Assembly: GCA_037176725.1 (NCBI GenBank)
Contig: JAZBRS010000020.1
Location: 98,040,501 to 98,104,500 of the forward strand
DNA length: 64,000 nt
Reading direction: 5' to 3'
Source of the DNA: Posidonia oceanica
Taxonomy: Eukaryota; Streptophyta; Magnoliopsida; Alismatales; Posidoniaceae
The notes below the pieces were generated by a model. That model saw only the letters and a list, made by a program, of their open reading frames with translations. It ran no database searches and had not been told where the DNA came from. This document shows, piece by piece, positions 1 through 64,000 of this stretch; the first letter of the stretch is position 1, and every line of letters begins with the position of its first letter. The position numbers and the translations under genes are program-made.

Positions 1-535
1 AAATAATTAAACTGAACAAGCACTATAAAATCTACTCAAGACCTGTAGTGTGTAGCTACGTAATCCCGTCTATATATACTAGACTGGACTACTACTCCAA
101 TAACTGCACCTGCAAGAAAACAACAAAAACGTGCATGAGGGACATCTAGTAGTCACTTAGCACACCCCTACCATCTACTAAAAATAACAAACTAGAAAAC
201 TAGAGCTGCTAAATACTCAGCTCCCAAACTCACACTGCCACCTCACTAAGCAATGCCAAAACTGAAATCCTGCAAAACCATAGTACTACAATATACTATT
301 GCCAAACAAGCATAAAACCTTTAAATATGCATTTTCACAAACTTTTCTCTTTTCCAAACCAAAACCACATGTACATTTGAAATCTCTTTAAATCATGCAT
401 ACTTGAAATGACCACTCTATGTCAAATCAAGTCCACCATATCCTCAAAACCACACAAACGACACAGTTCAAAATCTGTCGTGTTACCCAACGCCAAGCAA
501 TCGATTTATCAATTATTCTAACATACTCTTGGAGG
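1..535 (-). repeat. Antisense LTR fragment related to families A/B
   Basis: Read on the minus strand, this stretch matches the second half of the long LTRs seen elsewhere in the window. It has the same order of a TG-rich segment, a 'gagtggtcatttcaagt' block, AAGAGA stretches and a poly-T/G tail as positions 1830-2000 and 5040-5500. It carries no coding signal. It abuts the sense-oriented LTR of element A near 535-555, so it is either a separate antisense insertion or a rearrangement end. The left end is off the window. Family assignment rests on eye alignment only. Confidence 0.5.
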
Positions 536-554
536 TATGTTTAACTACTGAGGT

Positions 555-2804
555 TGTATCTATACTCGTAGCATTTATTAATTATTCTACCATGCTTGAG
601 TAGAGATAAAGTGGAGTATGTTGGGTAGTGGCGACATAACTCACTGTGTGAGCTTGTTGTCTCTGTTCTTCAATATCTCGAGATGTAGATATCGAATTCT
701 TGTGATTTCCTCTTCATATGGTAGAGGACTTCATTATCTTCATTTTGGTATATGGTTTGTATTTTCTTAGCTTGTATGGAAGATTTTGTGGCCAGTTGCA
801 GAGTGACAATTTTACTATCCTTTTTCTTGGGCCTGGGGCGCTTGTAGGTGGTGCGGGCCACCTACGCATTCCCCTAGTGCAGGCTGGTGGTGTAGGTGAG
901 CCGTGTGGAACCTCAACATGGGTGTCCCACGCAGGTTGGCCGCACATTTTGCTGCAGTCAATGTAGCAACCTAGAGTGTTGTGGTTTTTGTGTGGTGTTT
1001 TGAGGCAATTTGGTAGTGTTTTTTTGAGTTGATTTTGAAATAATTTTCGAAATGATTTTCCAAAAAGGATTTAGAAAGAAATGCATAAGATTTGCAAAGA
1101 TTTTGGAAAAGATTTTCAGTGATTTTCGAGGAACCAAGAGGGCCGTAGGATCACATTGACGAACGAGGGACGAGTGATACCTCTAAAGGGTCAAGTGCGA
1201 ATTCGAAGTTGAGGTTTCGTGGCATTATGGGACCAAGAGGCCGAAGCATCTGGTTGACGGACCAGGGATGATTGATACCCCTAGATAGTTGTGAGCTATT
1301 TGCTTAGGATGAGGTCCGAGTGGTTTTTCATAGTTTTTGAGAAACCAAGAGGGCTGTAGGATCATATTGACGAACCAAAGGCGCTTGATACGTCTGGAGG
1401 GTCACATGTGAGTTTGAGGTTGAGGTTCCCTGGTTTTAGAGCACCAAAAGAACTTTGGTGAGGGTTAGCGGACCAAAAGACCTAGGGTGAGGTTAGAGAC
1501 TGAGAGGGATGCACAATCTGGCTGACAAACCAAGGTTGAGTGATACACCTAGAGGGTCAGGAGCTAGAGAAATAGGCATGAGGTCTTAGGGAGTTGTATT
1601 GGCGAGACTAGGAGGTGAAAAAGTCCTTTTGTTGTCGAGTGCAACAGTCCTGAGGACACCGAGAGGGCGGATCCTATGTGTGTTGTCTTGTGTGGACTTT
1701 TGAGGGTTCTTAGAGTATGAACCTCGTTCAGGGAGCTCCTGCACAAGTTGGCTTTGCCACGACAGTGCAGTGTGCTACTTGTGGACCAATATCAATTGCT
1801 TGGCGTCGAGCAACACGATAGGTTTTCAACTGTGTGTGAGTGTGGTTTTGTGGATTTGTAATGGTTTAGACTTGATTTGGCATAGAGTAGCCATTTCAAG
1901 TGTACATAAAGAGATTTTAAATTTGCATATGGCTTTGGTTTGGAAAAGAGAAAAATGATTTTGAAAAGCATGTTTAAATGATTTATGCTTGTTGGCAATA
2001 ATGGATTGCCGTGTTGTGGTTCTATTGAATCAAGATAAGATGCCCATTTTTCCAAGGTTTTGGTTTCTTAGCATTAATATTGTGATGCCTGTTTGGTTGT
2101 GTTGGATTGGTTGGCAAATCTTGAGTTTTGAGAGATCTAGGCTTTTGGTCTTGAGTTGGTTTTCTTAATGCACGTCACAATGAATGAGTGCATTGTGTTT
2201 TCTGTGTTTTGGGATTACGGTGTGCTTGGGTGTCTGTGCAAGAACCCATGTGTCGATTTTCAATGGTTTTTGGTTTGCACAAGTATCGTGCATTAGTTGT
2301 GTTGCTTTTTGTGGTTTTGTTCCGAATTTTAGTAGTTTTGGTGTTCCTACTATGGTTCACAAGATTGATGTGGTTTTGTAGGCTTGGTGTTTGTTCCGTG
2401 TTGGTTTTGGTGTGTGTGTGCACCCGTGTGTTGGCTGCACAGGGTGGCTCCCCTGTGCTGTGCATTTGGGGTTGCGGTTGGTTTTGGAGTAGTTTTGAGT
2501 CAACTTTCCAGTCTTATTTTTTGATTTTGTTTTGTGGAGTGTGTGCTGAGTGACCTATTTAGTGGTCAATCATGTGTGCTCTTTTTTGGTGTTTTGTAAG
2601 TGCAGATTGGTAGATGACGTGCCTACTAGTGCATATAGAGGGGAGTCACTCAATCACACATCAAGGACTCTTGGTAGATATGTTGTTTTTGATTAATTAT
2701 GTTAATTTAGCCTTTCAAATTATTGTGTTTGGATTTAGAATCAATAATTGATATCTAATAGGAAAAAAATGGTTAGGTTGGGTGTAATGACCAGGGTCGT
2801 TACA
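555..2804 (+). repeat. Element A 5' LTR, truncated at its start
   Basis: The sequence at 565-845 is repeated at 14385-14665 with scattered substitutions. This places the stretch about 1.5 kb into the LTR, so the first part is missing here. The end is GTTACA at 2804, directly before the primer-binding region. The layout (TG-rich blocks, 'gagtagccatttcaagtg' near 1890, a T/G-rich tail) is shared with the LTRs of element B, so the two families are related. Short ORFs here are chance frames. Confidence 0.6.
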
Positions 2805-2808
2805 GAAG

Positions 2809-2826
2809 TGGTATTAGAGTGTTAGG
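2809..2826 (+). other. Element A primer-binding site (degenerate, iMet type)
   Basis: TGGTATTAGAGTGTTAGG starts 4 bp after the LTR end. The canonical plant site complementary to initiator tRNA-Met begins TGGTATCAGAGC, so one early base has changed. The sequence after it (GGACACTAGC..., GTGACTCCATAAG) parallels that following the PBS of element B. Confidence 0.65.
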
Positions 2827-3786
2827 TATACTGAGGACACTAGCTTTGGGATGTTTGGCTGGGTGACTCCATAAGATTGCATATCATGTACATTTTCACC
2901 TTGATTTTATTGACTTTCTTGGTTATTTTTCTCGAGTAGCGAGGTTCCGGTTCTGCCTACAGTAACAGCAAGGTTTGAGCAGGATGTACCCAGAGGAGTA
3001 TTGGGCACGTTGGCTTGCTAATCAGTTAGAGAAGACACTAAATCAAGGTGGAATGTTTTCTGTAATGACCAAGATTTGGATCACAGTGCGAGTGAAAATT
3101 TGGGGTTGTTTCTCCTTCTTACCCTTCTTCTCATTCTATCTTTTATCTTTTCTAGATTAAAAAAAAAAGAAGAAAAGAAAAGAAGACAAGAAGAGGGGAG
3201 AAGGATCAAGAAGAAAGGCAGGAAAGAGAGAAAAGAAAGAGAGCCCAAGAGAGGGAGAGAGGAGAAGAGATAGAGGAGAAGGGAGATGGGGCTGCCGCCA
3301 TGCTCCCCGCCGTCATCGGTGCGCTGCCACTATCGTCGCGGCCGGGAGGAGAGGAGGAGGAGATTCAGAGGAGCTATGCAGCAGAGGAGGAGGCTTGCGT
3401 CACCGCTGTGACTCTGGTGAATGGTACATGTCCCATAGATTCTTCTTAAATTCTTGGATGAATGTTAGGAGGCATGATAGTGTGTGGATGATTGGGTTAA
3501 TTGTGGAAAATTTATGGTCATTTATGGTGGAATTTATGAGGTCTTTATGGTGATTAATGGTGGGTGGTTGTTTTCGGTTGAACAGTGTAATGTTTGTTTT
3601 GGATTGTGATTTCTTGCGATCCGCTCAATGGATCTTTGTGTTTCTTATCCCAAATTGTAGATCATCTCGAGATCTTCAATTGGGTATGTGGTTTGTGACT
3701 TTTTGTAGTTTGTGGTGGAACCGGTTTGGATTCCCATCTCGAGCAACTTTTGGGTCGCATTGTTTTGAGTTCTCTGTATCGTCTGG

Positions 3787-4010
3787 TTCGGTATGCCGAT
3801 TTTGCTCAGATTTCAGCATACCACACTGTTTTGGTATGCCGATGGTGCTCTTGGATGTGAGCTCGGGCATTGGTTTGGTCGACCGACCCATTTTGGCATG
3901 CTGTGACAATGAGTTGTTCGGTCGACCGAATATTTTTGATCTGCCGAACCATGCCCTTGGTGTGAGCCAGATAGCTAGTTTGATAGACCGATCTGGTTCG
4001 GTCAGCCGAA
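3787..4010 (+). promoter_or_regulatory. Phased TTCGG-N4-CCGAA dyad array in element B 5' LTR
   Basis: Nine 14-bp sites with consensus TTCGG-N4-CCGAA start at 3787, 3812, 3830, 3874, 3892, 3917, 3935, 3979 and 3997. Start-to-start distances are 25, 18, 44, 18, 25, 18, 44 and 18. The central four bases vary (TATG, CATA, TCGA, CATG, TCTG, TAGA, TCAG). The array ends about 180 bp upstream of the LTR TATA box, so it lies in U3, where enhancers sit. The binding factor, if any, is unknown. Confidence 0.85.
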
Positions 4011-4189
4011 CTTGACCCTTGAACCAATCTTAGGTATTTTTGGGTTTAGCTTTGGGGGTGAATGATGTAGTTAATTACTATATTGCCCTTGTAGGTAATT
4101 ATGGAATGCAAATGATTAGGATAATCATTAGAATGAGTTTGGGAATGCCTAAAACGAATTAGTAAGATTCCTTAGGCATTGGGGGTTAG

Positions 4190-4197
4190 TATAAAAG
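4190..4197 (+). promoter_or_regulatory. Element B 5' LTR TATA box
   Basis: TATAAAAG lies downstream of the dyad array and inside the tract that is identical in both LTRs. It is the best candidate for the LTR promoter. The copy in the 3' LTR is at 9476-9483. Confidence 0.6.
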
Positions 4198-5908
4198 ACT
4201 AAAGAACTTAGAACATACTAAACTCTCCCTTAATGGTTTAGCTGGACATTAGGGTTGATATTTAACCCTAGGTTTAGATGTGATTCAGTGTTTAGTGTTA
4301 GTGTCCGGTCTTGTAAGTCAAGTGGGACTTCGAGGCTGTTGTTCTGGCTTTAGCTTGATTTTCTGTGCAATGTTTAGCATGGCTTTCCTGTGATACCCTG
4401 AGTTATTATTTTAAAGAGGTTTTTAAGAGAGAAGATTGGTATGGTTTTGAGATGATGTTTAAATGGTTTTCGAAATGATGTTTTGAAAGAAAATGCATCT
4501 GTTTGCAAAAGATTTCGAAAAAGGGTTGTATGGTTCGAGATGACTTTTGATGGTGGTATTCCTATGTTGTGTGTTTTAAGGTGACTTTCGAAATAGTTTT
4601 CGAAAATGGTTTCCATAAGATTTGGAAAAGAAGTGCATGGTTTGCAAAGGTTTGGAAAAGGATTTTCGTGGTTTTGAGGACCGAGAGACCGAAGCTTCTG
4701 GCCGGCGGACTAGGGACGATTGATACCCCTATTTGGTTGAGAGTTAGTTGCCTAGGGTGAGGTATGTGGTACAGTTGGACCCAGTGAAAAAGATGGATTA
4801 CCCTCTATGCCGATGCTAGATGGGGCTGGGGTTAGAGTCCCCAGACACTTGGGCACCAAATGGGCGTCAGAAGGATGTAACACCGTGTACTGAGAAATAT
4901 GATAAATTGAGGCAAGTTGGCCAGGGCGGTGGTCATCTCCCACACGGAGTAGTGCACCACGGCAGTGCAGTTGAGAGAAGCCTGAGCCTTCAGCAACTGC
5001 TTGTGGCCAGGTCGGTCGCTGATGGCCACAGTGACACGACTAGTTTTCACGTTGGATGCGTGTGTGTGGTTTTGTATTGGCTTGAGCTTGGTTTGGCAAA
5101 GAGTGGCCACTCCAAGTAGCATAATGAGATTTCAAATGAGGCATGTATTTTCAATGAAAAGTGCATTGGTTTTGGAAAGCATGTTTTAAAAGATCTGTGT
5201 TTGTGGGGTAATGGTAGATTGCCCGATTGTGGATTTGTGGCATCAAGAGTAGGATGCTTGTTTTTCTGAGATTGATATGTTTTGATTGTCTAGTTGTGAC
5301 TCTTATGCTTGCTGCATTGCATGTTCTGAATGAAATGAGAGCATTCAGACACTGTTGGCTGTCTGGTCTGCCCAGTGAGTGCGTGGGATCAGACTGTGTG
5401 CCTTGTGTGGTTTTGGGCTTGATTTGGCTAGTGTGGCCATTTCAAGTGTGCATAAAGGATTTTGGAAGAGCATGCATATGATTTTGAAAAGGACGAGAAA
5501 AACAATTTTGAAAGGCATGTTTTATGGCTTTGTTGTTGCTGGGCAATGGTGAGTTGCCCTGTGGAGTGTTGCGGCGTCCAGATGGGATGCCTATGCCTAT
5601 TAGTTTTACGGTGTGTTTACGTCAGTTCCCTTAGCAGTGGTTGCTGAGTGGTTTAGGTGGGGTGTGTGTTGGGTGACCGTTCGAGTGATCACTCATGTAT
5701 GCTTTGTTTTATGTGTTTTTGGTAGGTGCAGGATAGGAGCAGCTTTTGCTAGTGCCCATAGGAGGGAGTCACTTTACCAGACATGAAGGGTTTTGGGTGA
5801 GCATATAGAGAAGTTTTCTTTAGTTGTTTATTGGCTTTAAATCTATTGTTTCTGTTTGGATTTAGTTTCAGAAAAAAAAGTGTAGCTAGGTTTGTGGTGT
5901 TACAAATT

Positions 5909-5926
5909 TGGTATCAGAGAACTAGG
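5909..5926 (+). other. Element B primer-binding site (iMet)
   Basis: TGGTATCAGAGAACTAGG begins 4 bp after the 5' LTR. The first 11 bases match the usual complement of plant initiator tRNA-Met. This sets the plus-strand orientation of the element. Confidence 0.85.
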
Positions 5927-6789
5927 TTACCTAGGAGCACTAGCCTAGGGATGTCTGGTTGAGTGACTCCATAGAATTTGCATATCATGCATTCCTACAT
6001 CTTGATTTTTATTGATTTCTTGATTTTCTTGTTTGCTGGAGTGTGGAGCTGCATTCACTTGCGTTGAGAGGTTCGCATTGGCTCTTCAACTCCGTGGAGC
6101 GTGGTGTGGGTGCCATCCAATAGTTTGGCGTGGATTGAGCACCGTGTGGCCGTGGGCATGGTGGCAGTTGTTTTCTGGGCAAGACTCAGTGCTGGTATGC
6201 AGGGTAGAAGACCCTGTTGTGTGTGAGGTCAAATGAGTTGGGTCGCCTGGAGTTGTGCATGTCAACTGATGTTTGATGGATTTTGAGGTGAGGTGCCTTG
6301 ACTCTTTTAAGGTGGATAGGCATCCCACATCTGCTGATCAGAGGACATGTTAGCCTGGCCACAATCTGTTGGGTGTTCTGTTGTGGAGGGGGAGGTGCAG
6401 TGGGTGACTGCCTCTCATGCGACCTCCACGTTTGTTATTGTTTGTTGCTGCTTGCTTTGCTGTTGGTGCGGGGGATGCCTGAAGTTTCATCCTCCTGTTG
6501 TCGCATCTGGGTGAAGCATGAGGCTTCCTAAATGTGTGGTTGCTTCTGGGCGGTTTTGTTTTGTCGTGGGAGGGGGGGTGCAGTAGTTGTCTACCCCTTC
6601 GTGTGATCTTCTACGATTGTGGTTGTTTGTCTGTTTGTTATTGCATGATTGTTTGCCCTGTGTGTTGTTTGTCTTGTCGGCAAGCTGGTCCTTGCCTGCT
6701 TTGTTGGTTGTCGTGTCTTGTTTGTCGTCTGTGGTGTCTTGTTGTCGTCGTTGTTGTCGTGTTTGTGGAGGAGGTCTGTAGCTCCGTCC

Positions 6790-7095
6790 TCCTGTTGTTG
6801 TTGTTTCTAGGTGAAGCGAGAGGCTTCCCAGATGTCTGTTGGTGTCTTTGGGTGACTCAGTGAGTTCCCAGGTGTCTATTGTGGTCATTTCTGGGTGAAA
6901 CGTGAGGCTTCCCAAGTGTCTATTTGTCATTGTTTCTGGGTGACTGTGTGGGTTCCCAGCTGTTTGTCATTGTTTCCGGGTGACTTTATGGGTCCCCAGC
7001 TGGTTGTCGTTGCTTCTAGGTGACTGTGTGGGTCCTCAGAGGTGTGTTGTTGGTTCCAAGTGACTTTGGTGGGTCCCTAGAGGTGTATGGGTGTT
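6790..7095 (+). repeat. 40-45 bp minisatellite inside element B
   Basis: About seven units share GTTKSTTCTRGGTGAC followed by a TGTGGGTCCCAG-like segment. The GGTGA(C/A) marker recurs at 6810, 6851, 6894, 6939, 6979, 7019 and 7059, so the period is 40-45 bp, settling at 40. A related single unit occurs near 6510. Element A's equivalent region does not show this expansion. Confidence 0.75.
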
Positions 7096-7564
7096 CCGGA
7101 TACTCTGTTCGAGGACAAAGTTATCTGGGAGATGTTGCGTGAGTGTGTCGTGCATTTGTGTTGTGCGGTTGAGCCATGCATTTTGTTTGTGGGCTTGGCC
7201 GTAGAGTGGAGTAGCCTAGTGTGTGGGTTGCTGTGTGCTGTTTGGGGTATCCTGTTTGGATGCCTAGTTGGTTTTGTTGTTTGTGGTTCGAATGGCTTAG
7301 TGCCATTCGAGTGGTGGAGAATCTTTCTCCAGTGTTTTTCTTTGGGGGTGTCTTGTTGAGGATGTCCATGTGCTTTTCTTGTTTGTGGGTGGGTCGAATG
7401 GCATTGTGCTATTCGATCTGTGGAGATCTTTTCTCCCTTGATTTTCTTGGTTTCCTTTCTACGGCGGAGATAGGGTGAGTCGGTGAGGTTGGATTCCTAT
7501 CTCGTTGGTTGGCACCGCTGTTCGAGCTGTTGGGTGTGAACCTAGGTGTTCCTCCGACCAGTTG

Positions 7565-7770
7565 TTTCCTAATCCAAGTGGACTATTTTTGGGGATCCAA
7601 TGGAGGCATCTCCAAGATAGTGACACCATTGGTAGGATTTCCAAAAGGAGGAGCAGCTCAGTTTGGTTTGGACCTTGTTGCTAGGAGTTGCTTTGAGTTG
7701 GAGACTCGTTCGAGTTGGACTCCCGGGTGGTCCTTGCCATTGGTAGTGGTGGTTGTGCTCTGAATCGGGT
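7565..7770 (+). pseudogene. Reverse transcriptase/RNase H connection remnant (element B)
   Basis: One frame reads ...GGISKIVTPLVGFPKGG, which resembles the Ty3/gypsy motif between RT and RNase H (FSKIAxPLTxLxRKG). Element A holds the same motif at about 12210-12270 (DVSKIVASWTGLAGKE). It is short, without catalytic residues, and flanked by stops. It indicates descent from a pol-bearing gypsy element. Confidence 0.5.
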
Positions 7771-8350
7771 GGAGTGTCGGTCTAGGAAGCAACTCCTGGA
7801 GATAGATAGCGCCTAGTTTGCTGATCTATCGGTACACTCCAGGTCCGAGAAGAGCTTTGCCGTGACTCAGTAACTAGATTCTCCCATGCCAGGGATTGGG
7901 AAGAGGCCTTTCTTGGAGATATGAGAGATGCTACTGAGCACACGGTGTGGAGTTTGGATTGTTATGACCAGGTTGTGTATCAGAGTAGCATAGCAGATGC
8001 TGGTGGGAGCTGGTTGCACTTGGTCATTCCTGTACTTTGTGTGTTTTCAGAGATGCTCAGTATGCCCCGTGACTCTGGAAGACACCGTTTTGGAGCCTTT
8101 GGGTGGAGCTTTTGTGCTCAAAAGGGACTCCACTCAGGGTTTTGGAGGAGTGTGGACTCGAGGAGAGCTGAGTCTTTGCTGAAGCTCAGGGCCTTGGCGG
8201 GGTGAGATGACTTTGTAGAGCGTAGATTTCTCCTACTGATTCTGAGTTGTTGGGTGGCATCGTTGTGCTGTTTGTCTGGGATCGTGAGATTAACATCCTA
8301 GTTGGTACCTTGGTTTTTTCGCCTCATAAATTTCAGGGATGAAATTCTTT

Positions 8351-8364
8351 TAAGGTGGTTAGGA
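8351..8364 (+). other. Element B polypurine tract
   Basis: TAAGGTGGTTAGGA lies directly before the 3' LTR start TGTAATG at 8365. Element A has the comparable AAAGGGGGCAGGA before its own 3' LTR at 12868. The tract here is partly eroded by T residues. Confidence 0.6.
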
Positions 8365-11188
8365 TGTAATGACCCAGATTTGGAGCACAGTGTAAGGGAA
8401 AGTTCGGGGTTGTTTCTCCTTCTTCTTACCCTTCTTCTCATTCTTTCTTTTCTCTTTTCCGGATTAGAAAAGAAGAAGAAAAGAATAGAAGAGAAGAAGA
8501 GGGGAGAAGGATTGAGACGAAAGGAAGGAAAGAGAGAAGAGAGAGAACCCGAGAGAGGGAGAGAGGAGAGGAGGTAGAGGAGAAGGGAAATGGGGCAGCC
8601 ACCATGCTCCCCACCATTGCCGATGCGCCGCCGCTGTCGTCGCCGTTGGGAGGAGTGGAGGAGGAGATTCAGAGGAGCTGTGCAGTGGAGGAGGAGGCTT
8701 GTGTCGCCGTCGCGACTCTGGTGAATGGTACATGTCCTATAGATTCTTCTTAAATTCTTGGATGAATGTTAGGAGGCATGATAGTGTGTGGATGAATGGG
8801 TTAATTGTGGAGAATTTATGGTGGTTTATGGAGGAATTTATGAGATATTTATGGTGATTAATGGCGAGTGGTTGTTTTCGGTTGAACAGTGTAATGTTTG
8901 TTTTGGATTGTAATTTCTTGCGATCCGCTCAACGGATCTTTGTGTTTCTTGTCCCAAATTGTACATCGTCTCGAGATTTTCAATTGGATATGTGGTTTGT
9001 GATTTTTGGTAGTTTGTGGTGGAACCGGTTTGGATTTCTATCTCGGGCAACTTTTGGGTCGCCCTATTTTGAGTTCTCTGTATCGTCTAGTTTGGCATGC
9101 CGATTTTGCCTAGATTTTGGCATACCACACTATTTCCATATGTCGATGGTGCTCTTGGATGTGAGCTCGAGCACTGGTTCGGTCGACCAACCCATTTCGG
9201 TATGCCGTGACAGCGAGCTGTTCGATCTGCCGAACCAGGTGTTGGGTGTGAGCCAGATAGTTGGTTCAGTCGACCGATCTGGTTCGGTCAACCAAACTAG
9301 ACCCCTGAACCAATATTTGGTATTTTTGGGTTTAGCTTTGGGGGTGAATGATGTAGTTAATTACTATATTGCCCTTGTAGGTAATTATGGAATGCAAATG
9401 ATTAGGATAATCATTAGAATGAGTTTGGGAATGCCTAAAACGAATTAGTAAGATTCCTTAGGCATTGGGGGTTAGTATAAAAGACTAAAGAACTTAGAAC
9501 ATACTAAACTCTCCCTTAATGGTTTAGCTGGACATTAGGGTTGATATTTAACCCTAGGTTTAGATGTGATTCAGTGTTTAGTGTTAGTGTCCGGTCTTGT
9601 AAGTCAAGTGGGACTTCGAGGCTGTTGTTCTGGCTTTAGCTTGATTTTCTGTGCAATGTTTAGCATGGCTTTCCTGTGATACCCTGAGTTATTATTTTAA
9701 AGAGGTTTTTAAGAGAGAAGATTGGTATGGTTTTGAGATGATGTTTAAATGGTTTTCGAAATGATGTTTTGAAAGAAAATGCATCTGTTTGCAAAAGATT
9801 TCGAAAAAGGGTTGTATGGTTCGAGATGACTTTTGATGGTGGTATTCCTGTGTTGTGTGTTTTAAGGTGACTTTCGAAATAGTTTTCAACAATGGTTTCC
9901 AAAAGATTTGGAAAAGAAGTGCATGATTTGCAAAGGTTTGGAAAAGGATTTCTGTGGTTTTAAGGACTGAGAGATCGAAGCTTCTAGCCGGCGGACTAGG
10001 GACGACTGATATCCCTAGTTGGTCAAGAGTCAGTTTCCTAGGGTGAGGTCTGTGGTACAGTTGGGCTCGGTGAAAAAGATGGATTACCCTCTGTGCCGGT
10101 GCTGGTTGGGGTTAGAGTCCTTAGACGCTCGGGCACCAAAGGGGCGAAGGACGTAACCCCGTGTACTGACAAATATGATAAATTGAGGCTTGTTGGCCGG
10201 GGCGGTGGTCATCTCCCACAGGGGGTAGTGCACTGCAGCAGTGCAGTTGAGGGAAGCTTGTGCCTTCAGCAACTGCTTGTGGCCAGGTTGGTCACTGATG
10301 GCCATAGTGACACGACTAGTTTTCACGCTGAGTGAGTGTGTGTGGTTTTGTATTGGCTTGAGCTTGGTTTGGCAAAGAGTGGCCACTCCAAGTAGCATAA
10401 TGAGATTTCAAATGAGATTTCATAGAGTGGCCACCACAAGTAGCATTTTGTTTTGGAAAGGATGTTTTAAAAGATATGTGTTTGTGGGGCAATGATAGAT
10501 TGCCGATTGTGAATTTGTGGCATCAAGAGTAGGATGCTTGTTTTTCTGAGATTGATATGTTTTGATTGTCTGGTTGTGACTCTTATGCTTGCTGCATTGC
10601 GTGTTCTGAATGAAATGAAAGCATTCAGACACTATTGGCTGTCTGGTCTGCCCAGTGGGTGCGTGGGATCAGACTGTGTGCCTTGTGTGGTTTTGGGCTT
10701 GATTTGGCTAGTGTGGCCATTTCAAGTGTGCATAAAGGATTTTGGAAGAACATGCATATGGTTTTGAAAAGGAAGAGAAAAATAATTTTGAAAGGCATGT
10801 TTTATGGCTTTGTTGTTGCTAGGCAATGGTGAGTTGCCCTATGGAGTGTTGCAGCGTCCAGATGGGATGCCTATGCCTGTTAGTTTTGCAACGTGTTTAC
10901 GTCGGTTCTCTCAGTAGTGGTTGCTGAGTGGTTTAGGTGGTGTGTGTGCTGGGTGACCATTCGAGTGGTCACTCATGTGTGCTTTGTTTTATGTGTTTTT
11001 GGTAGGTGCAGGATAGGAGTGGGTTTTGCTAGTGCACATAGGAGGGAGTCACTCTGCCACACATCAAGGGTTCTGGGTGAGCGTATAGAGAAGTTTTCTT
11101 TAGTTGTTTATTAGCTTTAAATCTATTGTTTCTGTTTTGATTTAGTTTTAGAAAAAAAAAAAAGTGTAGCTAGGTTTGGGGTTTTACA
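8365..11188 (+). repeat. Element B 3' LTR
   Basis: This 2,824-bp LTR pairs with 3061-5904. It carries the same order of tracts, a TTCGG array (9091-9296) that is one 18-bp step shorter, and a TATA box at 9476. The last bases are TTTTACA, followed by the target duplication TTTTC. Confidence 0.92.
9091..9296 (+). promoter_or_regulatory. Phased TTCGG dyad array in element B 3' LTR
   Basis: Eight sites start at 9091, 9116, 9134, 9178, 9196, 9221, 9265 and 9283. Distances are 25, 18, 44, 18, 25, 44 and 18. Compared with the 5' LTR, one site has gone by a deletion that fused TTCG of one site with ATCTGCCGAA of the next, removing exactly one 18-bp step. Several sites are more eroded (TTCCATATGTCGAT at 9134). 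Confidence 0.8.
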
Positions 11189-11193
11189 TTTTC

Positions 11194-12867
11194 GACGGTT
11201 GGAATTCTGGAACATCGACCTGTTGGAGCCTCTTTGATGGAGCAAGTCGGTGGTGGAGTTCAAGACAACATTCATTAGTCTAAAGCAGTTCGCATGAGGT
11301 CTTCGACTCTGAGGAGCGTTGATCGGATAGGTTGGTGCGATTTGGCAACATTGCAAGAAATAGAGATCATGTTGCTGTAGGGCGAGGTGATAGTTCCAAT
11401 TAGGCAGGATTCGGTGTTGGCTTGTAGGGTGGTAGACCTTGCTGCCTGTGTGGCCTAGTGAGCCATGTTGTCGGGAGTTATTCACATCAGCAGTGGGCAC
11501 TGGTTTGCTTGGTGTGTTATGGCTGCAGGAAGATTGGGTGTTTGTAGAGGAAATGCCCCGATCTTCCCAAGAGGGTTGGAGACGCACCACATCAGTCGAT
11601 CAGAGGACGTGTCTTCTCGGTCACTACTCCTAGAGCTAGACTGTCTGGTGATGCGGTGGTGGAAGAGGAGGTGTAGTAGGTGACTGCCTCCTATGTAACC
11701 CTCCATGGTTGATGTTTGTGATATGTTGTTTTCTGCTTTGTGTTTGCCATTTGTGTGGAGGAAGCTTTGTGTTCCATCCTCTTGTGGTTGCATCTGGGAG
11801 ATGTTTGAGACTGCCGAGATGTGGTGTTCCAGACACTCTTAGTAAGGACAGAGTATTCTGGGAGGTGTTGCATGCTGATGTTGTGCATTGGTGTCACACG
11901 TTGGTGGTGTGTGTTGTGTTGCTGGTGTGGGGCCAGGTCTATTGGGTGGCACAACCTTGTGTTTCCTTGCTTCTGGTTGTTTTGTGGGTTTCTGCTTTTG
12001 TGGTGGGTTGAATGGCTTAATGCTATTCGATTTGGTGGAGTTCTTTTCTCCATCTGTCCTTTTGTGTCTTCCACAGTGGAGATTAGGGTTAAGCTTGAGA
12101 GGTTGGCTTTCCATCACTTTGTGGTGAGGCCACAGGAAGACCAGCTTGGTGTGACTCAGGAGGTTCCTGAGGATTGTTGCTTCCAGGTCCTGGTGAACTA
12201 TTCTTGGGGATTTAATAGAGATGTCTCCAAGATAGTGGCATCTTGGACGGGATTGGCTGGGAAGGAGGTCAGATTGTGTTGGGCCAGGATTGTGGAGAGA
12301 GCATCTATGAGTTGATGGCTCAATTGATTTCGGCTCCTGTGTTGACCTTGCCTTCTGGAAATAGTGGTTTCTTTGTGTACAGTGATGGTTGTGGACCAAA
12401 GTTGGGTCATGTTCTTGTGCAGTAAAGCAATATTGTGGCCTATGCTTGCCACTGGTTAAAGAATCACTGAAGGGAACTACCTGAATCAGATTCTTGAGAT
12501 GGCTGTTTTGGTGTTCACACTAAAGCTAGCGACACTACCTTTTGGGGAGTAGTTTGAGAGCTTTGCTGATCCTTAAAGTGGCAAGGGAGTTATGCGGAGG
12601 ATGTGTCTAGTTGATGTATACCAGGTGATTCCAGTTCAGCTATAGGTGCTTTAGGGAGATCTGTCCTTCATCGAGGATACCATCTAGATCCTTGATCAAA
12701 AGGAGTAGGCTTTGTGGAACAAGGTTATTCCGCTTGTGCTTGTGTTGTGGAGCCACTAAGGTTTTAAGAGGCCACTGGGGGGCCTGTGGATGTCATCCTT
12801 ACTCAATACCCTTATGCTTTCGCCTAGACGTAATTTTAGGGGCAAAATTCCTTTAAAGGGGGCAGGA
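11194..12867 (+). pseudogene. Element A internal region with Ty3/gypsy RT-RNase H remnant
   Basis: Near 12310-12440 a frame reads APVLTLPSGNSGFFVYSDG...GHVLVQ, then a stop, then IVAYACHWLK. This matches the RNase H start of Ty3/gypsy pol (APVLxLP...F.VYxDAS..GLGxVLxQ...VAYASRxLK). The connection motif DVSKIVAS... precedes it. The catalytic DAS has become DGC, and at least three stops and frameshifts follow. The upstream part (11280-11465) matches element B 6050-6240. The polypurine tract AAAGGGGGCAGGA ends at 12867. Confidence 0.7.
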
Positions 12868-14667
12868 TGCCACATCCATGATCTTTGCTCACGCTTTCAG
12901 GCTGTGTGTCTGAGTGGCTCGTGTTCCGGGCGTAGGTTCCCAATGCATTTTGGGGGCATAGGTTCCTAGCACATTTTCCTAACATAGTTTGCTTGTGCGT
13001 TTCAGTAGGCTAGAGTGCGGTTAGTGGTGAGTCATGGGTGGGGATTTAATTATCCCACTTGGTTTTGGGTTGGTGGTTGTGTTGAACTGGGGGATGTTTT
13101 GAGTGGGTGCCTTAAATGTGATTGGTGGATAATGATGTTGGTAATTAGAAGGGCTATTTTGGAGGTATTTTATTATGATCAATTGGTTCCATGCACAAGT
13201 GGATTGCATGGGATTGTGAAAGTGGAGCATGTTTGGTATGCTATGTTGGAGGTGGAAGGCGTGAGTAGACACTTTCCCTGCACCATGTAATGGTTGATGC
13301 AAGTGTTATGGGGTTGTTGCTGAGTGAGCGTGGTGTTTGTGTTGGGTGTCACGCCTGTACCCTTGTTTGACTTAAGCCCGTGGCTATATAAGGCTTGCCC
13401 CACCAACACATGCACATGCACTCACGTAAGCAGTGAGGAAGGATTGAGAGAGTGGGAGGGAGAGAAGAAGAATCGAGGAGGAGAAGAAGAATAGGGAGAA
13501 GAAGGAGATAAGAAGAGAAGAGGGAGAGAAATCAGGAGGAAGGAGAGTGGGAGAGCTGAGAGAGAGACATTGGGAGAGAGAGAGAGAGAGATTGAGAGAG
13601 GAGGGACACTGCTACTGCTCTTGGGGGCTGCTCCTGTTGTTGCATGAGTCGCCATTGTAGCTAAGGTTGTCACAAGGGAGATCGTCTCATTGAGGTTGCC
13701 GAGTTTCCACAGAGGTGAATCAGGTTCAGTTAGGTTTTTGGGCTTCTTCTCTTTTTCCCTCTGTGCGCATGTTTGATCTTGTTTTCTTTGTATTGTGGGG
13801 CTATTGGGGAGCATTAGCTGTGCTTGTTGGTGGCGAGAGCATCAAGATTCGAAGCTCAAGTGAGGAGGGTCGCCGGTGGTCGCTGTTGTAGTTAGGCTTC
13901 TTTGAGGTTTGTGGGTTGCGATCGTTGTATCAAGGTACACTCTCCACCAATGCTTTTTAATTTCAACTAGAAGTACAATAGTGCTAGTGCTTAATAGATC
14001 CTACTGTGGTACAATTTATAGTATTTTAGTTGAATTTATGAGTTTTTACAGTGATTAAATGAGATGTTTGAATTCTTGGGTGCACTGTTCACAAAGAGAT
14101 ATGTGTAGATTGTTTTATTAATATCTTGAGAATTTGATATCAGATTTTAGTTTTTTAATAGGCGTTAGAAAGATAATTCCAAGATATTTCAAATGATCTA
14201 TAGTATGGATTTTGTGGTTTAGTTTTGGGCTCTAAAATCATGATTTATAGTAGTGGGTTTTATGGGTTGTGGGTGTTTATTTGTGAGCAAGAGTTATGTT
14301 TACGTGTGTTACCTTTTGAGTTTCTTTTAATTGAATTAGAGTTCTGGAATTATTGCAAATGGTTGAATTTAGCTCTGTTCATGACTCATAGAATTTATTG
14401 ATTATTCTACCATGCTTGAGTAAAGATTAAGTGGAGTATATTGGGTAGTGGCGGCATAGCTCAATGTGGGAGCTTATTGTCAATATTCTTCGATATCTCG
14501 AGATGTAGATATCAGATTCCTGTGATTTCCTATTCATATAGAAGAGGGCTACATTATATTCATTTTGGTATATGGTTTGTATTTTCCTGGCATGTAGGGA
14601 AGATTCTATGGCTAGTTGTAGGGTGACAGTTTTACTGTCCTGTTTCTAGCACCTAGGGAGCGTGTAG
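12868..14667 (+). repeat. Element A 3' LTR, cut by a copia insertion
   Basis: The LTR starts TGCCACATCC right after the polypurine tract. It includes a (GA)-rich purine block (13430-13610) and a segment at 14385-14665 that matches 565-845. At 14668 a Ty1/copia LTR begins, so the remainder is displaced beyond the nested insertions. No TTCGG dyad array is visible here. Confidence 0.65.
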
Positions 14668-15827
14668 TGTTGGCAAAATTGCTTCAACTCTATTTTGATG
14701 ATAACAAAACATATTTGTGAGCTAACCTTCTTAATAGATAAAGGATGAGTTCTCATGGACTTTAGAAACAAACAAAGGCGAAATTGGCAAAGAAGATATC
14801 TATGTGGAAGATCAAGGTAATTCAAGTCAAATATATTGAAGATTGGAGACCAAGTTTCAATTGTAAATTAATTGTCATGTAAATGTAATATGTTGTATTC
14901 TAGGAACTTGTAATAATCTCCCAAATACCCCCATAGTCCCTTAGGAAAATAGCCAAAGCCCTAAATCCAAACATTCATTGAAAACATTTAGTATTGGGCT
15001 TAAACTGAGCATTTCGGCATACCGAATTATTTTCGGTATACCGAAATCTAGGCATTCAGGATTTTACAACCAAAAACTAGTTTAGCACATCGAACCACTT
15101 TCAGTCTATCGAATTGCTCGTCTATTGTAAACTACAGAAGGCAAATCGACTGACCGAATCAAATTCGGCATGCCGATCAAGTAGCCTTTTGTGAAAGTTA
15201 GAGAGAAAAAATATAGACGTTACTCACATTCTATCTTTGGTTTTTTCCTATAAATAATACCCCCCTTCAACCCAAATAGAGAAAAACAAGCTATCCAAAG
15301 CAAGACACACAATGTAGAGCTTCAAGTCCCATATTTTCTAAGCATTCCATTCCCATCTTGTGAGAGAAATTCCCAAGCAAGAGAGCTTCATTCACATCCT
15401 TATTCACCTTGCCAAAAGAGAGTTTGGGAGATTGTAAAAAAAGAGTTTGAGAGTTGTAATATTTTCATTCTATTGTAAGTTCTTTTTTGGTTGTGAGAAG
15501 GGAATGCCGTGGTTTTTGCGGAGCTTGGTGAGGGTTCTTCAAGGTGTGTAACGATGGGATCTTAGCCTGGAACAAGATCGGATTAAGAAAACTCTCGAGG
15601 GATTCTCGAGGAGTGGACTAAGCCAAGGGGGTTGAACCACTATAAATCACTGGTGCACTTAAATTTCTCTCATCCTCTTCTTTGCATGCTTATAGTGTAA
15701 TATCAAAATCTCTCACTTTATTTCTTTTACTTATATATTACTTGTGTTTGTTGAATAAGTATTTTAAATTTTGCATTTTTCTTTGAATCTCTATTCAACC
15801 CCTCTAAAGAAGCCTAAAATCCTAACA
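14668..15827 (+). repeat. Copia (SIRE-like) 5' LTR
   Basis: This is a 1,160-bp LTR with TGTTG...CTAACA termini. It contains three pairs of TTCGG dyads (15013-15177), a TATA box TATAAATA at 15249-15256, and a polyadenylation-rich downstream half. The primer site follows 2 bp later. Confidence 0.85.
15013..15177 (+). promoter_or_regulatory. Phased TTCGG dyad array in the copia LTR
   Basis: Six sites form three pairs with starts 15013/15032, 15081/15100 and 15145/15164. The distance within each pair is 19 bp, one more than in elements B, D and F, and pairs are 68 and 64 bp apart. The first pair is perfect (TTCGGCATACCGAA and TTCGGTATACCGAA). The array ends about 70 bp upstream of the TATA box, the same relative place as in the gypsy-type LTRs. 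Confidence 0.8.
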
Positions 15828-15880
15828 GTTGGTATCTGAGCCTTGTTTATCTAGTAATAATATTTAACCATCTTCTAGAC

Positions 15881-17201
15881 ATGGCTTCATATTCTTGTTC
15901 ATTAAACTCTAGAATTATTAAGGGATGAAGTATAAATAGACCACCATTTTTTGATGGCAACAATTATAATTATTGGAAATGAAGAATGCAAATCTATCTT
16001 AAATCTATTAATCTTGATTTGTGGGATATTGTTATAAACGGATATACTCTTAGTAAGAAGAATTATAAGGAGTGGAATAAAAATGAAATGATTAGCAATG
16101 TTAGATGCTGAGGGGTTAAATACTCTATTTTGTGCTATTAGTCAAGATCAATTTAATCATATCTCAAATTGTAGCACATCTCTTGAAGTATGGCATGTTT
16201 TAGAAATTACTCATGAAGGAACAAGTCAAGTCAAAGAGACAAAAACTAATTTGCTTGTTCATAAGTATGAAATGTTTAAAATGCAACCCTATGATTCTAT
16301 TGGTGATATTTTTACAAGATTCAATGAGATTACTAACAACTTGAAATCTCTTGGTAAAAGTTTTTCTTCAAGTGATTTAGTTAGGAAAATTCTTAGATCT
16401 CTTACTCCTGCTTGAGATAAGAAGGTCACTGCTATTGAAGAAGCAAAGGATCTCTCCACATACTCCTTAGAAAGCCTCATAGGAAATATCACTTCCTATG
16501 AAGTACAAATGAAAGAGAAGGAATTTGAAAATGTTCTAGAGAAGAAGAGTTTGACGTTTAAAGCCTCTTTCAGGTCGGATGATTCGGAAGATGATCTTGC
16601 TTTCATCACTCACAAGTTCAAGGATTTCTTAAAAGAAAGAAGAGTTCAAAAGAAGGACAAAAGAAAAATCAAGAAAAAGAGGGCTCTCCAAGCCATTTGG
16701 GATGATAGTGACACTTCAACCGATGAAGAAAATTCATCCAATGGTGAAGTAGCTCACTCATGCTTTATGGCTACATCTAGTGAGGTATCATCTTTAGATA
16801 ATATTGAAAATTTTTCTATGGATGATTTACTTGATGCTTTTAATGAGCTTTATTTGAGATATAATTCTTTGAATAGTAAATGCAAAAGTATAAACAAAAG
16901 CTTTATTGATATATCTCTTGAACAGGAAATGATTTCAAATGAAAATGATGATTTGAGAAGTAGGAAAGTTTGCTTAATGATGTTAGTAAGTTTACACTTA
17001 AGAAGAAATCTTTTGATGCAAGGAAGCATAGAAGTGAAAATGTGCATAGAAAAATTATTGCATATGAAAATGATTTTGTTAGAGCTAAAAATAATGAAAA
17101 ATATGAATTTGTCATTAAGAAAGTAGAAAATGGAAGATGGAATCCAAAAGTTAAAAATAAGTGGATTCCCATGACTAACACATTTGGACCCAAAATTTAG
17201 T
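15881..17201 (+). pseudogene. Copia gag remnant (UBN2-type), frameshifted
   Basis: The frame opens at ATG 15881 (MASYSCS), then shows PPFFDGNNYNYWK, a stop, RMQIYL: the N-terminal gag signature of SIRE-type copia elements. After two stops and a frame change, 16098-16415 encodes a UBN2-like core (SLEVWHVLEITHEGTSQVK...). Another frame (16509-17126) is lysine and acid rich with a coiled-coil tail, then 16970-17201 ends in WIPMTNTFGPK. The CCHC zinc knuckle expected between the core and the acidic part is absent. It is non-functional. Confidence 0.8.
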
Positions 17202-17476
17202 AGATACCAAATCTCTACTTGTTTCAGGTACCTGATAAAACCAAGGAGGAGAAGGAACATGGGACTATAAGACATTGATGAATATTGGAAATCCCATTGA
17301 AAAAGCATGTTTTAATTGCTTTATGTTAAAACATGATTCTATATATGTTTTTCATTAAATTAATAAAATTTTTGGATAGAATATATCTCAAATTCAATTA
17401 TCATGATTTTATATGATTATTTAAAATTTATCTCAATTTTTCTTGAATTATTATGTGCTTATGTTCATACCCAGAT

Positions 17477-17508
17477 TTTGGTTTGCCGAATTATTTTGGT
17501 CTGCCGAA
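17477..17508 (+). promoter_or_regulatory. Isolated TTCGG-type dyad pair
   Basis: TTTGGTTTGCCGAA and TTTGGTCTGCCGAA start 18 bp apart in AT-rich DNA downstream of the copia gag remnant. It is the same paired geometry as in the LTR arrays, so it may mark the 3' untranslated part of the copia element. Confidence 0.55.
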
Positions 17509-17812
17509 ATGTCTGGCAGTTTGACTCTTTTGATTCAAAACAAATTATTGATTTATTGCAAAATTTTTTAATCTAATATTTGAAATGTTAACCATGGTTT
17601 GTGATCATACTGATTATTGGTATCATACGCCTTTGATCAAAATTTTGAATCATTATATGCATGAATGAACCAAATGAAGGAATCTTATCAATGTCATATG
17701 TGTTTGTGCTTGATTGACATATCTTATCTTATTATGGGATATAGTGCTTTATTTTTTATCACGTTTGGATTATGGATTAATGCGATTCTCTATTATAATG
17801 ATGGTAATATCT

Positions 17813-20626
17813 TGTAACACCCAACAGATTTAATGAATTCATTTCCCTTGTAATTATATAGATTTAATAAATTCATTAACTGTAGACGGGTGTTATTGGC
17901 TTGCGTGGTTTTCTCTGTGGTTTGTTGGTGGGACCAGTTGTGGTTTGGTAACTAGCTTTATCTTTATTGCTCTTTTGTCCCTATCTTCTGCATCTCTTGT
18001 TTCCTAATTCTTGAGGGTTTGTAGTGCAATTTACCTAGCATATCACTATGCGTGGGACCGCCCGACACTATTGGTTTTGTGCGTTTGTTGCAGCGGGATT
18101 CGAGGTATCTGTGTCGGTTGGTGAGGGCGCGAGATCCATTTTTCCTGCTAAAGGCTTGCATCCGTGCTTCTACAGTTGCCATGGCTGAGGCTATAAATCT
18201 GCATGGCTGCTGTGTTCATTCTCCCGCAAACACACATCCCTCCTCCTTCATCTCTCTCTCTCCTTCCACTCATCTCTCTCTCACTCATCTTTCCCTCCCA
18301 CACATTTCTCTTGTCTCTCACTCTCTCCCACTTACCTCTGCCTCCCACTCACCACTCCCCAACTCCCTCGTTTCTCCGCCCTCTCCCCCGAACACTATCT
18401 TCCTTGGGTGGGCGGCGGCGTACTCTCCTCTTTCCCCACCGATCACACCCAACTCCTTTTTTTTCCCCCTCCTTCCTCCTCACTCCATCTCCTCCATCCT
18501 TTCTCCACCTCCCCTTCTTCCCCTTCTCTTCCTCCTTCTTCGCTATCGGTGGTGGCGCAGCTTGGAATTGCACCGGAGGTCATCTCAGTCCGGCGAGCGT
18601 GGGTGGTCCGAGGTGGTGGTCAACAAGCTCCTCCTCTGTGCTCGAGCGTTGGTGAAGGTGAGCCGAGTTACAGTTTGAGGTTTGTGTTCGTTCTTCCTCC
18701 ACTTGGCCTAACTTGGCTCGACGTGTGGCCGTGAGGCGGGGTGTAGCCAGCGCGAGTCGTGTGGTCTCCGATCTTCTTCCCATGGTGGAGTGGACTCCAG
18801 GGAAGCTTCGTGGTCGCTGGCAACCGTGGGTGTCGCCGGAGTTGGCCGTGTGTGTGCCCTGGCCATAAGGTGCACACCTCACTTTTCTTCTCAAAAGGTT
18901 TGAAAACGATATGATTGTGTTCCTTGTGATGATTCTAGCATGATAGAAGTGGTTTGGTGATTTTTGGTTGAATTTATGATTTTTAATCGAAGATATTTGG
19001 TTTCGATTGATGAAAGCATGATATATGGTTTTCTGATGATTTCATGAATTATATGCCATGGAATGACATGATTTTGGTACGAATGGATTCCTTATTTCAA
19101 TACATTCATTTTGGTATATTATATGTTGATTTTGGTTGAATGTATAGGAAATTTGGGTTTTGGGTAAAAATACAGGGTTTTGGTTGTGCCCTGATTCGGC
19201 ATGCTATAGCAGGGGGCAGTTCGGCCGACCAAAAACTTTCAGTTTGCCAAACCTTGGCCTGGAGTTGGACACAGGCGTCTGGTCCGGTCGACTAGAAATT
19301 TTCGGTCTGCTGAGCCAATGTCAGGGGCTATTCCAAGGTTGTTTTGGGTTGAGTTTTAATTGTTATTAATTATTATTTATTTACGCCTTAGTTTATGGTT
19401 TATCTTGTGGCATGATAAATGATTTCAAAAAGGGTTTTTGAGAAAATATGGATGTGTTTTCAAAGGATTTTGTAGAGGTTTTGTTGTGGGCCAAAACTTG
19501 GGAGTTGTGTGGCCTAGACTCGGGAATGCGACGACGTTCCTGGTGTGTCGGACACTTCACCTGGGCTGAGGTCCAGGTGTCGGTGTGCCGTCTGTACCTA
19601 GAGGTATCGTGGTAGCGGACACGGGAGGTATGATACTCCTGTGTAGTTGGACGTGATACCCTAGTCGCTATGGACACCGCGACTCGCCTTGAGGTGCTGA
19701 GGAGCACTTGAGTGATTTGAAGCACAGTGTTTATGGGTGCCAATGTGACGTGCCCTATGGTTCTGCCTTGAGTGAGGACAGCTCGCCCAGGTGGGGTGAG
19801 TAGCTTTCCCAAGTGGGGATTGCTTTTGAGGCTCCTTTAGGTGGGAGGACACTAGGACGGGCACGCTCCTCCACAAGGATGGTGTCCGTGGTAGTGTAGT
19901 GAGTTCGGGGTTGAGTCCCTGGGCTACCGCTTGAGGCTAGAGTTGGTTGCTTGGAGCTGGGCAATATGACCTATTGTGGTTCTTTTGCCCGTGGGGCTTG
20001 CAATTGAGGTTTCTGACTGTATTAGGCCTAGAGCTTTTCCCGTTTTTGCGGTATAGTGGCTTTTGCTGAGTTTTGGCTGGTGGGCCTGAGTTTTGATAGA
20101 TGAGATTTGATATATGTGGTGTTTTCCCTGTTTTGGCTTATTGGCTTTGAGAAAGGTGTTTTTATAGAATGAAATGATGATATTGGTTTGGCCTTGGTGG
20201 TTCGACCGGTTTATTTCTGTATTTGAGGTTTTATTTCGATTTTGATGTGGTTTTTCATGGGGTGTGTGCAGTGGATATGGGGTTTTGGAGGAGAAGAAGG
20301 CTTGTTTTTGGTTCTATTTGCTCTTTCTTGGGGTCCCCTTTTTGTATCCAACTCCGTCACTCCACAGGTGATGGAATTGGTGTGATTGCCACTCTCGGTT
20401 CGCTTTCGCTGGCCCTCGAGATGCCTTGGGAGATGTGATATGGTTGTGGATTCTGCTATCTTGGAACAACGCCTACGTTGCCCAAGGGTGCCCGTGCTTG
20501 GTGAGTTTCTTCTTCTTCTTCTTCCTTGTAAAACAGATTTAAAGATGCGGATTAACAAAGTGTAGTATACGATTCAAAGCAAATATAAAAAAAGACATGA
20601 AATAAGAAAAGAGAAAAAAGACTTAC
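17813..20626 (+). repeat. LTR D, related to solo LTR F, cut at its right end
   Basis: It starts TGTAACACCC within the copia element. Its parts follow the order of LTRs B and F: a CT-rich block (18235-18560), a GC-rich patch, a TTCGG array (19195-19314), and a block at 19550-19960 that matches the reverse complement of F around 49330-49700 (including 'gaggacagctcgccca' and 'gggacgggc'-like pieces). No LTR end or primer site was found before 20627, where a family C repeat starts. Proline- and serine-rich ORFs in the CT block are compositional. Confidence 0.6.
19195..19314 (+). promoter_or_regulatory. Phased TTCGG dyad array in LTR D
   Basis: Sites start at 19195, 19220, 19238, 19283 and 19301, with distances 25, 18, 45 and 18. 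This is the same order of steps as in element B. The sites are partly eroded (TTCGGCATGCTATA, TTCAGTTTGCCAAA, TCCGGTCGACTAGA), yet the spacing holds. Confidence 0.75.
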
Positions 20627-21254
20627 TGTAGCGATCCCGTGAGCTTCGCGATCGTCCGTGGACGTTGCCAGAGCTCGCGTGCACCGATCGGAAAATCAGG
20701 TTCACTATTAGCGGGTGATCTGAGGAGGAAACTCGACTCAAAACACCGAAAACAAAGGCGAAAAGCCAAAGGGAAGGAAAAAGAGAAGAAAAAGGGAGTC
20801 GCCACCTAGTCTATTAAGTCGGGAGATAAGAAAAATCGGGGAAAAGCATGAAAAACATGCAAAACCACACAAAAAGATGAAATACAATGCAAATGCTATG
20901 CAAAGAGGATGACTCGTGCCAAAGACGAGGGCAAAAGGGTCATTACGGGCCAGAGAAAGAGTAAGGACTCCTATTACGTGCGGGGAAGGTGTTAGGCACC
21001 CCCGACACGCCCGAGAAGCGGTCTTTCTAGGCTTATGCTCGCTTTTGAGGGAAAATGCATGCTTTGAATGCCTAAGTGCCATGAATGCCTAATTAGATGC
21101 TCAAATGTGTGCTCTAAGTGATGAAATGCGTGAAAGGAATTGAACGTACTATCTAAGTGCTCAACAGCGCTGTTTGTGTTCCGAACCAGACGAACCCTGG
21201 TCCGTGAGAACTCCAGGCAGTAAGCATCACTGCCCTAATGCAAATGCAAGCGAT

Positions 21255-21680
21255 TAAAACAAAACGTCGATAAAACCACATAATGCAGGGGTGCGACAAG
21301 CAAAGGGAAAAGCAAATCCAGGCGGAAAACAAGCAATGCAAACATGAAAGAAAAACATCGGAAAAGCCACGTAATGCAGGGGTACGACAAGCAAAGGGGA
21401 AAGCAAATCAGAGCAGAAAATAAGCGATGCAAGCGTGAAAGCAAAACATCGGAAAAGCCACGCAATGCAAGGGTACGACAAGCAAAGGGAAAAGCAAATT
21501 CGGGTGGAAAACAAGTAATGCAAATGTGAAAGCAAAACATCGGAAATGCCACGTAATGCAGGGGTACGACAAGCAAAGGGGAAAGCAAATCAGGGCGGAA
21601 AACAAGCAATGCAAACGTGAAAGCAAAACATCGGTTAAAACCACGCAATGTAGGGGTACAACAAGCAAAGGGGAAGATTA
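21255..21680 (+). repeat. 91-bp tandem repeat in family C copy 1
   Basis: About 4.7 units start near 21255, 21346, 21437, 21528 and 21619. Each contains AACATCGGAAAAGCCACG, AATGCAGGGGTACGACAAGC and GGCGGAAAACAAGC-like pieces. A further diverged unit lies at 21757-21830. The period is not a multiple of three, so the long minus-strand ORFs here (for example 21235-21648) are repeat artefacts. Copies 2 and 3 lack this expansion. Confidence 0.85.
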
Positions 21681-22599
21681 GACGACATGACGGGCGTCAA
21701 TCGGGCAGTTAGGGCTGCCAGCCTGAATGCAAAGGAGAGACAAGCGATGTGAGTGTGAAACAAACATCGGATAAGAACCACATAATGCGGGTGTGAAGAC
21801 CTGCAAAGGAGAAAGAAAGCAAGCAAAGGGATCCCCACTATCCTGTGACTGTTTCCCACTAAACCGTCCCACGATATGTCTCGCATGCTGCCCAAAGCTC
21901 GTTGTGCAATCGGATCGTGGAAAATGGGGAAGAAGGCCACGATCAGTAGTAAATCCGAGGGAAAACTCAACCCAAAGACACTAAGAAGACGCAAAAGGAG
22001 GAAGTAGAGTAGATAGGCAAGAGGGGAAGTCCTAATCTACATGCACGGAAAACGAGGTGCGAAAAACAATGCATGCAATGCAAATGACAGGCAACAAATG
22101 ATATGGATTCAGATGGACTTACCTTGGAGATCTGAGGCCTGATCTGAGATAACCTTGGTCAACATAAAAGTCCGCTCCACCAGGATGATCCAGGTAGCTT
22201 GGTCGCGAAGATCCGACAGTCCGATCGGCAGTTATCCAGGTTTAAAGCCAGAAGGCCCAAGGGCCTGAAAAGGGTAGGGGCCTAAGTGCAAATAATCTCT
22301 AAGGGTGTGCAATACAGGATGTGTGCATGCAAAAGTGCTTAGGATGCTGGTAAGTGCCTAAACAGGTGTCTAGGTGCAATGTGCAAAGATGTGTGTGCGA
22401 TATGTGTGTAAAGATGCAAGTGCAGGGACCTATGTGCAAATAAGAAAAAGTGTAGGGGTCTATGTGCAAAACATGGCAAACATGCAGTGCAAACATGATA
22501 AGTGCAGGCAGGGATGCAAGTGCAGCAATGTGGGGGGGCAGTAGCGGCCAGATGCAACAAAAATACAAGGCAAACATGCAATTGGTCAATAAAGGACCT

Positions 22600-23650
22600 A
22601 AACGCAGTTTTTAGAAAACTTATGGACTAAGATGCAAAACCAGCAAACAGACGCAAATCCCAACAAAGAAAACCTGCAAGGGATCCTCATGCAACTTTGG
22701 AAAAGCTTGGACAGGGAAAGCAAAGTCAAGAAGCATTAAAAAAACCACAAAAGATGGTCCTAGGGACCCATATGCAATTTTCAGGAAAACCAGGACTAAA
22801 CAGCAAATCCATAAAAAACAAGCATGCACAGCCACAGTAATGTTCAAAAACCTGGGTGCAACCTAAATAGGCCTTTAGGCTTGAAAGCAAAGCTAGAAGA
22901 AAACCACATGGAAACCACATAGCATTGGACAGATCTACCTGCAATCTTTTAAAAAGCTAAGGGCTTAACTGCAAGACAAAACAAAGACCTAGGGGGCATT
23001 TTGAAACTTAGAAGGACCTGCATGCAAATAACAAAAACCTCTGGACCAAACAGCAAGTCCAAAAAAATGCGAACATGTGCCACAGTTGATGTGCAAAGGG
23101 CCCAAATGTAATTAAAATAAAATCCAGGGCTTAAAAACAAGAAAACACAAGGCACAACATATTTCTAGAAACTGAGATGCAATAAATAAAACATGCTGGG
23201 GTTTTATGCAATGCAATAATGTTCTAAATGCTGAAATAAATCAAATCTAACAACCAAAGGACCCAGATGTGATTTCAAGAAACTTAAGGACCCAGATGCA
23301 AAACAACAGAGAAAAAACAGAAAAGGATTCACAGTTGTTGGACCCAAAAGTAATTTAAAAGAACCTGCAAACAATTTATGCAATGCAATATGATATGAAA
23401 TTCAAATTAAATCACATTCATCAACTGAGGAGGACTAGAATGCAAATAAAAAAAGATACTGGACTAAAACTAAAAGATGCTGAAAGATTTTGAACTGCAA
23501 CAGGACTAAGATGTAATAAAAAGAAAAGACAGGAATTTAACGCAATGCAATATAGTTTAAATTAAACATTAAATGAAATCTAAACTGCAACTAGATCAAA
23601 ATGCAAATAAATAAAACTAAGAGGAACAAATGCAATGCAATGGTAAACTA
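22600..23650 (+). repeat. GGACC...ATGCAA motif field in family C copy 1
   Basis: A loose pattern of a purine-rich GGACC or GGACTAA followed within about 5 bases by ATGCAA or ATGTAATTA and an A-rich stretch recurs many times (for example near 22760, 23010, 23265, 23290, 23430 and 23505). The word ATGCAA is dense across the whole family C region. No coding sequence is evident. Confidence 0.5.
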
Positions 23651-23699
23651 ACTAAGTTAAGAAAAAATAAACGAAAACGCAACTAATGGGATTATAATA

Positions 23700-25135
23700 A
23701 GGGAACGCTACAGTAGATGAACAGTGGCATGACATTTGCAGACCTCCTGGCAACTATGGGCAGAGGTGGAGCGACGGATGGAGGCGAAGCTGCGTGCGCA
23801 GGGGCTCGGGGAGGCCCGGCGCAGTCCAGTGGGGCTCGGCGGGGCTCGGCGGAGTGGCGGGCGGCGTGGCACGGCTTCGGGCGTGTTGCACCGGCGGTCG
23901 GCACCAAGGAAGAAGGTGAACTCCGGTGAGGCGCTGGCGGCGCATCAGGGCACGAAATGCGAAAAAAAACATATGGGGATGAAGAAGGGAGCGAGGCGGA
24001 TTTAGGGGAAGAGTTGCTTACCTGTTTCGCACGCCGGGGTGGCCGGACGACCTCGTGGAAGTTCTGTCAATGGCGTGGCAAGCGGAGGAGGCTTCGGAGT
24101 GGCTGGGAAGCGCGCGGTTGGAGTCCAAGCGAGATCGTGGAGGTGCAGAGGAGGCTTGGGAAGCGACGGCTGGTCCTCTCCTCCCTTCCACGCGCAGGTG
24201 GCCGGAATGGGTTCTGTTGGAGAATAATCTCTCTCCTCCCTCTGTTGGTGGCTCTCACCGGGTTGCTCTCTCTCTGTGGCTTCTGGAAGGGTTCGTGGGG
24301 GAGGGCTGGTGATGGTGGAGGTCTGGTTGCTTGGAAGTGAAGAGGAGGAGTTGAGAAAGTGGAGAAGGTCTGGAGGAGGAAGCTGTGGAGGAGTGTGATG
24401 GTGGAGAGAGGGTGTTGCTGTGATAGATGTTGGTCTGTGGGTTGGGTGCTGTGTAGGAGGTGAGGTGCTGGTGAAGGAGAGGAGGTCTGGTTGTTTGGTG
24501 GTGGCAGGGAATGGTGGTCTGGTGGCGGTCTGATGGTGAAGAAGAAGTGAAGAGGAGGCTATGGTCTGAGGTCTGTGTGGATGTCTGGTGGTGTCGTTGT
24601 GTTGGCTCTTGGCTGTTGGGAAAAAATGAAGAGAGGCTGGTTGTGTGTGAAGACTGGGGTGTGTGAAGGCTGTGGTGTGTGCACTGATGGCCGTTGGTTG
24701 GTTTTGGTCTTGGTTGTGGTTTAGGGCATAGGCTGGAGGTGATGGAGGGTCTGATGGAGGAAGAGATGGCTATGAGGTGAGGGAAGTCAAGGATGACGGA
24801 GGGATGTCAGGTGGATTTGAAAATGGAGAGAGGATGGCAGCTGGCTGTGGGGGAAAAGGAGAAGAAAGGAGGGGGAAGAAAAGGAAAAAAAGAAAAAAAG
24901 AAAGAAGGAGAGGAGGAGGGAAAGTGAAAATGAGAGGAGGCTATGGGCTAGATCGTGAGGAGGAGAAAAAAAGGGAAAAAAGGTGAATGAAGGAGTGGGC
25001 CGGGCTGTAGGAATAGGAAGGAAAAAAAAGGAAATAAAGAAAGGAAGAAGGAAAGAGAGAGAGGATAAAGAGGAGAGAGAAGAAGGAAAAAAATGATAAT
25101 TAGAGAAAAAAGAGGGAGAAGGAAGAAGACTTGTG
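23700..25135 (+). other. GC-rich then purine-rich part of family C copy 1
   Basis: The GC-rich stretch 23750-24320 has overlapping ORFs in several frames without recognisable domains. It corresponds in position to 46500-47160 of copy 2. It is followed by GGTG-rich and then GGAAA/AGAGG purine DNA (24830-25130). The glycine- and arginine-rich ORFs are compositional. I see no gene. Confidence 0.45.
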
Positions 25136-25700
25136 GTTTTTGAGTTTTGTTTTGATTGATTTTTAAAGATTTTTTTTTAATTTTTTTAACTTGTTTTCTC
25201 TAAGTTTTTGTTTTAGTTGATTTTTAAGGTTTTGTTTTAATAGCTTTTTAACTTATTTTTCTTAGGTTTTTCTTTTGATTATTTTTTGAGTTTGAATTAG
25301 GGTTTTGAATTTTAGAGAATGGTTTTTTAGGTTTTGAATCAGGGTTTTGAAGTTTTCATTTTCAGTTGAGTCTTTTAATTGTTTGTTAAGTTTTCTTTTG
25401 ATTAGGATTTTAAGGTTTTTAATTGTTTTCGAAGGATGACTTTGCTTTGTTTTTTAGTTAAGTATTTTCTAGGATTTTTTGTTTTGATTTTTCTAAGTTT
25501 TGTTTTGATTGTTTTCTAGGTTTGCTACTTAGGTTTTTTAATTAGGTTTTTCTTGGTTTTTTTATTAAGTTTTTCTAGGTTTTTTAATTAAGTTTTGATG
25601 TGATTTTCTGGATTAGGGTTTAGGGTTTTAGGGTTTTGGGTTTTGGGTTTTGGAGTGGATTTGGTTGTTAGGGTTTAGGGTTCAATGGTTTTGGGTTTTA
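25136..25700 (+). repeat. T-rich TTTTAGGTTTT repeat grading into telomere-like TTTAGGG
   Basis: Degenerate TTTTAGGTTTTG and TTTTGATTG words fill 25140-25600. Between 25612 and 25690 they grade into GGGTTTAGGGTTTTAGGG, close to the plant telomere repeat. Copy 2 ends in a similar GGGTTTAGG, GGTTTTGGG stretch (47220-47270), so this looks like part of the family C unit and not an interstitial telomere. Confidence 0.55.
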
Positions 25701-26052
25701 GAGTAGAATAGAAAGCATTGGAGTCACCAACTAATATAACTAAAGGGAAGACATGGAAAAACCATGAACAAAACTCGAAGCAAGAGGAATAAATAAATAA
25801 AAATGACTATGAAATCTAATGAACAAGGCAACCATCGTAGCCAAGACAAGGTAAAATGTTCTGTTACGCACAAGAAAGGTGTTAGCAGCTTTGTACACTC
25901 GAATCATTGATCAGTCTCTCGAGTTGGCCAGTCGTGCGAAAATAGAAACAAGGTGAAAACAATTGGCAAGAGGGAAATGAATTAGAAATTAAAATAGGAT
26001 GTTGAAACCCTAATTGAATAAAAATAGAAACATTGTATCATAGGAAAACCAC
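25701..26052 (-). repeat. Diverged partial family C leader block
   Basis: GGAGTCACCAACTA at 25710 and GTTACGCACAAGAAAGGTGTTAG at 25864 repeat the two hallmark blocks of family C at their usual distance, with more divergence. The first 180 bp of the family unit is missing. No genes. Confidence 0.5.
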
Positions 26053-26055
26053 TAA

Positions 26056-26287
26056 GGTAGCGTTTGGTATTATTTTAAAGAAAATAAATTATTCTTGTAA
26101 TTAGTATATTTGAAAAAATTAATCTCCACAACTTTTTGAAATTAACATTTTTGAAATTTTTTATGCATAAACAAGAAACTGATGTATTAAAATAAATTGG
26201 TGAAAACATTAGTATTGAATTCAATTTTTCAAGAATAAATGTTTTTTTTTCAAAAATTGATCCTAATAATTGTTACCAAATAGATCC
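26056..26287 (+). mobile_element. Tourist-like MITE (PIF/Harbinger type)
   Basis: This 232-bp AT-rich element has terminal repeats GGTAGCGTTTGGTA and TACCAAATAGATCC and a TAA target duplication (26053-26055 and 26288-26290). Its reverse complement aligns along its length with the MITE at 61669-61899. It has no ORF. Confidence 0.85.
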
Positions 26288-26290
26288 TAA

Positions 26291-27449
26291 GTTAACAAGT
26301 CTGACCAATCGGCAACCTAGAATCGTGCCATCCACACGCTGCAAGACCATGCCAGAGAGATGCACCACGTAAATGCATTTTTGAAACGCACCACTGGGCA
26401 TTCTTTCCTTGATTGCGCATGATTCTTGGGGTTGGGGTATCCCGTGGAAGGAACAAAGGGGAAAAGAGGTGAAATAACAATTGAAACACCAACAAACATC
26501 AACTTCGACATACAAACCTACTAGAGCAAGAAAGAAGGAAACAATTAAGCGAAATGACTGCTAGAAGATCAGTGCAGTGTTCAGCTCTCACTTGTTCGTC
26601 ACAAAGTTCAAGGAGCAAAAGTAATGATGCAAAGTGAAAGGACATAGCAAGTTTAGAAAATATAGAATGAACTGACATCGTAGGTTGAGACTAACTAAGC
26701 AAACAATCAAGTAAAGGAAGGTAACTTGGATTAAACGGGAGAGTTGAGCTGAATCAAGGTCGTTGTTCAAAGGGAGAAATACAATGCAGAATTAGCAATG
26801 GAGACCAACTAAAACTTGCCAAACTAGAGAGCAAACAGAGAGCTAAACAGAACATGAAATGGCAGCGAAATCCACTACGGTTCAAAAACGGCTTACCCAA
26901 TGCTCAAGAACCAAATACTGAATAATAATAACATAGCAACAAATGGACGTCTGCGTCTAACAAGTAGCGCTGTGCTTGCGAAGGAGAGCAGCTTCGCAGC
27001 TGCGGAAGTTGGATCCTCGTGATTAGGGAGAGGTTTGGAGGTTCTCCGGACCTTGGTCTTCTTCGCCACCTCTTCCCTGAATAGGGGTGGTGGGTGTTCT
27101 CGTGCATAGGGGGCTCTCGTACGGCGGGAGTTCTCGTGGAGCAGCTGCTTCGCTGCTGTGATTCCAGGTGCTACGTACCGTGCTGCTTTGGAGGTCCGGT
27201 CGTGCTCATTGGTGTTTCCTCGGGTGCTCTGGTGATCTCGTCTGGTGGGTTCCTCGGGTGTTGGTATTTTTTGATCCTCGGGTGGTTCCTAGTGGGTCTT
27301 CGGTGGCCTCCGACTGCCGGAGGTCATTCCTGCTGGGGCGCCGGCGTATCCATGGGGACACGAGGCGGGAGGGGTAGGTGATGACGTCGGCAAGAGAAGC
27401 GGGAAGGCGGGTTGTTTAAATTCAACTTCAAATTCAAAAAGAAGCTGGA
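26291..27449. other. Low-copy-looking stretch without a recognised gene
   Basis: The DNA is mixed in composition with no repeated blocks shared with the rest of the window. Short ORFs occur on both strands (26273-26515 minus, 27094-27381 plus), but none shows a domain I recognise. GC content rises after 27000. Confidence 0.4.
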
Positions 27450-27908
27450 GTGTGTTCGGAAGGGGATCTGCAGGTGGCAGGTGGAAACGTGGCTAGTGCT
27501 GTTGACTATAGTCAACGTGGCACTTCGGTTTGTTGGACTGGTGGTCCTGTTCCTGGCTTGGGGACCAATGCTGACGTGTCCAGATGTGGTGGGTCCCTCT
27601 CTGATTCACGTGTGGGGGAGAAGGAGGAAGTGGTCGGTCGTGCTGGTTCCCTTGAGGGCGGTGTTGTTGGGCTTCAGGCCCCTGAAATTGCTGAGAATGG
27701 AGGCCCGACCCGAGTGGAGATAAGGCGGGATCCTGCTATCATGCATCCTGACACCAGCACCGTTGATTTGGTGGATCATCAATCGGGAGATGAGAGTAGG
27801 ACGTCCGATTCCTCCTCCTGCGAGTCACTTAGTTCGGAAGATGAAGATACTGAAATGTGTAGGGAGTTTCCTGAACTCTTGGGAGTCACTTCAAGTTTTC
27901 AAATTTGA
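27450..27908 (+). CDS. Orphan ORF with acidic serine-rich tail, function unknown
   Basis: The 152-residue frame has a glycine- and valine-rich first half and a tail rich in Ser, Asp and Glu (DESRTSDSSSCESLSSEDED, residues about 115-134). I recognise no domain. It could be a fragment of a nuclear protein or of a non-LTR element ORF1, or a chance frame. An overlapping frame (27412-27723) is also open, which weakens the case. A stop follows VTSSFQI, and AT-rich DNA begins at once. Confidence 0.2.
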   Translation: MCSEGDLQVAGGNVASAVDYSQRGTSVCWTGGPVPGLGTNADVSRCGGSLSDSRVGEKEEVVGRAGSLEGGVVGLQAPEIAENGGPTRVEIRRDPAIMHPDTSTVDLVDHQSGDESRTSDSSSCESLSSEDEDTEMCREFPELLGVTSSFQI

Positions 27909-28357
27909 TAGCATCAACTAAGTTAACCAGCAGTCGTTAATCATAAGACAATAAGGAATCAATGATATTATCATGGCATCAACTAATTTATGATTAAGAT
28001 CTAAGACACTAAAATAAAAAAAACTTGAGATAGAAAGGAATGCCACCTGTTGATATAACCAATACAGTTTCCTTGATGCACATGATTAACTAAAAACTTG
28101 TTGAGATTACACAAAAAAATATGGACTACACTATTAAAAACTCAATTATCATATTGACAAGTTGGATTTATATAAGCTAAACTTCGGAGCACATGGATGG
28201 TTTAAGCAATTACAAGGCTAACTCATGAGCTAAACCAAAATTATAGAGTTAAAGTGAGGCTGTGTAGATATCCCAAGGACTAGTTCTAGATATTTCCTAC
28301 AAATAATCCCAAAGCAAATACAGGAGTGAACCTATATGAAAGATTGAACAATATAGA

Positions 28358-30330
28358 TCACGAATCATGTTGAAATTTTATAGTAACTAAAGAAGAGAAT
28401 GAAATACATAAGTTGTACCTTTGATCAGATGACGATGGAATATCAACTCTAGCAAGTGTGCTTGTATAATATCTGACTTGTATGGTCCACCTAGGTAAAA
28501 TATATTTTCTGTCAATATAGTCACTCCCTTTTTCCACAGAATTAGAAGGATATAACGACATAGAATCTCTTCATATTCAAATTTCTTACACGAACAAAAA
28601 GCAGAGATTTCAATACCACTGTTGAATATCACAGACTATGGTGTGTATTTTTTCCATACTTCCAAACATAGTATTGAGCACTGTTTCCGTCTTGGCTTTT
28701 GGGAGGCATAAGACAGTCATTTCTTCAATTCATTCTCAAACGAAGTATATATAGTCCTCGTGTATTCTTTGCCTGCTTGTGCTTCAATTGGATTAGAAGA
28801 CAAAAGTATTGGTGTGGTTGACATTGTCATCAAGTCCTCTTTTTTTCAGCATTCCGTTTAAATGATAATGCTCTATCATATTGAAAGACAAACTTCGAAA
28901 TAGGAGTTAGGGAATGAACATAACCATCAAAAAAAAAAGTTGATACTTTCAAATCATTGGCTAGTGGACATTTCAGCCATAAACACGTCCTTCAGATAAC
29001 AAGGGACCCAATTTTCTCAAATATTATACATTGTATTCAACCATGTATTATCATGAATTGAAGGATATATATCTTTCAACAACTCCCATTGATTCTCAAA
29101 TTTCATGGGAGTTCTGGAACCATATATGCATTTCCCATAGTCTTGTTTGAAGTTGACATTGCATCTGAGCTCAGATACATGGTTTATTGTATTTTTACCT
29201 ATGTGCCACGAACAATACCGATGTGTTGTACCCTGCAAAATCATTAGAATTGTAGCACACATAGTGACATCTTGATTTGTAATGATAGCCTTTGGCTTCT
29301 TACCACACATGTACCTCAGGAATGTTGTAAATAAATAGGTGAAGGTATCTTCTGTTTCATTAGCAAGCAATGTACAACCAAACAACGTAAACTGTCTGTG
29401 ATGATTAACACCAGTGAATGACGCAAAGAGCATGTTAAAGTTATTTATCCTGTAGGTTGTGTCAAAAACAACTACATCTTTAAATTTCATGTAGTTGTCA
29501 CGAGACCTTCCATCAGACCAGAAAACACTTCTTATTGTGTGATCTTCATCCAATTCAAATTCGAAGAAGAACTGCGGATCTGACACATTTTTTGATTCAA
29601 AGTACTCATCACAGCCATACATTCCTTCCCAATATTATTTTAATGAGTCCATCTTCTATGGCCACTAATTTATTGGGGAGTGACACCTTCATGGCCACTC
29701 TCTGAGAGAACTTGTGCAACTCTAGATGGTCTAACACCACAAGCAGATAAAGTATCAACTAATCCTTTAGCTACTGAAGACAATTTGTTATGAAATCAAA
29801 GCTTCGATATCTTACTAGGTGTGGTAAGAATATGATTGTGCTCTTCAATAAATTTATCCACAATCCATAGTCCTTTGTCTCTTTGGACAATACAAAGTCT
29901 AGCTAGGCAACCTTCAGGAGTACATCTTCTCCTATTAATTTCTTTTCCCCAGTACCGTTTATCTTTTAAATCCTTTTCACCTTGTTTAGAACAAACAAAA
30001 TTCCTTGCTATCATTTGTCCAGTGCTTTTTGAATTCCTAAACCAACTTCTCCTGATGGAAAATCCTTTTATCCTGACATATGCATTGTAGTACAGGTATG
30101 CTTCATTTTCTGAACTAAATTCCATACCCATATAAGGCTGAATAGGCACTTGAGAAGTGTACTGTGGTGTATTTTGCTCCTCCAACTCTTCCTCGTCTAT
30201 ATCAAAATCTACACAAATGTTTTCATCTTTGTTGCCACACAAATCTTCCTCATCTATATCAACATCCATAGATAAATTTCCATGCTTGCTGCCAAACTCT
30301 TCATCGATATCTATATAATCCTACATACAC
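28358..30330 (-). pseudogene. FAR1-RELATED SEQUENCE (FRS/FHY3-like) pseudogene
   Basis: Read on the minus strand, 30269-29796 has an acidic N-terminus and then the FAR1 DNA-binding domain (MEFSSENEAYLYYNAYVRIKGFSIRRS ... CTPEGCLARLC ... EEHNHILTT, residues about 47-155). After a broken stretch (29795-29623), 29622-29017 encodes the MULE-type transposase core (FDTTYRINNFNMLFASFTG, ITNQDVTMC, HRYCSWHIGKN). Beyond a stop, homology goes on (ENWVPCYLKDVFMAEMSTS, FFDGYV) to a SWIM-like finger CSCKKFEYEEILCRYIL, whose usual His is Tyr, and KYILPRWT near 28480. Intact members are transcription regulators derived from Mutator transposases. Frameshifts and stops make this copy inactive. Confidence 0.88.
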
Positions 30331-32255
30331 AAACATGAAATTTTACCTTCACTGTCATTCAAAAGAGAATGTAAAAAATTCCTATAAAAAAAATTACCAC
30401 ACTCATGGACAAAAAATGGATGAAATAATATCATACGTGTACAGAATATCAACGAACATCAAAGAAAATAGACAGAACAGAACAGAACAGCAAAGAAATT
30501 ATTCTAAAGAGGAGGTAAAATAATCTCATACAAAAAATAGATAGAACAACAAATAAATCATACTAGTCACTCTTGAGATTCACTGATTGCGACTCCTCCT
30601 CAGCGAATAGGTAGCTTTCATGCCATCTGCAAGAAGATGAGCTTTGGCCACTCCATCAGTGTTCCTTGACTAGAGCAAGTGAAATCCCGATAGGAGGAAG
30701 AACGTAGAACAATGAGGCGACTAGGGCAAACGAGAAAAGTAAACTTGTTACTAGACGAGACGACTAGGGCAAGTGAGTAGAGAAGAAGCTTGATACGGAG
30801 AGGAGTCACCTGAACCACGACAGAGAACAGGCGAGGAGGAAGATCCCGGAAGACTAGGGCAAGCGAGGACAGAGATGGAGACGAGGAGTTGTGATCCCAA
30901 AGGAAAATCACCTGAGAACAGGATTTACTGTAGCCTCTCAAGTCATTCTACGGTTACGATTTTTTATAGGAGGTGATATAATTTTATACTCAATCTGTCA
31001 TTCCTTTGCCTCTCTTTTCCGCTGAACGAATCAAACCCTGTATGATTATTAAGAAAAGGAATTTTTGTATTATTACGAAGAAAAGCAATCTAGTCCGGTA
31101 TTCTACTACGTAATTCTTGTCAGTTGTTCTGTCTACATTCTCACCTACTGCCGATAGCTCTCAGCGAAAGCTTCCAATCAAATCCTTTATTCTAGGTCCT
31201 CAAAAAGTCAAACTAATGCAATGAGCCGTCCAAATAACATGCTCCAATTAAAATAGACGCCAAAGCACATCATTGCTGCTCTAATGAATTGGCATGCGGC
31301 CGGACTTATTTGTAAGTGGCAATCATATGCAACGACGGCAATCAAGATACGCAATGAGTTTAAATATACTACGAGATAAAGAATAAAAAACTTCGATAAT
31401 GAAAAGAAACTTTGACTTGGAAACATGTACCTTTTTTATGTTTCCATCCCAATTTCCTTAGTAATATCCCACAAGAAAGAAGTGGATTGGCACCTCGCCA
31501 GGAAGCAACCGCTGCAAAGCCGATCACGTTCTACTGAAGTTGCCGAATCTACGAGCTATTTGCCAATGGAGCACAGCGAGCACCCAAGGAGGAATGGGTC
31601 TTCTTCATCTTCCGTCGTGTATGGTTTTGATGGCAAAGATAAGCAGTAGGTAAAGTATCGATATTGACGAAAGGAGGCAGTAGGTAATCAAAATAATTGA
31701 TGGCAAATATGAAAAATAACGTTTAAGTAATTTTGTAAATGTCAGAAAAATATGAAGGCATACACGTCAATTCAAGCCCAGAATCATTGTAGAATCCCAA
31801 AATCTAACTTTCCTTGGATTCTCAGATTTCAAGCAATTACATACAATTACATTGTTTCAATTCTCCAAGATTTTGCCCAAGCTCTGTCACGTCATGGGCC
31901 ATTTGGGATGGGCTACAAGGATTCCAAGATTCTACACAGAAACAAGCACGCATGATCCGAAACAAACGCTACCTAAGACATCAACCCTGAAAATCAACTA
32001 AGACTCTTCAAACCATTGAAAGGCCGAAGATTGTCATATGTCTTCTTTTCCTTTTGTTCAAAAGCCAAAATTTTCTTTTAAATTTAAGTTTGTGAAATTG
32101 GATTCCAAATGTAACTGAATTTGTTTGGTTCAGTTTATGATTGTGAAACAAAATATTGAATGAACTGAGTTTGTCAACTTCTGTTTGATTGTCCACATCT
32201 CATTATTTAATTCTATTATTTGTCTCATTATAACATTTTTATGTGAATGTTGTAG
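30331..32255. other. Intergenic stretch, no gene recognised
   Basis: The DNA is AT-rich with an A-rich (ACAGA)n patch near 30470-30490. 30600-30950 may be the old promoter and leader of the FRS pseudogene. 31770-31960 looks MITE-like (ends AAACGCTACC followed by TAA, as in the Tourist ends), but no partner end was found. Short ORFs show no domain. Confidence 0.4.
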
Positions 32256-32803
32256 AGTCACAAAGATGCAAAGGGATTGAGAAACAAAGCTTTTTCACAC
32301 TACAATAGTCTTGCCATAGTATTTGGTAAACATCGAGCAAATGGAAAAGAAGTTGAGGGAAGAGCTAAATAGAAAAGAAAATAATATCATGGAAGACTAA
32401 AGAGAGCCCAAATCCAATGGATGATACATCATCTTCTACGGGAAATGTACAATGTGATGAAAGTAGTTCATGGCAACATAAAAGGAAGAGGCAAAGAAGT
32501 GGTGCAAACTCCTTTATTTCAGGACTTCAAGGATTAGCAAACGCTTTGACAAAATATTTTGAGACAGTGAACTCTCAATTCACGCAAATTATTGAGTATA
32601 TGTCTCATGATCAAGTTGGGAAAGATAAAAGGAAGAAGTTGTTTGAGGAGGAGGTTATGGAAATTCCAAAATATCTCACTTCGAGATGCATTGAAGGCTT
32701 TTTCAAAAGTAGTTAAATAACCAATGGTTATGGATTTATTTTTTAGTCTAACTGATGAAGTTAGAAGAAAATGGGTTGAGATAATTTTAGATGGTGATGT
32801 TTA
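32256..32803 (+). pseudogene. MYB/SANT-like protein remnant (L10-interacting MYB / Harbinger ORF1 type)
   Basis: After a plausible splice acceptor (GTTGTAG, 32255) a frame reads SHKDAKGLRNKAF.HYNSLAIVFGKHRANGKE and then stops. This matches the conserved segment after the MYB/SANT domain in this plant family. The next frame (32417-32716) continues MDDTSSSTGNV ... KRKRQRSG ... LANALTKYFETVNSQFTQI, then a stop, and 32725-32803 gives LFFSLTDEVRRKWVEIILDG, the family's C-terminal end. The N-terminal MYB domain is missing. At least one frameshift and two stops are present. Such proteins derive from PIF/Harbinger transposons. Confidence 0.75.
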
Positions 32804-34237
32804 GCAAATCGGTGATAGACAATGAATTAAGTGATGGTTTGTTGTTATTATTTTACTTTATTAGAACTTTATTTTTGTTGTCTAAGTTGTTATATTTTTG
32901 TTGATGTATTGCTACCACTTTTGTTATATTACCAGATACCTAAATTTTCTTATGTTGAGATATCCTCCTTTGTATGGATAGTGGTTCTATTTATAATTTT
33001 TCTGTTAGGTGTAAATAAATGAGATTCTTAAAATATTTTTACAAGTTTATGAAAGATATTTGCTGTTTAATTAACAAAGATGTGTAAAATATACTTTATA
33101 AATTCAATTTTACATTACACAATTATGTATTTCTCAAACAATGTAATACATTCCTTGGAATTTGATTATATTTCAATTCTAGTATGTTACCAAACATGGG
33201 GTTAGAATTACATGAGATTTGACTCTTGTAATTATATTCCTTGGAATTTGATTACAAGGATTACGGCCAACAAAACATGGAAGATAATCGCAATCTATAG
33301 CTTAACTTAATTATTTTGTCTTGGAAGGAAATCACCAAGCGCATGGCTATTGCTAGCTCAATTACGTAACTTCGACATTTCATCTAGCTATGTAATATGA
33401 AATGTTTGTGATTTTACTATATCATACTATTGCATTGTTTTCAAAATGTTTATTGATTCATGGGAGATGGTGCACCTAGATCGTCACACAAATCGTTGAG
33501 GCCATTTCTAGGGTTTCATCAATGTACCAAGGGGCAAGGGGTCAACCTTGTGATTTGAATTTCTCGATTTCCAAGGTTTCATCGAGATTTTATGCCATTC
33601 ATTGGGCCACTGAGAAACACTAAAAATTAATTTTGTAAATACTTCAAGAATGCCTAAAAGTTTTCGTCATGAATTGTAATCATCTGCTTGCTTGATGTGT
33701 AGGCCCTAATTTTTCATGAGAATCACAAATCCCCTTGTGAGCACTATTTAATCATCGATATGATTAAGAAGCTCGATCAAGTCGAATTACAATAGTTGGA
33801 ATACCTTGATTGTTGCCCTAAATTGGTCTCTTTGGAAGGAAATGATTCCAAAAATCTTTAATAGTACGTCTTCTTTTAAGCGAAGTGTTTCTAAATTTTT
33901 CGTTAGATTGATCATCCATCCGACAGAATTAAAAAGACTGACAATAACTTGGAGCTCTAACTAAGAAAACCCTTTAACAGCATGGACGAAATGAAGAGGT
34001 TCTGATTTGTCCCATCTTAATTTTGTCATGGATCAAACCTTTTGATCTAACCTGTTTGCTTTATGTGTTCGTTTCTTTTCATGTGTTTTGACATCTTTCT
34101 TAACTAAACCTCATTTAAACTCTTGTTCCTGCTTTATGTGTATTATCATTTTCATAAAAAGACATTTCTTTGTGAGGTATCACTTTGATATAAAAAAAAA
34201 AGTACTTCTAGGTATGGCCTTATTTTAAATAGCGACC
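32804..34237. other. AT-rich intergenic DNA
   Basis: No gene is recognised. Around 33105-33290 the words TTCCTTGGAATTTGATTA occur twice, about 90 bp apart, with TACCAAACATGG between them, which suggests remains of a MITE. A poly-A stretch is at 34191-34201. Confidence 0.4.
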
Positions 34238-34904
34238 TAATCAAGTGCAGCCTGACCAAAGCTAATAAATATCCATTTTAAACAATGATTATAGAAAGAT
34301 GTGCTTGCATAAATCTTTCCCATCAAGGTCACCTTGATCAACCAGTCATTCTTACTAACATAATTCAACAAAACTCGATGCTTCTAAATAAGATATTTTT
34401 GCTTCCAAGGGAGAAGAGATTGACACTCAAAAGTTCTTTTAGCCTTTCTTTAGATCCAAAATTAATCATATATAAAATAAACTTAGAATAGAAATTACTA
34501 CTTTGTTTGATTGTGTAAAAATCAAAATAAATATAGAATAGTATCTTCGATTGAAGTCAAAATCACCGACGACATTCATAAATTCAAAAGAGATCGACAT
34601 GAGCAATTGGTCGAGAACTGTTTCTCTACACATTACTAGAAAGTAGCAATATTTGAAGGTCACTCATTGCTTGAGGGGGGATGTAGAAAGAAAAAACTAT
34701 CAAAATGGCAAAAGTGATCTAATTACCTAACAAGTATCTAGGTTAATTGGTATACATTGAGAAATTGAATTATCTTACAATTATTTAAAATTGTGTTGGA
34801 ACGTCATATTTGTAATTTTAGAGGATCTCCTAATATTCGGATTTTGTAATATGCTTTGATTAGATTAAATATTACATTGACTTCCACACAATGCCTTTTC
34901 CAGT
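34238..34904 (+). repeat. Direct duplication unit 1 upstream of the peroxidase gene
   Basis: The unit runs from GTGCAGCCTGACC to TGCCTTTTCCAGTAAAG and is repeated at 34917-36262 with roughly one change in ten to fifteen bases. It has no ORF of note. Together the copies form a tandem duplication of non-coding DNA 1-3 kb upstream of the peroxidase gene. Confidence 0.85.
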
Positions 34905-34916
34905 AAAGGACCATAG

Positions 34917-36262
34917 GTGCAGCCTAACCGTAATAAATATCCATTTTAAATAATGATAATAGAAAAATGTGCTTGCATAAATCTTTACCATCAAGGTCAT
35001 TGACCAGCCAGTCATTCTTATTAACATAATGGAACAATACTCAATACTTCTAAATAAGATATTTCTACTTCCAAGCCAAAAGAGATTGATACTTCTAAAT
35101 TCTTTTAGCCTTTCTTTAGATCCAAAATGAGTCGTAAAATAAACTTAGAATAGGAATTACTTTTTTTAGATATATATTTTGATAATCAAGATAATTATTA
35201 TTAATTTACATATTTTTCACTTATTTTAACACTTTTTCTATTTTTCAATCAAATCAGAATTTCTCTCTAGACACAGTTATTCACATGACTTTTAAGAAAA
35301 TCATTTCCAAATAAAATAACAATATTATCAGAATACTAATACCACTTTTCATTTATTCATACTTTTCACTTATTACTAAAGAGGCGCTTAATTAATGCCT
35401 CCTCATGTAATTCACAAATATTGTCATGAGACAAGTGGCAGCATTCGATAAGAAAGCTGATGGATAAAGGAAAAGTTCTTGAATCTAAAGTATTATGTTT
35501 ATCTCTTCGCCTAAGGTTGGAGAATGTTTATCGGTTCCAGAATCTCAAGATGTTGACTAATATGAAAAGTGATGGGGAGATGTGCATTGATGGTGCTACC
35601 TCATCTCCTCCCCTCGTAATTAGTTAGAACTTGTTTTTGCTGATAGGGGGATAGAGTTGCCTAGTTGCCTTGTTCTTTTGGAACTCAAAAAACAAAGTTA
35701 TGGAGTATTGACATTTGGTTAGGAACTGAGAGTAGTTGGCTAGATAAGAGAGATTTAAAAAGGTTGAATAACCTATAGGTGTTCACTTGCATAAAATAGG
35801 GGGTCGGTAAAGATTGACCAAGCTGTAGTGTCCTACTGATTTTGTTAATAGGTGCTCGTAACAATAAAAGAAATGTCTAATTGAGTATTTAATTGACCGA
35901 ATATATCTTCAACTGAAGTCAAAACACCAGCGATGACATTTAAAGATTCAAAAGAGATCAACATGAGCAATTGGTCGAAAACTGTTTATCTTCATATTAC
36001 TGGAAAGTAGTAATATTTAAAGATCACTTATTGGTTGAAGGAGGATTGTTTATCAAAATGACACAAGTGATATAATTACCTATCGAGTATCTAGGTTAAT
36101 TGGTATACATTGAGAAATTGGATTACCTTACAATTATTTAAAATTGTGTTGGAACGTCATATTTGTAATTTCGGAGGTTCTCCTAATAGTCAGATTTTGC
36201 AATATGCTTTGATTAGATTAAATATTACATTGACTTCCCCACGGTGCCATTTCCAGTCAAAG
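34917..36262 (+). repeat. Direct duplication unit 2, enlarged by a 0.74-kb insertion
   Basis: The first part (34917-35162) and last part (about 35905-36262) match unit 1. About 35163-35904 is extra and breaks the match near AATAGGAATTACT. The extra DNA is AT-rich and shows no clear terminal repeats or target duplication. Confidence 0.8.
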
Positions 36263-37127
36263 AGATTCCCTTTACACGTACAAAAAGTATGATGGAAATT
36301 TTCAGCTCGGAAGGCAAAAAGTGAGAGAAAATCATATAAGAGAGAGACATAAATATTTGTGTATTTTTTTCTCTGCAAGCTTATTTGTTTGTTGATAGAC
36401 ATAATTCTATGGGTGTCGGCTTGTCATATCCACGACTGAGTTTATAAATGATTATTTACGTGTTCCACAAATACCATGTTGCAAGAGAAATTCCACTATT
36501 AACATTCGAACAAATCACTCACAAATGTCATTTTAATTTTATTTCAAATCACACATCCAAAAAACACCAGTGGTGCAATCAGAGAAGTGGCAGATGGCTA
36601 TACTAGAGCGGAGATAAATGAATATTTTTTTCTATAGTATGACGACTTTATTAGAAGACTGAGATGATAATTTTAAGTAACAGGTCAGATGTATATAAGC
36701 AAATATGTACGATCCAGCCACATACATAGAGCACGATACGCAATTGCTTGCGAAGGCTGTGTCTGGAATATTTCCTAGCAACAAGCCCTGTATTATCATG
36801 AACAATAACAGTATGCTGGGGGAAACTTTTCGCTACTACGTTGTTTTTTTTTTTTTTTTTTGTTTGCAAACGACAAGCAGTACTACGTTGTTATTTTTTT
36901 GTTTACTTGATAATGGTACGTATACTTAAATCCGTTTACCAGAAGATTCCTCCATCAAATCAATGCTGCCTCTTGTTCTTGTTTATTATGAGTCGTACAT
37001 TACCAACTCCGTTGCGCCTGCTACAAATCGTATCTATCAAAATGCTTTCCTCTGAAAAAATAAAAAAAGATGGTAATGCGTGACACGACACGATACAGGT
37101 TTTTTGGAAATTAAGATACCCCACGTC
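36263..37127. promoter_or_regulatory. Peroxidase upstream region
   Basis: The region is AT-rich, with a run of about 18 T at 36844-36860. No ORF shows homology. It lies between the duplicated block and the TATA box, so it is likely to hold the proximal promoter, but I cannot name specific control sites. Confidence 0.35.
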
Positions 37128-37135
37128 TATAAATA
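37128..37135 (+). promoter_or_regulatory. Peroxidase TATA box
   Basis: TATAAATA lies 87 bp upstream of the chosen start codon, after a CACGTC element. The spacing fits a plant leader of about 50 bases. Confidence 0.7.
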
Positions 37136-37214
37136 CCAAGCAAAGCGATTGCTTTGATAGAAACTCAAGGAGCATTGCAATAGAGTGATCATCAAGCTAG
37201 CTTTTAAGGGAGAG

Positions 37215-39738
37215 ATGGGTCCAAGAGGAAAGGCGTTACTGGCTCTTCTGTTGTGTACGTGCTTGTTTGTGGAGTTAAATGCTCAACTTGAGGTAGGCTA
37301 TTACAAGAAGAAGTGTCCCAAAGCTGAGTACATTGTGAGAAAGGTTGTCAAGAAGGCACTCGAGTATGACAATGGTTTAGGTGCTACTTTTGTGAGGATG
37401 CAATTCCATGACTGCTTTGTTAGGGTAAGTTTTTATGCAATGGACTTTTCTTGTTTTTTTCTCTAAGGGAGCGTGAATGGTGTGGAAATAGAAGGAAAAT
37501 ATATCCCATGGTCCAAGGAAATCTATTTTTTATTGAAATCATAGGATTTTATTTTAATAATTATCAATTTTCTAGTGTTTGTGCAAGTTATGAAAAAAGA
37601 TTTCTTTCCAAGGGATACACAAACACTAGGAAAATCTTTGGTAAAAGAAAAAACTTTTAGTTTTTTTAATTCAAAAGTTCTGCATCTATTAAGATTCAAA
37701 TTTGCAATCTTGTTTCTAAGTAATAGTCACGTGCTGAATGAGTTACGTTTTGTTTGGTAAAAAAAATTTATGTAAAGTTATTATCACTAGCTGCTGTAGC
37801 ATAGGTGGTGATCTGTGCAGTGGATTCGTAATCCTATGAATTCGAACTCAGGTAAACATAGTGGAGGCAAATGCTTTAATCAATAATTTTTTTGACCATA
37901 TATATCACATTCTTAGCTAACATCCCATATCATTACTTCTAGGGTTGTGATGCATCCATCCTCCTTGATTCTACTCCAACAAACACAGCAGAAAAGGACT
38001 CCCCCATCAACAACCCAAGTATTGAAGGTTATGACGTGATCGACAAAATCAAGTCCAAAATTGAAGCCAAATGCAAAGGAGTAGTTTCATGTGCTGATAT
38101 AATCACGTTTGCTACAAGAGAAAGTGTTTATCTGGTGCGTGGACTAGACTAGTTATTATATATATATATATACACACACACACATATATATATACATACA
38201 TATATAACCATTGGATTTCTTAATCTATGATCTAATTTAATAAACTATTAAAAAAATTGTGGTGACCATATCAATCCAAATATTCACCTCCAACCACTCT
38301 CCTCCCACGTGGTCTCCCTTATCCCACCTCCAACCAACCTCCCCACGTAGTCCCTCTTACTCTAAAATTCAGTGTCTATATAAAATTTTAGTGCCTGCAT
38401 ATATTCAAATATCTTATATTAAAATTCAGTATCCGTATAAAAATTCAATATCTGCACAAAATTTCAGTGTTTGCATATATCCAATATTTTCTACTAAAAT
38501 TCAGTATCCGTACAAAAATTCAGTGTCTACACAAAATTTCAGTGTATGCACAAAATTTCAGTGTTTGCATATATCCAATATTTTCTACTAAAATTCAGTA
38601 TCCGTAAAAAAATTCAGTGTCTGCACTTTTTTAAAAAAAGTTCATGGCTCTCTCTCCCAATTTTTCAAAAAAAAAAACTAATGTTTATTGATAATGTGTT
38701 CACACTTAAAGAATAATTATGTTCACGCCAATAATTGTGTTCACACTTAAAGAATAATTGTATTTACAACTATAGAATCATTGTATTCACACTAGTAATG
38801 ACCATAGAGTTAAGATCACTACTTCATATAAACACCACATCTAGTTGCCTTCAATATAAATCCAACACAATACTACATTACAAGATCTTTATCAAATGTT
38901 CAAATATACTTGTCCTTAAATTACAAGAATGTTCTCATCTGAACATTTTCCTACACACATACATATATATATATATATATACATATATATATAAATTCAC
39001 GTGAATTGGTTTTTCGATCCCAAACTAGCTAGACCTGTCAATAATACATTGCTATCTTCCTTGTCGACCATATGTGTAGGCTGGTGGACTATTCTATGAA
39101 GTTCCTTCAGGAAGAAAAGATGGAAAGGTATCGAAGGCATCAGAAACTTTCGAGAACCTACCTCCTCCAACCCTAAACCTATCCAACCTGACAAGTTCTT
39201 TTGCCAAGAAGGGGTTGACACAAGAAGATTTGATCATACTCTCAGGTGATGATTAAGTATGATTGCATGTCCATCTCTCTAAGACAATATGGATTCCCTA
39301 GTTCTATGTTGTTGGCTTAATTTGTTCCATCCAACAGGGGCACACACATTTGGGAAGTCGAACTGCACTGCCTTCGCAAGTAGACTGCACAACTTCAGCG
39401 AAGAGGTGAAGACGGACCCCAGCCTGGACCCTTCGTTCGCCAAGAAGCTTAAGAAGGTTTGTCCCGCCGGCGCGACGACAACAACCAAGTTAGACCACAT
39501 CACGCCGGACAAGTTCGATTCCCAGTACTACAAGAACATCCTGTCCCACCGCGTCCTCTTCACGTCCGATCAGACGTTGCTGTCGACAAGCAAAGCAGCC
39601 AAGCAAGTGGAGAAGTACGCCAGCGACAACACGCTGTTCAACAAGGATTTCGCAGAAGCGATGGTGAAGATGAGCAAAATTGATGTGCTCACCGGGAAAG
39701 AAGGAGAAGTACGTCTCGATTGCAGGGTTGTCAACTGA
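37215..39738 (+). CDS. Class III secretory plant peroxidase, four exons
   Basis: Exons are 37215-37424, 37943-38134, 39080-39245 and 39338-39738, all with GT/AG borders in phase, giving 322 residues, the normal family length. The start MGPRGKALLALLLC opens a signal peptide ending near LNA|QLEVG; the upstream in-frame extension lacks the signal layout. Motifs are the distal site RMQFHDCFVRGCDAS (Arg and His catalysis), SCADI, PSGRKDGKVS, and the proximal heme His in LSGAHTFGKSNC. Eight cysteines fit the four conserved disulfides. The enzyme oxidises phenolics with H2O2 in the cell wall or vacuole. Intron positions are those typical of the family. The usual GGP before the substrate-channel segment is GGL here. 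No break was seen. Confidence 0.93.
38135..39079 (+). repeat. Peroxidase intron 2 with microsatellites and CAGTGT minisatellite
   Basis: The intron holds a TA/CA microsatellite (38157-38210) and a second TA run (38960-38995). Between 38360 and 38630 the words AAAATTCAGTGTCTGCA, AAAATTTCAGTGTTTGC and ATATCCAATATTTTCTACT recur several times in a loose minisatellite. The ORF over it (38259-38591) is a repeat artefact. Confidence 0.75.
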
Positions 39739-39784
39739 GGGTTGCTGCATATCCCATCGATTGTAATTTTCTTGCGGTTTCATA

Positions 39785-39790
39785 AATAAA
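39785..39790 (+). terminator. Peroxidase polyadenylation signal
   Basis: AATAAA lies 47 bp past the stop codon, in a run CATAAATAAATTACC. A plant 3' end would follow within about 30 bases. Confidence 0.55.
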
Positions 39791-42603
39791 TTACCATTTG
39801 GTTGCCTGCTCCAGTATTAACTTTAGGATCGTCTACGGAATTTTTTGTTTTGCCAATCACCCACCAAGCCAAAACCGACGTCTCACCTTTCTCGTTAAGA
39901 TGGGATTCTATGGAGAAAGCTTTAGAAGAAAGGTCATTTTTAAATCCTAATTGGATATGGCAACAAAACCAATATCTGGGCACTCGAACATGGACATCGA
40001 ATATCCTTGTTCCTTCTCTATCTATCTACCCATATTAAGGGAACACCCCATCATTATGGAACCGCCTTTAAGATGGATCACCTAAAGTACCTAGCTATGC
40101 TCATCTATTAATTTCAAAAAAAAAAAAAACAAATCCTAGAAAGGATAAAATCAGTAATTACATGAACGTTATGGTCAAATAAAGACTTCAACCACTACAG
40201 AATGTTTGCATATATGTTAGAAGAATACATCCAAAATATTTATTATGTTATCATCAATTTGAATAAATATTTATTAAAATATTATATAAATTTATTTATA
40301 AATTAAAAAACATGTCCATAGTTGGTTTTTCTGTTCAATTGATCATGTATTCACTTGTCATTTGATTCTTATTTTATACATGTCTCGTTATCATTTCAAA
40401 ACATGTTCATGTTGTATCCGTATTCAAAGACTGGTCTATAAGTTGTTTATTATTATATTGACATTTCATCGGATTTACAATTGTATTAGACTTTATTAAT
40501 ATTCATTGTCGCATAGTTCTAAAATTTATCTCTATGCTATTTCATCTTTATTCAATATTCAGACACACATCTTTTATCTTATTTTTTTCAATTATTGTAC
40601 TTTTCAATATTTATATTCAACATACATCTATGTTCGTATTCAAGAAATTGAAAACAAATACGAATAGGAGCCTTGTTCATAAACACAATCGTACACAATT
40701 TATCTTAACCTTTAGTTGCGAGACTTACGACGTCATATCATTTTTCATAATATCATTTAAGGATTGGGATGAATTGTACACGATTTTGTGTAGGATTGTA
40801 TATATACAAAACCTTTTACATATTACATACGGTGTAATAGAAATGGTACATCCTATCTTACAGTGCAGGATCGTATGCATTGCAGTAGTACCAACCCACA
40901 AGGGATGCAGCACTATTAGGAGCAAGAGCTTTTTATTCCCATATTGGTAACTCATTCGGGTTCATGAACAGCTTGTTAAAAGAAGAAAAATATGATCCAA
41001 GTCAAGAGTTTACTCTCATTAGCATAAATGTTTAGACCACCCAATAATCAGCTTAAACATCTTTAAGAGGAAAACTTTTGGATGCAGTTTGATCACATCT
41101 TTCTTGTCCATACGCTCCTTGTTCGTGAATTGGATTGATTTCTATTGCCTATGTTGAAACCAACGGCACTAGCATCAATTCTTCTCTGATCTTTACTCTT
41201 TCAATGTCAGTCTTTTTCAATGGCAACATTAATTCTACTATACATTGATGCTAAAGCTTATTGTAACATATACTCTACATCGATATACATGTTTCACTAT
41301 CATTATCTTCTAGTATTCACACTTTTACACAAGAATATTCATGTTTCATACAAATAGTATTCACTCTCTTACATTGGACAATTTATTGTTTTAGACTAAT
41401 AGAACTCAGTCAATTATGAAATAATATTCAGAGTCACATTCACATACTTACGTGTTTCAATATCATTATCTTCTAGTATTCACACTTTTACGCAAGAATA
41501 TTCATGTTTCATACAAATAGTATTCACTCTCTTACATTGGAAAATTTATTGTTTTAGACTAATAGAACTCAGTCAAATATGAAATAATATCGAGTCACAT
41601 TCACATACTCTTCCTAGAATATGGAGAAGTACTTAGTTAATTCTGAATAAATACGCATTCAATACCAAAATAGTATCCATACACACTCATATATATACCA
41701 TTTACATACAAACATTTATAATATTCATATTCTAGAATAGGAGGGTGATAAAGATGGTGATGGACGGCGATGACGAAAATGGTGGGAGGGCGAAGATGGT
41801 AGTGTTGGACTGGTAAAAGTTGATGGCAAGTAGTGTGCGATAGCGACAACGACGATTGAGATGGTGGTAGATGGCAATGACAATGGCAGGGCAACACGTT
41901 GGTGTGAGGCAGTGACAGGACGACGCATTGGTGTGTAGTGGTAGTGCATAGTGGTTTTTAAAGAGAGAGAAACAAGGAGACAAGAAGAGGAGGGTAGTGG
42001 GGATGACGTAGTGATGGTGGTGTTGGCAACAAGGTGGCGTGAGGAGGGTGGTGAGGTAGCATGAGGAAGGGCGACTAAGAGGATGCAATGGTGGTTGGAG
42101 AGAGAGAAACAGGCAAAGAGATAGAGGAAGATAGCGTGACAATGTAATGGTTGTAGTGGAGGCGATGGGGTGACACGAGGAGGGCAATGAGGCGATTGAG
42201 GACAAAGTACTAGTAGCAGATGATGGAGGGTAGTGACAACAAAGGAACGAGAAAGAGAGAGAGGAGAGAGAGAGAGAGGAGGTGTAGCGATTATATCTAT
42301 GAGAGAGAAAGAGAGATTTGAGGGTTAGAGAGATAGATAGACATGATTTTATGTCAATTGTCAGTTACAAAATCTAATGTCATAGGAACAAAGCTGTTTT
42401 AGTTTGAATTTTGTTGTTTTGAGTGGTTTTAATCTAAACCATCTAAATGAAGACCTCCGATACGATCCTAGTTTGAAGCGCACTGTATTATCCATAGGCT
42501 TCATTTGGAACTGTGGGCTTTTCATCTAACAATTCATAAATGGACCCAATAATTTGAGAACTAACAATATAAAATGCATGGAGGGAAATGTCTCTTTTTC
42601 CAG
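39791..42603. other. Peroxidase-MED33 interval, no gene recognised
   Basis: The DNA is AT-rich to 41720, then GGTG/GA-rich (41730-42310) with a (GA)n microsatellite at 42252-42282. Minus-strand proline-, serine- and histidine-rich ORFs (41637-42205) come from that composition. I looked for MED33 N-terminal exons here and saw none. Confidence 0.5.
41291..41613 (+). repeat. 163-bp tandem duplication
   Basis: Copies at 41291-41453 and 41454-41613 share nearly every base (GTTTCAcTATCATTATCTTC start, CTTACATTGGA and AGAACTCAGTCAA inside). A few substitutions and a 3-bp deletion distinguish them. Non-coding. Confidence 0.85.
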
Positions 42604-43600
42604 AAGGCATGGATTAGTTTCTTCACATCAGCTATTGGCACAGTTTAGCGGCCTTTTATCTCCTCCACCATCCGTAGTACGATCAGCCAACAGTGCTGCT
42701 ACAAAAGCTGCAGTCTTTATTTCTAACTTCAAGAAGGGAAATGACAATTTTGATGGCATTACCTAGGGGTGTACATGGGTCTGGGTTGACCCGAAAATCA
42801 AACCAACCCGACCCGTGTGGGTTGGGTTGGGTTGGGTTGGGTTTTTTTTATCATAGGTTGGGTATGGATTTGAAAATCCTAAACCCGAACTTTCTGGGTT
42901 GGGTATGGGTTCTAGGCATGGGTTACCCAAACCGACCCGACCCGAACCGAACCGAATCTGAAGGAATAAATATATAATATTAATTATTTATATTTATAAA
43001 TACATATTATATGTATAATGAAGAAATATTAAGAGAGCAAAAATGATACTTAATCAACAGATATTGGGAGAAATAAAGTCAAATACAGATAACTTATTCA
43101 CTTTTAGCAATAGTGCTCATGCTTGACCCACATATTCATATTACACACGCACTGCTGCTACATAGTTAATAGTGGCAAGTTGTAGGAAAACATGCACACA
43201 AAGAAAAAACCATATTAACAAAGAATCGGAGATAACTTTTCTGTAGTGGCTACTATAATGTATTACATTTTGTAGTGATCTTTGCATTAAGTTGTAAGTC
43301 ATTTATTTTATCCAAAGGCCGTTCCGGGAGTAATCAAATTTTCTTGTAATTAAAGATTAATGAATGGCCAATAGGTGTAAAATTCATGCGCTATAAAATC
43401 TGAGAATCGACCCGACCTGACCCAACCCGAAGTTTGTAGGTCGGGTTGGATTGGGTTTGGACTGGGTATGGGTTGGACATGGATCTAAAATTATCCAACC
43501 TAAACAATATGGATTGGGTCGTGGGTTCACCCTTAACCCGACCCAACCCGACCCACGTACACCCCTAGCATTACCCATAGTGACAATTCTATAAAAGCAA
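42604..43600 (+). pseudogene. MED33: MED33 exon interrupted by a hAT MITE
   Basis: After acceptor TTTTTCCAG the frame reads RHGLVSSHQLLAQFSGLL, then SPPPSVVRSANSAATKAA, typical MED33 sequence. At 42763 the frame meets the MITE and a stop codon, the first bases of the element. Past the element and one target-duplication copy, the same frame goes on from 43576 (HSDNSIKA) to a donor GTGCGT at 43601. The trailing base joins in phase with the next exon (TTGGAAACATG). The exon was thus whole before the insertion. Confidence 0.8.
42764..43567 (+). mobile_element. hAT-type non-autonomous element in the MED33 exon
   Basis: The 804-bp element has ends TAGGGGTGTACATGGGT and ACCCACGTACACCCCTA, nearly perfect inverted repeats. 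An 8-bp target duplication GCATTACC lies at 42756-42763 and 43568-43575. Subterminal regions are packed with GGGTTGGGT and ACCCGACCC words in inverted arrangement. The centre is AT-rich without a transposase. The 8-bp duplication and TAGGGGTG ends are hAT features. Confidence 0.9.
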
Positions 43601-43778
43601 GTGCGTAGTATAGTATTTCTAACTTCAATTTTCTTTCATAGAACAAAGTGCCAGTGATCAATTGCTGTCTTTAGAAAAAAAAAAGGGATATTGAATTGGA
43701 TGTGTCAAAAATTTTCTTAGCAAGCAACTCTAAATGGAAAATCATATAGTATTTCTGTTTTTCTATTTGTGCTAGTAG

Positions 43779-44005
43779 TTGGAAACATGCTCCATCTAAT
43801 AGTTGAAGCTTGCATTGCAAGAAAGCTGATTGACACGTCTACTTATTTTTGGCCTGGATGTGTGGTCATAGCATCAACATCATCAAGGGATTCAATGTCA
43901 GTTCAAGAATCTTCATGGTCAGCCTTCATGGAAGGATCACAACTAAGTGGTTCCTTGAAGAATTCTCTTATGACAACTCCTGCTTCTAGGTACTCCACTT
44001 GTCTT
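43779..44005 (+). CDS. MED33: MED33 exon (LIVEACIARKLIDTS)
   Basis: The exon follows acceptor GTGCTAGTAG and encodes GNMLHLIVEACIARKLID followed by TSTYFWPGCV, a strongly conserved MED33 segment, then SSWSAFMEGSQLSGSL. The end is less sure. Homologues continue TPASSLAE before the next exon; here TTPAS is followed by RYSTCL and a phase-0 donor GTAGGA at 44006. The missing SLAE suggests a small loss or a changed splice site. Confidence 0.75.
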
Positions 44006-44708
44006 GTAGGAAGGATGTTTTCACTAGTTATGTGTAGTAATCTTGAAATTCTGATCGTCCATGCACGATGCCAAAGTTCGCGTGCATCGATTAAAATAGG
44101 CTTACTATATGCGGTAGGATCCAAGGGAAGAAACTTGACTCGGAAATGCTGGCAAAAAGAAGAAAAAGAAATGATAAGACAAATCGGAGTCGCCACCAGG
44201 TCTATTAAATTGGGAGACAGGGAAAACCGAGGGTAAGCCATGAAAAGACATGCAAAACCGGATGCAAAGAGACGCGATGCAATACAATGCGATGCTATGC
44301 AATACTATGCTATGACTTGTGCCTAGGATGAAGGAAAGGTCATTGCGGGCCAAGAGAAAGGGCAAGGACTCCTGTTACACATGGAGAAGGTGTTAGGCAC
44401 CCCCGATACGTCCGAGAGTCGGTCTTTCTTAGGCAATCTCGCTCGCTAATGTAGGAAGATGCTTGCCTAATGCTTAAATGCAATGAATGTCTGATTGCTA
44501 TGCATGGGAAATAAACGTGCTATCTATGTGCTCAGCAGCGCTGCTAGTGTTCCGAATTGAACGAACCCTGGTTCGTGAGAACTCCCAGGCAGTAAGCATC
44601 ATAGCCTTAATGCAAATGCAGGTGATAAAACAAAACTGCGGGAAAACCAGGCAATGCAAGTGACATGCAAGGGATAAACCAAAGCGGGCGTAGAAAACAG
44701 TGCGAGTG

Positions 44709-44822
44709 CGGAAAATGATGCAAAGGCACGGAAATCGATGCAAGCGTGGAAAACGATGCAAAGGCATAGAAATCGATGCAAGCGCGGAAAACGATGCAAG
44801 AGCGCGGGAAACAATGCGAGTG
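44709..44822 (+). repeat. 38-bp tandem repeat in family C copy 2
   Basis: Three units of GGAAAAYGATGCAAAGGCAY plus GGAAATCGATGCAAGCG. The third unit is more diverged. The position corresponds to the 91-bp array of copy 1, so this part of the family seems prone to repeat expansion. Confidence 0.8.
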
Positions 44823-45019
44823 AGCAATATGCAAAAGGGAAAGCAAAAGCGAATTCGGGGCGAAAACCACGAGAAAGTGTGCAAGGCGAGGTGCCAAACC
44901 AAAACAGGGGTCAGGTAGCAGGCATGGGGGTAGCAGTACGTGCAAGAAGCAATAAAACACGAAAATCGACGAGCGAAACCAAATCGGTGTGTTAAAACGA
45001 CATTCAGCCATCTGTAAGT

Positions 45020-47147
45020 GTTGGACGCAGCTATGACCTACGTCCAACATTGGACGCAGGAATAGATGGTGTCCAACACAGACAGAAGGCAAAAAAGCAT
45101 GCCGTGGAGAAATCGATGCATTCTAACTATATGAATGCGATGCAAATGCAGAAATGCAGTAGAATAGGTGCATGACATGCAGGGCAAACAGGACAGCAAT
45201 CAGAAGCAGATTCAGAGCAAGAGGCAAGCAAAGATCAGCATTTTAAACAAGCAGGTCGTTGGATGCCTGATGGCGTGGCGTCCAACGTTAGACGCTAGAG
45301 GGACTGGCGTCCAACACAGGCCAAAGGACAACAAAACAAACCAGCATACAGATGATGAACAAAACATGTAAGCATGCATTAAGGCTACTGTAAGTAGGCA
45401 TAGGCTAAACATGCAAGCAAAGGATATGACAAATCCAAGAAAAAACAACATCTGCAACACGTGCCAGGCATGAAGCTCAACCAGAGCATTGGACGCGAGC
45501 TGAACCAACGTTCAATGTTGGACGCCAGGAACCGCAGCGTACAACGCACTGGGAGGCACAAACAAGCAAAAACCCTGCATAAAACTAGCATATGATCTAT
45601 AAAAGCTGAGGAGCAATTGCTATGAAGGCTAAGCAAGCATACAAGCACAGGAAACATGCAAACATATGGATCAGAGCATCAGGCAAACACTTAAAACCAA
45701 AGTAAATGAGCAGCGACGTTAGACGCTGCTGATAGCAACATCCAACTTAGGACGCTGAAGCCCCCAACGTCCAACACCTGCAGAATGCAAACCTACCTGC
45801 AAAGGGGGAGCTCAGCTCTAAACCCCACTTAAACATGCATGCAAGCTACTGAGGACAAGATAGATCAAGGCATGCAACACAGAATAAGCATGTAACAGAA
45901 ATAAATGTAATATTCAAGCATTAAAAAAGCATGCAAAAGCTAACAGAGGCATTAAACGCAGAGCATACCTGCGTCCAACATAGGATGCAGGGCACACCCG
46001 CGTCCAACACAGACAGCAAGGCAGACCTTAAGCATGGATTTAAACCAAAGATCAAAGCATTATATTAAGCATGGCATGACATCTAAAGGCATGGAAGCGA
46101 GCTTGAAACAATCATGCACAAGAGGAAACAACCAAACTATAGCAAAGCAGGAGCGAGGCTAGCAAAAAAGGGCAGGCATGCATGCAGGGGTGTTGGACGC
46201 CAGCGCATGGGGCGTCCAATGTTGGACGCACTAGGCAGTGCGTCCAACAAGTCGAGAAATATCCTGACCTCGATCAGTGGCCAAGGGGGCCAAAAATCAC
46301 CAACCAACTTGCTAGGAAGCGAGAGGGAGTGACGACGAGCATGTTGGTATGCTTGGCGCCAGAAATGGGCAGGTGGATTGCACCACCCACCTCCTCCTCC
46401 TTGCGGCTGGCGGCTGGGGCTTTTCCGGCCAACCAAGGAAGCGTGCGTGCGAATTAACTATCCTAGCATGCTACTAGGTGTGTGGGCTAGCTAAGGGGAC
46501 GAAATGCTGACCTGGTTGTGGCCCAGAAGCGGCGTTTGCTGTTGTGGCCGACGTTGCAGAAGATGGTGGCGAGGCTACTCCGGCGAGCTTGCTTGGCGTG
46601 CAGGGGGCTCGAGAGAAGCTGTTGGAGGTCTGGGAGTGGAGGTGGGAGTTTGCTCTTTGCTCTGGTGTGGTCGAATTGGCAAGGGAGAGGTTGTGGTGGT
46701 CTGTGTGTTGGCATGAAGGTGGTTGTTTGGCATGGTTTTGGTGTTGGGTTCATGGGTGGAGGCCGAGGTTGCAGAGGAGTTTGCAGGCAATGGAAGGGGC
46801 GTGGCAGGCTTGCTAGGTGAGGGGAGGCCACGAGGCATGGCAGGCGAAGGGCATGGGCTCGCCAGAATGTCACCGAAGGTGCTGGTGTTAGACAGCGGCT
46901 GCAGTGAGGGTGGAGAGAGCGGGAAAGGTGTTGGGGAGGAGAAGACAGCTAGTAAGTGGAGTTACTCGGCCTTGGCAGCTAGTGGGTGGCTTGGAGTGGG
47001 TGAGAGGATGGGTAGTAAGTACAGATGGGCGGTGGAGTGGACGGGAGGTGAGCCGAAGGTGGCGGAGCAGCCGCTGCAACACCCAGGACGTTGGACGCTG
47101 GTGCAGAGTGCATCCAACGTTGGATGCTGCCCGTGCCAGCGTCCAAC
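45020..47147 (+). repeat. Seven double-hairpin modules (GTTGGACGC/GCGTCCAAC)
   Basis: Modules start at 45020, 45258, 45488, 45718, 45951, 46192 and 47090. Each is arm-loop-arm, arm-loop-arm with 9-bp arms and 11-bp loops, 58 bp in all; the inner arms abut to form GCGTCCAACGTTGGACGC. Arm starts within a module are 20, 9 and 20 bp apart in all seven, except one 19 in the sixth. The first six modules recur every 230-241 bp. Loop sequences and inter-module DNA differ from copy to copy, and only the arms are kept. Confidence 0.92.
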
Positions 47148-47494
47148 ACGCCAGGAGGCCAAAGGCTGAAATGAGCTTGGGCTTGGGCTTAAAAAGGGTT
47201 TAAAAAGGTGTAAAAGGCTTGGGTTGGGGTTTTGGGGTTTAGGTAAGGTTTTAGGTTTGGTTTTGGGTAGAAATGGGTTAGTCTGAAAAAGAGAGCCATC
47301 CCAGAGTCCAAGCAGACCTACGGGAGAAACCACCAACTTCCAGGCTGTCAGAATGGGTTGTCTACGTTATGTTGCTTAGAATGTTGTCACATGGTTATGA
47401 TAGCAGTGATTTGGGTTACAGTAACAGTTATAAACTGAGGGCTTTTCATCTAACAATTCATAAAACCTGATAATTTGGCCACATATTTGTGCAG

Positions 47495-47599
47495 GTAGAG
47501 AAATTATATGATATTGCTTTGAATGGATTTGAAGAAGAAAGATCAGTTGCTGCAAAGCTCTTATGTGGTGCATCTCTCAGTCAGGGAAGGAATATTCAG
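47495..47599 (+). CDS. MED33: MED33 exon (VEKLYDIALNG)
   Basis: The 105-bp exon between acceptor TTTGTGCAG and donor GTATTA encodes 35 residues, VEKLYDIALNGFEEERSV then AAKLLCGASLSQGRNIQ. This matches the conserved MED33 segment that in homologues continues EHVVHFVVKLL. That continuation is found 15 kb downstream at 62790, in the same phase (0). Confidence 0.85.
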
Positions 47600-50500
47600 G
47601 TATTACATGATGCCTTTTCTATCACAGGTAAAGTATAAATTTGTGAATTGTTTCATAGGGTCGTCAAAGTAAAAACATGTTTTCTTTCAAGACAAGAATC
47701 ATTAGTTTTATGTATAATTTATAATAGAGTTCTTTGCATATATATATGTATATATAAAACAATCATAATTGTAGGTGTGCCTTTGTGTTTTAACAAGTAG
47801 CTGGTGTATCCTGTATTCTTGATCCATTAGCGTAGATACCCCCTACTATTACCTAAGAGGTTTTTTTTTTGTATTCAACAGTTAAGTTATAATAAACTAA
47901 CTATTTTACCCTTGGTTCAAAGTTCAACAACACAAAAAAGTTGAAAAAATGATAAAATGGTTAATAAGTCAACAAAAGTATTAAATAACTAATACTAAAA
48001 AAGTCAAATAAAAAGGTCAAATACAGTTGTACATGTTAAAATCAGGGATAAGATAGCCATTTATTTTTGTCTTAACAAATAAAATATACCATTTAGGTAA
48101 CAGCAAAAGTATGTATGAAAACAATTCAACAATATGGGGGTACATTAGTTAATTGTGAAAATATAAGGGTATACGTGCAAATTCAATTATTTTCAAAGGT
48201 ATATATGCAAAGAACCCTTTATAATATGTTATTGCCTTTGATGGTGTCTAAAAGTTCCCCAAATTTGAACATGTCTATTTTTTTTTATGTCTTCCATGTA
48301 AACCAATGTGGTTTACCAGCACCTTACCCTGCATTAGCTTATTCATGATATCAATGTACTAGTGTAACGACCTGTCCAGTTGCTACCTTTCAACGTAGTC
48401 AGATTTTTCATTTTTAACTTTTATTAGCATTTATGAACTCTAAAGCTAAATTCTCACAATGCAATAAAGCAACAATAAATAAAACTAACTTACTTACCTA
48501 GAAACCCTGATGTGTGGCAGCGTGACTCCTCCTATGTGCACTAGCATGCGAACAACACCTATCCTGCACCTGTGGAAACACGCAAACCAAAGCACACGTG
48601 AGTGACTAGACAAAACAGTCACCCAGCACACACCCCACCTAAACCACTCAGCCAACAATGCTGAGGGAGCCAGCGTAATCACGCCACAGCAAACAAACAC
48701 GGGCATTCCATCTGGATGCCACCACAGCACAATAGGGCAGCACAATATTGCCCAGCCAACAACAAAACCAATAAAACGTGCCTTTGAAATCATTTATTTC
48801 TTTTCCTTTCAAAATCATATGCATGCTCTTTCAAAATCTTAAAAGCATACTTGAAATGGCCACTCTAGCCAAATCAAGCCCAAACCACAAAACCAAACTC
48901 ATAGCCTAGTCCCACGCCCTCATTGGGCGAACCAGACAGCCAACAGTGTCTGAATGCCTCAATTGCATCCTGAACGCACAACACATCAAACACCAAAGTC
49001 AACCAAACACAGGGCCTCAATGGCCAAACAACAACGCCTCATAGGCGCACAACAATCAAAACAATACTGAGACTCCACTCAGCAAAACACACGGTCCCTC
49101 CTGGACCAAAAGAAAACCACGAGCCATCGCTCGGCAAACAAGGTCTACTCTAGACCAGAGCCTGATTCCCTGAATCAGGACAAGCAACACAGTAGCGCCT
49201 CACTAGCGCAGGCCCTACACCTCATAAGCGTGGCCACAAACACAACAAAGCACACACTGGCCACAAGCAGCCGTCGAAACACATTGCACTGCCACGGACA
49301 GGGCGCACCTATCCGTCCCGAAGTCCAACCTCTTCGGCAGGACCCCTCAGTGTCATGTCACCTAGGCTCGAGCAACCGACACTGGCCTCAAGCAATAGCC
49401 AGGGACTCATCCCCGCACTCACTACACTGCCATGGACAACCACCCAGTGGAGGAGTTTGCCCGTCACGGCGTCCTCTCACCAGAAGGACCCTCAAAAGGC
49501 TAACCCCACTTGAGAAAGCCGCTCACCCCACTTGGGCAAGCTGTCCCCTCTGAGGACAAACCACAAGGTACGCTCTATTGACGTCCAAAACTCAGTGCTT
49601 TGAACCACTAGAGGCTCCTCACCCCTAGGCTCAACCAACACTCACAAGTCTCGGTACCTAACAACCAGGATATCACGATAGCTACGCAAGAGTATCATAC
49701 CTCCTAAGTCCACTGCCACGATTCACTAGGTACGGCCAGCACCTTGACCCCATAGACCTCAACCTAGGTGGCGTGTCCGACACACTAAGGAAAGTAGTCA
49801 CATGCCCGAGGAATGTAGTCACACTCCCGGATCTAGACAACACAACCCCCAAGTATCTTGGTCCACTGACCTCAACCCCGGTGACGTGTTCGACACACCG
49901 CAGAATGTAGTCGCATTCCCGAGGAATGCAGTCACACCCCCAGGTCCAGGCTACACTCACCTCGGAGCCTTGGCTCACAACAAACATTCAGACCACACCT
50001 TGGCAAGCGGCTCACGACCCTAGGGGTATCAATCGTCCCTGCAAGGCTGGCCAGTGCCTATGTCTCGATCCACAACCAAATCCATAGTGAAAACCTTTCC
50101 AAAGGCTTTGCAAAACTAATGCATTTTCTTTCCAAAACATTGTTTGGAAAACCATACGAAATCCTTTAAATATCATTTGAAAACCTTAACCATCTACCTT
50201 TTAAAACTCCTTTAAAAGCCATTCAAAAACTATTAAACATCATACACGAACACCGTGCTAAACATTGCACGGAACACCGCACTTAAGGCGGAACAACGGT
50301 CTCGTAGTCCCATTTGACTTACGAGGCCGGACACCAACCAAACATTGAGTTATAACAAAACCTAGGGTTAATTATCAACCCTAGTGGCTAACTAAACCAT
50401 TAAAGGGAGAACTTAGTATTTCTAAGTTCTATAGGCTTTTATACTAATCCCAATGCCCAAGGAATCTTGCTAATTCATTTTAAGCATTCCCTATACCATT

Positions 50501-50622
50501 CTAATGATTATCCTAATAATTATTGTGCCATAATTACCTACAAGGGTAATCTAGTAATTCACTATATTAAACTACCCCAGAACATAACCCAAAACCACCC
50601 AAGGAAAAGGGTCAGGGTCTGG

Positions 50623-50884
50623 TTCGACAAACCGAACCAGATCGATCGACCGGACCAGAGACCCGAGAAAGCAACCAAGTCCTAATTCGGCAGACCGTTT
50701 CCCAACGGTCGACTGAACCTGGGCACTGGTTCGGCACACCGGACTGGTTCGGTCGACCGAACCAGGGCCCAAGCCCATACTGAGAGCATCTTCGGCATAC
50801 CGAACCTATTTGGTATGCCAAACTCTGGGTTCAGGGCACACTCAGGAAGAGAAACGGCATACCGAAATATTTCAGTATGCCGTA
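50623..50884 (-). promoter_or_regulatory. Phased TTCGG dyad array in solo LTR F
   Basis: Ten sites form five pairs with starts 50623/50641, 50686/50704, 50730/50748, 50791/50809 and 50853/50871. Every pair has an 18-bp step; the steps between pairs are 45, 26, 43 and 44. The sites include perfect TTCGGTCGACCGAA (50748) and TTCGGCATACCGAA (50791). This is the longest array in the window, and element E inserted 48 bp past its end. Confidence 0.88.
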
Positions 50885-50932
50885 CCAGACGACCAAAAAC
50901 CCTCCTTTTTACAGACGACCCAAAATTGTCCC

Positions 50933-52428
50933 TATAGATATTCCATTTTCGCATTTCCCAGAGTTCATAGAGGATAGGAACTTTTGAGGCACCTAGATCA
51001 CACAACTAAGGCTTAATAACATATTTTCCGGAATTTTCATGATCTGCTTAAAAACAATGCTTGATCCTACTTGACTTAAGGTCGTTGGCTGTGGCAGAGC
51101 TGACGCACTCAGACTCGTGGCAAGTCTGAGTACCTTGAGCACACTTTATTCCACTCAAATCCGTGGCAGATTTGAGTCAAAGAAGTTGTTTTTATGATTT
51201 CATGAGATATCTGAAGTTTCCCGGCCTTTTATCATGTTTTCTCTAGATAGAACCTAAAAGTTAGAGCTAGAAATGATCTGAGCTTGCTAGTTGCCAGCTG
51301 GGGAGGCGATTGAGTTAGGCATCACTCTAGGCGACGACTAACTATCGTGGGCTCCGTTAATTGTCTCCTGTAGTTATTTTTGACGGTTGTGTCCCACAAC
51401 CCCACCAACAGCTGGACGCCAACCTAACCGGCGACTAACGGTTGTGGAACTACAATGGTTATTTCTCACGATCCCTTTGACCACTAGGAACCAATCCAAC
51501 CGGCGATTGGCGATCGTGGTTCCCGATAACCAAATTTCTACGGTTTCCTCCACGTCAGCTTGGGCAGTTACTAGTCTTAGGCGCCTACACATGCGGCGAC
51601 TGGTCATAACTACCACTTTTCTTCTGGAAATTTCTACGGTTTTCTCCACGTTTGCTTGGGCGGTTGCTGGTCTTAGTCGCCTTCTCATGCGGCGATTGGC
51701 CATAACTGCCACTTTTTCTAGAAATTTCTATGTGTTAACCACCCACACCCTTGGAGTCTATAAATAGACCCCGTGGGTCAGTGTTTGAACGCCCGGCCAG
51801 TTGTGAGGAAAACCTATGTTGGAGAAATTCCCTTTAGGTTTTTAGGGTTTTGAGCTTCCACCTTCACATAGCTAGAGTTTCCAAGCTAGAAACCATAGTC
51901 TCCACCATCAAAAGAGAAACCTAGATCCCAGAGATCACTACACCCAACTACGATCCCAAAGTTCTCGAGCCTAGCTGGAGATCCGACCGTGCCTCCATTT
52001 CTACTCCATTGTATACAGCACGAGGGTGAAGGGAGTATCTTCTTCCAATCTTTTTCATTACATTTCATATTGCATTCCTTAAAATCGGACTCATAGCATA
52101 TGCATGCGGGGAACAACCCCCAGTTAGTATTAGATCTATTTGTTTCTAGTATTCTCTGTTCTTCTTTGTTATCATTTACTACACACCAACTTATCTAGAT
52201 CTCTTGTTTTTGTTTATTTGTTTTGAAGGAAAGAAAACGCTTACGTAACACGAGGGAGCCGCTAGACGACATCCAGCCGTCGATCTAGTGGTCCGAGGAT
52301 CTATATCTTCATAATCTCCCCTAAGGTGTCTTGTCTACCCAAAAGCGAGTGGCGATCACAACAAAAGTTGACGACGTACATGGAGGCGCCGCCATCTTCT
52401 CAAACACCCCCCCAAATCCACATCCACT
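50933..52428 (+). repeat. Element E 5' LTR
   Basis: It starts TATAGATATTCC where the 3' LTR has TGTAGATATC, so the terminal TG is mutated. TATAAATA at 51760-51767 is the likely promoter. Upstream lie 72-bp and 96-bp enhancer-like repeats (51415-51720). It ends CATCCACT against CATCCACA in the 3' copy. A stretch near 51930-51960 is absent from the 3' LTR. Confidence 0.9.
51415..51720 (+). repeat. Enhancer-like direct repeats upstream of the element E TATA box
   Basis: AACCGGCGA-centred units recur 72 bp apart (51426 and 51498). Units starting TTTCTACGGTTT and CTCCACGT recur 96 bp apart (51535 and 51631), each carrying TGCGGCGAYTGGYCATAAC. The same block is in the 3' LTR at about 59280-59590. 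The minus-strand ORFs of 112 residues in both LTRs read through these repeats and are not genes. Confidence 0.75.
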
Positions 52429-52433
52429 GAAAG

Positions 52434-52451
52434 TGGCGATCACGGTGGGAC
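52434..52451 (+). other. Element E primer-binding site candidate
   Basis: TGGCGATCACGGTGGGAC begins 5 bp after the 5' LTR. The TGG start fits pairing with a tRNA CCA end, and TGGCGA... followed by GGTGGGA resembles primer sites of Tat and Athila elements. I cannot name the tRNA without a search. Confidence 0.6.
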
Positions 52452-53775
52452 TCGGCTTTAGCCAACCCCTATGCTACGTAAGCAAGTTTTTTTCCCTTCT
52501 TTCCCTTTTTATTTTTTTATAGATCTAAGTGTAGTTTTCGGTTTGGGAATCGTGCGTTTAGGTTTTCACGGCACCCCAAACCTTTTATCGTTTTTTTACT
52601 TTTCCTAACATTAGTAAAAACCTATAAGCTTCAACAGCTGAGTCGGTTTTACTAAGGTCAGAAGACTCTGCATATGAGCCGCCTGTCCAAGGAGCGTCTG
52701 TCCTAACCACACCTCCAGGAGGCGACTGACAGAGGCGCCATTGCAACAGGCAACTCATCCCAGTCCGTTTTTTACTGTAGATCATTAGTTTTTCTGTAAT
52801 TTGTGTTGTATTTTTGGATCTGCAGTTGCATAAAAAAAATAAAAAACAACTATTCCTGTCCACTATGTTTTAGCTTTTCAACGATCTCTAGATTTGTTGT
52901 GTCCACCCTTAAGGTGGAAACTAATTGTTTTATATTAAAGTTAAAGTTCCTTGAGGAAGTCTTCCTCTAGCTAGAACAATTAACCTGAGTGAACCGGGGC
53001 CAGTGCAAGTCACTCTCCCATACTCAGTGTTAATTGCCATAGTTAGATCAAGATCTCAAGGTGTCCTAAGTGTTATTATTGACTCCTCTTTCTCCCCGAG
53101 TAAATATTAAAACTTGGTAGATACTTTACACTTTAATATTTCGTGTTTATTTGCTGTTTTGTGGTTTGACTAAGTGCTGAGCCTAAGGACAGAATCCTAG
53201 GTGGAGGGTCCCTCTTTAGAGAGACAAGCCCCCCATCTAGGCCCTCTTAGTGGACCCTAAAGAAGGTCAAAGAGTGGTACCTATGAGCAAAAATCCCGTT
53301 CAGTGTAAACACATGTAGGTTTAATCAATCCATTAACTAGTCACTTAAACAATAAAAACAGTGATCTGCCTGAAACTCGTACTGTTTTATTTTCCTGTTT
53401 GTTGTACGGTCTGTCCAGAACAGACCTTGGCTGCCGAAAGAATAGAGCTTAAGCCGCCTGTTTGGAAGGTACCTCGCTCAGCCGCCTAGTCAATCGGCGA
53501 CTTGTTTGGTCGCCTAATCTACAGGCGACTACAGGGTAGAACGCTCCGGTGTGCCTTGCATGCAGGAATCTAATTATCTTCATTAACAGGTTGCAGAAAC
53601 ATCAAAACAGGAACTGTTTACTATTTTATTTTTACTTCCATTCCATCGAGTCTGTATTAAGTAGTGTATTGAGTCTGTAATTTCATTTTAAATCCCCTGT
53701 AATAGTCTAAAGAGAAAAAGAAAGAAAGAAGAAAGAAAAGAAAAAAAGAGAAAAAAAAAGAAAGACAATTTCACG
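52452..53775 (+). other. Element E leader region
   Basis: This 1.3-kb untranslated leader includes two patches of GGCGACT/AGTCGCC inverted words (52675-52740 and 53450-53531). A purine-only-like tract of A and AG (53709-53765) lies directly before the gag start. It contains no ORF of note. Long leaders are usual for this class of element. Confidence 0.6.
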
Positions 53776-55215
53776 ATGGAACTTTATCGACCAAATCAAG
53801 GGCGCATCAATATGACCTCTGCCTCAACCTCTACCTCCACGGCACAACCGAGCATGGACCCAAATGAGTTCTTATTTAGAGCTTCAACTCCACAGGCGGA
53901 AGAGCCGAAATCTCCCAATTTCGCACAAGAAGTTGAAGGAGAAAGAGAAATAAGCCACTCCCGACCTCAGAGTACCCCGTTCGAACACACAAATTCTGGG
54001 GTAACTTCCCAAGTAGTGCCTACAACGACTGCTTCCTATCTGTCTGAGGAAGCGATTCATGAGATCTACCAACTCTTGGCACGGCACCACTATCCCTCAT
54101 TTAGGAGCCTACAAACCTCATCCGTCCACCAAACTTCTTTCCCAAACTACCACCAGAACCCATCCACTCCCACTCACACGTACACAACACAAACCTATCC
54201 TTTCATGCAGCAAGCCATGCCATCATACACAACCTACCAACAACCACAATATCCCGGGACATCATACCAACCACAGTATCCCAGAATAACACACTCACTA
54301 CAACCTCCCGCTAACACACAATCATACTATACTCTACATCAAACCCAACCCTTCTCTCCACCATACGACCCTCTATCACCACTGTTCCATCAAACACATG
54401 GGCACCTAAACCAAGGACAACAAGCCGTGCCAGGACTGGACATCAAGAGAATGATCTCTACGGCACTCACAGAGGTGGGAGTTATATCTAAAGCACTGAT
54501 AGGGTTTGACACGTCGAAATTTCCTCATTTTGTCCTTCCACTTGGATTCAAAATGCCAAAAATGAGGAATTACAGTGGGATAGAGGATCCAAGAGGCCAT
54601 CTAGCCACATTTGCTATGGATGCTCTACCCTATCAATATGATAATGGGCTTATAATCTACCTTTTCTTTAAGAACTTGGAAGGGGAAGCATTGGGATGGT
54701 TCAACATGCTCACAGCATATGATCTCAGTGACTTCAGGATAGTCCAGGAGAAATTTCTACGCCAATATGTACATCGCATCCAGCACGAGCCTACAATGAG
54801 CGACCTCTTCGCTGAAAAGATGAAACCTGACGAAGAGTTCGCCACTTTTGCAAGTAGATGGAGGGATATGGCTACAAGGTCCAAATGCTATATTCTTGAA
54901 AGCCAAGCTATCGAGATCATCGCACGAAACACTACAGGAGCACTCAGAACAGGGCTACTAATGAGTGACCTCCAGACATACCCTCAGCTACATGAGCGTG
55001 CTGCAAGAATACTCCATCACAAAGAGGAACTACCATTCTTAGAGCTCAAGGGAAGGGGCAAGAAGAAGAGCACTGGCTATACGCTTGAAGGGATCACAGG
55101 TGACATGGCCCAGGTCTCAATTCAACAAAGGCAGGAGGACCAATACCAGTCTGAGCAATCACTCCTAGCCAAAGGGCAACTGACCCAGTATCAGCTAGAG
55201 CCATACCTAAGCTAA
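53776..55215 (+). CDS. Retrotransposon gag protein (element E)
   Basis: The 479-residue frame has a disordered first half rich in Ser, Thr, Pro, Gln and Tyr (residues 1-220; for example PHYHQ-like and YQPQYP repeats). A retrotransposon gag domain follows at about 240-420 (LGFKMPKMRNYSGIEDPRGH, NLEGEALGWFNML, FLRQYV, FATFASRWRDMA). Gag forms the virus-like particle that packages element RNA. A TAA stops the frame in a Gln-rich stretch, but the same frame resumes as PAQYQGQLVQPIQHQQQQPP, so the original protein was longer. It is probably the only product this element could still make. Confidence 0.85.
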   Translation: MELYRPNQGRINMTSASTSTSTAQPSMDPNEFLFRASTPQAEEPKSPNFAQEVEGEREISHSRPQSTPFEHTNSGVTSQVVPTTTASYLSEEAIHEIYQLLARHHYPSFRSLQTSSVHQTSFPNYHQNPSTPTHTYTTQTYPFMQQAMPSYTTYQQPQYPGTSYQPQYPRITHSLQPPANTQSYYTLHQTQPFSPPYDPLSPLFHQTHGHLNQGQQAVPGLDIKRMISTALTEVGVISKALIGFDTSKFPHFVLPLGFKMPKMRNYSGIEDPRGHLATFAMDALPYQYDNGLIIYLFFKNLEGEALGWFNMLTAYDLSDFRIVQEKFLRQYVHRIQHEPTMSDLFAEKMKPDEEFATFASRWRDMATRSKCYILESQAIEIIARNTTGALRTGLLMSDLQTYPQLHERAARILHHKEELPFLELKGRGKKKSTGYTLEGITGDMAQVSIQQRQEDQYQSEQSLLAKGQLTQYQLEPYLS

Positions 55216-55216
55216 C

Positions 55217-55555
55217 CAGCGCAGTACCAGGGGCAGTTAGTGCAGCCAATACAGCACCAACAACAACAGCCACCTGATTATCCAGTACATGCCCAGCAAA
55301 GATACCAAGGGCAACAACAAGGGTAGAGGAACTATCACAGCATCCCTCTTCCACGAAGCTAAAGGCCCCCAAAGGCAAAACTATCCTTTGCTTCCTGAAT
55401 CAATCCCCAATACATTCAGGATGCTAGTTGAAAGTGGAGATCTGCAGCTCCTAGAGCCTAGTCCAAGCTACCCAAACGATAATATGGCTAAGCACTGCCC
55501 TTACCATCAAAACAATGGGCACACCCTTGAAGAATGCTTCACTGTCAAAGACTAA
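55217..55555 (+). pseudogene. Gag C-terminal part with zinc-finger-like motif (element E)
   Basis: After the Gln-rich read-through region, the frame 55289-55555 holds PESIPNTFRMLVESGDLQLL and CPYHQNNGHTLEECFTVKD, a C-x2-H-x4-GH-x4-C knuckle as in Tat/Ogre gag. It is out of frame with the main ORF, so a stop and a frameshift separate the two halves. Confidence 0.75.
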
Positions 55556-56313
55556 CGGCGGCTCAGGAAGGACAACAGGTGATGCAGATACACCAAGAGC
55601 CCTTGTTCAACTACCGAGTAGATCATGCAGATGCAGAGATCATCTTATCAGTTGCTCGGGCTGAATTTGCATCTATCCAGTGCATACCAGCAGATCCAGA
55701 ATAGAGCCCATCAAGCGAAGAGGACCATGATTCCCATGTGCTCTAGGACTTAACAAAGGAAGGCTGCTTGCCCGTTTATGACAAATACGCTGACTAGTGC
55801 GATGAGCAGACGGTCAATTATCAAGTGTTCCAGGACTTAACAGAAGAAGACCAGTTGTCCATCTACGATGAGTATGCAGATTTAGACTGGTATAAAGCAG
55901 AAGTTGCACTCAGTTCACTCTGCCAAGCTCTCCAAGTAGCACAAGCAAGAGCTGATCCTCCTCCCAAACTGCCCGATCCTACAAGAGGACACACTAGGGG
56001 TAGTCATGAACACTGTGTTCACGAAGGAGAGATTAATACAGAGCACATAAGTGGTCGTACTTCAAAAGGAGGAGGAAATCTGATAGCCTCATTCCAAAAC
56101 AAAGCCACCAAGGGCACTGTACAAGGAACGGGTCAGAATGAGTCCGACTTAGACCCTCTGAAAGTAAGGACAGGGCGCAAACCAAAAGAACGACAAGAAC
56201 GTGCGCCACAAGCACCTGACCACTTAACGCCAGGGGCAGACTTCCGCAGTCACCCCTCAGGTAAGCCCCCTCATCTGGGAAGGGAGGTGCAAAGTTCCAC
56301 TGAACCCGACTAA
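55556..56313 (+). pseudogene. Element E downstream coding remnant with an internal duplication
   Basis: Frames carry two related segments, DLTKEGCLPVYDKYAD (about 55749-55796) and DLTEEDQLSIYDEYAD (55831-55878), separated by stops. The rest (to 56313) is hydrophilic, with a basic stretch RTGRKPKERQER. No protease DTG or DSG motif, RT or integrase signature was found. It may be the linker between gag and the lost pol. Confidence 0.5.
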
Positions 56314-58804
56314 GGGCAGTGGTTAATTCGATTAAAACGTGTAAATAAGACATTTTTCTTTCCGTACTCTATTTTCCCTTCATTTATCTTTATTTATCTC
56401 TAATGCTAAGTTAGACTATAAAAATAAATAAAAAAATGATTGATGAGTGTGGACTATACCTAACGACTTAAGGCATTAAGGAGAACTGCCAAAATATTAC
56501 CTAAGGTTCCTAAGCAGAGACTGTGACACCCAGGGAAGGTCCAACCACTAGTTGCGACAGCCTGAAGACATCTTTAGATCCGTGGGAGTTACATACAGTA
56601 CACCCTTAATTAGCATGCCAAAGTCTAGAAAGGAACCAAAGACCAAGTCCTAGCCAAGGAAAGGAAGTTGCATCCTAAATAGAAAAGGAACTGAACAACT
56701 AGGGTAGCCTCAACCTTGTCCTGTCTGCACATACACTTGCACGGGGAGGTAAGAGAAAGGCAAGCTCGGAGCAAAGGCTTATGGTACGAACCGCTTTCCA
56801 AATAACTTAGAAAGCGTCCAAAAAAGATGGTATCAAAAACTGCCCAAACGGAGAGGGAAGAAGGCAGCAAAGAAGCTGTCCAAGTGAGGAACAAATGAAA
56901 AGAGACAGTAAAAGAAACTGTCCAACTGAAAGAGGTCAGCAAAGAGCTGTCCAAAGAGCGGAAAAGGAACATAGCAAAAGTTGTCTATGGGTCTAAAGCA
57001 TAAATCATGGGGAGACACGTTAAGGACCAAAGAAAGGCAAGTGGAATTCAAGACCTAAGCCGAAGTTGAGAGCCTACTACACTTCAAACCTCCTCCACCT
57101 ATCTCACCCACAGGCAAGGGGCAGGGAATCCTAGAAGTTTAAGGACTGATTAAATGAAGGAAACAACAATCAAACTAAGGCTAGTATGAGGCCCTAAGTT
57201 CTCAAAAGATAAGGCATGTTAGAAGGGAAAAGTTCTCTCACCCTAGATAATATAAGGCAATACTACAAGGTCTTTAAGTAAGAAGGTTGTGATTGCACTC
57301 ATCAATCCAAAAACTACCAAAAAAAATCAGAAAATTCAAAAATACCAAAAAAATAGAAAATAAAAAAAAAACCAAAAAATCCCAAATACCAAAAAATAGA
57401 AAATCTAAAAACTACCAAAAAAATAGAAAATCCAAAACTACCAAAAAATAGAAATCCCAAAATACCAAAAAAAATCAAAAATTCTAAAAGATTCAAAAAA
57501 TTAGAAAATCCAAGAAAACCAACCAAAAAGAAGCACCATCCACCCTACATACAAGTGAAAACTTAGTAAGTAGGAGAACTGGAATTAGTTTGGTCAATGA
57601 TGCAACAATCATTTCACCTCAGATTTGGGGATAACGTTCTACTCAAGCGTGTCTCACGGCTTGGGTGCATCTTCTCAACAAAGACATTGCTTCTGCAATA
57701 ATCTTTAGAGCATCTATGGATGACTCACAATCGGCGTCTATTAGGCTCCGATTTTCCATCTCCTTGCTGAGGCCAAGACTAATTCCCTCCACCTAGTTCC
57801 CAAGCATATTGATTAAGGGATTACTTTATCTCATACACAAGTATAACATAGTCAATTGTCCTAGGAACTGGGAAAGGTTCACCTGTGATTACTAACATCT
57901 TTTGTTAGGTGTGTAGGTACAAAGCTTACAACATGAAGAATGAGCTCACGCCTAAGGGGCTCATATAGTGTGCAAAGGCACACCCACTTTGACTAAAAGG
58001 CAAACCCCGGTTTGGCAAAGGAAGGGTTCACTCCCTCACCCAGTTCTTTAATCATAGAACTCCTTTATTTGCCAAATCGAGTTGTGGGACGATGGTCCTT
58101 TCCAGAGAGTGCTGGTCACACTTGAGGACGGAAAACACTTGACCACAACAAATTGCATTCATTCATCTTGCATATGTCCATATGGTTTGGGAACAACCGT
58201 ACCTCGTCGGCCTTACCTTGCATATGGACCATTCATTGCATCGTACGTTGCATTTGCATTTGTTTGCTTGAATCATGCATCCATGCATTTTCTCATATCA
58301 TTAGAAGTGGAGCACGGATGGAGCCAAATGACCTTCAAGAGTGTTAGAAACCCTTAGGACATGTGATTCTCCTAGAGCCAACCTAGTTTCTACCAATCCT
58401 TCTATCAATTCCAATCCGAGTAAAATCTCAAACATGACGCCACAAGAGCACTCCTTTTCGATCGTGTAAGGGTCCTGCCCCACGATTTCCTCCCTAGCTT
58501 CTGCCCCGTTGAAGTACATCTCTACATGGTTGACTTGGTCTTGACATCGGCTGCTCAAATAGCCCCGACTTGACCCCTCCATGCCTGAGTCTTCAATATG
58601 ACGGTAATTAATCGAACCACCTTGCCGTTCGGCAATCTCCCGACACCGAGTCAGTTCACCCCTTCTTCCTTTTTATTATCTTCCTTCATCCCTTGTGGCA
58701 GATTGTTTGAGATGGAGCTCCCCTTTTCAGGAAATGCTCAATGGGACATTTGTTCTTACCTTGTACTCAATCTTGTTCCAAGATCAACTCCAAGGAGGGG
58801 CATC
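56314..58804 (+). other. Element E 3' untranslated region and polypurine tract
   Basis: No protein domain is evident. 57300-57530 is an A-rich array of CCAAAAAATAGAAAATC-like words. Short minus-strand Phe- and Leu-rich ORFs there are artefacts. The polypurine tract AAGGAGGGGCATC ends at 58804, directly before the 3' LTR. Confidence 0.6.
57300..57530 (+). repeat. A-rich CCAAAAAATAGAAAAT tandem array
   Basis: The words ACTACCAAAAAAATAGAAAATCC and AATACCAAAAAAATC recur about 8-10 times with variable length. It is simple, purine-heavy and non-coding, inside element E. Confidence 0.75.
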
Positions 58805-60272
58805 TGTAGATATCTCATTTTCGCATTTCCCAGAGTTCATAGAGGATAGGAACTTCTGAGGCACCTAGATCACACAACTAAGGCTTAATAACATATTTTT
58901 CAGAATTTTCATGATCTGTTTAAAAACAATGCTTGATCCTACTTGACTTAAGGTCGTTGGCTGTGGCAGAGCTGACGCACTCAGACTCGTGGCAAGTCCG
59001 AGTACCTTGAGCACACTTTATTCCACTCAAATCCATGGCAGATTTGAGTTAAAGAAGATATTTTTATGATTTCATGAGATATCTGAAGTTTCTCGGCCTT
59101 TTATCATGTTTTCTTTGGATAGAACCTAAAAGTTAGAGCTAGAAATGATCTGAGCTTGCTAGTTGCCAGCTGGGGAGGCGACTGAGTTAGGCACGACTCT
59201 AGGCAGCGACTAACTGTCGTGGGCTCCGTTAACTGTTTCCTACAGTTATTTTTGACGGTTGTGTCCCACAACCCCACCAACAACTAGACGCCAACCTAAC
59301 CAGTGACTAACGGTTGTGAAACTGCAACGGTTATTTCCCACGATCCTTTTGACCACTAGGCGCCAACCCAACCGGCAACTGGCAATCGTGGCTCCCGACA
59401 ACTGAATTTCTACAGTTTCCTCCACGTCAGCTTGGGCAGTTACTAGTCTTAGGTGCCTACACATGCGGCGACTGGCCATAACCGTCACTTTTCTTCTGGA
59501 AATTGCTACGGTTTTCTCCACGTTTGCTTGGGCAGTTGCTGGTCTTAGTCGCCTTTCCATGTGGTGACTGGCCATAACTGCCACTTTTTCTAGAAATTTC
59601 TATATGTTAACCACCCACACCCCTGGAGTCTATAAATAGACCCCGTGGGTCAGTGTTTGAAACCCCGGCCAGTTGTGAGGAAAACCTATATTGGAGAAAT
59701 TCCCTTTAGGTTTTTAGGATTTTGAGCTTCCACCTTCAAATAGCTAGAGTTTTCAAGCCAGAAACCCTAGTCTCCACCTTCAAAAGAGAAACCTAGATCC
59801 CAAAGATCTCGAGCCTAGCCGAAGATCCGACCGTGCCTCTACTTCTACTCCACTGTATATAGCACGAGGGTGAAGGGAGTATCTTCTTCCAATCTTTTTC
59901 ATTATATTTCATATTGCATTCCTTAAAATCGGACCCATAGCATATGCATGTGGGGAACAACCCCCGGTTAGTATTAGATCTATTTGTTTCTAGTATTCTC
60001 TGTTCTTCTTTGTTATCATTTACTACACACCAACTTATCTAGATCTCTTGTTTTTGTTTATTTGTTTTGAAGGAAAGGAAACGCTTACGTAATACGAGGG
60101 AGCCGCTAGACGACATCCAACCATCGATCTAGTGGTCCGAGGACCTACATCTTCATAATCTCCTCCAAGGTGTCTTGTCTACCCAAAGCCGAGTGGCGAT
60201 CACAACAAAAGTTGACGACATACGTGGAGGCGCCGCCATCTTCTCAAACACCCTCGCAAATCCACATCCACA
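58805..60272 (+). repeat. Element E 3' LTR
   Basis: This 1,468-bp LTR, TGTAGATATC to ATCCACA, pairs with 50933-52428 with scattered substitutions and a small deletion. TATAAATA is at 59631-59638. The target duplication GTCCC follows. Confidence 0.9.
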
Positions 60273-61140
60273 GTCCCAAGATGGGATTGGCCACCGGTCC
60301 TTGCACAACCAACCAAAATACACAAACCACATACCCAAATGAAGATCTCAAGACGATCTACGATTGGGGACAAGAAACACGACGATCCGTTGGACGGGTC
60401 ACAAGAAAACACAAGCCGAAGCATGCATATCACTATTCATCTGGAAATGGATCCTAAGGCACAAATTACAACACACTAGCCCAAAAATTACATGCAATAT
60501 ACTGAAATGAAGATCTAGAGACGATCTATCATTTGGGACAAGAATCAACTCAATCCATTGCATGTGGGTCAAGAAATTACAAAAACAAGCATTCATATAA
60601 AACAAGCCACAACTCACATCTAAGCCATTAAACATTCATAAGTCCTCCATAAATGCTCAATAAATTCTCCCAAGCACAATCACACTATCATGATCCTATA
60701 AACACTTCAAGAAATCAAGGGAGAAGCCTAAGAAGTGTGTACCTTTCATCGGTGACGCAGCGGCAATGAGCGACTGTGGCGGCGCATCCTCATCCTCGGG
60801 CTGCTCCAATAGATCTCCTCCATTGCCGACGGCGACGGTGGCGGCACGACGGTGGCGGCAAAGCATCGGTGGCTCCTCGCTGCTCCCATCTCCCTCTCTT
60901 GTTTCTCTCCCTCTCTCCCTCTCATTTCTTACTTAGAAGAAAAGAAAAGAAGAAAGAAGGAAAAGAATAAGGGGAAGAAAGAAGGAGAAAAGAAAAGAAG
61001 AAAAGGAAAGGAAGTGGGAAACCAGTCGCGAGCACAGAGCCACAACCCAAATCTAAGCTGCGACGCCAGAACCACGTGCAGTCCTAGAATTCTCGATTAA
61101 ATATCTGGCTTAAAGGTCACCTAAGATTTGGGTCTTTACA

Positions 61141-61668
61141 ACCAGGAACCATCTACTATGTTGATATGAAAATGCACTGATAGTTGCTTTTGTTATCAAG
61201 CCTATGCCCTTTCAGTCTGTTTCCAACTCAATGGCTTGGATTATTAGAAGACTTGCAAAATATTGTAATCTGATATGTTGTAATTCAATTGTTGTGAATT
61301 TTAAAATTCAGTAATAAATACAGCAAGTGCACTGCATACTATATAGTACGAAGATAAATACGAATCGATCCTATAGAGAATAGAGTAATCAAAATTATAA
61401 TTCAATTGTGAATAAGTGAAAAGTTGAGAAGATGGAACTGGATGACAAAATTAGATGAGAGGAATAAGAATAACGACGAACAAAGGTTTTTGAATCCATT
61501 TATGTAAATTGACATGATATATAATTAGATCTACTTTCATTTTCTCTTTATCAATCTTAAAGATCGAATAAAAAATATTCCATTTTAACAAGCATAATCT
61601 ATATGTCATACATCATAGACTATCAAGAATGGGATAAAAAATATAATAATGATACACAATAAAAGTAA
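61141..61668 (+). other. MED33 intron DNA
   Basis: AT-rich intron sequence between solo LTR F and a MITE. No ORF or repeat was recognised. Confidence 0.4.
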
Positions 61669-61899
61669 GGGTCCATTTGGTAACGATTATTAGAACCAGT
61701 TTTTGAAAGAAAACGCCTATTCTTGAAAAGTTGAATTACACTTTTTTTATATGAGATTATTTCAATATGCTAGTTTCTGGTTTGTACATAAAAGTTTTCA
61801 ATAATACTAATTTTAAAAAACTATGGAGGGAGACTAGCTTTTCAAAAAACACTGCTTATGGGAATAATCTGTTTTTCATAAGTGTTACCAAACACTACC
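61669..61899 (-). mobile_element. Tourist-like MITE, opposite orientation to 26056-26287
   Basis: This 231-bp element starts GGGTCCATTTGGTAAC and ends GTTACCAAACACTACC, with TAA target duplications at 61666-61668 and 61900-61902. It aligns with the reverse complement of 26056-26287 throughout (shared TTATTCTTGAAAA and GTTACCAAA parts). It lies in a MED33 intron. Confidence 0.85.
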
Positions 61900-61902
61900 T
61901 AA

Positions 61903-62789
61903 GATAATATCTACAATTCCTATATTATTCTTCCTAAGCATAGACTAAAAAGATCTTATCAATATTAGTTTATCAAAGTTTCTTGATTTATTAGAAATTA
62001 ATGGAGTATTAATCTAGTTTATGTGATCATAGCATTAAAAACATGAAAGAGAGAAAGAGATCTAACTACAATATCATGCAATTACATAAACTTCATCTCA
62101 ACCCTAGATTTAGAAAATTTAACTACTCATAATCATAAAAGGAAACAAACATAATGAAAAAGGAATAGAATAAGAAGACATAATTGAAATAGAACTCAAG
62201 ATTACAGAAACTCCAAGCTTCTCCTTTACTCACAAACTGAGGAAGAAGAATAGAGAATACAAGACATCCAGTATAAAAGCATAGGGATCTTATTTATAAA
62301 CTCAGGTTGTGTTCCAATTTTTGGAAACAAATCCAATCTTAATTTTAAATTTTGGAAACAGATTTAGATATTTATGAAATTGTCGGAGACATGGTCAAAT
62401 TTTGAAATGAAAAATAGACTGTTCGGGCACAGATTTGCTTTGAGAATTTCTCAAAATCGCCTGATGTTCCTCCTGTTTCTTTATCTTCGTATTTTATATT
62501 CTCCAAAATATTTAAAATTTGAATCCATGATAGATAATGTTAATCGATTTTTGAGCCTTTAAAATTTAATCTAGATTGGCTTCTAATTTGAATTGCTTGA
62601 ATATTTGCTTGCTGAAGAAGTCTCCCTTTTTTATTCTCTTTTCCTTCCTTTTCCTCCTTTATTTGGAATTAAATTTGAAACATCAAGTTCAACATCAATC
62701 TTAAGAAGGTACCGACGTTTCCTATAGACATGCTAAGTTAATATTTTTTTTTCTATTAGAAGACTTCTAAATTACATTTCTGTTTTCAG
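61903..62789 (+). other. MED33 intron 3' part
   Basis: AT-rich, no gene. It ends in a pyrimidine-rich tract TTTCTGTTTTCAG, the acceptor of the next MED33 exon. Confidence 0.5.
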
Positions 62790-62933
62790 GAGCATGTTGT
62801 GCACTTTGTGGTCAAGTTACTCTCTCCTCCCATACCCTCTACTATTTCAGAATTTGGTAGCCATTTATTTGGTTACATGTCCATGCTAAATTCCATCCTT
62901 TTCGGTGCTTGCTGTATCGATGTTGTTCACATT
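62790..62933 (+). CDS. MED33: MED33 exon (EHVVHFVVKLLSPP)
   Basis: The frame EHVVHFVVKLLSPPIPSTIS continues EFGSHLFGYMSMLNSILFGA and then CCIDVVHI, close to MED33 homologues. It joins in phase 0 with the exon ending NIQ at 47599. The donor GTAGAAATAG follows CACATT; the open frame past it (VEIGENVMC) is intronic. The next exon must lie beyond 64000, since family C copy 3 starts 64 bp after the donor. Confidence 0.85.
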
Positions 62934-62997
62934 GTAGAAATAGGAGAAAATGTAATGTGCTCAATACCTCAGCCACTGCCATGCATTCCTTTATATA

Positions 62998-64000
62998 TGT
63001 AGTAACCCTGAAAATCGACGCGTCCATGCACGATGCCAAAGCTCGCGTGCATTGATCGAAAATAGGCCACTATGAGCGGGTGGATCCGAGGAAGGAAACT
63101 CTACTCGAAAACACCGAAAAAAGAGGAAAAACAAAGATAAAGTAAATTCGGAGTCGCCACCTAGTCTATTAAATCCGGAGACAAGGAAAACTGGAGAAAT
63201 GCATGAAAAACATGCAAAGGGATGCAATGCTATGCAATGATATGACTCGTGCCTAGAATGAGGGCATAATGGTCATTACGGGCCAAGAGAAAGGGTAAGG
63301 ACTCCTGTTACGCACAAAGAAGGTATTAGGCACCCCCGATACGTCCAAAATCGGTCTTTCTAGGCTTCTCGCTCGCATATGCAGGAATATCGACAATTGC
63401 TTGCCTTTACTGTACGCCCGAGGGGCGAGAGATGCTGTGAATGCCTAATGAATGCTTAAACTTGCTTAATATGTCATGATGCATGAATGAAATTAAACGT
63501 GGAGTCTATGTGCTCAGCAGCGCTGCTAGTATTCCAAACAGGGCGTGCCCTGGTTCGTAAGAACTCTAGACAGTAAGCATCATCGCCCTAATGCAATGCA
63601 GGTGGAAAACAAAACATTGGAAGAAACCATGCAATGCAAAGCGACATACGACATGCGTTTGTAAAAGATGCAGGCTTTGCAAAATGTGCCAGAAGACTAA
63701 ACAAAGCATAAATGCAGTAAAGCGATGATAAACTAGCTCGGGAAGCAAATCTGTAAACAGGCGAGCGAAATGAACAAGATGCAAAGCGGCAAACAAGGGT
63801 AGCTCGGCTGTAGTCTGAACTGTAGGCCTGGTCGCTGCCCTGAGCGGAGGCAGTGCATGTCGCCGGTAAGATCGGCGAGGCACATGGTGCCTGTTAGAGC
63901 AGCAACAGATCTCAGTCGCCGGTGTGAACGACGCCTGAGCTTGTCGCCTGGGACACCAGCGACAGCGGCGTGCACAGTGTTTCCAGACAGCGACCTTCAT
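62998..64000 (-). repeat. Family C repeat, copy 3 (runs off the window)
   Basis: It starts TGTAGTAACCC and matches copy 2 closely through the leader blocks (GGAGTCGCCACC at 63151, GTATTAGGCACCCCCGA at 63325, and the 'cagcagcgctgctag' block at 63517). GTCGCC/GGCGAC inverted words appear from 63868 on. The MED33 intron hosts it. The right end and target duplication are outside the window. Confidence 0.65.

Follow-up and report, generated by a model that had tools for sequence, protein, structure and literature searches.

Six modules of two abutting hairpins recur at nearly even steps in the genome of Posidonia oceanica, and they raise the question of what has kept their arms and loop lengths alike. 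The window (the whole stretch of DNA analysed, 64,000 nt long; assembly GCA_037176725.1, contig JAZBRS010000020.1, positions 98,040,501-98,104,500 of the forward strand) holds these six double modules at starts 45020, 45258, 45488, 45718, 45951 and 46192, that is, in steps of 238, 230, 230, 233 and 241. In agreement with the original prediction, each consists of two abutting hairpins, with loops of 11 nt in 11 of the 12 cases and of 10 nt in the other. The prediction had overlooked a seventh, isolated module. The modules, none of which is assigned a strand, are the following.

45020..45077, no strand: module 1, double dyad, loops 11/11
45258..45315, no strand: module 2, double dyad, loops 11/11
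45488..45545, no strand: module 3, double dyad, loops 11/11
45718..45775, no strand: module 4, double dyad, loops 11/11
45951..46008, no strand: module 5, double dyad, loops 11/11
46192..46248, no strand: module 6, double dyad, loops 11/10
47090..47147, no strand: module 7, double dyad, isolated, 220 bp from the LTR 5' end

Searched with up to three mismatches, the window yields 13 matches to the 29-bp pattern of a single hairpin, where 100 shuffles predict 0.00, and 12 of these 13 matches fall in the six modules or in module 7. Matched arms had also been claimed; they are present, but rarely perfect, as a single one of the 14 window hairpins is free of mismatches and the rest are mismatched at one to four of 18 positions. 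The DNA between modules had been described as drifted almost beyond recognition, which overstates the case: the spacers retain a gapped identity of 0.66-0.76 and a relatedness z of 1.4-5.5 (10 spacer pairs, 60 shuffles each). Since the inter-module DNA is still weakly related, the modules represent an old tandem array. The window copy is an old relic, and the results presented here do not point to present function. The plus strand of 45078-46191 (1.1 kb) also carries CATGCA, presumably the core of the plant RY element, 11 times, with 0.27 expected for uniform bases, and TGCATG occurs there three times. Three further loci (L024, L016 and L014) each have 9-15 copies of CATGCA within about 2 kb, whereas the motif is absent from window positions 46250-47366.

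The geometry of the module was defined at loci taken from the same 2.96-Gb genome (labelled L0xx; C1 and C2 are contigs). These loci lie mostly on C1 and, except for L029 and two internal stretches (L027 and L028), were picked for holding the motif; they therefore give no estimate of how many LTRs carry modules. The unit is formed by two abutting 29-bp dyads, with four 10-bp half-sites (R)YGTWGGACGC in the order > < > < and arm starts at 0, 20, 29 and 49, and the module spans 58-60 bp. Across 20 loci from C1, with 2 kb entering the count twice, 128 > < distances of up to 80 bp were recorded, of which 98 are 20 and 17 are 19; among 50 < > distances, 42 are 9. L010 was trimmed where it overlaps L009 in the loop and covariation surveys, but not in the > < distance survey. 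When loops of 5 to 18 were admitted, with up to three mismatches in 18 and over 262,000 bases, the loop was 11 long in 180 hairpins and 10 in 34, with single cases of 7, 9 and 18; loop length is thus kept, as had been proposed, and does not vary freely. Exactly one abutting partner accompanies 198 of 214 seed hairpins (two in four cases, none in 12), which identifies the pair as the unit, and chains of three hairpins occur in L015, L033 and L014. At L014:4101 and L015:5045 the module is cut to a single 29-bp hairpin, and the neighbours of this single-hairpin module lie 431 apart, versus 460 for two steps of 230, that is, one 29-bp unit shorter.

For the half-site profile and the covariation analysis, 120 of 122 modules were kept (total mismatches up to 9), 110 of them distinct in their arms, and 83 of the 87 modules with 11/11 loops were placed in an ungapped alignment, A1. 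L009:8607 and L015:6795, which overlap another listed module, L014:5735, a poor match, and, by oversight, L026:7202 were left out. Since both loops had to be 11 nt long for a module to enter A1, a subfamily distinguished at position 6, with 10-nt loops, is absent from it. Pooled over 448 arms, similar copies included, the half-site reads (R)YGTWGGACGC followed by a weak WRG, with near-invariant positions 2 (T, 0.989) and 6 (A, 0.975). Six columns of A1 are invariant, namely position 6 in all four half-sites and position 2 in two of them, while position 2 of the remaining two is conserved in at least 90%. At position 3, each of the four arms has either T or A, with A in 12-28 of 110 modules each, and a Y precedes the outer half-sites in 218 of 220 flanks. 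At the junction CpG, the 110 modules comprise 45 GG, 34 GA, 28 AG, one AA and two others, a pattern in which decay is clearly visible. With a step of 20 bp, paired half-sites would be separated by roughly two helical turns and lie on the same face of the DNA. Taken as a whole, this appears to be the profile of a sequence-reading protein with two-fold symmetry. The core CCWAC appears to resemble the AC elements of R2R3-MYB factors.

The modules of the window lie in a solo LTR, whose features are listed below.

44033..47366, minus strand: solo LTR, Ty3/gypsy-type (probably Tat/Ogre-like), with boundaries common to other genomic copies
44028..44032, no strand: target-site duplication TTATG, left copy, same as 47367-47371
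47367..47371, no strand: target-site duplication TTATG, right copy, same as 44028-44032
44033..44686, minus strand: conserved 3' part of the LTR, common to eight aligned LTR 3' ends, with or without modules

This LTR is 3,334 bp long, with the element's 5' LTR end at 47366 and its 3' LTR end (..CTACA) at 44033. On the plus strand the unit begins with TGTAG.. and, in most relatives, ends with ..TGTCTACA; its last base, 47366, is G in the window and A in L014 and L015. In relatives, a primer-binding site (PBS) lies beside the 44033-type end on the minus strand (GTGGCGACTCCGCTGGGGA in L015, the seen part of L033 being much alike), and a purine tract precedes the 47366-type end, also on the minus strand (L014 and L024). 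The solo copy has neither, and it is the position of both elements in relatives that identifies 44033-47366 as an LTR read on the minus strand. L014:2680-6024 (C1:1776679-1780023) and L015:3564-7072 (C1:1812063-1815571) are 94% identical, with 172 transitions to 31 transversions. They carry the target-site duplications GATAG/GATGG and have the polypurine tract (PPT) and PBS on their inner sides, and we treat them as the LTR pair of a single element. Hence, TG..CA LTRs with a short duplication are found both in this pair and in the window, and L033, on C2, has the same LTR layout. A stretch that resembles the PBS beside the LTR, GGTGGCGACTCCG, is also present inside the LTR at about 44184-44197 of the window (minus strand), some 150 bp from the LTR 3' end; GGTGGCGACT is kept in seven of the eight aligned LTRs.

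The lineage of the element is probably Ogre/Tat. The PBS letters, TGGCGACTCCGCTGGGGA / GTGGCGACTCCGCTGGGGA, were read directly and are, we assume, of the Ogre tRNA-Arg type. Within the L014/L015 span, L028 holds a plant mobile domain (PF10536, 36.8 bits, cut-off 34.9) antisense to a weak gag match; L019 reaches 14 bits for the same domain, and Retrotrans_gag matches below cut-off occur in L028, L018 and L021. According to the accessible part of PMC6317226, this domain is present in 57% of Ogre elements. The TG..CA LTRs and the 5-bp duplication are shared with the Tat/Ogre group, as may be the PBS TGGCGACTCCGCTGGGGA and the mobile-domain ORF within the span. In contrast, the accessible part of PMC6317226 makes no mention of dyad arrays, and the ORF lies here antisense to the element. 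Reverse transcriptase (RT), RNase H and a strong gag match (L016) were found only in LTR-flanking sequence, and the element itself yielded no RT; together with the antisense mobile domain and the likelihood of nested insertions, this leaves the assignment at probable.

Several other repeats and genes share the window with this LTR. Positions 50932-52427 and 58804-60271 form a direct repeat, 91.9% identical, which encloses a 507-aa open frame at 53692-55215 (Retrotrans_gag below cut-off) and looks like the LTR pair of another element. A 2.8-kb direct repeat, 90.8% identical, occupies 3061-5904 and 8365-11188. FAR1 DNA-binding and MULE transposase domains are encoded in two open frames at 29017-30320 on the minus strand, a predicted Mutator-like or FAR1-type gene. 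The stretch 20650-21331 is 72% similar to 44053-44699, and a 91-bp tandem repeat of 4.7 copies (21243-21675) starts within it.

The module is very abundant in the genome. The exact pattern GTTGGACGC-N11-GCGTCCAAC occurs at no fewer than 82,515 places in 2.96 Gb, a count that, like those of other large repeat families, may be a lower bound, whereas 0.04 are expected by chance; the reversed-pattern control gives 0 places in the same genome. In 257 Gb of prokaryote contigs, two matches were found, with 3.7 expected by chance. Among the matches listed, about 50 exact places fall in the first 3.95 Mb of C1, or some 13 per Mb. As the genome mean is about 28 per Mb, other contigs must hold denser or younger arrays. 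The modules are likewise present in a second LTR family, TGTAGATACCCC..ATATCCACA, of 1.2-1.3 kb, the first at LTR position 160 and the next some 230 bp beyond it, with a third LTR module in L018 and L019. This family also has modules in the leader between PBS and gag (L018 and L021) and upstream of the 3' LTR (L019); a PBS-like stretch is seen in L018/L021 and a PPT in L019/L022/L023/L026, and the gag ORF stretches of L018 and L021 are free of modules. Taken over the loci studied, LTRs with modules span 1.2-3.6 kb.

The modules are not common to all related LTRs: copies without them, which the original prediction had named as evidence against itself, do exist. The other two LTRs of the prediction's "family C", whose 3' ends lie at 20627 and 62998 of the window, belong to the same superfamily and are module-free where read, one weak five-mismatch match aside. 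No module was present in window positions 20600-25500 or in L012:1-3226 (one weak five-mismatch match each), in L007:5799-10000, in the 1.6 kb examined of L023 (8423-10000), or, with up to four mismatches, in L029, which continues the LTR of 62998 and has a further LTR end 2.4 kb on.

What has been conserved, and when, can be read from a comparison of eight aligned arrays (28 pairs), in which identity was scored separately in arms, loops and other sequence. In 21 distant pairs, arms are identical at 0.83-0.92, loops at 0.36-0.59 and other sequence at 0.50-0.67; in five intermediate pairs, the values are 0.88-0.94, 0.67-0.83 and 0.76-0.82, respectively. Modules are recognised by their arms, which somewhat inflates arm identity, and columns recognised in only one member of a pair were kept apart as "mixed" (0.60-0.96). 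L014/L015, the LTRs of one insertion, show 0.93 in arms, 0.94 in loops and 0.95 elsewhere, and the 95% alike copies L024/L025 give 0.92, 0.94 and 0.95. Within a single insertion, the arms thus have no advantage over the remaining sequence of the two LTRs, from which it follows that the constraint predates insertion: arms hold near the level of post-insertion decay while other sequence keeps diverging. The proposed selection on arms and geometry is therefore supported by the distant pairs, albeit on active elements before insertion and not on the copy in the window.

Selection on the arms could act at the level of RNA, and tandem RNA hairpins were one half of what had been proposed; in the genomic RNA they might serve as a packaging, dimerisation or nuclear export signal. 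The arms are complementary, the loops are fixed at 10-11 nt, and the modules lie in parts expected in genomic RNA (LTR, leader and 3' region), all of which would suit such a signal. On the other hand, the hairpin arms of A1 pair in 87.6% of cells against 87.2% when shuffled, a level reached by 60 of 500 shuffles, and for a control pairing of the same arms, in which these hairpins could not form, both figures are 87.5%. Of the five arm measures, two are borderline, namely double-changed cells (24 of 500 shuffles) and the covariation score (25 of 500). The three inner loop pairs do covary, with 56.8% paired against 51.5% shuffled (0 of 500). Nevertheless, the control pairing of these inner columns is nearly as high (56.2% against 52.3%, five of 500), and for this reason the signal is read as half-site flank symmetry within lineages. 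The base outside the half-site could add a wobble pair to one hairpin: among 118 modules, the outer Y forms a Watson-Crick pair with its hairpin partner in 55 on one side and in 35 on the other, and the most frequent combinations are T with G (50 modules) at one end and C with A (69 modules) at the opposite end. Whichever RNA strand is considered, one of the two sides would be largely G-U wobble, and the outer Y decides neither for DNA nor for RNA.

Position 3 offers the cleanest test, because its change from T to A is a transversion whereas decay consists mostly of transitions. Among the 110 modules, written in half-site letters, hairpin 1 has TT 66, TA 21, AT 18 and AA 5, with 5.4 AA predicted by independence (z -0.2), and hairpin 2 has TT 74, AT 22, TA 6, AA 6 and two others (z 1.9). 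The correlation is stronger between arms that do not pair, 1-3 and 2-4 (z 3.9 and 4.5). Genome-wide, among 10,000 listed matches with a change at position 3 and otherwise perfect arms, 4,443 and 4,673 are single changes and 884 are double, so that 9,116 hairpins are mismatched rather than compensated. The doubles exceed the 252 expected 3.5-fold, which would speak for pairing, and the doubles among the matches listed repeat a limited set of loops. The genome-wide control on non-pairing arms covers three of four classes, with both strands added (2,456 AA, 137,194 TT and 4,494 TA), and its odds ratio would exceed the 3.5 of the hairpin unless the fourth class counted more than 21,367.

In hairpins chosen by their abutting neighbour, positions 4, 5 and 6 covary (z 4.2, 3.8 and 8.0). 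Compensation at position 6 (C/C) belongs to one GCCGC subfamily with 10-nt loops (L014, L018 and L025); compensated A/A changes occur at position 4, which also correlates weakly across non-pairing arms, and the signal at position 5 rests on few modules. We read the compensated changes as lineage effects, given that non-hairpin pairings behave nearly the same, with a genome-wide control limited to three classes. Much of the variation in the arms stems from decay of CpG sites after insertion, and this would mask compensation. In sum, and contrary to the covariation that had been anticipated, arm changes are largely uncompensated, with little compensation beyond that of non-hairpin pairings, and Rfam returns 0 matches at gathering score in the window. 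RNA hairpins are, on this evidence, an unlikely explanation, and of the two halves of the proposal it is the two-site protein platform that is better supported.

A second alternative dispenses with function altogether. An old tandem array could have been homogenised by recombination or template switching, through concerted evolution or quasi-palindrome correction, and such a history would account for the weak relatedness of spacers within one LTR, for the resemblance that hairpin 2 can show to hairpin 1 of its own module, and for the position-3 correlation between arms 1-3 and 2-4, which fits a tandem 29-bp duplication. However, loops and spacers should then have followed the arms, and in the 21 distant pairs the loops have not. 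Template switching should moreover match the arms to each other, yet their match is little above that of shuffled arms, and we hold an array that never had a function to be quite improbable. Although inverted repeats can yield siRNAs, modules kept or bred by the silencing machinery as a source or target of small RNAs are very improbable, since mismatched arms of nine bp would be short for a dicer substrate and host silencing would not be expected to hold positions 2 and 6 yet free position 3.

The account that we consider reasonably probable is that the module is a sequence-specific, two-fold-symmetric DNA-protein docking site, arrayed in LTR retrotransposons of a very abundant plant group of elements. 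The module would be the target of a dimeric or tetrameric protein with sequence specificity, and several modules, spaced at about 230 bp within the LTR and in the second family present also in the leader and 3' region, would recruit enough of this protein to drive transcription or to keep the element unsilenced. Geometry, half-site profile, pre-insertion constraint and the scarcity of arm compensation are observed; binding and its effect we infer from them. The binder may be, by analogy with known systems, a host factor such as an R2R3-MYB protein or an element-encoded factor of the VANC type.

Two known kinds of system are pertinent. The LTR sites of Tto1, Tnt1 and Rider are few and simple. 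As far as the accessible parts of the sources go, host-factor sites in the LTR control transcription in Tto1, with NtMYB2 (PMC6762207), and such sites are represented by the BII boxes of Tnt1 and the CREs of Rider (PMC6762207, PMC3316501). The present modules are similarly borne by LTRs; unlike those sites, they number up to seven, with up to about 28 half-sites per LTR, keep a fixed 20-9-20 geometry, and extend to the leader and 3' region. VANDALs, in turn, are Mutator-type DNA transposons. In the Arabidopsis VANC-VANDAL anti-silencing system (PMC5735166, PMC10398659), as described in the accessible portions of PMC5735166, the nine-base VANC21 motif forms dense arrays in non-coding parts of one transposon group, is rare in other transposons and evolves by tandem repeats. 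The arraying of a short motif in non-coding parts, here the LTR, leader and 3' region, is common to both. VANDALs, in contrast, are not LTR retrotransposons and carry their motifs in one orientation, whereas the module is a rigid four-half-site dyad with a putative binder. The LTR retrotransposon anatomy of the element rules out that it is itself a VANDAL. A further parallel is Retand, of the Tat clade, whose tandem arrays lie in non-coding sequence after pol and before the 3' LTR and whose LTRs are 315-1,194 bp long (PMC11963269, accessible part). It shares repeats in the non-coding 3' region with the present elements, whose LTRs measure 1.2-3.6 kb and hold modules within them.

Transcription, as in Tto1/Tnt1, or anti-silencing, as in VANDAL/VANC, would be the best account of the role of the docking site in active elements, and the presence of modules beyond the LTR favours anti-silencing a little. 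A more specific version, which we regard as doubtful, is that the retrotransposon group encodes its own protein, for instance that of the plant-mobile-domain ORF, reading the four-half-site module in LTR, leader and 3' region and protecting or activating kin only; this would be a VANC-like self/non-self anti-silencing with a rigid two-dimer code. The plant-mobile-domain DOWN motif CATGCAGTTT, from the accessible part of PMC9899485, does not match the half-site, and the accessible part of PMC7156037 gave no motif letters for comparison.

Among the literature matches listed for GTTGGACGC/GCGTCCAAC, none concerns plant retrotransposons by title, and no description of such modules was found by titles and abstract openings, which does not prove its absence. 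The half-site profile is sharp enough to attempt recovery of the protein by one pull-down. An exact 18-base, two-part site in at least 82,515 copies, with a geometry held as its surroundings drifted, points to a strong DNA-protein interaction that is central to a highly successful group of retrotransposons. Should the binder be a host factor, the transposon would have scattered very many binding sites over the genome; should it be the element's own factor, anti-silencing would be extended from DNA transposons to LTR retrotransposons.
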